Assembly: GCA_951230915.1 (NCBI GenBank)
Contig: OX579633.1
Location: forward strand, 62,001 to 126,000
Reading direction: 5' to 3'
Length of the DNA: 64,000 nucleotides
Source of the DNA: Antitrichia curtipendula
Taxonomy: Eukaryota; Streptophyta; Bryopsida; Hypnales; Leucodontaceae
Part shown: positions 1 through 64,000 of the stretch, one piece after another
Position numbering within the stretch: the stretch's first letter is position 1
Layout of the letters: each line of letters opens with the position of its first letter
Translations under genes and position numbers: made by a program
The notes under the pieces: model-generated
Seen by the model: only the letters and a program-made list of their open reading frames with translations
What the model was told of the DNA's origin: nothing
Databases searched by the model: none

Positions 1-1
1 G

Positions 2-229
2 GAAGTGTCAGAGTGGATCGATGTAGTAGATCCTCTCAGTAACATCACTGCCTTGCTTGCAAATGGCGATTTTAATGGCACGGATTTTAATCTGACTAAT
101 ATACTGACTCATGATGGAAATCTGACGAACGGAAATGTCGCTGGAGCAAACAATGAGACCGCACCTGTGGCTCCTAAGCAGAAGCTAAGGAAGAGAATCC
201 TCAGAGATCCGTTGAAGGTGCATTTGTAA
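2..229 (+). CDS. C-terminal exon of an unidentified gene (5' partial)
   Basis: An open frame runs in from the left window edge and stops at 229, giving about 75 residues. It is rich in Asn, Thr and Leu, with several NxT/NxS sites (NIT, NGT, NLT, NET), and ends in a basic tail (KLRKR) before the stop. The composition suggests an exposed or secreted region, but no family is recognised. The true start lies outside the window, so the internal Met at 5 need not be the initiator. It could equally be a chance open frame; only the length and the edge position favour a real last exon. Confidence 0.35.
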   Translation, partial: EVSEWIDVVDPLSNITALLANGDFNGTDFNLTNILTHDGNLTNGNVAGANNETAPVAPKQKLRKRILRDPLKVHL

Positions 230-846
230 CATGAACAATGATGGTTGAACTGCTTGATGTAATCGTTGAATAATTCCTCATAGTGTTTTTAGAGTCATAC
301 AATGAAATGCTTCTATTTTGTTTCTACCACTTTGAGCAATCCTTTGTAGCTTTGCTGGGAATAAGTAGGCCCAAGCTTCTTTCAAGGTTCGAAGATTGGG
401 AATCACATAGTCATCAGCATCGAATAACTAATAGCTATGCTGATTGCAGGGTTTAGTGGTGGAGGTCAATTTCGAGGAGCGGCTGTGGCAAGAGGTTGTG
501 GAGGTTGCATTGCAGCAGGCACCAATTCTGGCTCGTTGAGAGTTGGCGCATCTGAGCAAGAGGTTGTGGAGGTCGCATTGCAGCAGGCACCAATTCTGGC
601 TCATTGAGAGTTGGCGCATCTGAGTACGGGCTGGGCTGGGAGACGCAGGTATGACTGATTGATATTTTGGTTTACGGTTAGTTGAAATCTGTCATAGAAT
701 GCATTTCAGCACCTAGAGATGAGATTGATCCATTCCTTAATTTCCTCCTGGGACCCAGTTGTACGTAGCAGTCCATTTCTGATTGATAGATTCCAATGTT
801 AATATTCTAGTATAATATTCTAATGGATTTGTTCTTATACAGTAGG
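230..846 (+). other. Leader region of the 2OG oxygenase gene with a probable 5' UTR intron
   Basis: No coding region is seen. A donor-like GTATGA follows AGACGCAG at about 649, and an acceptor TTATACAG ends at 842, four bases before the start ATG at 847. This suggests a 194-base intron in the 5' leader. The stretch also holds a 68-base tandem duplication, listed separately. No TATA box was convincing. Confidence 0.35.
489..624 (+). repeat. 68-base tandem duplication
   Basis: Two adjacent copies, 489-556 and 557-624, begin CAAGAGGTTGTGGAGGT and end GTTGGCGCATCTGAG. They differ at only two positions (T/C in the GGTTGC/GGTCGC segment and G/A in CTCGTTG/CTCATTG), so the duplication is recent. 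It lies just before the possible leader intron of the downstream oxygenase gene. Confidence 0.85.
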
Positions 847-2484
847 ATGGGGAAAAAAAAGAGGAATGAAGACGGTTCGAAGAAAAGGAGTGAGAATCAT
901 TTACCAAAAAAGAAACCACATATAGATAAAGGAAATGAAGGGTCTACATTGTTGGATGTTCCACCAATTGTCATGGATCATTGTGACTATTGCAATGTAG
1001 ACATGCCGAAACACATTAATACCTTCAAAGAACACTACACAGGCAAAAAACATTTGCGTGCTTTTCAGATTCAAGAATCTGTACTGGAGTTAAGTCATCA
1101 TGGGATAACTCGGCAATTGGATGGAAAGGGTTTCTATTGTGAAGAGTGCAAAATTGATGTTGATGCTACATGGAATACTATACATGAGCATGTCAAGGAA
1201 CATGCCCCTTTCCGGAAAACCATTGATACTAGTGGGCTTGAAGAGTTTTCAAACAACTTTTCTATCTATAAACGTCTCAGGAAGAAATATTTTCAAGTGG
1301 ATTTACAACTACCAAAAGATAAAGTGGATTTCGAGATTGCTAAGTATGAAAGACTAATGAGTCTTTTTACTTTATGTGAAGATTCTCCAACGGGCTCTTT
1401 TATAGCCAATGTGAGAAATGATGTTTTTTCAAAAGAAGACTTGACTTTGATGACTAAAGCCGCCTATTACTTGGAAGCTAAAGGCAATAGAGTGCAAAGG
1501 GGTGAAGGAGTGGTTGGTACTGCAATGAGTGCATTTGGACTTCGTTATGCAAGAACAGGGAATATGGGTTGGTAAGTGGTTTGAATTTTTGTTTTTGATG
1601 TTTTATATTCTATACTTTTATACTTCTTTGTGACAATTTTGATTTTTGGTTGGTCTTTCTAACCATATTAATATATTGGAACTCGATTGATGCTGTCGTA
1701 GGTACCACCACAAAGACACGAATCTTTATAAAATTTCAGAAGAATTAGCTTCTTATGTTTCAGAACGCTTACAATCAGCTTATCCTATTGTCTTTAAACA
1801 TTTGAAGAATATTGTTGAAGCTGAAGGATTTGGTGGAATGGATATATCAATTGGACAATCACCATTTACTTCTTTTGCTGTTACGAAAGACTACAACTGT
1901 GTCCCCCACCTTGATGGTGGTGATTATGATTTGGGGTTTATACTTTGGTTGCAAAAAGGTTAGTTATTGTATATTTATTTAGTTTTTTATATTTAGTTTT
2001 ATGAATTTGATATTATATCTATTTTTTGAAACATTTTTGACTAACTTTGGATTTTTTTGCCATTATAGATGATGAAGAAAAAGGCATAGGAAAAAAAAGC
2101 AAGGGACAAAAGGGTAAGGAGCAAAATGGCAAGGAACAAAAAGGCGAGGAAGCTGTATTATTTGGGTTCCCAGAATTCAATGTTGCTTTTGCGCCAAAGC
2201 ATGGTGATGTTTTGTGTTTTAGGGCGCAAGATGTATTCCATTGTACTCGGGCTTTGGAGAAAAATGGCATAGTAGGAATGGCTTTTTTTCAAAAATCCAT
2301 GGTATACAGGCGTTTGAGAGAACTCCTTAAGTGTGATTGGGATGCAAATATAAAATGCTACACCCGTCATCTCAAAGAAGGTGCAAAAAAGTCAATGTGG
2401 GACTTGAGAGGTGCATATGAGAATGAAAAATTTAGGTACCAAAAAGAGTTACAAGAAGGGAAGGTACAACTCTGTGATCTTTAA
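847..2484 (+). CDS. 2OG-Fe(II) oxygenase-like protein with two N-terminal zinc fingers (3 exons)
   Basis: Exons 847-1571, 1702-1958 and 2069-2484 join with matching phases (TG|G and G|AT) at GTAAGT and GTTAGT donors and TAG acceptors, giving 465 residues. The start is the first ATG after a TTATACAG acceptor and opens a lysine-rich segment (MGKKKR). Two matrin/U1-type zinc fingers follow: C46-C49-H63-H69 and C98-C101-H115-H119. The C-terminal half has an iron-binding H311-x-D313 in PHLDGGDYDLGF and a second histidine H385 in DVFHCTRAL, the double-stranded beta-helix pattern of Fe(II)/2-oxoglutarate enzymes, broadly like TET/JBP or prolyl-4-hydroxylase folds. A Lys/Gly/Gln-rich insert (about 332-355) separates the two halves. 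The usual 2OG-binding Arg about 13 residues after the distal His is absent; R388 may substitute. A nucleic-acid substrate is inferred from the fingers only. Confidence 0.6.
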
Positions 2485-3215
2485 ATGATCATAAGGTAGT
2501 TATATTTGTGTTGTTTTGGTTAGGGGCTCTTCCACAAAGGGTAATGTTGGTACTTTGTGCAAAATTTGTAAGGATTTTGTTTTTGTCTTGTTTTCAATCA
2601 ATTAGAACTTTTGTATGCTTTGTGTTTTCTCCTAAATTCACTTGAGTGGTATTTATGTTGGCATGCGCATCAAGTCTGTGGATTAGATTTTGTAGGGAAT
2701 TGATGCTGGTTTGAATCAATGGAGAGAATTTAGGATTTAGGATTTTATAGATGTATACATACATTGATTTTGAGTTATTTTGGCTTTTATTAATCAATCA
2801 TGGACAATCTTATTGTTGTTGCAGTTCATCACTATAAAGTTGATTTCCTTGAGTCCTATTGTAACTTTTTTTCATTTGGTTTAGGGTTTGCAATTGTTTG
2901 GATGTAAACAATTCTTCTCTAGGTGTAGAAGTTGACGGAGGTGCGACTTGGTGAGCATGTGAACAGTACTGTTCGATTGGGGCAAAGTTCCCACCTTTGC
3001 AACTCGATCAATGTCACAGGTATTAGTTCCTAGTCACACCTTTTTGTTCATGCAGTTTTAACCTTGAAGTTGCCAATGGTTAAAAACTCTTATTAATAAG
3101 TTATGACTATATCATCCATTGGACTACTGATGTAGAAATGAATAGCATCTAGCTTTGTAATGTTATCATCAAGTTGAAACCCCCTCACTAAAGGTTCATT
3201 GAAAATCTAAAATAT
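2485..3215 (+). other. 3' flank of the oxygenase gene
   Basis: AT-rich sequence with no convincing coding frame. It probably includes the 3' UTR (several T-rich stretches and AATCAATTAG near 2600) and then sequence leading into the 285-base tandem array. Confidence 0.4.
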
Positions 3216-5072
3216 GAATTTTGAGGTTTTGTTATTTGATAGCTTATAGTCCATATGCAACTAGGAATTAAGGGATTAGGCAATGCAAATGTGTGTGCTT
3301 CATAGCGACGAAATGCCGCCCTCACTAAGTAGGGTTGGCATAGTAGTTGCTGATTTCTTTGGAAAAAGAAATATTGGGGAAATGTCACTTCCATTGTGGA
3401 GTTTTGACATAGTACTTGAATGAAGTGTTTTACACTATCTTTCCAACAAATAGAAGTTTTGATGCATGTGGACTATAAGCTAACAGGTGTGAAAACAGGT
3501 GAATTTTGAGGTTTTGTTATTTGATAGCTTATAGTCCATATGCAACTAGGAATTAAGGGATTAGGCAATGCAAATGTGTGTGCTTCATAGCGACGAAATG
3601 CCGCCCTCACTAAGTAGGGTTGGCATAGTAGTTGCTGATTTCTTTGGAAAAAGAAATATTGGGGAAATGTCACTTCCATTGTGGAGTTTTGACATAGTAC
3701 TTGAATGGAGTGTTTTACACTATCTTTCCAACAAATAGAAGTTTTGATGCATGTGGACTATAACCTAACAGGTGTGAAAATAGGTGAATTTTGAGGTTTT
3801 GTTATTTGATAGCTTATAGTCCATATGCAACTAGGAATTAAGGAATTAGGCAATGCAAATGTGTGTGCTTCATAGCGACGAAATGCCGCCCTCACTAAGT
3901 AGGGTTGGCATAGTAGTTGCTGATTTCTTTGGAAAAAGAAATATTGGGGAAATGTCACTTCCATTGTGGAGTTTTGACATAGTACTTGAATGGAGTGTTT
4001 TACACTATCTTTCCAACAAATAGAAGTTTTGATGCATGTGGACTATAAGCTAACAGGTGTGAAAACAGGTGAATTTTGAGGTTTTGTTATTTGATAGCTT
4101 ATAGTCCATATGCAACTAGGAATTAAGGGATTAGGCAATGCAAATGTGTGTGCTCCATAGCGACGAAATGCCGCCCTCACTAAGTAGGGTTGGCATAGTA
4201 GTTGCTGATTTCTTTGGAAAAAGAAATATTGGGGAAATGTCACTTCCATTGTGGAGTTTTGACATAGTACTTGAATGGAGTGTTTTACACTATCTTTCCA
4301 ACAAATAGAAGTTTTGATGCATGTGGACTATAACCTAACAGGTGTGAAAATAGGTGAATTTTGAGGTTTTGTTATTTGATAGCTTATAGTCCATATGCAA
4401 CTAGGAATTAAGGGATTAGGCAATGCAAATGTGTGTGCTTCATAGCGACGAAATGCCGCCCTCACTAAGTAGGGTTGGCATAGTAGTTGCTGATTTCTTT
4501 GGAAAAAGAAATATTGGGGAAATGTCACTTCCATTGTGGAGTTTTGACATAGTACTTGAATGAAGTGTTTTACACTATCTTTCCAACAAATAGAAGTTTT
4601 GATGCATGTGGACTATAAGCTAACAGGTGTGAAAACAGGTGAATTTTGAGGTTTTGTTATTTGATAGCTTATAGTCCATATGCAACTAGGAATTAAGGGA
4701 TTAGGCAATGCAAATGTGTGTGCTTCATAGCGACGAAATGCCGCCCTCACTAAGTAGGGTTGGCATAGTAGTTGCTGATTTCTTTGGAAAAAGAAATATT
4801 GGGGAAATGTCACTTCCATTGTGGAGTTTTGACATAGTACTTGAATGAAGTGTTTTACACTATCTTTCCAACAAATAGAAGTTTTGATGCATGTGGACTA
4901 TAAGCTAACAGGTGTGAAAACAGGTGAATTTTGAGGTTTTGTTATTTGATAGCTTATAGTCCATATGCAACTAGGAATTAAGGGATTAGGCAATGCAAAT
5001 GTGTGTGCTCCATAGCGACGAAATGCCGCCCTCACTAAGTAGGGTTGGCATAGTAGTTGCTGATTTCTTTGA
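3216..5072 (+). repeat. 285-base tandem array, about 6.5 copies
   Basis: Units beginning GAATTTTGAGGTTTTG start at 3216, 3501, 3786, 4071, 4356, 4641 and 4926, exactly 285 bases apart; the last breaks off near 5072 after GATTTCTTTG. Copies are nearly identical. Diagnostic variants are shared unevenly: TAAGCTAACAGG with GAAAACAGG precedes copies 2, 4, 6 and 7, TAACCTAACAGG with GAAAATAGG precedes copies 3 and 5, and TGCTCCATAG marks copies 4 and 7. This points to growth partly by two-unit steps. The short open frame repeated on the minus strand in every copy is a by-product of the repeat. Confidence 0.95.
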
Positions 5073-6024
5073 TTTCGCTTGAAAGATATATTCCCATTTC
5101 TAATGTTGTGAAAATCTTTTAAAAAATTGGAGCGTGATGTTTGCAACATGAACTATATATTTGATAAACTTGTCATAGAGTGAAAGATAGAGAAACGTTT
5201 GGTAGGTGACAAGGGAAAGACAAGAGAATGTACCTTAGAAGCACAAGTCACTGTGTCTCCACTCTCTCTCCCATGAAGATGTTGAAAACAAGATTCTGAA
5301 CTTTGATGTCTCGCAGAAGGTTCTTGCATCTTCTTCTCCGAAGCTTGCAGACCATTTCAAAGCTCCTTGTTACTGACGCCTTAAACCCTAAATTTCGAAA
5401 CCCTGCTAGATGGAATGACATAACAAAACAAAACAAAAATTGAAAGAATAAAGGAGGTAAATGAGACATGGGACAGGATCGGCCAAATGGTGTACCCTTG
5501 CGGCAGATTGCGCAGGCAACGCTGCCAAGCAAGATACGAGCCAAAGACAGGAAAGAGGGCAACAACGCACTAGGCTTCGTCTCCTTCACATCTTTTCTTC
5601 TGTGGATGAATGATCGGTCAATTGGATGAATGTCATCCCCTTATCGATACTTGTTGATGTTGGAATCAATATAAAAGAGTCACCCTCCCAAACAATCGTG
5701 AGAAATCCCTTGACAAAGTATTGAAATGGTCTCTGTAGCACTGAAATCAACAAAAAATTGCTAAAGTTTTGTTGATTTGGATGCCATTTTTTAATAGTGG
5801 GAACATGCACGCCCATTAGCAAGCACTTACTTTTGTTACAATAGAAACAACTTTCACATTCTCTCAAAATATGGGCCTAGAAGTAGCACACCGCTTCTTT
5901 AGCAGAAGCCTGACTCTTTGCCTTGAAAGAAAACATCTATACTAAAGTACTACCAAACTAGTGCTGCTTGAAACAACGTCAAGGTGATACCAAACTAATA
6001 TTATTAGTGCTATTAAAATATGAT
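5073..6024. other. Intergenic stretch with weak gene relics
   Basis: No intact gene. On the plus strand, 5270-5380 reads in one frame as coding-like sequence (ILNFDVSQKVLASSSPKLA) ending in a stop, and a possible NF-YB-like relic follows at 5468-5629. The rest is AT-rich and unrecognised. It separates the 285-base array from the 3' end of the JmjC gene. Confidence 0.3.
5468..5629 (+). pseudogene. Possible relic of an NF-YB-like histone-fold gene
   Basis: A 53-codon frame starts MGQDRPNGVPLRQIAQ and contains LPSKIRAKDRKE followed by GFVSFTSF. The order QDR, an Ile/Ala-rich helix, LPSK and FVSFxSF recalls the start of the NF-YB (CBF/HAP3) histone fold, where a related order of motifs is conserved. 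Similarity is partial and the second half of the fold is missing, so if real this is a decayed fragment. Chance resemblance cannot be excluded. Confidence 0.2.
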
Positions 6025-8360
6025 TCACATGATTCCAAAACCTTTACAAACTTCAAAATATTGATTTGCCGTTGTGGATGATCCGTGGGACATTGAATTG
6101 CCTATGCCATCTTCAACATAGTTCTGCCACATTCTTTTTAGTTGATTCAGGTCAACCGTCCCGTTGAATCTCAAATAGAAATTCACGGTGTCTGCCAAAT
6201 TGAAACCACATGATATCGTCCAATGATACAATATTCCGGGAACCATCATCACGGTCATTCCTGGGTATTGAACCATTCGATGAATCTCATACTTTTCCAT
6301 GTCTTGGGAAGATAAAGTCTTGGTTCGATTTGAAAAGCAATCAATATGGCATTGCTTGCGATAAACATGCTTAAGCCATTTTCGCTTCTTCAAAAACTTG
6401 GTAAACTCCTCGGACTTGTGCTTCGGTACAATATACCAAATCTTCGGAGCACCAAGCACCAATAGATTGAAGGTGCCCAAAAGTGCATCTTCCACATGAA
6501 TCGAAGTCCGGGTTCCAAAAGTCGATGCAATAACGGCGCCTCGGGTAACACCAGAAATGATACGCAACAAGCCTTCACTTTCTGGCTCTCTAGTGCACCA
6601 CAATTTAGCACACTTGCCAAAAGCGTCATCCACAAGCGGAATTGAATGAGCAATACTTGCATTCCCTTTTTCAATAAATTCCAAATCGTGTGGAGCAAAA
6701 TCATAAATATCAATGCACTCTTCGTTATCAATTTCTAATGTCCGTGGAGTCAAGTGCAACGTTGGACCATCGATAAGTGATGCGCCCCTTTGAAAACCAA
6801 GAGGAAGGGTCCTCAGATGTCCACTCATATCGAGATTCTGCTCATAAAGAATATCAAATGAGTTTGGAACATGATAAAACAATGCTTCACGAAAAACGGA
6901 TGAGTTTGACCCTGGTTCAAGAAACCGCACCCGTAAATCTTCAATAGCGCTTTCCACCATGAAAGAATAAACGATGAAATCACGCAAATTGGTATTGTAA
7001 TCTACCTCTTGACTTGGCATGAATGAAGCTCCAAAAGGTTGAACGTGAAACTTCATGTAGCACTTTGAACTCTTCCATAATAAACGCTTTAAGTTGGCGT
7101 TGATGCGATTTTTCATATTTCCAGGAAAACTCATGTCTTGAACAACCCAAAATCCCTCGTGCATCAACATTCTTTCATCAGCGTAGCGGAGTGTCTCAAA
7201 TAAATCGCGAGCACAAGGAAGTTTGTGCTTAACCACCCAAACCTCGGACACTTTGGGATTACTCATGCCTTTCATGATAGTTTTGTAAGATTGGCAAATA
7301 CTCATCCCAATCTCACTGTTACAACCATCTTCTTTAAGCTCATTTATCCAATGCATGAGCTTAATCAATGCCAGACATCCTTCGTTCTCCACGCCATACT
7401 CTTTGGTCAAAATTAACTCCCTAGCCTTGGCAAAAAAAGGTTCAAGAAATTCTCTTTCATGATCATCCAATACAGTATTCTCCAGTGTAAAAGCATCCTC
7501 CTACATCATCAAACAGAAAAACCAATATATTAATGTATAAAACTATTGTTAAAAAATGAAAATCAATAGTTAGATGAGTATGATATTTAATCTAAGGTAC
7601 AAATATACTTTTAAGAAAAACCTAAATCAAACGGACAGAGATCAAGAAAGTAAGAAACATTCACCTTTCTCCAAGATACTCTTGTGTCCAAGTTACTGCT
7701 CGTAGGCGCAATCAAATAATTGGAATAACGCTGTACAATTATGTAAGATGCATACAATATAAAATATAAGAAATTTTCCAAATAATAAAACATCAGATGA
7801 AGCTCAAATATTAGTTTCAAAAATTCAACTTCTAATATACAAAATCAACATTTGATTTTTTCATAAACAATCCAATCTCAAACATAATACTCATTAAAAA
7901 GTTAAGAACCAAAATTAGAAACTAGAAATAATAACCACCTGTTGCAAATCCAAACACTTGAGATGTTTTGGATTCTTTTCATGGACTCTTTCCTTTCCCA
8001 AAGTTTGGCATATGGAACACCACTTCAAGTCACGTTCTTTGTTGTAAAGCGCTTCACCATTGTCATTTGCTCTTTTATGCTTTGTCGTTGAAGCATGACT
8101 CTCTCTCTGATGAGGAGGAAATTCGGACACGCACAGTGGACAATATAAATGTCCGAGTTTCAAACCAGGTAGAGATACATAACCATCCTGCCATATTACA
8201 GAAGTTGTAAATCATGTATCACTCGAATAAATCATTAATTACAAATAAACGATAAAAAGAAGAAACACACAAGTGATTTCCTAAACCATCAAATAGCTTA
8301 CGGAAGTCAATGATAAGTTGATAACAAGCGACAACTTACCTCTAGTGTCATTGAATCCAT
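6025..8360 (-). CDS. JmjC-domain oxygenase with two N-terminal zinc fingers (4 exons)
   Basis: Exons 8360-8340, 8187-7939, 7730-7665 and 7500-6025 all join in phase 0 (donors GTAAGT, GTGGTT, GTGAAT; acceptors GGCAG, TACAG, GTAG), giving 603 residues. The start is MDSMTLE at 8360. Two C2H2-like fingers of the U1 type come first: C23-C26-H38-H44 and C64-C67-H76-H82. A helical middle region follows, then a JmjC domain near residues 425-560. Iron ligands are H447 and E449 in TSIHVEDALL and H538 in ILYHWTISCGFN; N457 and K465 (LGAPKIWYIVP) match the 2OG-contacting Asn/Lys pair of KDM4-like JmjC enzymes, including their spacing. The catalytic set is thus complete, and a protein or histone demethylase/hydroxylase role is likely. 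No JmjN, PHD or Tudor domain is seen. The fingers suggest nucleic-acid targeting. Confidence 0.8.
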
Positions 8361-8937
8361 TGTAAATAAATAAATTGATAATTATAAAAAAAAGTCAACT
8401 GAAAAAATTTCCAACTTCAACAAATTAAAAGTCCTTGATCTGCAAAAGCAACATAAACAGAATAAGTCCTGACCAAAAAGTATTAGAAAATTGTTCAAAA
8501 AAGATTTCGTACTCGCAACTCTCATTCACAAGTCTAATCTTAAAAAATTTGTAATAGGTTGATGCTATTTTTGCACAAAAGTAAAAAAAGGTCTTTTTCT
8601 ATTATCTCCTAAATATACTTTTAAAATCAACAAAATCAAACAATATCAAGATGGACTATAAAAAATAAAATAAAAATTAAGCAAAATTGGGCACCAAATA
8701 ATTTCTTAAACAAACGGTGAAACATCCGTTTCAAAAAGTGGTCACCATTGGAAAAACCCTACTATCCTTCAATGGACACGTAACCCTAAGAGCCGATCCT
8801 AGTAGCGCAATTCTCCAAACTCCTAAAAGATGAACTGCCCGTACTAATCTCGGAACACGGGCACTCATCATATTGGACCGACAACTCTAAACTCTAAAAC
8901 CGGCATCAAGCTCATCCACACTAACGACGGAAATGAC
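8361..8937 (-). promoter_or_regulatory. Upstream region of the JmjC gene
   Basis: About 580 bases of AT-rich sequence between the JmjC start codon and the 118-base array. No coding potential is seen and no core promoter element is clear. As the only unique sequence 5' of the gene it probably holds the promoter. Confidence 0.3.
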
Positions 8938-10705
8938 CAACCTCAAGAGAAAGGTGACAATGGCACCCTCCATCCCGGACATCTGCCATCCACACAATAA
9001 AATCCGAAACCTCAAAAAACATCAACACTCAAAAAAATTGCAAACGTGACCAACCCTGACCCAAGAGGAGGGTGACAATGGCACCCTCCATCCCGGACAT
9101 CGACCATGAACACGACAAAACCCTAAACCTCAAAAGACACCAACGCTCTAAAAAATTGCAAACGTGACCAACCCTGACCCAAGAGGAGGGTGACAATGGC
9201 ACCCTCCATCCCGGACATCTGCCATCCACACAACAAAATCCCAAATCTCAAAAAACATCAACACTCGAAAAAATTGCAAACGTGACCAACCCTGACCCAA
9301 GAGGAGGGTGACAATGGCACCCTCCATCCCGGACATCTGCCATCCACACAACAAAATCCGAAATCTCAAAAAACATCAACACTCGAAAAAATTGCAAACG
9401 TGACCAACCCTGACCCAAGAAGAGGGTGACAATGGCACCCTCCATCCCGGACATCTGCCATCCACACAACAAAATCCGAAATCTCAAAAAACATCAACAC
9501 TCAAAAAAATTGCAAACGTGACCAACCTTGATCCAAGAGGAGGGTGACAATGGCACCCTCCATCCCGAACATCGACCATGAACACGACAAAACCCTAAAC
9601 CTCAAAAGACACCAACGCTCTAAAAAATTGCAAACGTGACCAACCCTGACCCAAGAGGAGGGTGACAATGGCACCCTCCATCCCGGACATCTGCCATCCA
9701 CACAACAAAATCCCAAATCTCAAAAAACATCAACACTCGAAAAAATTGCAAACGTGACCAACCCTGACCCAAGAGGAGGGTGACAATGGCACCCTCCATC
9801 CCGGACATCTGCCATCCACACAACAAAATCCGAAATCTCAAAAAACATCAACACTCAAAAAAATTGCAAACGTGACCAACCTTGATCCAAGAGGAGGGTG
9901 ACAATGGCACCCACCATCCCGAACATCGACCATGAACACGACAAAACCCTAAACCTCAAAAGACACCAACGCTCTAAAAAATTGCAAACGTGACCAACCC
10001 TGACCCAAGAGGAGGGTGACAATGGCACCCTCCATCCCGGACATCTGCCATCCACACAATAAAATCCGAAACCTCAAAAGACACCAACGCTCTAAAAAAT
10101 CGCAAACGTGACCAACCCTGACCCAAGAGGAGGGTGACAATGGCACCCTCCATCCCGGACATCTGCCATCCACACAACAAAATCCGAAATCTCAAAAAAC
10201 ATCAACACTCGAAAAAATTGCAAACGTGACCAACCCTGACCCAAGAAGAGGGTGACAATGGCACCCTCCATCCCGGACATCGACCATGAACACGACAAAA
10301 CCCTTAACCTCAAAAGACACCAATGCTCTAAAAAATTGCAAACGCGACCAACCGTGACCCAAGAAGAGGGTGACAATGGCACCCTCCATCCCGGACATCT
10401 GCCATCAACACAATAAAATCCTAGACCTCAAAAAACACCAATGCTCAAAAAAATCGCAAACATGACCAACTCTGACCCAAGAGGAAGGTGACAATGGCAC
10501 CCTCCATCCCGGACATCGACCATGAACACCCTAAACCTCAAAGACACCAACGCTCTAAAAAATTGCAAATGCGACCAACCGTGACCCAAGAAGAGGGTGA
10601 CAATGGCACCCTCCATCCCAGACATCGACCATCAACACGACAAAATCCTAAATCTCAAAAAACACCAATGCTCAAAAAAATCGCAAACATGACCAACTCC
10701 GACCC
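8938..10705. repeat. 118-base tandem hairpin repeat, about 15 copies
   Basis: The motif GGTGACAATGGCACCC recurs at 8953, 9071, 9189 and onward at 118-base steps. Each unit carries an inverted repeat: arms GGAGGGTG and CACCCTCC around the 7-base loop ACAATGG. Two sub-types interleave, one with CGACCATGAACACGAC and a telobox-like AACCCTAAACC, the other with CTGCCATCCACACAA. The right end runs into the subtilase fragment at 10.7 kb. The same family recurs, inverted, at 49.9-50.6 kb. Long open frames read from the minus strand are products of the repeat, not genes. Confidence 0.95.
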
Positions 10706-10729
10706 AAGAGTCGGATTAGGATTTGATGC

Positions 10730-11176
10730 TTACGAGCAAAGTCCCTGTCTAGAGAAGTTTTTGCCATCAGACGTGAAGAAGTAGTTCGGGTAGCTTCGAT
10801 CCGTGGAGGATGCACCTGCAGACATGATCCACGGGCTAAATGACGCGACTGTGGAGATTTGTAAGCCTTGGTTTTCAGCGGCATGGACCACGAAAATCCC
10901 AACCTTGACAGCCCCAGGAACGCAATCTCCACAGTCGAGTGTGAAGGTGACCTTGCCCGCGTTCGGAAGTCCCCTGAGCGACAAGCTCAACACGTCCACG
11001 CCATCCTTGATCGCTTGGTCGATGGCAGCCACGATGTCGGAAGTTTTTCCATTCCCTTGCTGATTCAACGCCTTGTAAATGGAAAGATGCGCTCGAGGGG
11101 TACTCCCGCTTGCCTTCCCATAGTCCGCGCTGTTCACCGCCACGGAGACACCTTGGTTCCCTGCTGCAGTAATCAC
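10730..11176 (-). pseudogene. Subtilase (plant S8 subtilisin-like protease) fragment
   Basis: About 149 codons match the middle of plant subtilases in order: TPRAHLSIYKAL, then SDIVAAIDQAIKDGVDVLSL, then GIFVVHAAENQG (the oxyanion-hole Asn region), then STDRSYPNYFFTSDGKNFS. Family members are about 750 residues with a signal peptide, propeptide and Asp-His-Ser triad. Here the Asp and His segments upstream and the Ser segment downstream are missing, with stops on both sides, so no active protease can be made. The 3' end abuts the 118-base array, suggesting the gene was broken by array growth or carried in as a fragment. Confidence 0.75.
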
Positions 11177-12011
11177 ACTATGTTTGCAGAATCACAACGG
11201 AGAGGAAAGATTGATCACGACATTACCATGAAATGCAACAAAATGACGTACTATGTCATTCAAACCCCTGTGGAATATCCAACAGGGAGGCTAATACTAC
11301 ACGATTAATCATAAAAGAGTATACAATTAGCTTCACAACAATTAGCACTACTAATTTTGACTTAAGAGCAAAGTACAACTTAAAACGAAGATGAGGTTCC
11401 ATCCTTGCTTGTAACGAATGCTTGTGGAATAATCATTAATTAGGTCTAGTATTTCTGCCTTGCATTTACCGTGTCATCATCTGGATGAACACTCTGTACA
11501 TTGAGCATGTGGGACATGAAAGCAGTGACCTATACAATCCTTGAAAGCAGAGTGATTTGCAATAGGCAGATTTGCTCTATATACACCTGCTTGGTCTCGA
11601 AAATGGAACGGTCGAAATTGTGAGGGCTATATTCACGTAGAACCTGAACCTCCGGCTCAAGAGCACTTAAATCACACCTGCTCTATAGTCACCTTAACCT
11701 GGTGAGTGCAATTTTCGGCTGTCACTTTCTTTAAATCTAATACAATGTAATAATAATCACATTAAATGTGCTTAAAATTGTTATTTTGTACAGCAGAGAA
11801 TTGCAACCTGATTTTGATATGGAATGTTTGATCTATCTATGTCGCAGGACAAGCACGGGAGACGAAAGAAAGGATGGGTTGTAACAAGTACTTTGAATCA
11901 GGCAACTTGAATCCCTACCCACAACCACCCCCAGCAAACCCTAAACCCACAAAATTCAAGACCGATAATCCACGGGCAACATCTCCAACCAACACGAAAC
12001 CAAATACTCAC
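11177..12011. other. No gene recognised
   Basis: About 835 bases of mixed composition without a convincing coding frame on either strand. A telobox-like AACCCTAAACCC lies near 11938-11949. It may contain further decayed sequence of the subtilase or of the candidate exon that follows. Confidence 0.3.
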
Positions 12012-12169
12012 CAGCAGGAGACGTCGTAGTCGCCGCAATAGCAGCAACTTGTCGCGTAAAGGCTACCCTTGAATTTGCGATGCAGATGGAGAGCGCCGAC
12101 CTGGGAGCAGAAACGGCCGTGCTCGATATGGGTGTAAGCGATGTACTCCACGCGAAGGCACTCTTTCTC
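12012..12169 (-). CDS. Candidate internal exon of an unidentified minus-strand gene
   Basis: Between an acceptor-like AAGGAGTAG and a donor-like GGTGAGTATT, 158 bases read as 52 codons without a stop: EKECLRVEYIAYTHIEHG, then a Cys-rich end with SCCYCGDYDVSCW. Local GC and the amino-acid mix look coding, unlike the flanks, but no partner exon was found on either side and the family is not recognised. It may be a lone relic of a broken gene. Confidence 0.3.
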
Positions 12170-13240
12170 CTACTCCTTGATCCATGTTCTCGGACGAGCA
12201 GAACTAAACTGCGTAAGTCGACTTCAGAGCAAAGTACAACTTAAAAGCAAAGTACAAAACCTAAAAGAAATTAACCAGTGCACAAGTGTCATGAGAGTGC
12301 CGTTAACCCTTGAACGCCGGGCGGGTCACCGTGGAAATATGCGGGCTGCCAATAGTGCGACTTCGTTGCAGACCGCAGCAGTGTGCACTATTCCCGCGCT
12401 GACTACAGTGCTGACTACAGTGTTAGGGGAATGGTGTTCTCGGACAGCCCGACCATCAAGAGTGCGTGAACAGTGCATACGGTCGCGTCGTAGCACTCCA
12501 ATGAGCTTCTCACACGTTTCTGTACAATGCATTCCCAGGCTGTCAAGAAGAACTCTCTCGACGCTGAAAGTACCTGCCAGCTACAGTTGCGAAGACATCT
12601 CTCGCCTTTTGGTCGAACTCAGAGCTCAAAGTCCTTATCTTCTCCTTCGCTTGTAACGACATAGCTTCTCAATGTGCCAAACACTACACCAGGTTTCTCA
12701 ACTGCTTCTTCTAAATCTTAACAAGATTGCTCAAACATGGTAGTCTGAGATTTTAAGTCTGATGAGTTTCTTGCTGTACATCAGAATTCAATGCTCTATG
12801 GTAATCTCACAATGTGATCGTCATGTGTACCATTCTATGCTCATCCCTGCAGCAGGATAAAATACGGCAACTGAACATAACGTAAGACTGATTCGCAAAC
12901 ACGTATAGGAAGCGACCATTTACATGTAGTTAGAGGTCCTCAGAATGTCGTTCAACTGCAACAAACACAAACAATGATAAGAACTGCGAAGTCATCTTCA
13001 TTACCCTTGCTTCTCGGAGGGCGCTCGTGTTTGAAGACGACTTCAAACAGTGCCAACTTCCACGTTCACGTCCTCTGGACATGAAATTGCCCGCTACAGC
13101 GTTCAGTCTAGCGGAGCACTAAATGAAAAATTGCAGCTGGCAACTGCGAAAGTGAACAGTGCATACTACCCTCTAAGAAATTTTGAACTGGGCAGCATAT
13201 GGCCTAACACCGTGGATGACAATTTCACAGTAATCTTCTG
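12170..13240. other. No gene recognised
   Basis: A plus-strand open frame (12141-12656) is rich in Ser, Arg and Thr with no domain pattern and overlaps the candidate exon on the other strand, so it is not called. A 13-base direct repeat, CTGACTACAGTGC/T, occurs near 12399-12425. Nothing else is supported. Confidence 0.3.
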
Positions 13241-13249
13241 ACATTCTAG

Positions 13250-14175
13250 TCTGCCTAAAAATAATGATGCATTAAATGAGGCAGTTTTGTGCCTTGCGTG
13301 AAGTGGAAGAAGTTGACAGTCACTTCCCAAAAAAAATTGGATGAAGAATCTAACAGTAGGATCTTGTACTTTACCTATCTAAAATCATGTGATAAAAATT
13401 TCATGCAATTTGACAACACAAATTGAAAGATATTAGCATTCCAAGTTGGAAAAAAATAAAATTTGAACATTGGCTTGCAATTTCAAATGACTTTGACCGG
13501 CATTTGTGCAAATTTTTGGCACTTTGGACTTAGAATTTAAATTTTATTGTGTTGACAAATTGAGTTGAAAGTCTAAGAAAGAAATTGCAAAATAAAATTG
13601 CTTGTTTTTAATTCTTTAAAAAATTGTTAAGTAGAAGTAGGTCCAAGATTGACCGAAAAATTAAATCATTAATAGCTCTACGATGGGAATGAAATACAAT
13701 AATTACGAAAATGAGTTTGTTCTAGCAAAAAATATTAACTTTCTCAAACATTTCTTTTTGAAAAATTATGAAAATTGCTTTTAAAAATTAATCCTGTAAA
13801 TTATTTTTCTAGAAGGATGCCTAAATAGCCCGAAAAGGAAAATTGTTCATAACTTTTACATTACTAATCCAAATGAAATGAATTAAAGCTTCATGTGTAG
13901 AAAGAAATATGACCTTTAAAAAGAGAAAATTCAGAACTTAAATTTCAAGATTTTGTGGATTTATTTTTCTGCCCGCTAATGTGAAAAATATGTTTAGAAT
14001 GGCATAACTTGAGCTCTTAGGCACCAATTGAAAATAAAAGTATATTTCCATTAAGCTCAAAAGTTTTTCTATCTTACAAAATAATTTCAGATTATTTCAT
14101 TAAGAAGCGCGATCATAGGAACCTGCCCAAAATCCATTTTGTTCACCAAGGGGATAATGGTCGTTAAGAAGTTAA
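13250..14175. mobile_element. Degenerate TTAA-type element
   Basis: Its interior matches the elements at 16.6 and 18.5 kb. The segment near 13620 with GTTAAGTAGAAGTAGG is inverted relative to the 17.1 kb copy and direct relative to the 18.8 kb copy. The right end (AAGGGGATAATGGTCGTTAAGAAGTTAACC) is a diverged form of the GTGGTCCTTTACGGGTTAA terminus at 19395. The left end is not resolved. There is no coding capacity. Confidence 0.45.
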
Positions 14176-16045
14176 CCAACGCTGTCATTCAGTATCACTC
14201 TACCGATTTTCAATTTTTTTGGAAAGTATTAATTGTTTGGATAATGAGAAAGTAATAAGCCCTAAAAGACAAAGCCACAATTTTAGGCAACATAAGAATT
14301 GTGGATAGGTATATGTGACCACGGTTTTTCATTTCTGGAGCCTAAACTTTAATAGAAGGTGTGGACAATGATGTGCACTACATTTTGAGAAACTTGAAAA
14401 TATGAATCATAAATTACAGCCTAATATGTAGATGGTTTCTCCATTTGGACAGTGTAGGCATCTCAAATAGAATCACTGTTCTCAAATATGAAAAATTGAA
14501 ACTGATTTTACCAGAGTTCTATATATGTGGAAAGCAAATATAAGTTATTTTTACATGTAAACCCAACATAAGTTATTTTGTTAATCACAATCATAACAAA
14601 AAACTTCAAATACAACACGCCGTTGCCAGAAAAACCAATCCTATTTCAAATCACAATGAGGTTGAATCTTATTGTCATTCACTAGAACTTCTGAAGCCTA
14701 AATGTCATGAACTATAATTTTTTATTGGAGATGTCTAACTTGATAGTAATTTAATCCATTTTTTTTAGAAATTAGAAAAAAAATTGTGTTTAGAATTTTT
14801 TTTGTTAATTTGCCAGACTATAAAATTTAAAAGTTTGTACTACAATAGCAGTCCCAAAGCTTAATCTTTTGGAGCTGAAGTTTTCAAGGTCTATTTGCAT
14901 AGTAGGAAAGCATATTCCTATCAAAAGGAATCTAAAAAGATAAATTTATTTAACACATTATATGTCATAGATATAGTATGTCAAATATGTGACAATTTGT
15001 GAAGCATCCTAAAAACATCAATCTTTTTTTCCACCATAATATATTAGAAGATATTTAATTTGGAATACAAAATTGAAATTAGTCTCAGGAGATGAAGCTA
15101 TAAAAATTGGTGTGGAAAAGAGGTATGAGGTACTTTGCTCATTATAAGTTTATTCAACTTGAAATTTTGGTTTTGTAGCAACATAATGGCAATTTTGAAA
15201 CAGTTTTGTAATATTACAATAACAGTCTCAAAATTTGAATAACAACAATACGATTTCTAGTTGGATTCAATTAAAAATATCAATAAAGAAAGTGCATTGT
15301 TTGCAATTGAAGCCAATTTCTATACTAAAACAATCCTAAAAGAATAGAACAATGTGTAATAAAAAAACAACTGCAACAGTAGTGCAACAATCTTGAATCA
15401 ATTAGAAATTGTTGCAATGCTGAAATAGTCTTATTTTTGCATTGTTTAAGTAGCAAATCATAATTGAAAAAAATTAAAAAATAATACAAAATCAAAATTG
15501 AAACAGTACTGAAAATACTAATCCTGCTTTCAGTATTGTAACAAGTCTTTTTATATAGTTTGCTATTTTTTGTACAACTTCAATACTGTTGCAAGAACAT
15601 CACAAAAGCAGTATTGCAACAGAAGGCTTTGTTACAGTATTGCAATATGTTTGAAACAGTCTTGTTGCAATCTTGCAAACAAAAGGAACTGCCACCGCAT
15701 TGATACAATACTGTTGCGGTTCTTTTCATTTTCCTGATGAAAGAACATAGCGGCCAACTGAATGCGGCTAGCGCAATTGATCGAGAGACCGCTTGATGGA
15801 CCTACGCACAAAGTAACCTTAGAGGGGTGGATTGGCAGATGTTCTTATGACTATATATTTCTTGGAAGGAAAGCAAAAGTAGCAGATTGGGAAATTTCCC
15901 GTTGATCTTGAACGTAAAGGATCGGGAGATCGCACGATGATTTTCCAAGTTGGCGATCGAGAGAGTCCCTGATACACCTAAATAAGATGGAACCTTTGAG
16001 GGGAGGACCGAGAGATGCCATAATAACCCTTTTTTGGGTGGAACA
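14176..16045. other. AT-rich sequence, no gene
   Basis: Very AT-rich. A run rich in GCAACA/TTGCAATA motifs lies at about 15,180-15,720. A short piece with CGAGAGACCGCTTGATGGACC (near 15,780) resembles the GGGAGATC-type repeats found at 19.9, 33.4 and 37.4 kb. No coding frame is supported. Confidence 0.4.
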
Positions 16046-17901
16046 TTAACTCCTAAGGAACCAAGCTTTGTTTTTACCAAAACCACTTCAAAACTGCCAT
16101 TTCTAGTACAAGTACCAAATTTTGAAAAAAAAAAAAAAAACATATTTTGGACGCGCATTACTGGTGGATCTTGTAACGAGCTTGTTGAAAAAGATGTGGA
16201 AAAAATTTCAGAACTTTCCGTCTTATAGATTGCAAGATATTAGTGTTTGAAAAGGCATAGATCATTTTTTTAATCCTTGCAAAAATCCAGGTGGCTTTAC
16301 TTTAAAAGGCCACATCTATATGATAAAATATCTAAAATAGTTGCAACACCTTGGATTCATTCTTCAAGTCAAGTCGTCTACATGTATGAAAATTTTCAAA
16401 TCAATTGGAATTGTACGATGTACAGGAAAAAATTGTAAGTAGAAAGAAGTAGATAATGGTTCAAAGTACTAAGTTGCTAATAAGTTAGTTTTGAAATAGA
16501 AAAATGGTCATACCAATGGGTATAAAGTTTCGGTAAACAATATACGCCCGATGCTTTTGTTTTTGTTCAAAAATATAGAAAATTGAGTGAACCCCTAAAG
16601 TCCCATTGGCCCTGCGGGGGCCAACTTGCAACTTCGGGTAGGCTCCTAATTGGTCAAATTTTGTTGTGATTTTTTGAAACTCTTAGGGGAGCTGTACTAA
16701 CATGTAAGGTTCTTGGGAATATAAATTTTGTGTCAATCGGTGCCCAAGAGCAAAAGTTATAGCACAATAAGCCAAAATTGGAGGTGGGTGGGCAGCACAA
16801 AAAATTTTGCAAAAAGTCAAAAAAAAAAAATTTGGACATTTTCCATTGAAAGAATATATTTTTGTCTACGTCTGAAGCTTTGATTCATTCCATTTGGATC
16901 TGTTATGAGAAAGTTATGGACAAATTTAGTTTTGGGGCACTTAGAGCATCTTCCTGAAAAAAATAACTTTAGGATTCATTTCCGAATGCAATTTTTGCAA
17001 TTTTTCACAAATTTTTTTTTGTAATGTTGCATTTGCTTGCTAAAACAATCTCACCATTGGGATTATTGTATTTCAATCCCATTTAAGAGATTTTAACGAT
17101 TTAGTTTTTCTCTCAATCTTGGACCTACTTCTACTTAACAATTTTTTTTAAAATGAAAATCAAGTTGTTAATTCTGAAATTTTTTTCCTAGACTTTCAAC
17201 TCACATTTTCAACATAAAAAAAATTAATTCAAACACCGTAGAGCAAAAATTTTCCACAAACGGCCGTCAAAGTCATTTGAAATTGCAGGCCACAGTTTAA
17301 AAAAACTTCTTTTTCCAACTTCAAATGCTAATATCTTCCAATCCGTTTGGTCAAACTTCATGAAATTTTTACCGCATGATCTTGGACAAGTGAAGTACAA
17401 GATCCTATGGTTAGATTCTAAAAAAAATGATTTCTTTTGTGTTCTTGGCTGAATGCAGTAAAAAATTGCAATTTTGAGTGGTTTTTGACAGAAAACTGGC
17501 CCTGGGACTTTAGGGGTTAAATGATGAACTTAAGAGTTTATTTAAGATTAATTATTCTATATTTGTCTGAAAATTAAAAAAATCATAACTTTTGACTCAC
17601 TGATCAAAATGGAATGATTCAAAGCTTCCTGCCTTCATATAAATCTAAAGAATCAGTTTCAAGCTTTAATTTTCAAGAGTAGTGATTTTTGAGAAAGTTT
17701 TTTGAGACACCCTAAACCACTAAGTAATCAAAATCACATATCATGCAATAACTTTTTAGGTATGTACTCAAAAGTTTAGAAAACTATTGGACCTTAAAGC
17801 TACTTCTTATGCCCGCATTGTGTAAAAATTTCAAAGAACATAAATAAAAACTCCATTTGTAGTGAGCCGCCCAAAACGAAGCTTGGTCCTTTATGGGTTA
17901 A
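16046..17901. mobile_element. TTAA-flanked element interrupted by a nested copy
   Basis: The left end reads TTAACTCCTAAGGAACCAAG and the right end CTTGGTCCTTTATGGGTTAA. These are inverted repeats of each other with a few mismatches, extending inward to AAGCTTTG/CGAAGCTT. Subtracting the nested element leaves about 927 bases, the size of the other members. TTAA at both ends suits a piggyBac-type target duplication, known to be TTAA with termini starting CCC. No transposase is encoded, so this is a MITE-like non-autonomous copy. Confidence 0.65.
16588..17520. mobile_element. Nested TTAA-type element (933 bases)
   Basis: It starts AACCCCTAAAGTCCCA and ends TGGGACTTTAGGGGTT, a perfect 16-base terminal inverted repeat. 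It is followed by TTAA on the right and by a one-mismatch TGAA on the left. It sits inside the element at 16046-17901. Its interior is the inverse of the 13.3-14.1 kb sequence. No open frame of note. Confidence 0.75.
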
Positions 17902-18460
17902 CCCCTCAAAGCCCGCCGACTTCTTGAACGTGGGATTTTTCAATGAATTCAACTACTTTGATATGTTTTTGCACATAGATGTGCTTGAATTTCTTAATCT
18001 TAAACGTACAAAAGTAAAGACTGATTTGTCGAGTATACGTAAAATTAATGGTGAAAATTTTTGACCATTGGCTTTTAAGATTATAACGATTTTGTATGAT
18101 CAATTATTTTAGGCAAAAATTGTAGTTCCAGAGGAAAAAAATTATTTGAACATGAATAGTGCTTTTTTTACTTTCCAAAAAATTTATGTTGGAATCCGAG
18201 GCAATTATAGTATTTTTGATGTTTATAAAAATGATAATAAAAAACTCTCTCAATTTTATATACATTTTGTAAAGAAGAGGAGTAGCAAGCCAATAATCAT
18301 TGAAGTGGATTCTAAAAAGAATTTAAACTTTTGTATATGTGTAAATTTTTGAAATTTTACAAATGATGTTAATATAATTCTTTTTGGAACATCTTACAAA
18401 ATTTTGGATTTGTTCTAATTATACGGCATTAGTAATCACATAAAATTTAGTCATGTATTT
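17898..18460. mobile_element. Truncated TTAA-type element
   Basis: It shares the TTAA at 17898-17901 with the preceding element and starts TTAACCCCTCAAAGCCCG. No matching right terminus is seen before the next element begins at 18461, so it is probably truncated. AT-rich interior, no coding. Confidence 0.45.
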
Positions 18461-19395
18461 TTAACCCCTAAAGGACCAAGGTGATTTTCCTATCAAAACA
18501 CTCTCAAGACCGTCAACTCTATTGCAAAGAGAAAAGAACTTCAAAAATTGTTTTCTTTTGCATATCCAACCATAAGATCTTATATTTAACTAGTATATGA
18601 ATACGTGGAAGACATTTCAGAAACTTTGACCATGTAGACTGTAAGATATATGCATTTAAAGTGTAGAAAACAAGTTTTTTGGCACCTTGTTTGACTAGAT
18701 CTTTTGGCATTGAATCGTTTTAGTTCAAATTTCTTACACTAAAGATTTTGATTTTCTACTTATCTATATTAAGTAGTTGAGTTGAGAATCTACCAAGAAA
18801 ACTTAGGAAAAAAAGCACTTAATTTTCATTCATTAAAAAATTGTTAAGTAGAAGTGGGTTTAAGATGGAAGAAAAAACTAAATTGTTAATAACTTTTAGA
18901 TGGAATTAAATTACAATAATCCCAATGGTGAAATTGTTCTAGCAAGAAAATCTAACCTTGTCTAACAATTTTCTCTGAAAAATTCTAAAAATTGCATTCA
19001 AAAATGAATTCTACAAGTTATTTTTTCAAGAAGATGCTTAGATTGCCCCCAAAACTAAGATTGTCCATCACTTTCTCATTATTAGTCCAAATTGAATGAA
19101 ACAAAGCTTCACATGTAGACAAAAATATAATCTTTGAGACAAAAAATTCAAAAAAAAATTATTTTGACTTTTAGAGATTTTTTTTTGCCTAAACCGCCGA
19201 ACTCTGTTTTTACTTATTGTGTCATAACTTTTGCTCCCGGGCATCAATTAAAATAAAAATTACATATCCATGAAGCTCTCGCAAAGATATGCAACCTCCA
19301 AAAATCCCAAAAAATCTTACTTCATATTGAAACCACGGGTACTTGTCCGGACCCATTTTGTCCCCCGAGGGGACAAGTGGTCCTTTACGGGTTAA
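18461..19395. mobile_element. Intact-looking TTAA-type element (935 bases)
   Basis: Left end TTAACCCCTAAAGGACCA and right end TGGTCCTTTACGGGTTAA are inverted repeats with one mismatch. The interior matches the 13.3 kb and 16.6 kb copies (for example GTTAAGTAGAAGTGGG near 18844). No coding frame. It is the best-preserved reference copy in the window. Confidence 0.75.
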
Positions 19396-19961
19396 AATTA
19401 GAAAAAATAAAGATTTTGTATTTTTTTTTCAAGCGTAGTTTCATTGTGCAAACCAAAGACTAGAAACGTTAGAGAATTTTTTTTTTCCCATCCTCCAATC
19501 ACTATTAGAAAAATGGTGTCCATTCGAACAAGAATTTAGCAAAAAAGCGTTGATTGTTTGCATGCTAAAGGACGTGTTCATCCGGACAAGGTTCAACACA
19601 ATATTGTTAATTTGGATGTTCATTTCAACATTTTTATGTTCATAAGAACAGAATTGTGTCCATTTTACTGTTATTTTTAGCACATTGCTGTTGAATTCCA
19701 ATGTGAAAGTGTAAGAGTGTTTCTGTTCCCGGGGGAAATCGGGAGATCCCGTGATCCTCTAGGGTTTGATTCTCCATATTCCAAAGGACAAAAAATTTCC
19801 AAGTCATCTTGCAAGGGTTATCGAATGACCCCCTTGTGAACCGTGGAATAAGACATTGGAATCCTTTACAAGGAGGATCAAGAAATGTCCCGATGAACAT
19901 CAGTCAGAGCAAAGGAACCTGAACACGGAAGATTGAGAGATCAGAGACCCTTGAGCCAGAG

Positions 19962-20041
19962 GATCGGGAGATATCCTGATGAACCTGGAGGTACGCGATC
20001 GGGAGATATCCTGATGAACCTGGAGGTACGCGATCGGGAGA
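19962..20041 (+). repeat. 35-base tandem repeat with GATCGGGAG core
   Basis: The unit GATCGGGAGATATCCTGATG plus 15 more bases is repeated perfectly at 19962 and 19997, and a third start is at 20032. Diverged GATCGGGAGA...CCCGATGAA segments continue from about 19,720 to 20,160, and the same core recurs at 33.4 kb and 37.4 kb. Confidence 0.75.
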
Positions 20042-20297
20042 AAGCTTACCATGAAGGATCCCCACGAAAAGGATTGGGGGTCTCCCGATGAAACTTACTA
20101 CATAAGATCAGGACTCGGGCGATAACCCGATGCCCCCTCACTCGGCGAGACCGGGCGTCATCCAATGAATGTCAACACACTGCATAAAGAGATGTCTTCA
20201 TGGAAATTAACAGAGAAGGAGTCTTTTCCACTTGTGAAAATCCGGGAAATTCACTCATATTCTTTATATGTTATTTACGGTGGTCAAGGCTATCCTT

Positions 20298-21030
20298 TTA
20301 ACCCCTAAAGTTTTATAACTATGCTTCATTGAAAACGCTCAAAAATTGCCATTTTTAGAACAGGTACCAAATTTTAGAAAAAAAATAAATTTTAACGCAT
20401 GTAACCATAAGGATCTTGTAGTACACTAGTTTAAGAAGATATGGACGGAGTTTCAGAAATTTGCAAGATATAAACATTTGAATTGACAAATCCCCATTTT
20501 TTTCCCTACAAAAAACCAGACAACTACACTTCACAAGGTCACATTTATATGAAAATATGTTCGAAAAAATAGTAACTCTCTGGATTCAATAATCGATGCA
20601 AATCAATCAAATGCTTGTAAAATTTTAAATCATGTGGAATTGTACGACATTTAGGAAAAATATAGTAAGCGGGCAGTAGTAGACAATGATTCAAAATACT
20701 AGATTGTTAATAATTTAATTATAAAATTGAAAAATGCCAATCCCAATGGCAGCAATGCTTTAATAAACAATTTACAACTTAAGATTTTATTTATTTTTTA
20801 ACTAGCCAAAATTGAGTAAGATAAAGAACTTCAAAGTTTATTTTAGGATAAAGAATCCATAACTGCTTACGAACAAAAAATCCTCCTAACTTTTGACTCA
20901 ATGATCAAAATGGAAATATGGAATGATAAATGATCTGCACGGACAACCCGATTACAATAAAAAATAATATATTAGGCTTTAACTTTTGACTCGTATTTAC
21001 AAACCACGGTCTGCAGAAAAAGTATAATCA
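20298..21030. mobile_element. TTAA-type element, right end unclear
   Basis: It begins TTAACCCCTAAAGTTTTA and continues with the same order of interior motifs as the outer element at 16046: a GGTACCAAATTTTAG segment, a GATCTTGTAGTACAC segment, then a GCAAGATATAAACATTTG segment. No inverted terminus was found before the HAD-like gene at 21.4 kb, so the right boundary is a guess. Confidence 0.45.
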
Positions 21031-21404
21031 TGCTTGGTATAGGAGCTAGACGAGAGGAGTACAATTGAATAGACGATTGGCAGTGCAAAATCTGCATTCT
21101 ACACAATATAAGAGCCTATCAACAAAGGACCTTAATATTTACACTAAGTCGAGCGTTGGAGCCGGCAAAGTCCTATCCAAATTGCCAAGCATTCTACATA
21201 TATTCCATATTATTTATAACAACAAAAATACACTGAGGTTTAATACAAACTGAAATTGGCAAGCACAACATGGTAGCAAAATTAAGGAGAAAGTTGAGTC
21301 CATCGCAAACACAAACCTTCATCGCTATGTACATATATTAATACGGTAACAAAATTCACAAGGCAATATCCCTCCTCTTGCTCGCCTTCTATTAAAGTTC
21401 AAGA

Positions 21405-24400
21405 TTATCGGGGGATTCCATTCAAAATCTGATCCCTCAATTGTCTAGAGGGGTTACGAAAAAACTGAGCACCGGATAGAGTATTTTTTTGCGCATATTG
21501 CCGAACGGGTTTGTTGGACTCAAACAAACCGTTTAGCCAACTATAGACCCCTGCTTGCAAATGTTGGTCTTGTACAACACCATCCCAGCGCGGAGGATAA
21601 ATTGTGTTGTACCTATCATTTGTGAGATTTTCCATTGGACTGTCATCCACTAGAACAACATTATCAAGAGAATCTAATTTAAGAATGTTGAGCAGCATTG
21701 CCAAATCTTTTAGATAGAATGGCTTACTTGGTTGGCTAGGATTCCTATATTTTGATAGGATACAATGTTCTTGGGATAAAACAATCACCTTTTGTCTGTT
21801 TATTACCTTTGATTGATGTAGCAAAAATGCCACTGCTCGGTTCACGTTCCTTGTCGACATAGAACTCCAAAACACCAGATTTGCATTTCCGTACAACCAT
21901 TCCAAAAAATTCATACAGCCTTCTCGCATTTTAAAGCTCCGTTGGTTGGTGGCCGCATCGATGTACCATTGCACCAAGACTCCACTGGGTTCTAGGACAA
22001 CGTGATATTGTCGTCGAGGTGCCCTTCTTAACAAACATGTCTGCACATCATCCCCCAAACCTGCAAGAAGTAGGTAAAAAGAACAATTAGATATGAAATC
22101 ATAACCATTAACATTAACGGCGATATACAAGAAATGAAATATACAGTTGTCACCTGGTGCACCAGCGACATCTCTATTTGTGGCTTGATTTCCTGCACTC
22201 GTGTTGGCCCTTGCATTGGTTGCAACTCCTTCGCTTGTGACATAAGGGCGCATATGTTTGTCACTTAGAGCACTGTCTACAACCCCACTTTCAAATTCCT
22301 TTTCCCTACTCATACCGATGATTGCGTCAGTTGCAACTCCTCTGCCAACGTCATTGGCAACTTCTATCTGCATCCCCTGCCAACCTTGTGCCCACTCAAT
22401 TATTGGGCCGTAAATGCACATAGTCGCCTCCTTCAAGGTTTCTATTTCCTTTGTTTTCTTAATACGAGCCTCGATCTTCTTCTGAAGTTCGTCTTCGTGA
22501 GAGAGCTCCTTCTTCTTCTTCTTCCCGCCCCAGATTTCTTTTTCTTTCCCGAGTTTCTTTCTGCGAGCAATTACCAAGTGCGGATTCCGTAAGGGTTCAT
22601 GCTCATAAAAGGGTGTCCTCAACCGTCCATTACCGAATACAAAATCATTCAAATCCCTATACCAAGCCCCTGGATCATCTTTGACATTCAATGCTCCGTA
22701 TTCGCCTCCTTCACCTTCTCCCCAAGCTGCCACTATAACATCAACCGGGGCGTTGGCCTTTGAGGTGACATCCAATCCTAATAACGTTGTGTCCTGCTCC
22801 ACAAGATCAATGGGGATCACGTCCACCGTAAGCCATGTTGGGACGCTACCGGTCAAGCCAACAATCCTGCCCATTGGCGGCAATGGCATCTTTGGGGGGC
22901 TTGCCGATGGAGCAATGACCCCATTGCTCTGTTCACCCATGATTCTAATGCTATGATCCTCCTTTTGAGACCCGGGCTTTGACAATGCAGATGATGGTAG
23001 CAATACAAGTGATGGTCTATGGGGTACGCTTGATTGGCCATTTGGCTTAGGAACTTTTGATTTTTGGTTTTTTGGTTTAGCTTTGTGGTTTTTTGATTGT
23101 ACTAGTGATAAGCTTCGCAATGCAGATGACGAGTCATCCGGTGTAGGGTTTATGGGTTTAGCATTGCGTTTCTTCGAGCGCACGGATTTCTTCGGGGGTA
23201 AGGGTGACGGGCTGCTGAAACGGGGTTTAGCATCAACCGCCTGGCTCTGACCATCTTTTCTTTGACGCTTCCGTGAATAAACCACGGTCACAATGTGGCT
23301 CTCGCTCTCGCTAGTACTCCCGCCCATGAGCTCCTTCCTTTGCCCGGGCGACCACATGCATTGCAATGTGTGGGCTACTTCTTGTTCGTCTGCATTGCAT
23401 GCTCCTAAATCTAGTAGGTCCACCAATGCACGGTTCTTCTTCTTGTTACTATTCTCCTCCTCCTCCCGTGGAGCTGCCGTTGGATCTCTCTTACGTCGGT
23501 GGTTCCTTATGCTCACGCAACTAGATCCCGCCGCGGCTTCCTCTCCCTTAGCCATATTCTCTCCCGCCCTATGTCCTTCTAGTGGTGGCTCCAAATGCGG
23601 CTCTAAAACTGATTCATTGTCATCACTTAGGACAACAATCTCTGTCGCTACACCCAAGAATGATGAATTTGACAATTGCTGTGATGGTCGCGTTCCACGT
23701 GTCCCATCCCTGTCCTCCCGTGTATGTGTCTGCTCAACCTCTTGTGCTAGCTCTTCTCGCGGCTGAGTTGGGTTGGGTACTTGAGGGGGATCCCGCTTCG
23801 CCTCCAACGCCCGAGGTGCTCCAAGTACATCCTCCTGCCATCCATCCAACTGTTGCTGTACGCCGACCATTGGAGAATCTGGTGGAGGTAGGTCGAGATC
23901 TTTGAGCGGATCCACATGCATCAATGGGGGAAGAACTTGCTCTATACAGTCAATGGATCGCCCTTGCTCAGGATCCTTCGCTGGCATTGATCCTTCCAAT
24001 GGTGGTTCGAAATGCGGCTCTAAAACCAATTCACCATCATCATTTAGGACGACAACCCTTGCCGTTGCACCCGGGGATGACAAATTCGACAATTGTTGCG
24101 GCTGCTCCGCTGTGCGTACCTCGTCCTCATTCTCCCGTGAGCGCGTCCACCCAACCTCCTGCGCCGGTTCTTCTTGCACCTCAATTGGGCCGGATATCCG
24201 TGATAGATCCCGCTTCGCCTCCAACGCCCTCGGCGCTCCAAGTACATCCTCTTGCTTTCCGTCCAACTCTTGCCATACGCCAACCACTGGAGAATCTTGT
24301 GCAAGCAGGTTGAGGTCTTTCAATGGATCCACCCGTGTCGATGGGGGAATGACTTGCTCTATGTAGTCGATGGATTGCCTTTGCTCGGTATCCTCCGCCG

Positions 24401-27400
24401 GTGTTGAAGGCTCCCTTGAGTCCATACCACCATCCTACAACAAAGGCACATCTTCACCACATAGCACCCTCAATCCAAATTTTCCATGCAAAGATCACAC
24501 GGCACGTACATTCTAAAACCACCTAAAATATGAGATCTTCTAGAGGTTCAACAAATGATACGTACAGTCATCTGGTCTTTTCCGATCGTCCCTGTCTTTT
24601 GTTGCCGTGGAATGCGTTCGAAGGGACTTGCTATTGGTGGCACATTGTCCATAATCTCTTGGAGACTTGCGCCTCTGTTGCGGGCTTCTTCCACTTGGGA
24701 TTTGGGCTTGGCACATTGGGTGTCCCGAATTTCTTTTGTCCATTTTTTACCTCCCATTGCCGTTTCCGCGGATTCCCACGCTTTTGCATCTTCAATTCTT
24801 TTTGCGTGCTGAAACGCAACAGTTAATGATCAGCGGGACTGGAACTCCGGGACATGGACATGATTTCGCCAAAAATACCGAACAAGAAGTTTGGTTACAA
24901 GGCATACCGATACAAGCTGTGTGATTTCAAGGCCTTCATTGACATTCACGAGGGCGCGACCGCCCTCCCACACCGTTGCTGGCTTAGGTACACTTGACGG
25001 ATCCCCGGGCGCTTGCGCCCACTCAACCCCTTGTACTACTTCTTCTGACTCCCGGTTTGGGCCGGATACTTGCGGCAGATTGTGTTGTGCATCCAACGCC
25101 CTAGATGCTTGAGATATATCATCTTGCCATTCACCCGACTCTTGTTGTATGCCAACCATTGGAGAATTTGATGCGGATGGATTGAGGTCTTCCGATGAAT
25201 CCACCTGCATCGACAAAGGATTGGCTTGCTCTTCGTAGTCAACACATTGCTTTTGCCTAAGATCTTTTAGAAGCGTCGAAGGCTCTGTCTGGTCCGTACC
25301 ATCTTCCTACAGCAAAGACACGCCTTCCGCCATCGTTAGCACATAGCACCCTTGACCCGGGTTTTCCATGCCTGGATCACATTGCACCTACACCTCGGAC
25401 CCCCCGGGGTCGAAGATCTTTTGGAGGTCCAATAAAAAATGTGCACACTCACCTGTTCTTTCTCGGATGACCTTGCCGTTTGTTGCTGTGGAATGAGCTT
25501 TGAAGAGCTTGTTGTCAATGGCGTGTTGTTCACAATTTCTTGGAGATTTGCGCCCTTGTCGTGGGCATCTTTGGCTTGGGATCCGGATTTGGTGCGTTGG
25601 GCGTCCCAAATTTGTTTTGCCCATTCTTTACTTTCCAATACTGCTTCCATAGATTCTACAAGTTCTAAAACTTTAACTCCTTTCCAATGCTGCAATATAA
25701 CAGTCGGTGATTAGCGAGACTGGAATTCCAAGACATCAACGTGATTTTGCTAAAAATAACAGAAAAGGAGTTTGGTTCCAAGGCATACCAGTCCCAGATG
25801 CGTGATTTCAGGGCCTCCATTGACATTCACAAGGATACCACCACGGCAATTGAGCCCCTTGAATATTGTCATGGGGGTGTTGATCTTCAAATACGGTACG
25901 TGTTGCCGCCTCCAAAAGTATTTATCGTTGCTCATGTTCTTCGCATCGTACAGTGGCTGAAGGTTGTCCAATCCCGGGAAGAAGCTTTTGAAGCATGCTC
26001 TGGAATCACGGTTAGAATGGGTCCCAAAAACAAATACTACAAACACATTGAACTGTTTTCCGGACGTTGGCGAAGGGAATCCATCCATGGACCCTGCCAT
26101 ATAATTGACAACATGAAAATTCCACACTTTGGTTCCCGTTTTCTTCCCTTGTTTTTCCATGTGCGCCTTAATCATATAAAACCCTTCCGCATCCGTAAAG
26201 AAAATGGCACCGGACTGGACTGAGACCGCGTTGTCTTTGGGGTCGTGGGACTCGAGAGCGCTGAACATTCTCTCAAGTTTCTCCTGTTCGAGAATCTTTG
26301 CCCGAGCCCCCAAGGGTGTACCCTCGAACATGAACCAGAAGTAGATGCACGGCTCCTTTGCTTCCCGCCATGCTTTCACGTCCGGCGTTGACAGCGTTTC
26401 ACTAATGTTCCAACTTTCGTTGTCCACGATCTTGCATAGGTATCGCTCGGCAAACTCTGCTTCCAATTCTCGCATAACTTCCGCGTCTCCTCTCTCTTTG
26501 AAGAAAGCCTTCCACATATCCGTGACAAGCCGGGGACAATCTTCCGGCTGGTGGCTCTTGTTCAAAGGCCTTGTCCTACCCTTGAACCACTCTTGGCCGA
26601 CAGGGTGCGCCATGGCAATGTGCACCCACATCTCTAGTTCACTGCGAGTGATTTCTTTTTCCATCGCAAATTCTTCCCACATGGATTCTGGATAAGGACT
26701 ATACTCAGCACTCTTTGATGGAAGCAGGTAATTCTTATAGTGTTGGAGGAGCTCATTCTTCATCGCCCTGACAAATCTCTCTATGCGGGCGGCGCATTCC
26801 AAATTCATTAGAGCTTTGCCATCTGACAGCGAGCTCTTCTTCATGGTAATGTTTTGGGCCTCCACCCGTGATGCTAAATAGTTGATGTCCTCCACTCGTA
26901 ATCCGTAGAGCGGTTTGAAGTCGGTTTGTAGGAGCGGCTTACGTTTTAACTTCCCTTCTTTATCAACCGTGCCGCGTGCATCCGGAAGGAGTCCCTTCAT
27001 GTAATTCGCTTCAATCTCCAACCACCTTGTTACGTCCGCATCGTTCTCTAGGAACACAAGCGGATACTTTTGGTCACTCGAGTTGCCAGACTTCATTCCT
27101 GCAAATATTGTCATTGAAGCCCGGAGAAATGCCTAGTCATAGCCAAAAAAAAGGAAGTTAGAATACTGCATGGCGCCCTTGAATAGAAATCCACTAGAAG
27201 ACGTGACAATACTTGCATTGCGGAGGACCTCACAACAACTAACAGAAGACCAAGAGATCTCATGGTGATCTCAAACTTGTTTGAGAATGGACTGAATGCA
27301 CGACCGGGCTTAAAAAGATGGCCTAGAATCTTACAAGGTACTTTTCCGAGTGCGTTCTTCCCATTATAGCCGGGGCCGGAGATCCCATGCTCCGCCACTT

Positions 27401-29078
27401 GATCCTTGCATTCACCAGTTGTTGTGTCCATTTTTGCTCCCTTCGTTCACCAACAAGGTTCTGATTTAACGACCTCGAGAGCGTCATTAGGAGATCGACG
27501 CCGGCATCGTTCACCGCGGCCCACACAGGTATGATGTTGAATGTGGAGGCGCGCTCCTTGTCCTTCTCTTCAATTTCACCGGCTTCGACCAAGTTCTTGT
27601 GAGCTTCCACTGTGTGCTGCCCCCCGATGATAAAGTAGTGCGTGTCTTTGTCTTCAAAGGTTTCCTTGGGCGGCTCTGTATTGTAATATGTGACCTCATT
27701 CCCGGGGCTGGTAGGTGGAACGCCTTTGAGCGGCAAGACGGTAATGACCCTGACGTCTGAATCAAAGTCCGGAGCGATTCGCACCTGGTTTTTGATTCCT
27801 TTGAGGCGATGCTCGTCTATGCCCCTGTAAATGAGCCATCCGTGTGGAGCCTTATGTAAATGATCAAAGTGCACACGGATGAGATTGCCATCGTCGCCGC
27901 ACATTGCTCTCTTGCCCCACTTGTACAAGCCGCCAAAGGCATTTTCATATAACTCTTTTATATACTTCATGTCTTCCACATTGAGCTTCAACACTTGCGA
28001 CTCCGACATGTCCACGCATGCATGCAGTGTCAATTCTTGTCCATCTTTTGTCTTCCTCACCAATGGCACTTCTTCTTTGGCATCTCCAAGAGCTCGGATC
28101 CCTTCCTTTTTTCCCTTCCTAGATTTCTTTGGCGGAGGAGTGGTTCCTTCCGGTGGCTCAAATGGCGCCTCTCCCTCGGTATCATTGGGAGCTCTTGCGC
28201 CCGTCTTCCGCTTCCCGGCTCTCTTATTTGAAGTTGGCTTGGGAGGGGTCACTTCTTGTAGCTGGGAGCCATGGTTGAATTCGGCAAGTTCGTCTTCAAT
28301 TATTTCCCACTGGTCCTTCATATCTTCAGGACTCCACCAAAGATGCGCCGTTTGTTCCTTCTTCATCAGGCATCCCTTCCTCGTCACTGTCTCGCATAGA
28401 TCAAGTTTCATTTTTGTATAGTCCAAGATCAATCCGTATGTCATGTGCTCTCCAGAACGGATATTCTTCTCTTCTACAATCAGAAGCACCGTGTCGTTGT
28501 TCAGTCCTTGCAGCTCCAGAATACGTAGGCCGCCTTCCGGATGCCGTTGTTCCCTATTTACAAGCACAGGGAGAATGACCGCGGAATCCCCTGCTCTTGG
28601 TTCTTTCCACGCAATGCCCCAACCCGTCACATGATCCCGGCAACGGAAAACCGCTCCTGGTTTATTACGTTCACCCTGGTATTGGAAGGAAGGAATGTAC
28701 CCGTCAATGAAAGCAGCGAGCTTCTTTGGAGACTTTCCAAGTGGCCCATTTTTTTCCTGCATTGCACTGAAGCATTCCGGCAGAGGACGTCGGTGTGAGC
28801 AATTTTTTAGGAAACGGGAGATCCTAAAACTGCCATGTCTTAAATCCTACACCCTACTCTCACCGTGTCTCCAACTTGGAACCACTTCTGCTAATGCCTA
28901 GCAATGTGGATGACAGTTACAATGCCAAGAAATCAAGACAATAAAGATTCAAAGTTTTTAACTTACGGGTCATCCCAATAGAAATTGTCGGCTGCTCGGT
29001 CCGATAGTTGTGCTGCCATTGCAAAGTACTGCGGTCGAGAAGGCGGTCTCTCCCTTCTAGAGTTCAACTCAAACTTTA
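21405..29078 (-). CDS. Large multi-exon protein: ParB-like region plus C-terminal FCP1/HAD-like domain (5' partial model)
   Basis: Exons 29078-28967, 28823-27335, 27132-25789, 25689-25453, 25306-24908, 24808-24566, 24434-22154 and 22060-21405 join with matching phases at GT-AG borders (GTAAGT, GTAAGA, GTATGC, GTGAGT, GTATGC, GTACGT, GTGACA donors). The first acceptor (TTGTACAG) implies a further 5' exon. The product is about 2,250 residues. Exon 2 holds a segment (YFIIGGQHTVEAHKNL, then IPVWAAV, then SRSLNQN) resembling the ParB/sulfiredoxin superfamily. Exons 4-7 form a repeated, charged, low-complexity linker with basic runs. The last 200 residues match plant FCP1/HAD-like phosphatase domains (NLVFWSSMSTRNV, NVVLVDDSPMENL), but the DxDxT/DLNG nucleophile site reads VVLEPSGVLV, so catalysis is probably lost. 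Two separate genes remain possible, though no stop or phase break separates the parts. GC is clearly higher than in the flanks. Confidence 0.6.
22061..22153 (-). other. Predicted 93-base in-frame, stop-free intron
   Basis: Exon end CACCAG, donor GTGACA, and a pyrimidine-rich acceptor CTACTTCTTGCAG. The segment is a multiple of three with no stop, so it reads through as an uncharacteristic hydrophobic stretch (CIFHFLYIAVNVNGYDF). Retained and spliced forms would both stay in frame; removal brings the linker next to the HAD-like domain. Confidence 0.6.
24435..25789 (-). repeat. Tandemly duplicated exon-intron block inside the large gene
   Basis: The block from the end of one exon (NVNGGPEITHL at 25789) through a 99-base intron, an exon starting HWKGVKVLE and the following intron is repeated as NVNEGLEITQL (24908), another 99-base intron, an exon starting HAKRIEDAK and its intron. 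Both 99-base introns begin GTATGCCTTG and are alignable. The homologue of the first copy's GTGAGT donor reads ATGACT in the second copy, where a GTACGT six bases further on keeps the phase. Confidence 0.75.
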
Positions 29079-30540
29079 CTGTACAAGGAGAACAACACAA
29101 AGGTACATGAACGATCTCTTGCTTTGTGTCAAACTATTTTTAAGATGCCGTAAACATATACGATAATGTCAACATTATCGGATCCCAAAGAAATGAAAGT
29201 CCACAAATCTACATGGACAGAATAGACCTTGCCCTAAGAAGTACCCTAAACCCACGCATCCGTTCTCTCTTATAATGGTTAGAAACTCTACAATAGCACC
29301 TTGAATCTTGCCTTCACCTCAACCATGCTGTGTACTGCAAGGGCATTGCCAAAGAGCAGCTAGTATTTTTGTAAAACATATAAGATCCTAAACCAACCCG
29401 TATCTCTTTAAACTATTGCAATCTTGAGCGGTTGCCAATAATAGTACAACGCATCATGTCCTCTTAAATCACTGTAAAATTTTGAAGAAAATTCCCAACG
29501 AACATTCCTAAACCCTAAACCCAAAATCAGACTATCTCATTTTCACTCGATCATACCACCAAGGGATGATTTGCACTTGTCCACGTACGCGCTACTGCAA
29601 GGATGGGACGGATTCTTCAACTTTCAACTGCTTGAGAGCAACGTCACATTCCAACTTACATCTAAATTCAAAGTAATCAAGACTTAAACTATATCCTAAT
29701 GCCATCATAGACAACCACCGGTATTACAAACTTCTTCTCATGTTTGCGGAGTCACTTGTCATATGAACTGAAATGCACAAAGAGAACCTACGGCAGTTTC
29801 CTATACGCAGACTTGTTCATTGTAATGGGTACCTTCTAACATGGTTGGGCTTTCAAACACTCTTTCTGTACACATTATGATTCCCATTCAACCACACGCT
29901 CTAAACTTTCTGTTTACAGTGAAGTGGCTCTTGAACTACAGACAATTCTTGAGTTTTTCCACCGTAAACCAAAAAATCAAAGAATGGCAAACTAGGAACA
30001 ACTGACCTTTTACGTGAGCTGGTTGAATGCGCGAAAACGGCCGCCTGCGTAAATCAACTTTAATTAATCCCCGAAGGTAAATTTGATTGCACTCCCACCA
30101 AGTTGAAGCGGATCATTCTCTCCACCTCGGTAATCCTCCGGAGCCCCTATAACTGCAACGCCTGCTTCATGGACCGGCACAAAAGCATCCTCACTTCAAC
30201 GGCCCGAGAATGTTACGTCTTCAATTTATGAACCTTTGAAGCCCTACAAAGCCTAAAACCGCCGCATTGTACCAAGAGCGCCATGGTCAACGAGAACCGT
30301 CTTCTAGGGCTCCGAGGTCCCCCTAAACCACTGAGTGCGCTGTTGAGGGAAGCGTGCAATGGACATCCGTAGAAACGAAAGTATGCGCAACATCGAGAGA
30401 AACCCCGGTGAAGAAGAGGTCTTGAAATAAAGGAAAGCAACGCGAGAAGTATGGAACCTATTGGGCGAACGCCAGGTGGCAAAGGGCCAAATTCAAAAAC
30501 GAGTAGCACTCATTACCAACAAAAACAAGTGATTGGGACG
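29079..30540 (-). promoter_or_regulatory. 5' region of the large gene, with telobox
   Basis: Upstream of the first recognised exon. CCTAAACCCTAAACCC at 29507-29522 is a double telobox-like motif, common near plant gene starts. A higher-GC patch at about 30,000-30,500 could hold the first exon: a donor-like GTAAAAGG lies near 30,013 on the minus strand and an ATG near 30,110. The open frame at 30509-30213 has no recognisable domain and is not called. Confidence 0.35.
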
Positions 30541-30549
30541 GGTGATTAA

Positions 30550-31605
30550 GGGAGGAAGTTCAAAAACCATTCATCTAAGGGCCGATCTGTCTTTTTTATG
30601 TATGTAATGAGATGGAAATATTTTTATTATATTTTTTAGTGAAGGAAAAATAGACAAGGAATCCAACGCCAGTTGTTTCATAGTTTTTGAAGCATTACTA
30701 AATTAGTTAAGAATTTTTAAACGCAATGTACCGTAGGTCCTTACTTGTGATTACGGGCCCTTGGAAACGCATCCATGCATAGTTTAAAAAAATTAGGCCG
30801 TGTTCAAAAACTTGCATCGTGACTTGCGTAAAGCAATTGAAATGGTTTCTAAAAGCAACCCTTTCAAAATCTGAAATGAATGCTTGATTTAATTATTATT
30901 TCAGATTCTTCAATGCCTGTAAAAAGGTAGTTCCACAAACAATTCTTATTTTGAATGTAATTAAGAGACACCTATCTACTTAGTTAAGAATAAACTCGGT
31001 GGGATTCTAAACCATCCATTCAATTAGTAAATACCATGCGCTTATAACTCCAATTTGTTACCATTTAAAAAAATATTCATTTTCGGAACATCGTACGCTA
31101 TTTCAAGCTCCTTTCTAGAGTAGGTTCTTAATGACTGAGTGCTTTTTGAGCCTCTTCCTATAGAAGTCATGGAATTTCTTAATTCATTCCTACGCTCGCC
31201 AATGACATTTTAAAATTGACCTCCTTATTATCATCTCTAGTCATGGTAATTCCTTCGATCACTTCATTGTAATCTTCCGGGGTTGCAAGCAGCGCTCGCT
31301 CATATTTAAAACAAAAAGTTTATGCCAAAAGAAGAAGGGAATGTTTCCCTATTTTCCTGGTCGTAGAATGCATGTCTTCCCAAACTAAGGTAGGAGGCTC
31401 TTGAATTGCTCATCTAAGGGTTGGTCTGCCTTTTGCATACGCTTCTTTGGTTGGTAGTATTTTTAGTTCATTTTTCAGAGATAGAAAAATAGACAAGGAA
31501 TCTAGCGCAAGCGGTTTCATATTTTTTGGAGCAATATTGAATTAGTTATGAAGTTTCAAAGGAGATGTATTGTAGGTCCCTATTTGTGACCCTAGGTCTC
31601 CCGTA
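30550..31605 (+). repeat. Diverged direct repeat of about 220 bases (two copies)
   Basis: 30550-30770 and 31395-31605 share CATCTAAGGG, AAAAATAGACAAGGAATC, GTTTCATA, TTTTTGAAGCA/TTTTTGGAGCA, AATTAGTTA and GTAGGTCC in the same order. The sequence between them is unrelated and non-coding. It is probably an old dispersed repeat. Confidence 0.6.
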
Positions 31606-32077
31606 AATCGCTCACTTGCAAGATGAGAAAAAACAAAGCCAATGATTGGCCGGGACCCCTTTTTTCTAATTCATTCATAGCACTATAGCAATCAATTTAA
31701 GGATCACCTCGTTTCATTTTAGAGCCATTTTTAGGCACGGTTCTTAATGCTTGCTCAATTTCAAAGCCTCCTACCTTAGTTGCTTTATTTTTTTCTTGCC
31801 ACATGTCTTATGACACAACTCACCCCATTTTTCTTATCATCTCGTACCTTTGAAAGCTAACTATTGTTATTTCACCTACGAAAGGATTTTTTTTGTTGTG
31901 AATTGCAAATTTGTATAATATTCATTTTTAACCATTATAGAGAATGTAATTACTTTAATCCAACCCGTGGTTTTGCCAAAAACTGCGCGCGAACTCTTTG
32001 TCCTAGTAAAAGTAACCAATTTTGGAATAAATGCCCATTTTAGACGCGTATTACTGGAAGATCTTGTAATTGGCTCA
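31606..32077. mobile_element. Left part of a TTAA-type element split by a nested copy
   Basis: From about 31955 (TTAATCCAACCC) the sequence follows the interior of the 16046 element: AAGTAACCAATTTTGG, then GACGCGTATTACTGG, then GATCTTGTAAT. It stops at the TTAA at 32078, and its continuation (GTAGCTTGTAGAAGAA, then GATTGTAAGATATTAGTG) resumes right after 32982. The outer right end is not resolved. 31606-31954 holds nothing recognised. Confidence 0.5.
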
Positions 32078-32982
32078 TTAATCCTTAAAGGACTATCGTT
32101 CCTTTAAGGGACAAACGAGATTACGAGTAGATATCCATAGATTGAATTTTCATTGTAATAATTTGAATCTTTTTATAAAGATAAAAAAAACTCATATGTT
32201 TTATAGGAATATAATTTTTTTCACAATTGGTGGTTGAAAACAGAAGTTATGACCAAATTAGCTCAAAATTGATGCAGGAGGGCAACCAAAAAAATTTTGA
32301 AAAATTTTGAAAAGAAAAAATTGAATTTTTTTGTCTCGGAGATTATATTTTGGCCTGTTCTAAATTGTTTTATTTTGGATTTGTTATAAGAAAGTTACGG
32401 GCATTCTTGTTTGGGGGGCAATCACAATATTTTTGTCAAAAAAATAACCTATAGATTTCATTTTTGCATTTCTTTTTTCTTTTCATAGTCTAGTTTACTC
32501 GCTAGAACAATCCAACCATTGGGATTATTGCATTTTAATTCCATCTAAAAAAGATTAATATTTTAGATTTTCCTTATTTCGTATCTACTTATACTTAGGA
32601 AATTTTTTCAAAATGAAAAATTAAGTTTTCTTGAATTTTTTTTTTTTTTTCTAGATCTTCGATTCAATCATCCGCTATAAGATTGAAGCTCAAAATTATA
32701 TAGTACAAAAAGGTTAAGTGAAAAATGTTCGAAGTCCTAAAATCCGGTCTGACAATGTGTTGAAAAAATTGTGTTTTTTACTTTATATGCAAAAGTCTTG
32801 CAATCTAAGCGGTTAAAAGTTTCGAATTTGTTTCCGTACATTCTTGTACTATTTAGGTGTAAGATTATATGGTTAGATGTGCGTATTTATATTTTTTCAA
32901 GTTTGTTCATTCTTTGCCATAGAAGTATCAATTTTGAGTGTTTTTTAGTAAAGAAAAAAGGCCTTGGTCCTTTAGGGGTTAA
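32078..32982. mobile_element. Nested TTAA-type element (905 bases)
   Basis: Left end TTAATCCTTAAAGGAC and right end GGTCCTTTAGGGGTTAA, with TTAA at both borders. It interrupts another family member whose two halves can be followed on either side. The interior contains CTACTTATACTTAGG, the inverse of the GTTAAGTAGAAGTAGG motif of other copies. No coding. Confidence 0.65.
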
Positions 32983-33339
32983 GAGTAGCTTGTAGAAGAA
33001 TTTTTTTAAATATGGATTGTAAGATATTAGTGTTTGGTACAACAATTTAATCATTTTCTTTACCTTGTGAAAAATAAGGCAACTTCCCAAATTTATATTT
33101 GCAATCGAAAATTGTCCAAATGATCTTCATGCTTCTTTGCCGCATGTCATATTCCAAATCAAACTAGCTACATCCTTAAAACTATTTGAATCATTTGAAT
33201 TTGTATGGTACAATGCATAGTCAAAAAATAGCAAGTGGAAAGGTATCCCTAATTGTTCAAATTATAAACCTCTTTATAATCCGGTTTTGAAAGTGATAAA
33301 ATGATGTCAAACCTAATGGCTATTATATATTGTCCTCCC

Positions 33340-33690
33340 CTCACAAGATCTCCTGTCCACCCATTCCATGAAGAAACTTCAACACAAAAGAATGGAATCT
33401 CCCCATATGAGGAAGCACTGTGCATCGAGAGGAGATCCCGATGAGGATGCGCTGTCACGTAGGGGGCTGGGATCTCCCCTCGATGAGGAGGCGCTTTAAT
33501 GAAGGGGATCGAGATTTCCTCTGATGAGGAAGCGCTGTCATATAGAGGACCAGGATTCCCCCCGATAAGAAGGTGCTTTTTTCAGGTAGGGCATCGAGAT
33601 TTTTCCCGATGAGGAGGTGATTTCATGTAGGGGATTGGGATTTCCCCCAATAAGGAGGCGCTTTCACGTAAGGGATTGGGATCTGTAATC
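33340..33690 (+). repeat. Degenerate repeats of about 45 bases with GATGAGGAGGCGCT core
   Basis: Six or so imperfect units carry GATGAGGAAGCGCTGT/GATGAGGAGGCGCTTT followed by AGGGGATCGAGATTTCC-like segments. They belong to the same GGGATC-type repeat sequence as at 19.9 and 37.4 kb. Confidence 0.65.
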
Positions 33691-34800
33691 CAACCGTCTT
33701 TCTATCCTATCCCCCTGATTAGTGTTGATAGAATAGAAAGAGGGTCTCCTTCCAACTAAAACTGGAATGCGTTTTTTCTCCTTTTTGAGGTTGGAACTAA
33801 AAATTCACTACATGCATTTCAAAGCAGTAAGCAAGAAGGTAGGAAGCGGTTAGTAAAAAGGTATTTTTGTGAATGATCAAAATTAGAAGAGTTTATAGAT
33901 TAGCTACGGATCTTCAATACCTTTTGGCTTTCCAAATTCATAGTAATTTCAAACCATAGTCATTTCAATTTACGTGATAAAAATTACCGAATTTTTTGTG
34001 TTTCCTGTCATTTCTATCATTGCGCCTCTGAAAATATTTGCTTTGCCTTGCATTACGCCAAATCATGTCTAGAATACCTTTAATTGTTGTTTATCGGGGT
34101 TATACGGGTGGTTCTACTTTAGCGCTATTATTCTCGTATACAACTCTTTATTGATAAGTAAAATAATGCAAGTTGTTTAATCTAATTGAATTCTTTATTT
34201 CTAATGATCGTTCGCTCCGAAAAATAAATGCATCTATAGCAACAAACAAAAATGAGTACAAATATGAAACATTTTTGTTCAAACAACTATACCGTAATTG
34301 TCAATGGACAGAAGCCAAAAGTACGTGTGCAAAAGTCGTAGAATGCGACATACCACATGTTACTATGAAAGTTTGAAGAAAAAATTAGTTGCAATTTGAA
34401 AGAAAATTAATTCCAAGGTATGCCGCGTCTAAAACTTGATTTTGTTCGATATGATTTGGCGTTATTTTATCTTTTCTCAATGCTTTTTTAGAACTCCAGG
34501 GTCTAAAAATCCTGCCTTGGCATCTCGGTATACATCATCTCAATTTGTCGTATACAAAAATCAAAGGAAATTTACAATCCCTAAATTTAAACTATTAATG
34601 ATTTAACGAATATAAAAATGATGTTGATTCTTATAATATTTGATTTTTTCAAGGAACCAAGAGCACGGAATTGCATTGGCAAATGTAGAGAAAGTATAGG
34701 TTGCAACGTGGACCATTATTATCTCTAAATGCCCTTGTATTTAAAATATTTGTTGAATTGGACAATGCGTATGATTTACATTTTACAATTGTGTAATGCG
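33691..34800. other. No gene recognised
   Basis: AT-rich sequence with no supported frame. A GAACTCCAGGGTC...CCTTGGCATCTCGG segment near 34490 is the only higher-complexity patch. Confidence 0.35.
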
Positions 34801-34809
34801 TATTGAATC

Positions 34810-37270
34810 TATATTCCTACCAAATTGAATTTAGAGTATTGAATCTATGTTCTTTCCCCAAAAAATTTGATTCAATACCCTACGTGTTGAAATGAAGTTT
34901 TACCAATCCGATTATTTGCTTTCCATTCATTTTTTCATATTCCAATATCCTCAAAAGAGCGTTGAATCTATATTCTTTTCAAAAAAAATTTGATTCGATA
35001 CCCTAGGTGTTGAAATGAAGTTTTAGTAATCCGAAGATTTGCTTTCCAATTTTTATTTTGTATTTCAATACCCTCAAAAGAGCGTTGAATCTATGTTTTT
35101 TCCAAAAAAAATTTGATTCGATACCCTAGGCGTTGAATTTGAGTTTTAGCAATCCAATTATTTGCTTCCCAAATTTTTTTTTCATATTTCAATACCCTCA
35201 GAAGAGTATTGAATCTATATTCTTTCCAAAAAAATTTGGATTCAATACCCTAGGCGTTGAAATGAAGTTTTAGCAATCCAATTATTTGCATCCGAATTTT
35301 TTTTTTCTTGATTCAACACTTTCAAAATAGTATTGAATCTACGTTCTTTCAAATTTTTTTTGATTCAATATCCTAGGTGTTGAAATCAAGTTTTAGCAAT
35401 CTGAATATTTACTTCCTAAATTAGTTTTCATATTTCAATACCCCCCCCAAAAAGTATTGAATTTACACTCTTTCCAAATCTTTTTTAGTTCAATACCCTA
35501 GGCGTCAAAATGAAGTTTTAGTAATCCAATTCTTTACTTCCTGATTCTTTTTTCTTATCTCAATACCCTCGAGAGAGTATTGAATTTATGTTCTTTCCAA
35601 AAAAAATTTGATTAAATATCCTAGGTGTCGAAATGAAGTTTTAGCAATCCAAAGATTTGCTTCCCGAATTTTTTTTTCTTATTTCAATACCCTCAAAAGA
35701 GTATCGGATCTATGTTTTTTTCAAATTTTTTTTGATTCAATATCCTAGGTGTTGAAATCAAGTTTTAGCAATCTGAATATTTACTTCCTAAATTAGTTTT
35801 CATATTTCAATACCCCCCCAAAAAGTATTGAATTTACACTCTTTCCAAATCTTTTTTAGTTCAATACCCTAGGCGTCAAAATGAAGTTTTAGTAATCCAA
35901 TTCTTTACTTCCTGATTCTTTTTTCTTATCTCAATACCCTCGAGAGAGTATTGAATTTATGTTCTTTCCAAAAAAAATTTGATTAAATATCCTAGGTGTC
36001 GAAATGAAGTTTTAGCAATCCAAAGATTTGCTTCCTGAATTTTTTTTTTCTTATTTCAATACCCTCAAAAGAGTATCGGATCTATGTTTTTTTCAAATTT
36101 TTTTTGATTCAATATCCTAGGTGTTGAAATCAAGTTTTAGCAATCTGAATATTTACTTCCTAAATTAGTTTTCATATTTCAATACCCCCTCAAAAAGTAT
36201 TGAATTTACATTCTTTCCAAATCTTTTTTAGTTCAATACCCTAGGTGTCAAAATGAAGTTTTAGTAATCCAATTCTTTACTTCCCGATTCTTTTTTCTTA
36301 TCTCAATACCCTCGAGAGAGTATTGAATTTATGTTCTTTCCAAAAAAAATTTGATTAAATATCCTAGGTGTCGAAATGAAGTTTTAGCAATCCAAAGATT
36401 TGCTTCCCGAATTTTTTTTTCATATTTCAATACCCTCAAAAAAGTATTGAATTTATGTTCTTTCCGGAAAACTTTGATTCAATACCCTGGGTTTTGAAAT
36501 GAAGTTTTAGTGATCCTGGGATTTGATTCCTTTTTCTTTTTCTTTCTTATTTCACTACCCTCAAAAGAGTATTGAATTTACGGTCTTTCCAATTTTTTTT
36601 TTGATTCAATATCCTAGGTGTTGAAATGAAGTTTTAGCAATCTAATTATTTGCATCCTGATTTTTTTTTCTTGATTCAATACTTTCAAAAGAGTAGCGAA
36701 TCTACGTTCTTTCCAAAAAAAATTTGATTCAATACCCTAGGTGTTGAAATCAAATTTAAACAATCCAATTATATGCTTTCCATTTTTATTTTCTTGATTT
36801 AATACCCTCGAAAGAGTATTGAATTTACATTCCTTCCAATTTTTTTTTTAATTCAATACCCTAGGTGTTGAAATGAAGTTTTAGCAATCCAAAGATTTGC
36901 TTTCCAATTTTTTTTTTATATTTCAATACCCTCAAAAGAGCGTTGAATCTATGTTCTTTCCAAAAAAAATTTGATTCAATACCCTAGGTGTTGAAATCAA
37001 GTTTAAGCGATCCAATTATTTGCATCCCAATTTTTTTTCTTAGATTCAATACCCTCAAAAGAGTATTGAATTTATATTCTTTCCAATTTTTTTTTGATTC
37101 GATACCCTAGGGGTTGAAATTAAGTTTTAGCAATCCGATTATTTGCTTCCCAAATTTTTCTTTAATATTTCAATACCCTCAAAAAGAGTATTGAATTTAC
37201 GTTCTTTCCAAAACAAATTTGATTCAGTACCCTCGGCGTTGAAATGAAGTTTTAGCAAATAGCAATCCAA
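34810..37270 (+). repeat. Satellite-like array: unit about 120-124 bases, higher-order unit 372 bases
   Basis: Units built of GATTCAATACCCTAGG, TTGAAATGAAGTTTTAG, CAATCCAATTATTTGC and CAATACCCTCAAAAGAG repeat about 20 times. Between 35,330 and 36,420 three successive units form a repeat of exactly 372 bases: TTTTAGCAATCTGAATATTT recurs at 35391, 35763 and 36135. Copies outside this block are more diverged. There are no open frames. Confidence 0.9.
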
Positions 37271-37369
37271 TTATTTGCTTCAATGCTTATAATACAAGTA
37301 CCATTTTTTTTCGCATCGGGAGATCTTGCAACAGAAGAATAAAAAATGTTTAGTAACTAACAGGGTCCA

Positions 37370-37930
37370 ATTATCAAGAGGGCTCTAGATGAAAATGATA
37401 AAAATGAAAGCAGCGTGACCAAAATGTTCACTGGGAGATCGCCCGATGGAAATAGAAGAAGTTCAATGATGCATAGGTTCCGTTCATTGAGAGATCTCCT
37501 TATAGAAATGATAAAAAATAGGGTCACGTACTCGGAATGTTCTTTTGGGAATCCCCTGATAGAAGAATAAAAAATATTGAATAAAAAGCAGGTCCATTCA
37601 TCCACAGATCTTTGGATGAAATTAACAAAAATGAAAGCAGCGTAGCCAAAATGTTCATTGGGAGATCTGCCAATAGAAATGGAAAAAGTTCAATAATGCG
37701 TAGGTCCGATTCATCAAGAGATCTCCCGATGGAAATGATAAAAATCAGAGTCACGTACTTGGAGTGTTCATTGGGGGATCCCCAAATACAAGAATAGAAA
37801 ATGTTGAGTAATTAATGGGGTCCAATCATCCGGAGATCTCTTGATGAAAACCATAAAAATGAAAGTAGCGTGACCAAAATATTCATCGGGAGATCTCCGA
37901 ATAGAAATAGAGGAAGTTCAATACAACGGT
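37370..37930 (+). repeat. About 228-base tandem repeat, 2.5 copies
   Basis: AAAATGAAAG followed by CAGCGTGACCAAAATGTTC recurs at 37401, 37628 and 37856, spaced 227-228 bases. Each copy includes GGGAGATCTCCCGATGG-like segments linking it to the 19.9 and 33.4 kb repeats. The short open frames inside are repeat products. Confidence 0.85.
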
Positions 37931-40900
37931 GTACGATTTTGGTTCATGTTGCTTTTTCATGGCTTTCAACAATGCGTTGTACTATACGAAGAATTTACAT
38001 TTAAGAAAGTGAGTGACTTCAAAGTCCTATGTCATTTCAACTTCATAATTAATTCCGTAAATCTCCCAAAAATATGAAATGACCCGGGTTAGATGTTAAT
38101 TCTCTTTTTTTTTCAAGGAAAATATATTAAAAAAAATATCGAGAAGTTTGAACTTCTTGAAATCCATTTTCAACTCGTGAATTGATAATTTATCCTAAAT
38201 CTTTTACCTTATTGGTATTCTCTATCATACTACTAAAATCACAAGGTCCTTTGTAATATCATAAATGCCGCCGTTAATACCAGGGGCTGGTGTTCACTTA
38301 TATACTATGCATTCACGGTATCTTATATTGGTAAAATTTTGATATACTTGAATTGAATTTATAATAATGATTTCATTAAGTTTGTAAAATAATTATTCTA
38401 AATATTTTTAATCATATTAAAAAAATGTAATCATTAAAAAAAAATTTAATCATAGAAATTATATTTTCATACAATGTGATATTATGGAAACAGAGTAGCA
38501 ATTTGCATCAACTTGTCAATCATCCAGTCCAAAAAGTGAACTTTGCTGTGAAAAAGCAAAAAGAACATGCCCTTGCCTGCTGCCGTTGTCTCCAACGACT
38601 AGTCTGATGTGGCTGAACTTCTGCCATATCACAAAAAATTAAAAAAATTAAAAATCGGATATATATATAAATCTAGAAAACCAAATTTCAAATTTTGGTC
38701 TTTGAAAAAAGTGATTTTTTTTTTCTGTTTGGATTGCCCATTTAAAGCAAACAAACATATTAGGCCATAAATTTTTACTCATATTTCCAAATGTCTTGAA
38801 TTTTAGTGCACATGAAAGATGTTCTTTGTCCACACCTTCTACAATTCTACTAAAGTTTGGATGGAAATCTCCAATCACTTATACCTACCCCAAATCGTTA
38901 TTATACTAAACTCAATAGGTTGGTCCTTTAGGGCTTAATGGATGGATGGATTCAATGCAAGACTTTTTCAACATGCGCTAATTTAAAATAAAGTGACTTT
39001 GGTAAATGGTTTCACGCGCAATATAAAGACATAACAATAGGGGGAGTCACATTTGATCACAAGCACCATAGTATAGTTTTCAAGTTTGTTGAAAGAATTC
39101 TTCCACTAATTCAAAATAGAGCGATTTTGGAAAATAATCTTATCCACACTATAAATAGGGAGAGTCCTAGTTGATCACAACACCATAGTACTCCCCGAGT
39201 TCTTTGAAAGAATTCTTGTGTGGTAGAAAGTAGATGTGCATATAACACAAAAAAAAAAACTTACAAAAGAATTCTTCATCGGCCAAGAAGGCATTTAAAC
39301 TCTTAGCAAACTTGATGAAGAATTTGAAAAGTTCCTTATTAGAATCCTCCCTAATGTGTACTAAATAGTGAATTTAGATTGCCCCTTGAGTATTGATTTT
39401 TCACCATTGCACCCTATATAAATATTTACTGTTATTGTACAAGGATGCAATAATTTTCATCAATCCAAAACCTTGTGTCTAGCATGGGTTGGGACACCAA
39501 ACCCGAAAGAGTCGCATGTGCCTCCACGTGAACAAATGATGAGTCACAAGGTAACTTTTGACTATAAGGCAACCTAATTGTTAAGGTGATCTAATTTCAC
39601 AATGTTTTGTAGTTTTTTTCAGAACCTTGAAGCAATTAAAGCAATTAACCTTATTATTAAGCTCAATATAGTGAAATGCAACAGTCGAAGATCTACCCTC
39701 CAAAAAGCACTTTTAAGTAATCAACCAGACTAACCAATTGATCGGTGGACCTGAAGCTCAAAAGTGAGTCCGGATGACCCGTCCGGCTCGCCAATTTTGA
39801 CCTAAGTTAAAAGTTTGATGACTGTGCAATCTTTACGCGCCCAGAAGGAAAATAATAAAAAATAAAAACTTCTCTCAACAGTGAGCTGGCCTTTTAAGTT
39901 TCAAAACAAACAAAATAAAAACAAAAACATCAGTGCATAATAAAATGAAATTTATTGGATTTTATAACTTTTTTTGTGCACGAAATATTATTTACAAAAA
40001 ATATTAAAATAGTATGAAATTTTTAGCAAAAATGGAGATGATAGTAATAAACATTATTAGTGGTGTAATTGTTATATTATTAGAAATTCATTTAAAAAAA
40101 TTAGAGAGTAGATTGTGAGAAGCCATAAATTGATTAGGATTACGTACACTAGGCCCTTTATCCTTATTCCCTCCATCCTAAAATGATCTTCATGTTGGTA
40201 TGAATTTCTTGTTCCTAAAAGATCTTTATGACGTGACAAAGAAGGGCCTAAAAATGAAAATTGCACAATACTTTACTATAGATTGGCAATTTATTTTTAT
40301 GCCCGAGTCCAAATTGGTCCCATCCCCTTCCAATCAAAACCCAACTACTGTCCAAAACTTGGTGTGCTTTCTTGACACCCATCTAATCCAAACATGCACT
40401 TATTTATTATCGTTGATATATAGACAAACATTCTAATTCACTAGAGTAAAACCACCCATTACCAACCAATATCCAGTTGCCAACTACTCTCGGGGAGTTC
40501 ACTTAGAGTATCCATTAGAAACCATGTGCAAACAAAACTTTGGACCTCTTAAATAATTTTTGAATTTTGAATTTTAAAAAAAATTAAAAATTAAAAATTA
40601 AATATATATGAATAGCTAAACCCTACTTTGAAATTTTATGTTTTGAATTATTGATATTTTTATTTGTTAATAATAACTAGTTAAAAAAATTTGAAGTAAA
40701 AAGATACACTGTAGAATTGAAAAATAACTTTCACACCCCTATATTATATAAGAATTTTTTTTTTTTAAATGAACAAAAAATTCCTAAAAATAACTCTCTA
40801 TTGAAAACTCATTTTGAGTTGAATATTGATTCAATGATCATCTAAATGTGTTCTCTATAATTATTTGAGCTAAAAAACATGTTATTTTAGCTTATTTTCA

Positions 40901-43096
40901 ACTTCTTCTAGAAATCATTTCATATTTTATTTGAGTTGAAAATTTTGGCAATAGAAACCTATAGTCATTATTACACAATGCTCAAACTTTAGGTTAAAAT
41001 TATAGTTTATTAGAACCCACTTATTTGCACGTGGTTTGTTGTAGTTGAATTAAGTGCACCCCCTGAGCAACTACTAGGGTGTAGTTATTTTCAATATTGG
41101 CTAGGACACAATACCATGATTAATTTATGGGATAGTTATATTAATGCTCCAAGGTTGTAATGCCGGATGTCCTTAACTTTGTCTGCTCAAGTTAGTAGCA
41201 ATTACTCTCATAGTGATCACTTATGCATGACTTTATGAAGTGGAGATGGATTGAGGCCAAATTTTGACTTCAAAAATTCATAATAAATTCAATTCAAGAA
41301 AAAAAATTACAAAAATTTGACAATGCCCATCATTTCTATCTTCCTACAGGGCTGTATACAATAATGAGGATTTAGACCATTCATAAGAATCTGATGTTAG
41401 GTTCACTCATGAATGTAAAAATAGAAATCATGTACTGGATTCAGATGATAGAAGCCATGCATTGGGCATAGGATGTCATTACATCGTGTAATTGTATCAC
41501 TTTATGGTACTATTGGACTCAATGTTGTCAAAAGGACATTATAAAAATAAGAAATGATTTCAATTAAACCCTATATGTCTGATTGTGTTTTAGAAAAAAA
41601 AAATTGGATTGATATATTGTAAAGCCAAAAATTGTTTGTTTCAAAATATTTATAAAAAAAATTTGTATCATGTTATTAGCTTTTTAGCATACTAATTTGT
41701 ACCTAATTTCAGTAAGTTGTTGAAGAATTATGAGATAAAATATGTTTTTGGTTTCAACTTGGGTGGCTAAATTTTTTTAATTAAAATAAATTTTAATCTA
41801 AATATAGCATCATATTACTAGTTTATCTAAGTATAATGTTTTAAAACTTCAAAATACAAAACCTCAATGACAACAAGATGTTTACCTTGAAATTTGAAAA
41901 TAGGAATTTCTTACATCACTTTCCACATGTGCAATTCATCTTGAGTTTTTTTCTAGAAAAATGTAAATATCTCACAACTTTTGCAAATTAATGATATACT
42001 TTAATATTTTGTTGAAAATCAATGAAAAAAGTTCAAGAATAAAAGCTCAAATGGAAGAATTTTCTTATACTTGATGTGCCCATGTTGAGAACAAAAATAA
42101 TAAATTGGACATAATTTTGTAATCAATAGTCCAAATTCTATAAATTTTATCTTGTATTAAAGACAACCCTTGTGTTCATGCACATATTTGAAAATTTTTA
42201 AGTGTTGGGTTGAAAAAATGAGATTGCAATTGCCTACATGAAAGTAATGAAAGCCACCCAAACAACCTTCAATCATTTAGGGGTTAAATAAATGTAGCAA
42301 AAGTTTTAATTTTGTAAAATCATGAATGTAAAATAAAGTATCTAATTTTAGTATATAGTAGATGAGGGTTGCTATTATGTAAGCATAGTAATCTGAGCCC
42401 ATGAGCCTAGAATACTACACACCTATGTTATAGGTGAATATATAATAGAAACTATCTATGATTATAAGATATATATGTCGCAAATATCCATCTTATAGGT
42501 GTTTAAGATACATACACCTTCTATAGTGTATAGTATCTATATTACAGGTAGCTAAAATTGAAGGCTCAATGCTCACAAGCTCGCATTTTTGGACTCACAT
42601 ACTAGCACCGTTGTATAATAGATATGTAGCCATGAGTCTATATATTATTGTAGCGGAACAATCTTATTTCAATGAGAAATAAAAAAAATTTAATATGAAA
42701 GAATATAGCCTTTATTGATGGACAAAATACTATTTTAAAGAATTCACAAAGTTGGTAAGCACTAAAAGTATATGATTTAGATTTGTAAAAGTATTATTTA
42801 TTTTTATTGCATAATGGGAGCAAAAAATATTTGCCATTGAACTACGAATAATAGTATAGATGTTACTTCTAAGCATCTTAAAAATAATAAATAAAACTTT
42901 AAGATGCATATATTGTATATTCATACTACAAGATGTATTGTGTATAACTTTGAAAAAATTATTTTCTAAATGCAACTAATATAGTGATAATAAACTTACC
43001 ATGAGATGATAGGCATGAATGATTTTATTATTAAGTTTAAATCTAACTTGTGAATAATCATAGTCAGTTTAGGAAGGCAGTTACTACCTCTTTTAA
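37931..43096. other. Long AT-rich intergenic stretch
   Basis: No gene is supported in about 5.2 kb. Termini of the TTAA element family appear singly at 38920-38938 (GGTCCTTTAGGGCTTAA) and 42277-42287 (CATTTAGGGGTTAA). Two diverged copies of about 105 bases lie at roughly 38,985-39,205 (AATAAAGTGACTTTGG and AATAGAGCGATTTTGG, each followed by GTTGAAAGAATTCTT-like sequence). Around 42,420-42,560 there are several CTATAGGTGTTTAAGA-like AT-rich near-repeats. Confidence 0.45.
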
Positions 43097-43126
43097 GTGC
43101 ATAGTGACACAAATGTCACTATGCAC
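43097..43126. repeat. Perfect 13-base inverted repeat with 4-base loop
   Basis: Arms GTGCATAGTGACA and TGTCACTATGCAC flank CAAA. The sequence before it (CTACCTCTTTTAAGTGCATAGT) recurs in diverged form at about 43,498 (CAGCCTCTTTTGAGTGCGTAGT), suggesting both are ends of one small insertion. Confidence 0.8.
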
Positions 43127-43884
43127 AAAATAAAAAAAATAAAAATTTGAATTTATTTATTTTTCCAATTACCCTCCTTGATGAGCTCAAAAAAATTAAA
43201 AAATATTTTTCAACCCCCCTTCCCCCTCTTTTGTAATTTTGAGGTGGGGTTGGGGTTGGGGTCGGCAATCAATATGCGATATATCCCATATCCATATATG
43301 TATCCGTAGTTACGTATATATCCGTAGCTGTATATGTATATGTAGCTATACATGTATCCATATTAGTAACATATCTATATCCATATCCGTATCGTATACC
43401 AAATTGTTTTTTTGAATCGACGGTGCTCCAACGGGGTCTGATTTTTTTTAACACAATCAATAGCTCTCATTGACCAGAATACCCAAACGGGTAGTGACAG
43501 CCTCTTTTGAGTGCGTAGTCAATACAAATCTTGTTTTTCAAATTGAACCTTTGACATAAGTTCCTAATGTGACTCTTTAATTTCTTATATAATTAATTTA
43601 AATCTAGTAATGCCTAAATTTTTAGTGTCATGTGGTATGTGGTTGAAAGTGTTATTAATTAAAATTTTGTACTTTAACTATTAATTATTGTATCACTTGA
43701 ATGTCCAATAAACAACCATAATGCATATTAATTAAAACACTGCTTCCGACAATCCAATGGCTAATTCGGACGTACATAAACCAGCTCAACCCGGGCCTCC
43801 ACTCAGAGGCACTCAAGAACCCACTCCGTGAAGCCCTCGTACATTCAAAAGCGCAATACAGGCCGGTCTGTCGACTGGCCATCT
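43127..43884. other. AT-rich flank of the GC island
   Basis: Apart from the simple repeat at 43262-43405 and the diverged CCTCTTTTGAGTGC segment near 43,500, nothing is recognised. GC begins to rise from about 43,740. Confidence 0.3.
43262..43405 (+). repeat. Degenerate TATCCATA/TATCCGTA simple repeat
   Basis: About 20 variants of a 6-7 base unit (ATATCC, GTATCC, GTAGCT with AT spacers) run in a row. A decayed microsatellite; the open frame read from it is not a gene. Confidence 0.75.
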
Positions 43885-44215
43885 TTTTTTTAATTTGGGG
43901 CGACAGGATCCTGTCGCTGGGGCGCTCACGGGTTAAATTTGCCCGGGGCCCGGCTTGTTTTTGGCTTCAGCGCGCCTGCGGTGGGGTTCCAAAACTGTCC
44001 GTGGCGCGCCCACTCCCCGTTTTTGCCCATCTGGCGCGTTGGGGTGGGGTTGCTCTCGGCCAACGCACATGCCAGAAAAAAGCCATGCCATTCGCCATCC
44101 GCCTGGCCAGGTGGCGGGGTGCCATTGGCTGGCTCGAAAATCCCGGGCGGATGGCGTTGGCGTCTGCTGCTCCCAACGCACCTACACACACGCCACGTCT
44201 GCTTCTGAAATTAAA
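43885..44215. other. Isolated GC-rich island with an 18-base perfect palindrome
   Basis: About 330 bases of strongly GC-rich DNA in an AT-rich surround. It opens after a T-rich run (CTTTTTTTTAATTTGGG) with the perfect palindrome GCGACAGGATCCTGTCGC at 43900-43917, and contains several GGCGCG/CGCGCC words. Every frame is open because of the composition, so the overlapping open frames do not support a gene. It may be a small insertion or a CpG-island-like promoter piece; no domain or RNA fold was recognised. Confidence 0.55.
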
Positions 44216-45592
44216 CGTCAACGTCTTCATTTCCAACATATGAAACATTGATTCACTGTTGCTAGACTGGAGTCCCGAACTTCCGGATAGTGGAGCCGAG
44301 GAGCGACTGTTTGAGGAATCCGTCGACTGATTGCAGCACTTGAATAGCGATAATGCGCATGTGATAAGTTAACATCAGATCATACCATAGTTTTAAACAT
44401 TTTCATGAACACAAATGACTATAAATTTAGGTTTTAAAAATTATAATTTCAGATTTTCAGAGAGATTATAATTTCAGATTTTCCAATTAGAATTCTATAG
44501 CATTTTCAGATTGAAATTTAAGATTGTCAGAGCCTAATTTGAGATTTGTAATTCCATATGGTAATTTCATGTTCAATTCAGTAGCTTCTCTTGATCTTTT
44601 AAACTTTCATAGCTGTAAGATGCACTTAGTACTTCTTAGATGCATAGTGCAGCCTAATCATGGAAGAAAATGAGATTAAAGTGAACATGAAGTTTGAACT
44701 AATCTAACACTGAAATTTAAAAACCTTGCAAGAACAACTGTACATGGAAAACTCACCATGAAGCCTAAGCATGGACGAATTTCATTTGTCAATCCTTTTT
44801 AATTTTGATTGATGTTATGAAACAAAAGGTAAAAGAAACTGCAAAGAATACCCTCACTGAAGTTAAACGGAATTTGGTGAACTGGTTTCACTTCTGCTTC
44901 GAGTATTAAATTCAGATTCTTGCGTGGCACCTGTGAAGAAATCGCGGAAGTAGTAAACAGTAAAATTTCAATACGATGTCCCCACCATAGGATCGAACTT
45001 CCAACTGGGTTTTACTCGGCGCTGGCGGGGCTCATTTCCGCCAGGGTCAGTTCCGCCAGGTGCTAGGCTTCCAACGTCGAGAACCGCCGGCACCCGCCAC
45101 GGAAAACTGGCATGTGCGTGGTCTCTCTAACGACCTGCCATTACTTCCATCTTCGTTGTGTTGGCCGCCACTGCCCACCAGTGCCGGAATCATCGAAAGA
45201 TCAGGCACAGACTCGGCGGGGAGCCCCAACTAAAGGACGTTGGACCCCAAAACTTGGACGGCGACGGATCGGAGGACGTACGCTCTAGCCATTGTAGTCC
45301 TCCTTCGTCCTCGACTCCTCACGACTTGCTCCTCACGACTTGCTCCTCACGACTTGCAACTTGCAACGGCGTCCTGTGCTCTGGCCCAAAGTACGGTCGG
45401 CACGCAAACTTACTTTCGCCAAGTCGACTACAACCCAGGCAGCCCACTCCTGGTGCCCGGGCAAACTGAAGCTTCTATTTAATGCACTCCACTCGAGGAC
45501 CCCGAGGTTTTGAGCGACGCGGGAGACAAGCACTGGGTTACTCAAGACTGGTTGCTGCTTGATGGTCGTCCATGGACGGATCTACACAATGC
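44216..45592. other. No gene recognised
   Basis: AT-rich to about 44,990, then a higher-GC stretch with a short direct repeat (CTCCTCACGACTTG, about three times near 45,312-45,355). Overlapping open frames on both strands at 45.1-45.5 kb have no domain pattern. Confidence 0.3.
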
Positions 45593-45910
45593 GGGCACTC
45601 CCGGTGTTGAATCTATCGATATCGATGCGGAGTTGGTAGTAGTAGTCTCTTATTACGCTCTAGAGCTTCAGTCAGTGCACGTACATCTTGGTATTGAATC
45701 TACTGTTGCGGATTCATCTCTCACTCTCAAGACTTCAAGGACTTTTGGATATTGAATCTATCTGTGCGGAGCAATCTCTCTGTTTCTCTAGAACTTCAAG
45801 GACTTCTCGGTGTTGAATCTTTTGGATGCGGAGTAAGCTCTCACTCTCTGGAGCTTCAAGGACTTCTTGGTGTTAAACTGAATCTGTCAATACGGAGTAA
45901 GTTCTCAGTC
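45593..45910 (+). repeat. Degenerate tandem repeat of about 60 bases, 4-5 copies
   Basis: GTTGAATCT/ATTGAATCT occurs at 45605, 45693, 45751, 45812 and (as GTTAAACTGAATCT) 45872. Each is followed by a TGCGGA segment, CTCTCACTCT-like sequence and CTTCAAGGACTTCT. Spacing is 58-61 bases after the first 88-base step. Confidence 0.75.
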
Positions 45911-46059
45911 TGGAGGGACTTGCACTACGGGTGCCTGGTGCCCGGGATTCAGCAAACGGTGAGCTAGATGGTGAGGCAATGGAGGGGGGAAGCCAGGGGT
46001 GGCGGATAAAGAAGCCTCGAGGGTGGACGCAGAGCTAGAAGCACGGTTGATGAAGGGAG

Positions 46060-46800
46060 GGCGGGCATTTATTATATACTGCGGTTTCGAATAATTGGGA
46101 AGGCGCAGTCGATCACCGAGGAATAGGACGACGTCAGTGAAAGAAGGGCAAGGGCAACTCTGCGGGCATGGAAGAATTCGGGGTCGGGTGAAGCTTTCTT
46201 CGCTGCCCCTATAGTGCGGCCAGGGACTTGGCCTGGGGACCAAGCTACCTGCCTCAAGAATGCAGGAATCACGTGTTTCATGACCACGGAGAAGCCGATC
46301 AGGTCCTCTTTTTTTTCCTTTCAGTGAATTGAGTCTCCCTTTACATCGCTCGTCATCAAGCATTCCAGGGAGGATGCGAAATGATCAATTGAATTACGTT
46401 TCGGTTTGTGAGTGTCACTGTTCATTTTTTTTAAAGTTGCTTTCGCAAATGATTTGCAAACTCTGTTTTCTCCAGATTCCACTGCAATTTCTCGTGTTCC
46501 ACCCCATGTGCGCTCTGCATTGCTAAAGGCCTTGCTAAATTCATCATCATAAAGTCCATGCTCATCCAAGGCTGATTTTTGGGCCATCTCTTATGCACCT
46601 GCCCAAGTTTGGAATAACTGACATCTCACCTTCAATCACGCCATCAATTCATAGTAGTTTCTGTAATTCCTTATTTCAGATGCTTTTCGAAAGGCTGACT
46701 GAGCTAATCTTGAAACCCCACCGAGATTCTTTCTTCGTTTCAATCACTGCTGTCGCAAATTCGACCTGTCCATGAACGCACGGTTTTAGGCCCGTTTGCG
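46060..46800 (-). pseudogene. Coding-like remnants of an unidentified minus-strand gene
   Basis: Several short minus-strand stretches have gene-like composition but do not join into one frame: IGFSVVMKHVIPAFLRQ followed by a GTAGCT donor-like site (about 46,250-46,310), MAQKSALDEHGLYDDEFSK (from 46,587) and ETKKESRWGFKISSVSL (about 46,700-46,760). No family is recognised. This is either a decayed multi-exon gene or chance. Confidence 0.25.
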
Positions 46801-47101
46801 GGATTCCTTCCATGGCCATGAGTCCGGCATTACAGGGTTAAAGACTCGTTTCATCCATCCATTCCTCTTCTCGTCTCACGTCTGGAGGGCTTCACAAGCT
46901 TTCGATTGCTGTGTCTTGTGTTCTGCGTGTGTTGCGCGCGCTGGGAATGAATTTGAAGTGGACGTGAAGATGGCGACCTCCAAATCGCAAAAGTGACTGA
47001 ATGGATTCAAGGACACAGATCACGGAGTAAGAAGGGATTCGAACCAAAGGATTTTTTTTGTTAGACAGGTTCAGGGTTTAGGGTTTCGAAGCACACATCA
47101 G

Positions 47102-47350
47102 GATTTGTCTCAGGAAAATGAGGATTTTAGGGTTTGTGATTTTACTGATAAACTCCCGTCCTTGATTCGCGTGGAACAATGCCTGCTGAAAATTGTGAAG
47201 GCAGCACGGTTGAGGCAGATCAAGGGGAAGCGTGGCGATTGGAACGATTTTGTGGCAAATGTGAATAAAAAACGGGGTGAGACTCATAGTGACCCTGTGG
47301 ATGTTTTGGCTGCTTTTGTACGAACTTTTTCCAAAAAGGAAGACGTTGAG
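47102..47350 (+). CDS. Candidate internal coding exon, unidentified
   Basis: From the acceptor CACACATCAG to the donor GAGGTAACA, 249 bases give 83 codons in phase 0 at both ends, with a charged, helix-rich composition (LIRVEQCLLKIVKAARLRQ, then DWNDFVANVNKKRG, then VDVLAAFVRTFSKKEDVE). An alternative acceptor TTAGACAG at 47068 is also in frame. No family is recognised and no upstream coding exon was confirmed. Downstream on the same strand lie the 54-base exon-like modules of the 382-base array, whose first frame (VLKKESWECFEEVI then stop) would continue this one. Confidence 0.4.
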
Positions 47351-48319
47351 GTAACACTCTCGTAGATTTAGTTTCTCAACTTGCACTTTGCCGCGTTCCT
47401 ATCTTGGACAGCATTCCGATTTTCACTGCTTCTAAATTGTTCATTGCTCTTCTAGTCTCTTGGATTTTGAAAATTGCGTATGTTATTCGAATGTATTTTT
47501 GAGTTCGGGTTTTTGCATAGCTCCATGACAGTAACCAATCCTAGAAGTGATTTTTTTTTGGTCCCACCACTTGGTTGAGGGTATGGGCAAGAGATTAGAT
47601 CAACGCTTGAGCAAGAGAATCATAACAGAAGTCGTTTCATATGGTTTCAGTACTCATAGTATTCTATTGATTCTCGAAGTTAAAATCATGGGGAACCTAA
47701 TTTTGACACCATGACATCCTCTTAATTGGACACATTTAATCCTCTCCATCGCATTTCTTGCATTCTCAGCTTCTCCCTCGTTTCCTACTTGTTGATTTTG
47801 GTGTAGTTTTCGCCTTGGCAGGGGTTGTTTTCGGTTTGGGTGCTCTCATTTGTGCGTGCTTGCTTGAGGAGGCGTGGCGCAAGCGTGAAGAACTTTGTTT
47901 TTCCACCACATCATTGTTCTTCTGTATTGTTCGATCCGGGTGAGTTAGAATGTTTCCGAGGTGTGGATTTCGTTTTTTTGAGGTGTAGTCGATGGTTTCA
48001 GTTTGGGTCTCCGGTGGTGACTTTAGGGTTGGATTCTGGTTGGAATTCGGGAGTTCAGATTTTCTGCGGTGTGTGTTGTGTAGTCGCACGGTTCTCGGTG
48101 ATGTCGCTGGCGTTGATTACAGTAGTGGAGAGTAAGGGATTTGTGGAGGGATTGGTGAAAATATTGAAAGTTTATTCAGATGTGCAGTGTGATGTCTTTT
48201 TGTTGCACTTGTCCTTGTGTTTCGATTGTGATGATTACTCACTCACAGCACCGTTAGCTTATTGTCAGCCACGGGTATTGCTTACTCTTGCGCTTACTCT
48301 TGAAGTCCATCGCTCGGGG
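47351..48319 (+). other. Probable intron or flank, no domain recognised
   Basis: Follows the GTAACA donor of the candidate exon. A plus-strand frame at 47825-48394 is Val/Leu/Cys-rich without domain features and is not called. Confidence 0.25.
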
Positions 48320-48690
48320 TTTCTGATGAAGGTTTGGGTTTGTTTGGATTTGTTGAAGCTTGGGGTTTGCTCGGGGTTTGTTTGTTTGGAGTAGGGTTTG
48401 TGTTGAAGGTTTGGGTTTGTTTGGATTTGTTTAGGTTTGTTGAAGCTTAGGGTTTCCTCGGGGTTTGCTCAGGGATTGTTTGTTTGGAGCAGTTTATTTG
48501 GAGTTTGTTTGGAGCAGGGTTTGTGTTTGAAGGTTCGGGTTTGTTTGGGTTTGTTGAAGCTCGGGGTTTGTTTGTTTAGAGCAGTTTATTTGGAGCTTGT
48601 TTGGAGTAGGGTTTGTGGTGAAGGTTTGGGTTTGTTTGGGTTTGTTGAAGCTCAGGGTTAGCTTGGGGTTTGTTTGTTTGGAGCAGTTTA
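48320..48690 (+). repeat. GT-rich tandem repeat (GGGTTTG type)
   Basis: AAGGTTTGGGTTTGTTTGG recurs near 48330, 48403 and 48617 (AAGGTTCGGGTTTGTTTGG near 48530), interleaved with GTTTGTTTGGAGCAGTTTATT and GTTGAAGCTCGGGG. The plus strand is strikingly purine/T-skewed with many GGG runs. Confidence 0.75.
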
Positions 48691-48889
48691 TTCGAATCAT
48701 CCTAAGCATGCGTTTGTCGCATGAGCTAGTTCCTTAGTAAAAGTTACATTCTTTTTCGTCCGTGAGATTTTTTTCCTAACTTAGGTTTTTATCATAGATC
48801 AGTTTTTAATGAGGTAACTATTGATTGAGGAGGAGCATTAAAGTAGTGGCTAAAATTAGAATAGTGAGTGATATTCTTAGGTGACAGTA

Positions 48890-49075
48890 CTCCCAGTGAA
48901 TTGTCATTAAATAGAGCGATCTACTAGTTATCTGAAACTCTCTGGACAATACTCCCAGTGAATTGTCATTAAATAGAGTGATCTACTAGTTATCTGAAAC
49001 TCTTCGGACAGTACTCCCAGTGAATTGTCATTAAATAGAGCGATCTACTAGTTATCTGAAACTCTCCGCCTTATC
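48890..49075 (+). repeat. 62-base tandem repeat, 3 copies
   Basis: TCCCAGTGAATTGTCATTAA starts copies at 48891, 48953 and 49015. Copies are nearly identical and end in ATCTGAAACTCT. Confidence 0.9.
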
Positions 49076-49910
49076 CACACTTAAGAATAGGTATTTGGAA
49101 TAATATATATACTATCATCTTCCCCATATTGAGGCGGTTGTATCTTTTGCTCATTGGTGTTATATGTTATGTTTAGAACCTTTGCCTTCTTCTTTAACAC
49201 GCTATCAATACGAAATGAATTTCTTTTTGAAGAATTTTAAACTTTAAAAAAAAAGAAAACGAAAGGTTTCTTTTGTAGTTTGTTTTTTTGAGTGAAAATT
49301 GAATTACATTGAAGTCTAATGTTGTTCTAAATTCTATATTTTTGATATGGCAGGTCCTAAAGAAAGAGTGAAGGGAATGCTTTGAGGAAGTCATATGATT
49401 TACAAAGGTACGTGGATGTATTACAATTTTGAATCCTGTTTCAATTCAATTGCTTCAAGTTTTAACATTTCAAATGTACGGAATCCGTTAAAGGATTGAT
49501 TTCATTTTTCATTTTTTTTGAAGTTTAGAATCCTCGATGGATTGAAGTGAATTGGCGCCTAGAACCAATCAGGTTCCGGGCTGACATTTCGAATTCGTTT
49601 CTTTTTGAGGAATCTCGAACTTCAAAAAAGAAAAAAAAAATGAAAGATTTCTTTCATAGTTTGGTTGTTTTGGGTGAAAATTGAATTGCATTGAAGTCTA
49701 ATGTTGTTTTCAATTCTATGTTTTTGATATGGCAGGTCCTAAAGAAAGAGTGATGGGAATGCTTTGAGGAAGTCATATGATTTACAAAGGTATGCGGATG
49801 TATTACAATCTTGAATCCTGTTTTGGTTCAATTGCTCCAAGTCTTAGAGTTTCAAACGTACGGAATCTGTTAAAGGATTGATTTCATTTTTCATTTTTTT
49901 TGAAGTTATG

Positions 49911-50640
49911 ATTCCTTGATTTTTTTGAGCATTGGTGTTTTTTGAGGTTTAGGATTTTGTTGTGTGGATGGCAGATGTCTGAGATGGATGGTGCCATTGT
50001 CACTCTCTTCTCCGATTAGGATTGGTCCTATTTGCAATTTTTTAGAGCGTTTTTTTTTTTTGAGGTATAGGATTTTGTTGTGTTCATGGTAGATGCCCGG
50101 GATGGAGGGTGCCATTGTCACCCTCCTCTTGGGTCAGGGTTGGTTATGTTTGCAATTTTTTTCAATGTTGATGTTTTTTGAGGTTCAGGATTTTGTTGTG
50201 TGGATGGCAGATGTCCGAGATGGATGGTGCCATTGTCACTCTCTTCTCGGATTAGGATTAGTCCTATTTGCAATTTTTTTCAATGTTGATGTTTTTTGAG
50301 GTATAGGGTTTTGTTGTGTTCATGGTAGATGCCCGGGATGGAGGGTGCCATTGTCACCCTCCTCTTGGGTCAGAGTTGGCTATGTTTGCGATTTTTTTCA
50401 ATGTTGATGTTTTTTGAGGTTCAGGATTTTGTTGTGTGGATGGCAAATGTCCGAGATGGATGGTGCCATTGTCACTCTCTTCTCGGATTAGGACTGGTCC
50501 TATTTGCAATTTTTTTCAATGTTGATGTTTTTTGAAGTTCAGGATTTTGTTGTGTTGATGGTAGATGTCCGGGATGGAGGGTGCCATTGTCACCCTTCTC
50601 TCGAGGTCGGTCATATTTATAATTTTATTTAATAATAGCG
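49911..50640 (-). repeat. 118-base hairpin repeat inserted in the array, 6 copies, inverted
   Basis: GTGCCATTGTCAC recurs at about 118-base steps between 49990 and 50582. It is the reverse complement of the 8.9-10.7 kb family, with the same hairpin arms in the best copies. Two variants alternate (ATGTCCGAGATGGATGG and ATGCCCGGGATGGAGGG), giving a 236-base dimer. It interrupts one 382-base module within its intron. Confidence 0.9.
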
Positions 50641-51188
50641 AATGTTATGTACAATTTTAACGTATCCAAGAGCTATTTGCAGCATGGAGTTAGAGCAGGT
50701 TCTAAACTCTATGTTTTTGATATGGCAGGTCCTAAAGAAAGAGTCATGGGAATGCTTTGAGGAAGTCATATGATTTACAAAGGTATGCGGATGTGTTACA
50801 ATTTTGAATCCTGTTTCAATTCAATTGCTTCAAGTTTTAACGTTTCAAACATACGGAATCCGTTAAAGGATTGATTTCATTTTTCATTTTTTTTGAAGTT
50901 TAGAATCCTCGATGGATTGAAGTGAATTGGCGCCTAGAACCAATCAGGTTCCGGGCTGACATTTCGAATTCATTTCTTTTTGAGGAATCTCGAACTTCAA
51001 AAAAGAAAAAAAAAATGAAAGATTTCTTTCATAGTTTGGTTGTTTTGGGTGAAAATTGAATTGCATTGAAGTTTAATGTTGTTCTAAATTCTATGTTTTT
51101 GATATGGCAGGTCCTAAAGAAAGAGTGATGGGAATGCTTTGAGGAAGTCATATGATTTACAAAGGTATGCGGATGTATTACAATCTTG

Positions 51189-52624
51189 CGGAGTTGGCAA
51201 GAAGACTATTGCTTGCGTTTTTATCAGGTACTGGTTCTGGACTGTGGTGTGTTGTGGGTTTGTTTTGCTGTGGGGGAAGGGACGGCGATTGTCGAACCTT
51301 GAGCGCAGAAATCGGAGGCTGGCGCGCGTTCTTGAGTGAAAATCGGGAGCCTTTGCTGGGTCTGTTTTTGAGTTGTTGGTGCGGCTGTGTTGAGGTTGTG
51401 TGTGTATGTTTGGGCGATGTGATGATCGTGAAGGTTTCTGAGTGATTGTTAGTGCGAGATAGGCCGATTGTTGGTGCGGGGATGGCATTCTTCTAGAACT
51501 GTGAGTGTTTTTCGGAAAGAAGTCCGGTGGTGCGAGGAATGCGGGCGTGTATGAGTTTCCTTTTGTAGTTAAGGTTTCGTGTCGTGTGAGTTTCGTTTTT
51601 GGTGAGGTTTCGGAGCATCTGTGGAGGGGGATGCGGTTGAAGGGTGTTAGCCTGGCACGGTGGACAATATTCTTAGGTCACGATTCTTGCGTAACAGGAG
51701 CTTAGATTCCTTCTGTAGGTGTGTTTCTTGGAGAGCTTTCACGTCTGTGAAAGTTCGGGTAAGAGGAGTGGTGGCATGACTCTTCAGCACTTTTACTCGG
51801 GAGTAGCTTGTGGATCCTTTGGTTCGTAATCTGAGGTGGAATGGGACGCGCTTTTTTGGTTTCTTTGCAACATGTTACATGTTTTTTCTTTGCGGCGCAC
51901 GTCTCTAAATGGTCATTCACGTGTCGCATTGCTGCTTTTTGTAGCTGTTGTACAGTTGTAGTATCATCGACTAAGTAGTTGTGGGTTAAGGGTGTCCGTG
52001 CAGTCCGATATACTGCCAAGAATCATAATCAGTTGCTTGAGGATTGATACAAAATGAAAACAAGTGTGGACTTTTGGTACCTTGATGGTTGACCGGATTG
52101 TTGACTTGGAAGCTCGGAAGCAACAGGGTAGCGGTTTTTCTTGCGAGTGAATGTGGATTGGAATTCCACTAGTAGTTCTTGAGCAAGCGAGAATATGTAG
52201 TGAGGAACTTACGACTATGTCTTGGTTTTATACGAACCCTGCAGTCCTCGATTTGTATCAAGCTGCAGAATCAATGCTGGGTATCCTGACATCATGATCC
52301 CAAACCAGAAACGATAAGTAATCTGTTAACAAACGCGGTTGACTCGTTTCATCACGCCCACGTTTTGGGGCTGAGGATGCTATTTGGCAGTCTACACAAT
52401 GTTTTTGCATTCCATGTCTTACTCCTGTTTGATATCATAGTGCTTTTAGTGTTGTCTTTTCCCTTTTTAAAAGTAATCACAATCCAATGCAAATAAACAT
52501 TTGACGCAAGGATGCTGTATGGCATTGTATTATTTTTATAGTTTGTAACTCACGCAAGGATGTTACAAGGCATTGTATGATTTCCTAAATGTGTCGCATC
52601 TAATTCAATATTACCCAGTTTCTA
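51189..52624 (+). other. 1.4-kb insertion inside one 382-base module
   Basis: The module breaks after GTATTACAATCTTG and resumes at AATCCTATTTCAATTC, where other copies are continuous. The inserted 1,436 bases are more GC-rich at first (51.2-51.7 kb) with an open frame of no recognisable domain. No terminal repeats or target duplication were found, so its origin is unknown. Alternatively it is the ancestral unique sequence and the array grew on both sides. Confidence 0.6.
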
Positions 52625-54839
52625 TAAATCCTATTTCAATTCAATTGCTCCAAGTTTTAGCGTTTCAAACGTACGGAATCCGTTAAAGGATTGATTTCAT
52701 TTTTCATTTTTTTTGAAGTTATGAATCTTTGATGGATTGAAGTGAATTGGCGCCTAGAACCAATCAGGTTCCGGGCTGACATTTCGAATTCATTTCTTTT
52801 TGAGGAATCTCGAACTTCAAAAAAGAAAAAAAAAATGAAAGATTTCTTTCATAGTTTGGTTGTTTTGGGTGAAAATTGAATTGCATTGAAGTTTAATGTT
52901 GTTCTAAATTTTATGTTTTTGATATGGCAGGTCCTAAAGAAAGAGTAATGGGAATGCTTTGAGGAAGTCATATGATTTACAAAGGTATGTGGATGTGTTA
53001 CAATTTTGAATCTTGTTTCAATTCAATTGCTCCAAGTTTTAGCGTTTCAAACGTACGGAATCTGTTACAGGATTCATTTCATTTTTCATTTTTTTTGAAG
53101 TTATGAATCTTTGATGGATTGAAGTGAATTGGCGCCTAGAACCAATCAGGTTCCGGGCTGACATTTCGAATTCATTTCTTTTTGAGGAATCTCGAACTTC
53201 AAAAAAGAAAAAAAAAATGAAAGATTTCTTTCATAGTTTGGTTGTTTTGGGTGAAAATTGAATTGCATTGAAGTTTAATGTTGTTCTAAATTTTATGTTT
53301 TTGATATGGCAGGTCCTAAAGAAAGAGTCATGGGAATGCATTGAAGAAATCATATGATTTACAAAGGTATGTGGATGTATTACAATCTTGAATCCTATTT
53401 CAATTCAATTGCTCCAAGTTTTAGTGTTTCAAACGAATGGAATCCGTTAAAGGATTGATTTCATTTTTCATTTTTTTTGAAGTTTAGAATCCTCGATGGA
53501 TTGAAGTGAATTGGCGCCTAGAACCAATCAGGTTCCGGGCTGACATTTCGAATTCATTTCTTTTTGAGGAATCTCGAACTTCAAAAAAGAAAAAAAAAAT
53601 GAAAGATTTCTTTCATAGTTTGGTTGTTTTGGGTGAAAATTGAATTGCATTGAAGTTTAATGTTGTTCTAAATTTTATGTTTTTGATATGGCAGGTCCTA
53701 AAGAAAGAGTCATGGGAATGCATTGAAGAAATCATATGATTTACAAAGGTATGTGGATGTATTACAATCTTGAATCCTGTTTCAATTCAATTGCTCCAAG
53801 TTTTAGCGTTTCAAACGTACGGAATCCGTTAAAGGATTGATTTCATTTTTCATTTTTTTTGAAGTTTAGAATCCTCGATGGATTGAAGTGAATTGGCGCC
53901 TAGAACCAATCAGGTTCCGGGCTGACATTTCGAATTCATTTCTTTTTGAGGAATCTCGAACTTCAAAAAAGAAAAAAAAAATGAAAGATTTCTTTCATAG
54001 TTTGGTTGTTTTGGGTGAAAATTGAATTGCATTGAAGTTTAATGTTGTTCTAAATTTTATGTTTTTGATATGGCAGGTCCTAAAGAAAGAGTCATGGGAA
54101 TGCATTGAAGAAATCATATGATTTACAAAGGTATGTGGATGTATTACAATCTTGAATCCTGTTTCAATTCAATTGCTCCAAGTTTTAGCGTTTCAAACGT
54201 ACGGAATCCGTTAAAGGATTGATTTCATTTTTCATTTTTTTTGAAGTTTAGAATCCTCGATGGATTGAAGTGAATTGGCGCCTAGAACCAATCAGGTTCC
54301 GGGCTGACATTTCGAATTCATTTCTTTTTGAGGAATCTCGAACTTCAAAAAAGAAAAAAAAAATGAAAGATTTCTTTCATAGTTTGGTTGTTTTGGGTGA
54401 AAATTGAATTGCATTGAAGTTTAATGTTGTTCTAAATTTTATGTTTTTGATATGGCAGGTCCTAAAGAAAGAGTAATGGGAATGCTTTGAGGAAGTCATA
54501 TGATTTACAAAGGTATGTGGATGTGTTACAATTTTGAATCTTGTTTCAATTCAATTGCTCCAAGTTTTAGCGTTTCAAACGTACGGAATCTGTTACAGGA
54601 TTCATTTCATTTTTCATTTTTTTTGAAGTTATGAATCTTTGATGGATTGAAGTGAATTGGCGCCTAGAACCAATCAGGTTCCGGGCTGACATTTCGAATT
54701 CATTTCTTTTTGAGGAATCTTGAACTTCAAAAAAGAAAAAAAAACGAAAAATTTCTTTCATAGTTCAGTTGTTTTCAGTGAAAATTAAATTATATTCGAG
54801 TGTAATATCATTTTGAAATTTATATTTTGGATATTGCAG

Positions 54840-54971
54840 TCTGCAAAGGAGGATTTTCAAGATGTTCATGTGAACTTGATTTTCAAGATGTTCATGTGAA
54901 CTGGATTTTCAAGATGTTCATGTGAACTTGATTTTCAAGATGTTCATGTGAACTTGAACAATTTTAAGAAG
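54840..54971 (+). other. Probable untranslated leader exon with a 26-base repeat x4
   Basis: It lies between acceptor GATATTGCAG and donor AAGGTATGC. Four copies of a 26-base unit, GATTTTCAAGATGTTCATGT plus GAACTT, start at 54852, 54878, 54904 and 54930 with one substitution. Each unit contains ATGTTCATGTGA, so a spliced leader would carry four minimal upstream open frames (M-F-M-stop). Confidence 0.6.
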
Positions 54972-55265
54972 GTATGCAAATTCACCTAAACCTTGAATCT
55001 TATTTATATTGGAATGTTTGAAATTTTTATGTTTCAAATGTATAGGATTTATGGAGGGGTTCATTTTGTTTTTTTTGAAGTTATGATTCCTTGATGGATT
55101 GAATTGATTTGGCGCTTAAAACCAATTAGGTTCCGGGCTGACTTTTCAAATTCATTTTCTCTTAAGGATTTTTACTTCATAAAAAAAGAAAGTGAAATAT
55201 TTCATTGAAGATGAAATTTTTAGCGGATTAATATTATTTTGTTTTTGGTAGCAGGAGTTAATCAA

Positions 55266-56366
55266 ATGGGAAAGAAAAGAAGAGGTTCTAGAGGGAAAGG
55301 TTCGAAGGATGTTTATGAGAAAGAAATTCGAAAGAGGCGAAAAGAAGAAAACATTGAAGACGCGAAAATCCGAATTGGAGGAACCAATCCAGTTTTTATT
55401 TATGAAAAAGAACGACAACTTGAAAATTTCAAGGGAGAGCGCATGGACAGAATTCCAGAAGATTATACCCGAATTTACCACGGCAGAGTTGCGGTTCAAG
55501 ATAGAGAAACCAAAGAAATAGTTCTTATGGTACGGTTCTCTCCTTTCAAGGATATGATGGCGAAAGATCGAAAGGATCTAGCGAGATCTATGAAGACATT
55601 GATAGAACTATCGAAAACGAGTAACAAGATCAAAGGAAATGTGAGTCACAAAAATGGAGATGGCGTGATGTACGCGTTAGGTTGGAGAGGAGGATACGAT
55701 GCAAATTTCTCCTTGGGAAGATACGTACCTGTTCCCGCGGTTCAAAAATCCAAAGCAGCTTTACGGAGATGGCAAGAAGCTCAGGAAAAGAAAGTGGCTG
55801 AGATCGGCAATGTATACCGAACCCGGTTTGAAGATAGGGCTTCGGAACTTTTTCGTAAAGTATCCAAAGAAGCAATTGAAGCCGGAGTTCCTGATTTCTC
55901 TCAGACCGAATTTCTTGATCTGGAGCCCATAACAGAGGTATTTGCCAGTAACTTGACGTATAGCTTTCAAGACTTTTCGAATGCATTTCACAAAGATAAA
56001 GATTATAACTCTTATTCCTATGGAATTTGGGCTCCATTGATTGCAAAGACCGGAGATCTAGCTACCGTGGGTGATGGTTTTAAATGCAAGGGTGGAGAAT
56101 TTCTTATACCCACTTACAAAATCAACGTCGATTTCAACGAGTGCGATGGTATTGTGGAAATAATTTGGAGGGGGAAGCAGGATTTTCACGCGACTTCGAA
56201 ATCTGAAAGTTCAGAGGGATTTACCCGATTGGGTACTTCAGTTCAAATCAGTCGCAGTTTAGTTTTTAGACTCTGGAATACTATAGAAGAAGAAAATAGT
56301 ATTGAAGGGGCAAACAACAGAATACGCGGAGTGCAACAGATTGTCATGGAGAAAGGAGGGATTTAG
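55266..56366 (+). CDS. TET/JBP-type 2OG-Fe(II) dioxygenase
   Basis: A single coding exon of 366 residues. The start at 55266 is the first ATG after the TTGGTAGCAG acceptor; an upstream in-frame ATG at 55239 lies in the intron. The protein opens with a basic segment (MGKKRRGSRGKG), probably a nuclear or nucleic-acid-binding tail. The C-terminal half carries iron ligands H242-x-D244 (NAFHKDKDYNSYSYGIW) and H308 (QDFHATSKS), plus the 2OG-binding R321 (GFTRLGTSVQIS), 13 residues further on. The block FNECDGIVEIIWRGK is characteristic of TET/JBP-family proteins known from basidiomycete fungi and some green plants, where family members oxidise 5-methylcytosine or thymine, and in fungi many travel with KDZ DNA transposons. 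Substrate here is inference; no KDZ transposase is in the window. The 5' leader runs into the 382-base array. Confidence 0.8.
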   Translation: MGKKRRGSRGKGSKDVYEKEIRKRRKEENIEDAKIRIGGTNPVFIYEKERQLENFKGERMDRIPEDYTRIYHGRVAVQDRETKEIVLMVRFSPFKDMMAKDRKDLARSMKTLIELSKTSNKIKGNVSHKNGDGVMYALGWRGGYDANFSLGRYVPVPAVQKSKAALRRWQEAQEKKVAEIGNVYRTRFEDRASELFRKVSKEAIEAGVPDFSQTEFLDLEPITEVFASNLTYSFQDFSNAFHKDKDYNSYSYGIWAPLIAKTGDLATVGDGFKCKGGEFLIPTYKINVDFNECDGIVEIIWRGKQDFHATSKSESSEGFTRLGTSVQISRSLVFRLWNTIEEENSIEGANNRIRGVQQIVMEKGGI

Positions 56367-58281
56367 TTCAGGTTTTTGCAGTATCTTATGTTATTATAAT
56401 TTTCTATGATTACGTATCTACCGACTAATTAAATTTTTTTTTTGTTTTAATACTTCCTCGTCATTGAGAATTATGTGAGTTGTATGTGTTTTTATTTTTT
56501 TCTTTGAAATTACAATAGATAGCTTGGCAAATCTTTTTTCGATTGTGCCATGCCGGTATGTTAACATTGCTTTGGGGACGACATTTTTTTTTCTATGTCT
56601 TCAAGCAACAGAAGAGAAAGAGCATGCCGACTTCGCTGAGGAAGACGCATTCATTTATTAGTGTTTCATTTCAATTTATAGATAAAGAAATCAGAAGGTC
56701 AACTTTCGAGGATTAGGATAAACCGTGAAAATCTCGCTCCGGATGTGGAATTTGGCCAAGCAAATGGACGGGATCGCGCCTGCAATCAAAGCGTGCACAT
56801 GAATTATTTTTTGTCGTTTCCGTCTGTTTCTTTTTGCAACAATTTTTGAACCAGGTGAAGCATACAATTGCAGGGAGATGTATTTCTCCTCCAGCCAATC
56901 TCTCTAATGCTTTTTTTTTAACAGGGGACGTACTTCACATGTGCATGCGGTGATGTAAGTGAGTCAGCTTCATGTTGAGATTTGTGAGATGTTTCACAGG
57001 ATATTTTGTTCATTTGCCAGATTGAGGAGGCAACATATGTGAGATAATTAGCCCACTTCGTCCGGGGTCCGAGCGCGGAAGAACATTTATTAGGGTTTGT
57101 GCGGCATTTGAGCTTGGGGAGCACGTTAGCGTGCACATTTATAGTATGAAACCTTGAGAGAGAGATGTTCAGCATTCTTGAAGGTACGCACGGTTCGAAT
57201 CTTTATTCTTTCTCCTTGGGAGATTCAAACATTAGATACAGAACGCAAGCGGGCGGTGGGATTCTTTTTTCTTTTGATAATACGGGATTGAATTTGGTGA
57301 GGCGGCTTGCAAGTGTCGAGCTTATCTGTCTGATTTGTTTTATCCCCTTCTAAATGTATAGCGTAGGGGCTTTTAAAGGCGGTCTGATTTTTAAGCGAGA
57401 TTGTACGGCTGAATTCTGAGGAGGCGAGGTCTACCGGTTTCAAACAGAGCGTTTGACGTCGGGGAAAGGGCAAGAACTTAGATTTGATAATTATGAGATG
57501 CGAGTTGCAGTAATAGCTACGCATAAAGTTTTGGGTGGATCCGAAGCATGCTTTATAGATAGTCCAGTGACCCCCTTCCACTATCCTTCCCGTTTCATTT
57601 AAGAGGTTTTTTTATTCAAAAAATTTCATTCTTAGACAAAAAATAAGGATTTCCAGGTTCATATTTTCATATCTCAATTAAATCTTCAGGCTTGGACTTC
57701 TTTTACCACGCATTCAACATAATATAAAATAAGCGCATCATTCAAAATGTTGAATGAATGAGAGAATGCAGCGTGACAATATCAACATCATTTTTAAGGA
57801 AAACAACTTCTCCGATTTTATAAAATAAATAAAGACATGCACGCATTCAAGTGTACAATAAAACATCTATTGTATGAAGTGCGTGCCAAAACATATGTAG
57901 ATAATGAAAGGAAGAAAAATCGGAATCTAAATAGGAAGAATGCGAGGTACGATTATGTAATAATCGAAGGGCTAGACATGTAGAAATCGGTCATGTTGGT
58001 CCACAACGTTCGGGGGTTCTCCTTGTAGAAGGCTAGAACCAACAGCCTCATCCCAAGGTTTAGGGCGCATGTAAGCCGTCGCTGCTGATTTATAGGCCCC
58101 AAGTGGATATACGCAGTAATCCTACGCAACAACCGTTTCATGTTTGTTGGCTTTTATACAGTCCCGGTCCGGGGTTCATATTAGCACTAACTTGCTTCTA
58201 TTTTGTAGAAGCTTCTTATCTCCAGGGTTGTTTTCTCAAGTTTGTTGGCGTTGGAAGGGTCGGAAGGGCGTATCCAATCCC
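56367..58281. other. Intergenic, no gene recognised
   Basis: Includes the 3' flank of the dioxygenase gene. A telobox-like TTAGGGTTTG is at about 57,091. Open frames near 57.2-57.6 kb overlap on both strands without domain features. The last part probably holds the leader of the small gene at 58282; a TTTTGTAG acceptor-like site lies at about 58,208. Confidence 0.3.
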
Positions 58282-58581
58282 ATGAGTGAAGAAGTTGACC
58301 CGTATCCATGGGAGGCCGAAGAGGCGGCGTATGATCAATACTTGGAGCACCTTGCTTTCCTCCACATGGATTACATGTACTACTACAACCAAGCTATTCT
58401 TAGCACCCGAGCGTTTTGGCCGGAGACTATGGACGATGCGTACAATAACAACTTGTTTGCGATCTCTTGGTTCTATCATGGATGTTTTGATTGTGAAACA
58501 TGGGAGGCTGAATATGAAGAAGTATTGTATGATGAAGCCGAGATGCGAAGAGTCGAAGTGGAAGAGCCTTTTGACTATTAG
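58282..58581 (+). CDS. Small acidic, Tyr-rich hypothetical protein
   Basis: A 99-residue frame starting MSEEVDPYPWEAEEAAYD. It is rich in Glu, Asp, Tyr and Trp, with almost no Lys, and ends in VEEPFDY. The composition is too skewed for chance and unlike the intergenic DNA. An upstream in-frame Met at 58144 would add a less plausible basic segment, so the internal start is preferred. No family is recognised; the acidic surface could fit a protein-binding role, but that is only a guess. Confidence 0.4.
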   Translation: MSEEVDPYPWEAEEAAYDQYLEHLAFLHMDYMYYYNQAILSTRAFWPETMDDAYNNNLFAISWFYHGCFDCETWEAEYEEVLYDEAEMRRVEVEEPFDY

Positions 58582-58767
58582 GTGGTTTAGGGTTTAAGAT
58601 TTAGTTACGCCGGTGAAGATATTTGCCAATTACAAGTAGTTGCCGTTAGTTGGCAGCATGAATACAATGTAACTACACGCACGTGGCCAGGAATGAATCT
58701 AAATTTTGGGACCACGTGCTCAAATAGGTAAACCAAAGGATATTACAGTTGAATTTGTTAGTAAAAA

Positions 58768-59112
58768 ATGTGGATGAAGATATTGACCTTTCTCGAAGAT
58801 GAGCATTTTGCAGTCGTTCCAATGGGCCCTTCCATGTGGAAAAAGTTGATCCATGGTTTGGCCAAAGATTTGCGCAAGCACCCGGCCCGAATTCACTTTG
58901 AAGGACACCGACCGGGTTTTCATTGCGTTGCTTGTCACGGACGATTGGCCCTTCTGAGCCGAGTACTTCTTGGGATTCCTATTTGTATCCGGATTGTTTT
59001 CATTCTAATTTCGATCGTGTATCTATGTTTCGCACATTTTAGACCTGTTGACGTAAGCTCTTTTTTCTATAGTGCCGCCCGTTTGACGTACAAGTGGTAC
59101 CAAGCTAATTAA
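58768..59112 (+). CDS. Small hypothetical protein with a C-terminal membrane segment
   Basis: A 114-residue frame starting MWMKILTFLEDEHFAVV. It has a basic middle (KLIHGLAKDLRKHPAR), a Cys/His cluster (FHCVACHGR) and a hydrophobic stretch near residues 70-92 (LLGIPICIRIVFILISIVYL), followed by a short polar tail. This is consistent with a tail-anchored membrane protein. It lies 186 bases after the acidic small gene on the same strand. No family is recognised, and an unspliced intron cannot be ruled out. Confidence 0.3.
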   Translation: MWMKILTFLEDEHFAVVPMGPSMWKKLIHGLAKDLRKHPARIHFEGHRPGFHCVACHGRLALLSRVLLGIPICIRIVFILISIVYLCFAHFRPVDVSSFFYSAARLTYKWYQAN

Positions 59113-60100
59113 GGATGCAATGCAATGATTGGAGCGTAAACTTGTTGATCTATGCGCGCCGAGCGTATGTTGCCCAAAGTTGATCATCTTGCACAGCCGA
59201 TAGCCAATTAGAGACTTCAAAGAAGAGCACCTACGTGCCAATTTCAATGAAAAAACAATGCGCCGGAGTGTCTACAACAAATCTGACTCCATTAGAACCC
59301 TCAAGCCTATTTAAGGCGATTGAGTGCCAGGTTGCCTCAAAATAGAACTTTTGGCTTGAAGCCCATGGAAAAGTAGGGGATGGTAGTGCGTGCAAAGGGC
59401 ACAATTGAATAATCATGGCCAAGAACGTCACTGCCGCAATGTTTCTTAGACCTCAATTTGTCCATTGTCCAAAGCCAACAACCTAGTAGGTATAACGATT
59501 GTGTGTTCAAAATTGCAAGATGTTCAAAATGGCACGTACAACATGTCTCCTTCAGAACTGCATGTTCGAAATTGGCCTCCCTCTAATGAAGTCCCCCGGG
59601 TTGAATACGCCCCTACACAAAAAAACTTCTTGAAAACGAGGCCGTAGGACCCGTGGCCACAACTGAGTGGAATAGTTTTGCCCTAGGTTGCCATGCTGGC
59701 ATGCCCGGAAGACCAACCAAGTCGGTGCCTCTCTGCCCCATTTCCTAAACCGAAATTCCAAATGATAATATCTGCCTTGAACCCTGCCTACCCGATGTTC
59801 AACATTTTCCGCTAGTAATGCCGAAAGAACTCGGATGCTCAACTCGTGAGCCCCCTTCTCTTTACCCTTCCATGGATTACAGTGGCTATGCCCATCACAA
59901 TGTTCCACCCGAGGCCTGAATCCTACTCTTACGGACTATTCCACACAAATTGAGGCGAGTGTCCTATCTGCGACGCCGGACAAATACATTTCGCGTAAAG
60001 GGAGCTCCTTAGGATCCGTGAGGCACCGTTGACAAGGTCGCCGACGCTATATTTTCTAAACCCTAAATCCAAACCCATTGGAAAAAAACGTGGGTGTGTT
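59113..60100 (-). pseudogene. Coding-like remnant on the minus strand
   Basis: Minus-strand frames at 59908-59552 (containing VEHRVGRVQGRYYHLEFR and WLVFRACQHGNLGQNY) and 59431-59231 (containing FYFEATWHSIALNRLEGSN) have protein-like composition but are broken by stops and frame changes. No family is recognised. The 1-kb stretch ends at the stop codon of the recombinase-helicase gene. Confidence 0.25.
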
Positions 60101-63100
60101 CTACTTCGAGATGAACAGTCCCTCGTTTCTGACGTAGGAGATGAACAAGGCAAGGACGTTTGTCTTGTACTTCATGTGTTCGCCTGCAAGCCACTCCGCA
60201 AACTGTGGATCCTCAAGATTTGGTGGACAACCCGACTCGACAAATGCCTGGTAAAACCGCGCTGCATGCCTCCACATGTACCAACAAGCAGGTATCAGCT
60301 TGTCGTTGCCCTTGGATTTGCAACCCCCCTCGAATGTCTCTGGGTGCATTATTTCGGAACCTAGTTTTTTGGGCAAACCGCATCCATAACACCCTAAACC
60401 GCGGAAGCGCACCTTATTTGGGCACTCCTTACCTCGATGCCCGTCATTTCCCAAGCACTTCAAACAAAGACCTTTCAAGTGTGGGCACTGGAATAATTCG
60501 TGTTTGTAGTCCGGCACCTCGTGTTCATCCATGGTGCAAATGATGCACTTGTCTTTCACTCCCGCAAGGTATTGCGTGACGGTCAATGTCATCAACAATA
60601 GATCCGAATGACTTTCCTGGGTCCCCTTGGCTGATTCAAAGAACAATGCATCCCCTATGCAAATCCTCTTTGCTGCCGGATTGTAATCCTCTTGCGTGCC
60701 CGGGGTGTCTCCATCCTCCGGGGTGGACGCAAAGTCCATGTACTGACTTTCGTTCCAACGACTTTCACTAGATTTGCTGGTGGAAGAAGATTCCATCCGC
60801 TTGGCCGTTGTTAGGCTGGATTTGACGTGGCCGAGCAAAGACTCACAGACGTCGCATCGTTCCGATCCGGAGGAAAAGCAATCCAATCCTCGACCGTCGA
60901 TGTACTCTTGGAGCACCCAACGTCGGCACTTTGTCCCGTCAAGATACTCCGCCAACTCGGTTTGCGCTCCCATGGACCGTGACAATAAGATGATGTGTTT
61001 GCCGGAAGATCCATCACGGCCTCCCCGGCCGCTCTCTTGGGCAAGATGGATCATCGAGTATGGCTCGTTCAAGTGCACCACCAGACAAACCCCGGGCAAG
61101 TCGATGCCCATGCCGAATGCTCCTGTTGCCACCATGATGTCCGCTTCCCCTCTTGTCCATGCATTGTGGGCCGCATTCCTAGCCTGCATGTCTAAATCTG
61201 CGTGGTAGTGCACGGCGGTGAGACCACGGGCACAAAGCATTTCTGCCATTTCTCGTGTTTCGTCCTTCCCCCTACTAAAGATGATGGACTTTGGCATCAC
61301 CGGTTCCGATGATAGGACCGCCAATAGGCTTGCACCTAGGTCCCCGTGGACTTTTCTCACTTCGTACCTGAGGTTGGTACGGGTCGTGGGACTCCGGAGG
61401 ACGGAGAACCGGGAATTGAAAAAGTCCCTCATTGGATCCTCGAGGCTGGGAGGCACCGTCGCTGATAAGAGGAGGAGTTGAACGGGTGCTTTTCGAACGT
61501 GTTGAATGCCGTGTAGTACGGGACGCCATGAGTTGTCTTTCAATGCCACATGGCACTCATCCAAAACAATCCTTCCAAGTTGATCTTGTGCATATAGGTA
61601 TGCCAGGTGAGTTTGGAAATTTGGCAACATGCAGTGCTCCACGGATACCAACAGGATGTCAACTCCATTGAGGGGCGTGTGTTCCGAGTATACTTGCATG
61701 GAAAGGTTTGCCTCTGCCACACGATGCTCCATCTCGTTTCTCAACGCCACAAATGGACAGATGACAACGGTGGTATAACGCCCACGTTCCACCACTGTAG
61801 GCAAGAGGAACAATAGAGTCTTGCCTCCTCCGGTGGGTAGCACTACCAACAAATCCTCTCGACGCTCCAAGATTCGGTGCATGGCTTTGGCCTGCTGTGG
61901 ACTCTTGAACTTGGTGTGTCCTAATGCGGCCAATCCCAACAGGACTTCTTTGGAACAAGTGAGGGATAGTTGATCGATACCCGTGTTCCCTTCGCAGTGG
62001 ACCACCTTGACTTCATGGTGGTGGTGATGGTGGTGGATTTTGGTGGTTGCGGTGGCCACCAATTCGGATTGTCCAACCCTCAATCCCGGGTCGAATTCCC
62101 GGCCTACCTCATCCGTTGGGCTTTGACGTCCAATCGTTGGCATGATGGCATTCACATTGGGAAGGACTCCATCGGTGCGGAGGCCTAAAAGTCTATGCCA
62201 CTCCATGGATACCCACCTGTACAATTGGAACTCGTCACGTCCGATGCTAGGATGGTCAAAGTTTGACCGAGCGTAGCAATTACTAGCCACGCGTTGTGAA
62301 TGGCCGGCTTGCCTGTCCATAACGCCATTGCCGGTGAGCTCCAGCACGCTTGTGTATTTTAGGAACCTGTGCATCCATGCGATGGCCATGTGTCGCCAAG
62401 GTTTGAGAGTCACGTACACGTTCAGGTGCTCCAAGAAGATACTTGCAATTCCATTGGACAAGTCGCGGCTACACATTGGCTGACCTCCCTTGACCGCCAA
62501 GAGGCGATTGTACAAGGCTGTTTCCGGTGGGCCATACAAGACTCCCGAAGCTACAATCTCCATTTCTCGCACATAAGTGAGATAGTTTATCAAGAGAAAA
62601 GAGGTGTCCTTACAAAGGAACCTTGCGATGGGTACTTGGCTGCCACGTATACTGTCTCCTTTCCCGTAAAGGGTCAACAGCATGACAAGACCATCCACAA
62701 GGTACACGCCGCGGATTTGAGTTGGTGTGTTGCGGGTAGAGCAAGCAATTAGTTCCACGCCACGCGCCGGTTGGCCTGCAATGAGGTGTATGATGGTCAT
62801 TAGTTTTTGGAGCCACTTTCCCACCCGGCACATCCATTTGTTCAATGCATCCTTCTTCCATATGATTTCTTGGGTACCCTCTCCTTGCACCGAGTCAATG
62901 AACCTGCCGTGTAAACTTGGAGTGCGAGTAATGTGTAGAATGAGGTCGAGGGTATATCCCGAACAAAGATTGTTCTTATTGCCAATGAACCAGTGTCCAT
63001 TCCTGTAGTCCGAGAGGTTGTCATGCAAGAGCCCCCCAAATTTGTTGTGGAGTATGCGATCTCTATTCAAATTGTATTCGGGCATCCCCAATAGCAGTCC

Positions 63101-64000
63101 CTCTTCTAATTCCTTGTGAAGTTCTCGGATGGAGCAACGAACAAGCCGTGACACGTCCGCAATATCCACATGAACACCGTCTATGAGTTGGGCATCTCCC
63201 ACCCATGTAACCTGTGGGAGTGGAGTCTCATTCTTTGTGACCGCCCTCACAAGCCTCTTCACCTCCATTATTGCTGCAAATGGTGTTCGTTGGTCTTCAC
63301 AAACATACAACAAAAACTCCGCTTCCACCTGGACCGGGTCATATTGTGGGTTGAGCGGGTGATGAACAATCTTGTGTAGTATAAGAGAACGACACCAGTA
63401 CATCATCCTCGAGACGCGGTGGGTCACATCATCAGGTGTCAATACGCGGCGGTGTTGTACGGATGAAAAAATCACAAATCTAAAAACCAACAGCGATGCC
63501 TCTGGGATAGCATGCGATGACCGTGTTATGAAAAACAAGGCTTCTAAAACTTCTACGCAATGCAATTTGGACTGTTCCAATTGATCCCCTCTGAAGTGTC
63601 CACTTGCACCCACCTCTTGCAATCCATTCCACAAGCGTTGTAAAGAAAGTTGCACTTTCTCCTCCAACGGAAACAACATGCATCGGATGTCTCCCGTGTT
63701 GTCCTCCGCATTCTTATTGTCGAGGGCTCTTAGCAAAACAAGCAGGAGGTGTATCAACTCTTTGACATAGTCTTGGCACGATTGCTCCAACCTTGAGAAG
63801 GGTTTGGGAGAGATATTGGTGGGATTTGTAGACCTAACCTTCCTCCGCAGCAAGGTTTCCGCGGCCGCAAGGGTGGATTGAAAATCCGTCATTAGCAAGG
63901 TACACGCTTCCTGTAGATGATTTGGAAAAAAACGGACGTCCCCCGGTTCTTGAGCTGTTAACAGTGGAGCCAAAATCGCTACGTCTATTTTCAACTTTTC
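60101..64000 (-). CDS. Tyrosine-recombinase-like domain fused to RecQ-type helicase (5' partial)
   Basis: At least 1,297 codons without an intron; the frame stays open through the window edge, so the true start is outside. Counting from 63994: residues 400-600 resemble the tyrosine-recombinase-like part of fungal telomere-linked RecQ proteins (R411 in GQPARGVEL, K445 in YGKG, R534-H535, GHS at 564, Y574 in SNCYARS). A linker with seven His (654-660) follows. The SF2 helicase has Walker A PTGGGKT (720-726), DECH box (812-815), SAT (844-846), FSRGKDETREMAEML and GRGGRDG. A RecQ-like CDVC site follows near 1047-1050, then a Cys-rich tail with a zinc-knuckle-like CLKCLGNDGHRGKEC. Expected activity is 3'-5' DNA unwinding plus possible DNA breakage-joining. 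GC is higher than the surroundings, which could reflect transfer or selection on codons. Confidence 0.8.
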   Translation of the reverse strand, partial: EKLKIDVAILAPLLTAQEPGDVRFFPNHLQEACTLLMTDFQSTLAAAETLLRRKVRSTNPTNISPKPFSRLEQSCQDYVKELIHLLLVLLRALDNKNAEDNTGDIRCMLFPLEEKVQLSLQRLWNGLQEVGASGHFRGDQLEQSKLHCVEVLEALFFITRSSHAIPEASLLVFRFVIFSSVQHRRVLTPDDVTHRVSRMMYWCRSLILHKIVHHPLNPQYDPVQVEAEFLLYVCEDQRTPFAAIMEVKRLVRAVTKNETPLPQVTWVGDAQLIDGVHVDIADVSRLVRCSIRELHKELEEGLLLGMPEYNLNRDRILHNKFGGLLHDNLSDYRNGHWFIGNKNNLCSGYTLDLILHITRTPSLHGRFIDSVQGEGTQEIIWKKDALNKWMCRVGKWLQKLMTIIHLIAGQPARGVELIACSTRNTPTQIRGVYLVDGLVMLLTLYGKGDSIRGSQVPIARFLCKDTSFLLINYLTYVREMEIVASGVLYGPPETALYNRLLAVKGGQPMCSRDLSNGIASIFLEHLNVYVTLKPWRHMAIAWMHRFLKYTSVLELTGNGVMDRQAGHSQRVASNCYARSNFDHPSIGRDEFQLYRWVSMEWHRLLGLRTDGVLPNVNAIMPTIGRQSPTDEVGREFDPGLRVGQSELVATATTKIHHHHHHHEVKVVHCEGNTGIDQLSLTCSKEVLLGLAALGHTKFKSPQQAKAMHRILERREDLLVVLPTGGGKTLLFLLPTVVERGRYTTVVICPFVALRNEMEHRVAEANLSMQVYSEHTPLNGVDILLVSVEHCMLPNFQTHLAYLYAQDQLGRIVLDECHVALKDNSWRPVLHGIQHVRKAPVQLLLLSATVPPSLEDPMRDFFNSRFSVLRSPTTRTNLRYEVRKVHGDLGASLLAVLSSEPVMPKSIIFSRGKDETREMAEMLCARGLTAVHYHADLDMQARNAAHNAWTRGEADIMVATGAFGMGIDLPGVCLVVHLNEPYSMIHLAQESGRGGRDGSSGKHIILLSRSMGAQTELAEYLDGTKCRRWVLQEYIDGRGLDCFSSGSERCDVCESLLGHVKSSLTTAKRMESSSTSKSSESRWNESQYMDFASTPEDGDTPGTQEDYNPAAKRICIGDALFFESAKGTQESHSDLLLMTLTVTQYLAGVKDKCIICTMDEHEVPDYKHELFQCPHLKGLCLKCLGNDGHRGKECPNKVRFRGLGCYGCGLPKKLGSEIMHPETFEGGCKSKGNDKLIPACWYMWRHAARFYQAFVESGCPPNLEDPQFAEWLAGEHMKYKTNVLALFISYVRNEGLFISK

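Follow-up and report, generated by a model that had tools for sequence, protein, structure and literature searches.

The 64,000-nt window of the Antitrichia curtipendula genome analysed here (contig OX579633.1) carries a Tet-like dioxygenase gene that is best read as belonging to a subtelomeric family of recent spread, whose copies lie near chromosome ends, point away from them and are preceded by arrays of noncoding exon-like modules that vary in length and are closed in every reading frame. We are highly confident of the architecture itself, in which the captured 5' portion of an SDN-like gene (SDN, small RNA degrading nuclease) is followed by the module array and then by the coding exon; that the array forms an expandable, spliced noncoding leader in front of these genes is a proposal to which we give an even chance.

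The locus and its module array

Nine exon-like 54-mers, each with AG directly before it and GT directly after it, were found in the window (Table 1), at 49354-54512, confirming the acceptor–exon–donor modules, at least nine in number, that a preliminary description had reported. The exact 382-base spacing claimed there holds for six of the eight intervals between module starts and fails for the other two, which measure 993 and 1820; the former reflects the insertion of a 118-bp satellite together with the absence of 167 module bases, and the latter a 1438-bp segment that interrupts the array and was not found in copies C7, C262 (67.8 kb) and C5:187781. Modules 7 and 8 are identical at 382/382 bases, and the recent growth of the array that had been suggested was borne out. 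The autocorrelation of the window at lag 382 was 0.54, against a mean of 0.28 for lags 50-799, and the exon pattern had 603 exact matches in the genome compared with 0 for a reversed control, which together exclude a chance origin of the module pattern; a search of viral contigs with the same pattern returned no match.

Table 1. Positions of the features of the locus within the window
Feature	Positions	Strand	Remarks
Captured 5' end of SDN-like gene	46779..47764	+	91.8% identical over 1001 bp to G000:C3:1981576-1982571
Module 1 exon-like segment	49354..49407	+	First ATG is AAG
Module 2 exon-like segment	49736..49789	+	54-mer between AG and GT
118-bp satellite in module 2 intron	49921..50633	+	Shared with 8944-10710, opposite strand
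Module 3 exon-like segment	50729..50782	+	54-mer between AG and GT
Module 4 exon-like segment	51111..51164	+	54-mer between AG and GT
1438-bp insert in module 4 intron	51189..52626	+	Without visible target-site duplication
Module 5 exon-like segment	52931..52984	+	54-mer between AG and GT
Module 6 exon-like segment	53313..53366	+	54-mer between AG and GT
Module 7 exon-like segment	53695..53748	+	Whole module same as module 8
328-nt module intron with long foldback	53749..54076	+	z -4.0 against own shuffles
Module 8 exon-like segment	54077..54130	+	54-mer between AG and GT
Module 9 exon-like segment	54459..54512	+	54-mer between AG and GT
Last noncoding exon	54840..54971	+	Old module's 54-nt exon plus three additional 26-bp repeats
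Last intron	54972..55254	+	Old homologue of module intron, foldback largely kept
Tet-like 2OG-Fe(II) dioxygenase CDS, 366 aa	55266..56366	+	PF20515, HxD...H kept

Contrary to what had been supposed, the acceptor of the coding exon is not where the array ends. The intron of module 9 ends at 54839 and is followed by a 132-nt noncoding exon containing four 26-bp repeats (1-5 copies across 21 loci) and by a further intron, ahead of the start codon at 55266. This last noncoding exon is itself an old module whose donor is GTATG, whose acceptor is CAG and whose core exon measures 54 nt, and the last intron is a 74-82% homologue of the module intron. Conservation between old and young modules is higher in the intron core than in the exons, which match at 23/54 positions, a weak conservation reached by 282 of 20000 shuffles.

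The intact ORF downstream of the array matches PF20515 (E 1.1e-47; 163 bits against a cut-off of 27), in agreement with the TET/JBP-type gene originally placed there. Residues H242, D244 and H308, invariant in 6/6 aligned sequences, presumably constitute the HxD...H iron-binding triad. The TET family removes DNA methylation marks in animals and, by its domain, the product would be a Tet-like, DNA-demethylase-like enzyme with a predicted ability to oxidize 5-methylcytosine.

The SDN-like part upstream comprises two exon-like segments with donors, at ~46970-47026 and ~47131-47350 (limits set by eye), followed by a partial intron, and its reading frame is apparently broken in the window. A 61-aa peptide from the second segment matched SDN1 (PDB 5z9x) with E 2.8e-4, a score bettered by two unrelated knotted proteins, an HP0242 chimera and a designed knot. 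On alignment, copies C7, C5end and C5:183 are unlike the window upstream of ~47030, so that one common promoter is not assured.

Tet-like copies at chromosome ends

The genome contains 32 full-length Tet-like copies with 95-100% identity, 31 of them without stops. C1 begins with CCCTAAA repeats, a CCCTAAA telomere is located 62-126 kb from the window and, on chromosome-scale contigs, 12/12 copies are situated 11.6-654 kb from an end and all point away from that end, those on one same end not being independent observations. Copies are shared between chromosome ends, as in a subtelomeric gene family. A two-gene block, consisting of the Tet-like gene and a second gene at 64-78 kb, was found at 13 of the 15 ends or contigs on which both genes occur, the two omitted from this count being C5 right (~176 kb apart) and C8 right (~119 kb); the Pearson r for the two-gene ends falls from 0.88 to 0.55 once C8 right is added, but the Spearman coefficient stays at 0.84.

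The pairing of the two genes at 13 ends indicates duplicated chromosome ends, and this bears directly on the idea of a TET-carrying DNA transposon. Such an element would account for the many copies in this genome and has precedents in fungi, many of whose DNA transposons carry TET/JBP genes (PMC12730594). We nevertheless consider it extremely improbable, given the chromosome-end location, the single orientation and the accompanying second gene. Moreover, the nine ORFs checked, from 19 window ORFs of at least 150 aa, held no transposase domain, and the sole gene-flanking inverted pair of at least 24 nt in the region searched (43.5-60.5 kb) is an A/T-rich 25-nt pair with 76% identity; as this is not a convincing pair, a transposon with terminal repeats of that length was judged unlikely.

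Among the CDS variants of 21 copies, 11 are nonsynonymous and 14 synonymous, whereas a neutral count with transitions weighted would give a ratio of 2.72:1 (p=0.002), so that the protein shows a signal of purifying selection. The amplification of Tet-like enzymes at plant chromosome ends, together with this signal, raises the question of their effect on DNA methylation there.

Modules were present in all 23 copies read, their number ranging from a few to ~50, and the two ends of one chromosome carry 9 and ~42. The variability in copy number that had been predicted between individuals was seen here between paralogous chromosome ends within a single genome. Mean divergence is 1.1% within arrays and 2.0% between arrays, and the array grows and shrinks, most simply through unequal exchange among near-identical subtelomeres.

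Possible roles of the modules

In 243 modules from 21 loci, the donor GT is present in 243/243 and the acceptor AG in 238/243, four of the five losses falling in one array. This is no better than expected at low divergence, so the intactness of the sites is no proof of splicing, and selection on the splice sites was discarded as an interpretation. The lost acceptors, together with the lower conservation of the exons relative to the intron core, argue against the splice sites being strongly required. Stops occur in all three frames of 243/243 module exons, which rules out extension of the protein by the modules. The exons also carry short ATG...TGA frames, none of them readable through, so that an upstream-frame effect is possible; the context is strong for 8 of 34 upstream ATGs. 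The U content is 25% in the module exons and in the CDS, compared with 39% in the module intron and an intron-like 37% in the last noncoding exon.

Under the spliced-leader proposal, transcription would start upstream, perhaps within the captured SDN end, and at least some of the 54-nt exons would be spliced into a long 5' leader. Every exon included would bring 54 nt and short uORFs while leaving the frame unchanged, and would therefore tend to lower translation or stability. The near-complete splice signals, the closed frames and the CDS-like U content of the module exons speak for such a leader; the dead acceptors, the U-rich last noncoding exon, the weak exon conservation and the strong context of only 8 in 34 upstream ATGs speak against it. 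Whether any such effect on dose is a selected function is, in our view, rather doubtful, and we are just as hesitant about a rheostat in which unequal exchange between ends sets the number of stop-closed, frame-neutral 54-nt cassettes, and hence of uORF exons, so as to tune the Tet-like dose of each copy.

The same data can be read as a passive intronic tandem repeat, the modules being pseudo-exons skipped within one long leader intron and the changes in length neutral subtelomeric turnover. The wide range of array lengths ahead of an ORF that stays intact, the five dead acceptors clustered largely in one array and the weak exon conservation across the older duplication are what this reading would lead one to expect; the invariably intact donor, the CDS-like low U of the exons and the retention of both splice sites in old and young modules alike are not. 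We regard it as a substantial possibility, if a somewhat improbable one.

Starts inside the modules, with more modules giving more starts, would make the array a repeated promoter or a set of alternative first exons, as in mouse L1 monomers, which are likewise tandem units directly upstream that differ in number between copies (PMC6454616). The intron core contains a CCAAT sequence and, in six window modules, only 1 of its 162 sites varies, compared with 21 of the 128 bases preceding it. Over 175 modules, however, the core has as many variable sites as the part before it (27/162 against 24/122), its variants being at lower copy number, and the units hold splice signals and a foldback in front of an ORF that is not that of a retroelement; we think a promoter array quite unlikely.

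The foldback introns might instead be a source of small RNAs by which the gene family or the chromosome ends are silenced. Folding is strong in the module intron (z -4.0), in the last intron (z -3.7) and in a tandem segment before a related family-2 gene (z -6.2), and 33/37 ungapped core pairs are kept in the last intron, compared with 15-23 when the partners are slid. However, 2/60 other segments of the window have z values of -3.5 or below, so that the module hairpin is notable rather than decisive and its description as uniquely strong was dropped; with 25 shuffles it gave z -3.1, a level reached by 2/60 background segments. The foldback shows one double compensatory change only, and an Rfam search of the module intron gave sub-threshold matches but none at the gathering score, on which ground a snoRNA or miRNA was also rejected. 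A silencing trigger therefore seems very unlikely.

For the spliced-leader proposal, the arrays provide a natural series within one genome, from a few to ~50 units before a near-identical CDS, so that the effect of leader-exon number on expression is directly testable.

Comparison with known systems

Short result lists from a literature search contained no report of such arrays or of subtelomeric Tet-like genes in plants, which does not prove their absence. The SNORD115/116 host-gene arrays share with the present array tandem noncoding exon–intron units and a structured intron core, but here the tandem units lead up to a coding exon, and none of the snoRNA families reaches the Rfam gathering score. 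In the subtelomeric multigene families of yeast and parasites, copies are likewise common to chromosome ends and apparently homogenized by exchange, whereas here the genome is that of a plant, the product a DNA-demethylase-like enzyme and the leader noncoding and variable.

Fungal TET/JBP dioxygenases also fall in PF20515. They ride on transposons that include Kyakuja, Dileera and Zisupton (PMC12730594) and, as here, a Tet-like dioxygenase occurs in many near-identical copies. The moss copies differ in their location at chromosome ends of a plant, all in the same orientation and behind a noncoding exon array, with no transposase in the 9/19 ORFs of at least 150 aa and no convincing terminal repeats of at least 24 nt. 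In the mouse L1Md 5'UTR (PMC6454616), tandem monomers stand directly before the gene and vary in number from copy to copy, as the modules do; the latter differ from these monomers in containing an exon, splice signals and stop-closed frames and in preceding a gene that is no retroelement, any promoter role being putative.

The module array and the Tet-like gene

The preliminary description had proposed at least nine acceptor/54-base exon/donor modules in front of a TET/JBP-type gene, and both parts were borne out: nine 54-nt exon-like segments were located, flanked by AG on the 5' side and GT on the 3' side, and the 366-residue ORF downstream matches the Tet-like 2OG-Fe(II) oxygenases (PF20515, E = 1.1e-47). 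The exact 382-base spacing that it reported holds for six of the eight intervals and fails for the two others, of 993 and 1820 bases, which contain a 118-bp satellite and a 1438-bp segment, respectively. The satellite recurs on the opposite strand (8944-10710), 40 kb away in the window, and modules 7 and 8 are identical in sequence. The 1438-bp segment is without a target-site duplication; it is absent from the copy on contig C262, which has a clean empty site, and from those on C7 and at C5:187781. Nor does the array stop at the acceptor of the coding exon, as had been thought; the intron of module 9 runs to the acceptor at 54839, behind which come a 132-nt noncoding exon and then a last intron. 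Over 153-230 bases this last intron shares 74-82% identity with that of the modules, and it is therefore an old module. The last noncoding exon has a 54-nt core and three additional 26-bp repeats; comparison of this core with the module exon gives 23/54 matching positions, a score reached by 282 of 20000 shuffles.

Features located in the window
Feature	Position	Strand	Remarks
285-bp tandem repeat	3215-5071		6.5 copies, 99% match
JmjC-domain ORF	6025-7500	-	PF02373, E 3e-18; same subtelomeric block
1009-aa ORF	21405-24434	-	NLI-interacting-factor phosphatase domain
123-bp-based tandem array	34833-37258		about 20 copies; longer periods 247 and 372
Exon-like segments of modules 1-9	49354-54512	+	54 nt each
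118-bp satellite	49921-50633		
1438-bp segment	51189-52626		
Last noncoding exon	54840-54971		
Last intron	54972-55254		
Coding exon	start 55255	+	ATG 55266

A database search returned six relatives of the 366-aa protein at 32-44% identity, the same six on repetition with alignment, and H242, D244 and H308, which we take to be the iron-binding triad, are invariant across the six aligned sequences. The 25 codon variants relative to consensus in 21 coding sequences comprised 11 nonsynonymous and 14 synonymous changes, where 2.72:1 is expected (P = 0.002); the gene family is intact and apparently under constraint. Because the array is tied to such a family, a plain satellite was rejected as the explanation of the whole unit. 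Elsewhere in the window, a subtilase ORF has cucumisin as its best match among solved structures, and the ORFs at 24830-28846, adjoining the 1009-aa ORF, showed no Pfam family.

Copies at chromosome ends and variation of the array

The genome comprises 400 Mb in 303 contigs, and the window lies at 62001-126000 of contig C1, which starts with CCCTAAA repeats, the plant telomere type; such repeats were not found in its last 2 kb. These repeats and the subtilase ORF mark the host as a plant, conceivably a bryophyte. There are 32 full-length matches to the Tet-like protein (95-100% identity, 31 without stops) and an additional broken copy on C6; 32 is an upper estimate, because some small contigs may duplicate others in the assembly (module spacings are identical on C275 and C285). 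All 12 copies on chromosome-scale contigs face away from a contig end that is 11.6-654 kb distant, a count in which copies sharing one end are not independent; the remaining 20 are on small contigs. Interior dispersed Tet-like genes (C3:10480576, C1:44590975 and others) show about 35-58% identity, many with stops, and a homologous leader was not found at the two that were fetched.

A second Tet-like family has, by our own count, 24 stop-free copies with 375-aa frames, 53-54% identical, mostly nearer the chromosome ends than the first family, the right end of C5 being the exception. Both families are present on 15 ends or contigs, 64-78 kb apart in 13 of them. Over these 13, the family-to-family distance tracks that from the SDN-like exon (a 5' gene end resembling a small RNA degrading nuclease, upstream of the array) to the Tet-like gene, with a Pearson r of 0.88 in what is a part-whole comparison leaving out two ends or contigs with distances of 119 and 176 kb; adding one of these gives r 0.55 and Spearman 0.84. 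Subtracting the SDN-to-TET part reduces the spread from 4.7 to 2.5 kb. The array region thus explains a large share of the differences in length of a duplicated chromosome-end block.

Fetching 20 of the 32 copies, 10 kb each, gave, with the window, 21 loci and 243 modules in view. Sixteen loci showed 3, 3, 4, 7, 7, 8, 9, 9, 9, 9, 10, 10, 10, 10, 14 and 16 modules, the views of those counted at 3, 3 and 4 (C2, C25 and C145) stopping short of the SDN-like exon; C2 has eight further exact exon-pattern matches farther upstream. The other five (C58, C60, C197a, C197b and C1end) showed at least 21 each, a minimum since the array fills the fetched 10 kb. Two copies with 96.9% identical coding sequences have four modules (C5:187781, SDN-like exon in view) and three (C8, partial view). 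Modules were present in all 23 Tet-like copies read, and the exact exon pattern has 603 genome matches, against none for a reversed control. Among the first 100 listed places of these matches, 37 fall on the right end of chromosome 1, in about 42 module positions once gaps are counted; C5 at 89-110 kb contributes 34, spread over about 50 positions, so that many of its units deviate from the exact pattern, and two other C5 copies contribute one and two. The last noncoding exon holds between one and five of the 26-bp repeats, depending on the locus. Modules diverge by 1.1% inside arrays and 2.0% between them, and 108 of 159 have their closest relative in their own array, ties included; this fits unequal exchange.

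Splice sites, upstream frames and intron foldback

The module donor GT is kept in 243/243 cases and the acceptor AG in 238/243; the five lost acceptors read CAA, four of them in one array, showing that the acceptor can be lost from some modules. Intact splice sites are, as far as sequence can tell, neither proof nor disproof of use, because a divergence of about 1-2% predicts them even without selection. Exon number leaves the frame unchanged as long as the exons measure 54 or 132 nt; at loci with other 26-mer counts the last exon may shift it. Judged by their reading frames, the modules cannot extend the protein, because every exon (243/243) closes all three frames. A hypothetical leader joining all exons of the window copy would carry 34 upstream ATGs, none in a frame overlapping the coding sequence. 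Each full module contributes a four-codon frame in strong context, a two-codon frame and a 14-codon frame in weak context, all ended by one TGA, and each 26-mer a three-codon frame; the four-codon frame is complete in 227/243 module exons. If spliced in, these frames should reduce translation or mRNA stability. We favour, at about an even chance, an expandable, spliced noncoding leader; that the array is a passive intronic repeat is possible but less likely, and the bolder form of the leader reading, dose control, is quite improbable.

The module intron folds at z = -4.0 and the last intron at z = -3.7, a z of -3.5 or lower being reached by 2/60 background segments. The last intron keeps 33 of 37 ungapped core pairs, one of them through a double change, against 15-23 with slid partners. 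Among six window modules, one site varies in intron positions 129-290, against 21 in positions 1-128. Across 175 modules the two parts differ little in variable sites (27/162 in the core, 24/122 before it), but the difference in minor-copy count per site stays (0.8 against 5.5). No Rfam family reached gathering score. A background segment of the window at about 43090-43417 folds very strongly (z = -6.6), and a gene of the second family lying nearer the telomere (L037, 6575-7310) has a 376-bp tandem foldback directly 5' of its coding exon (z = -6.2).

The SDN-like 5' end

Window positions 46779-47764 are 91.8% identical to C3:1981576-1982571. By eye, a stop interrupts the first exon-like segment of the window copy, and the second differs in length by 1 base at its start; both donors are kept. 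This 5' part of an SDN-like gene has been captured at many chromosome ends. The SDN-like peptide has 39 genome matches, one at C3:1.98 Mb, with SDN-like segments downstream, and the other 38 on small contigs or less than 0.65 Mb from chromosome ends. Three C3 segments of the gene region gave no Pfam family. Upstream of about 47030 the window shows no resemblance to the copies C7, C5end and C5:183, and a captured promoter is therefore likely, though not for every copy. The window peptide matches Arabidopsis SDN1 (5z9x) weakly (E = 2.8e-4), two unrelated knotted proteins scoring higher, and a later C3 segment has SDN1 as its sole match (E = 8.1e-4); the SDN1 matches of the C3 gene region and the window segments are weak yet consistent.
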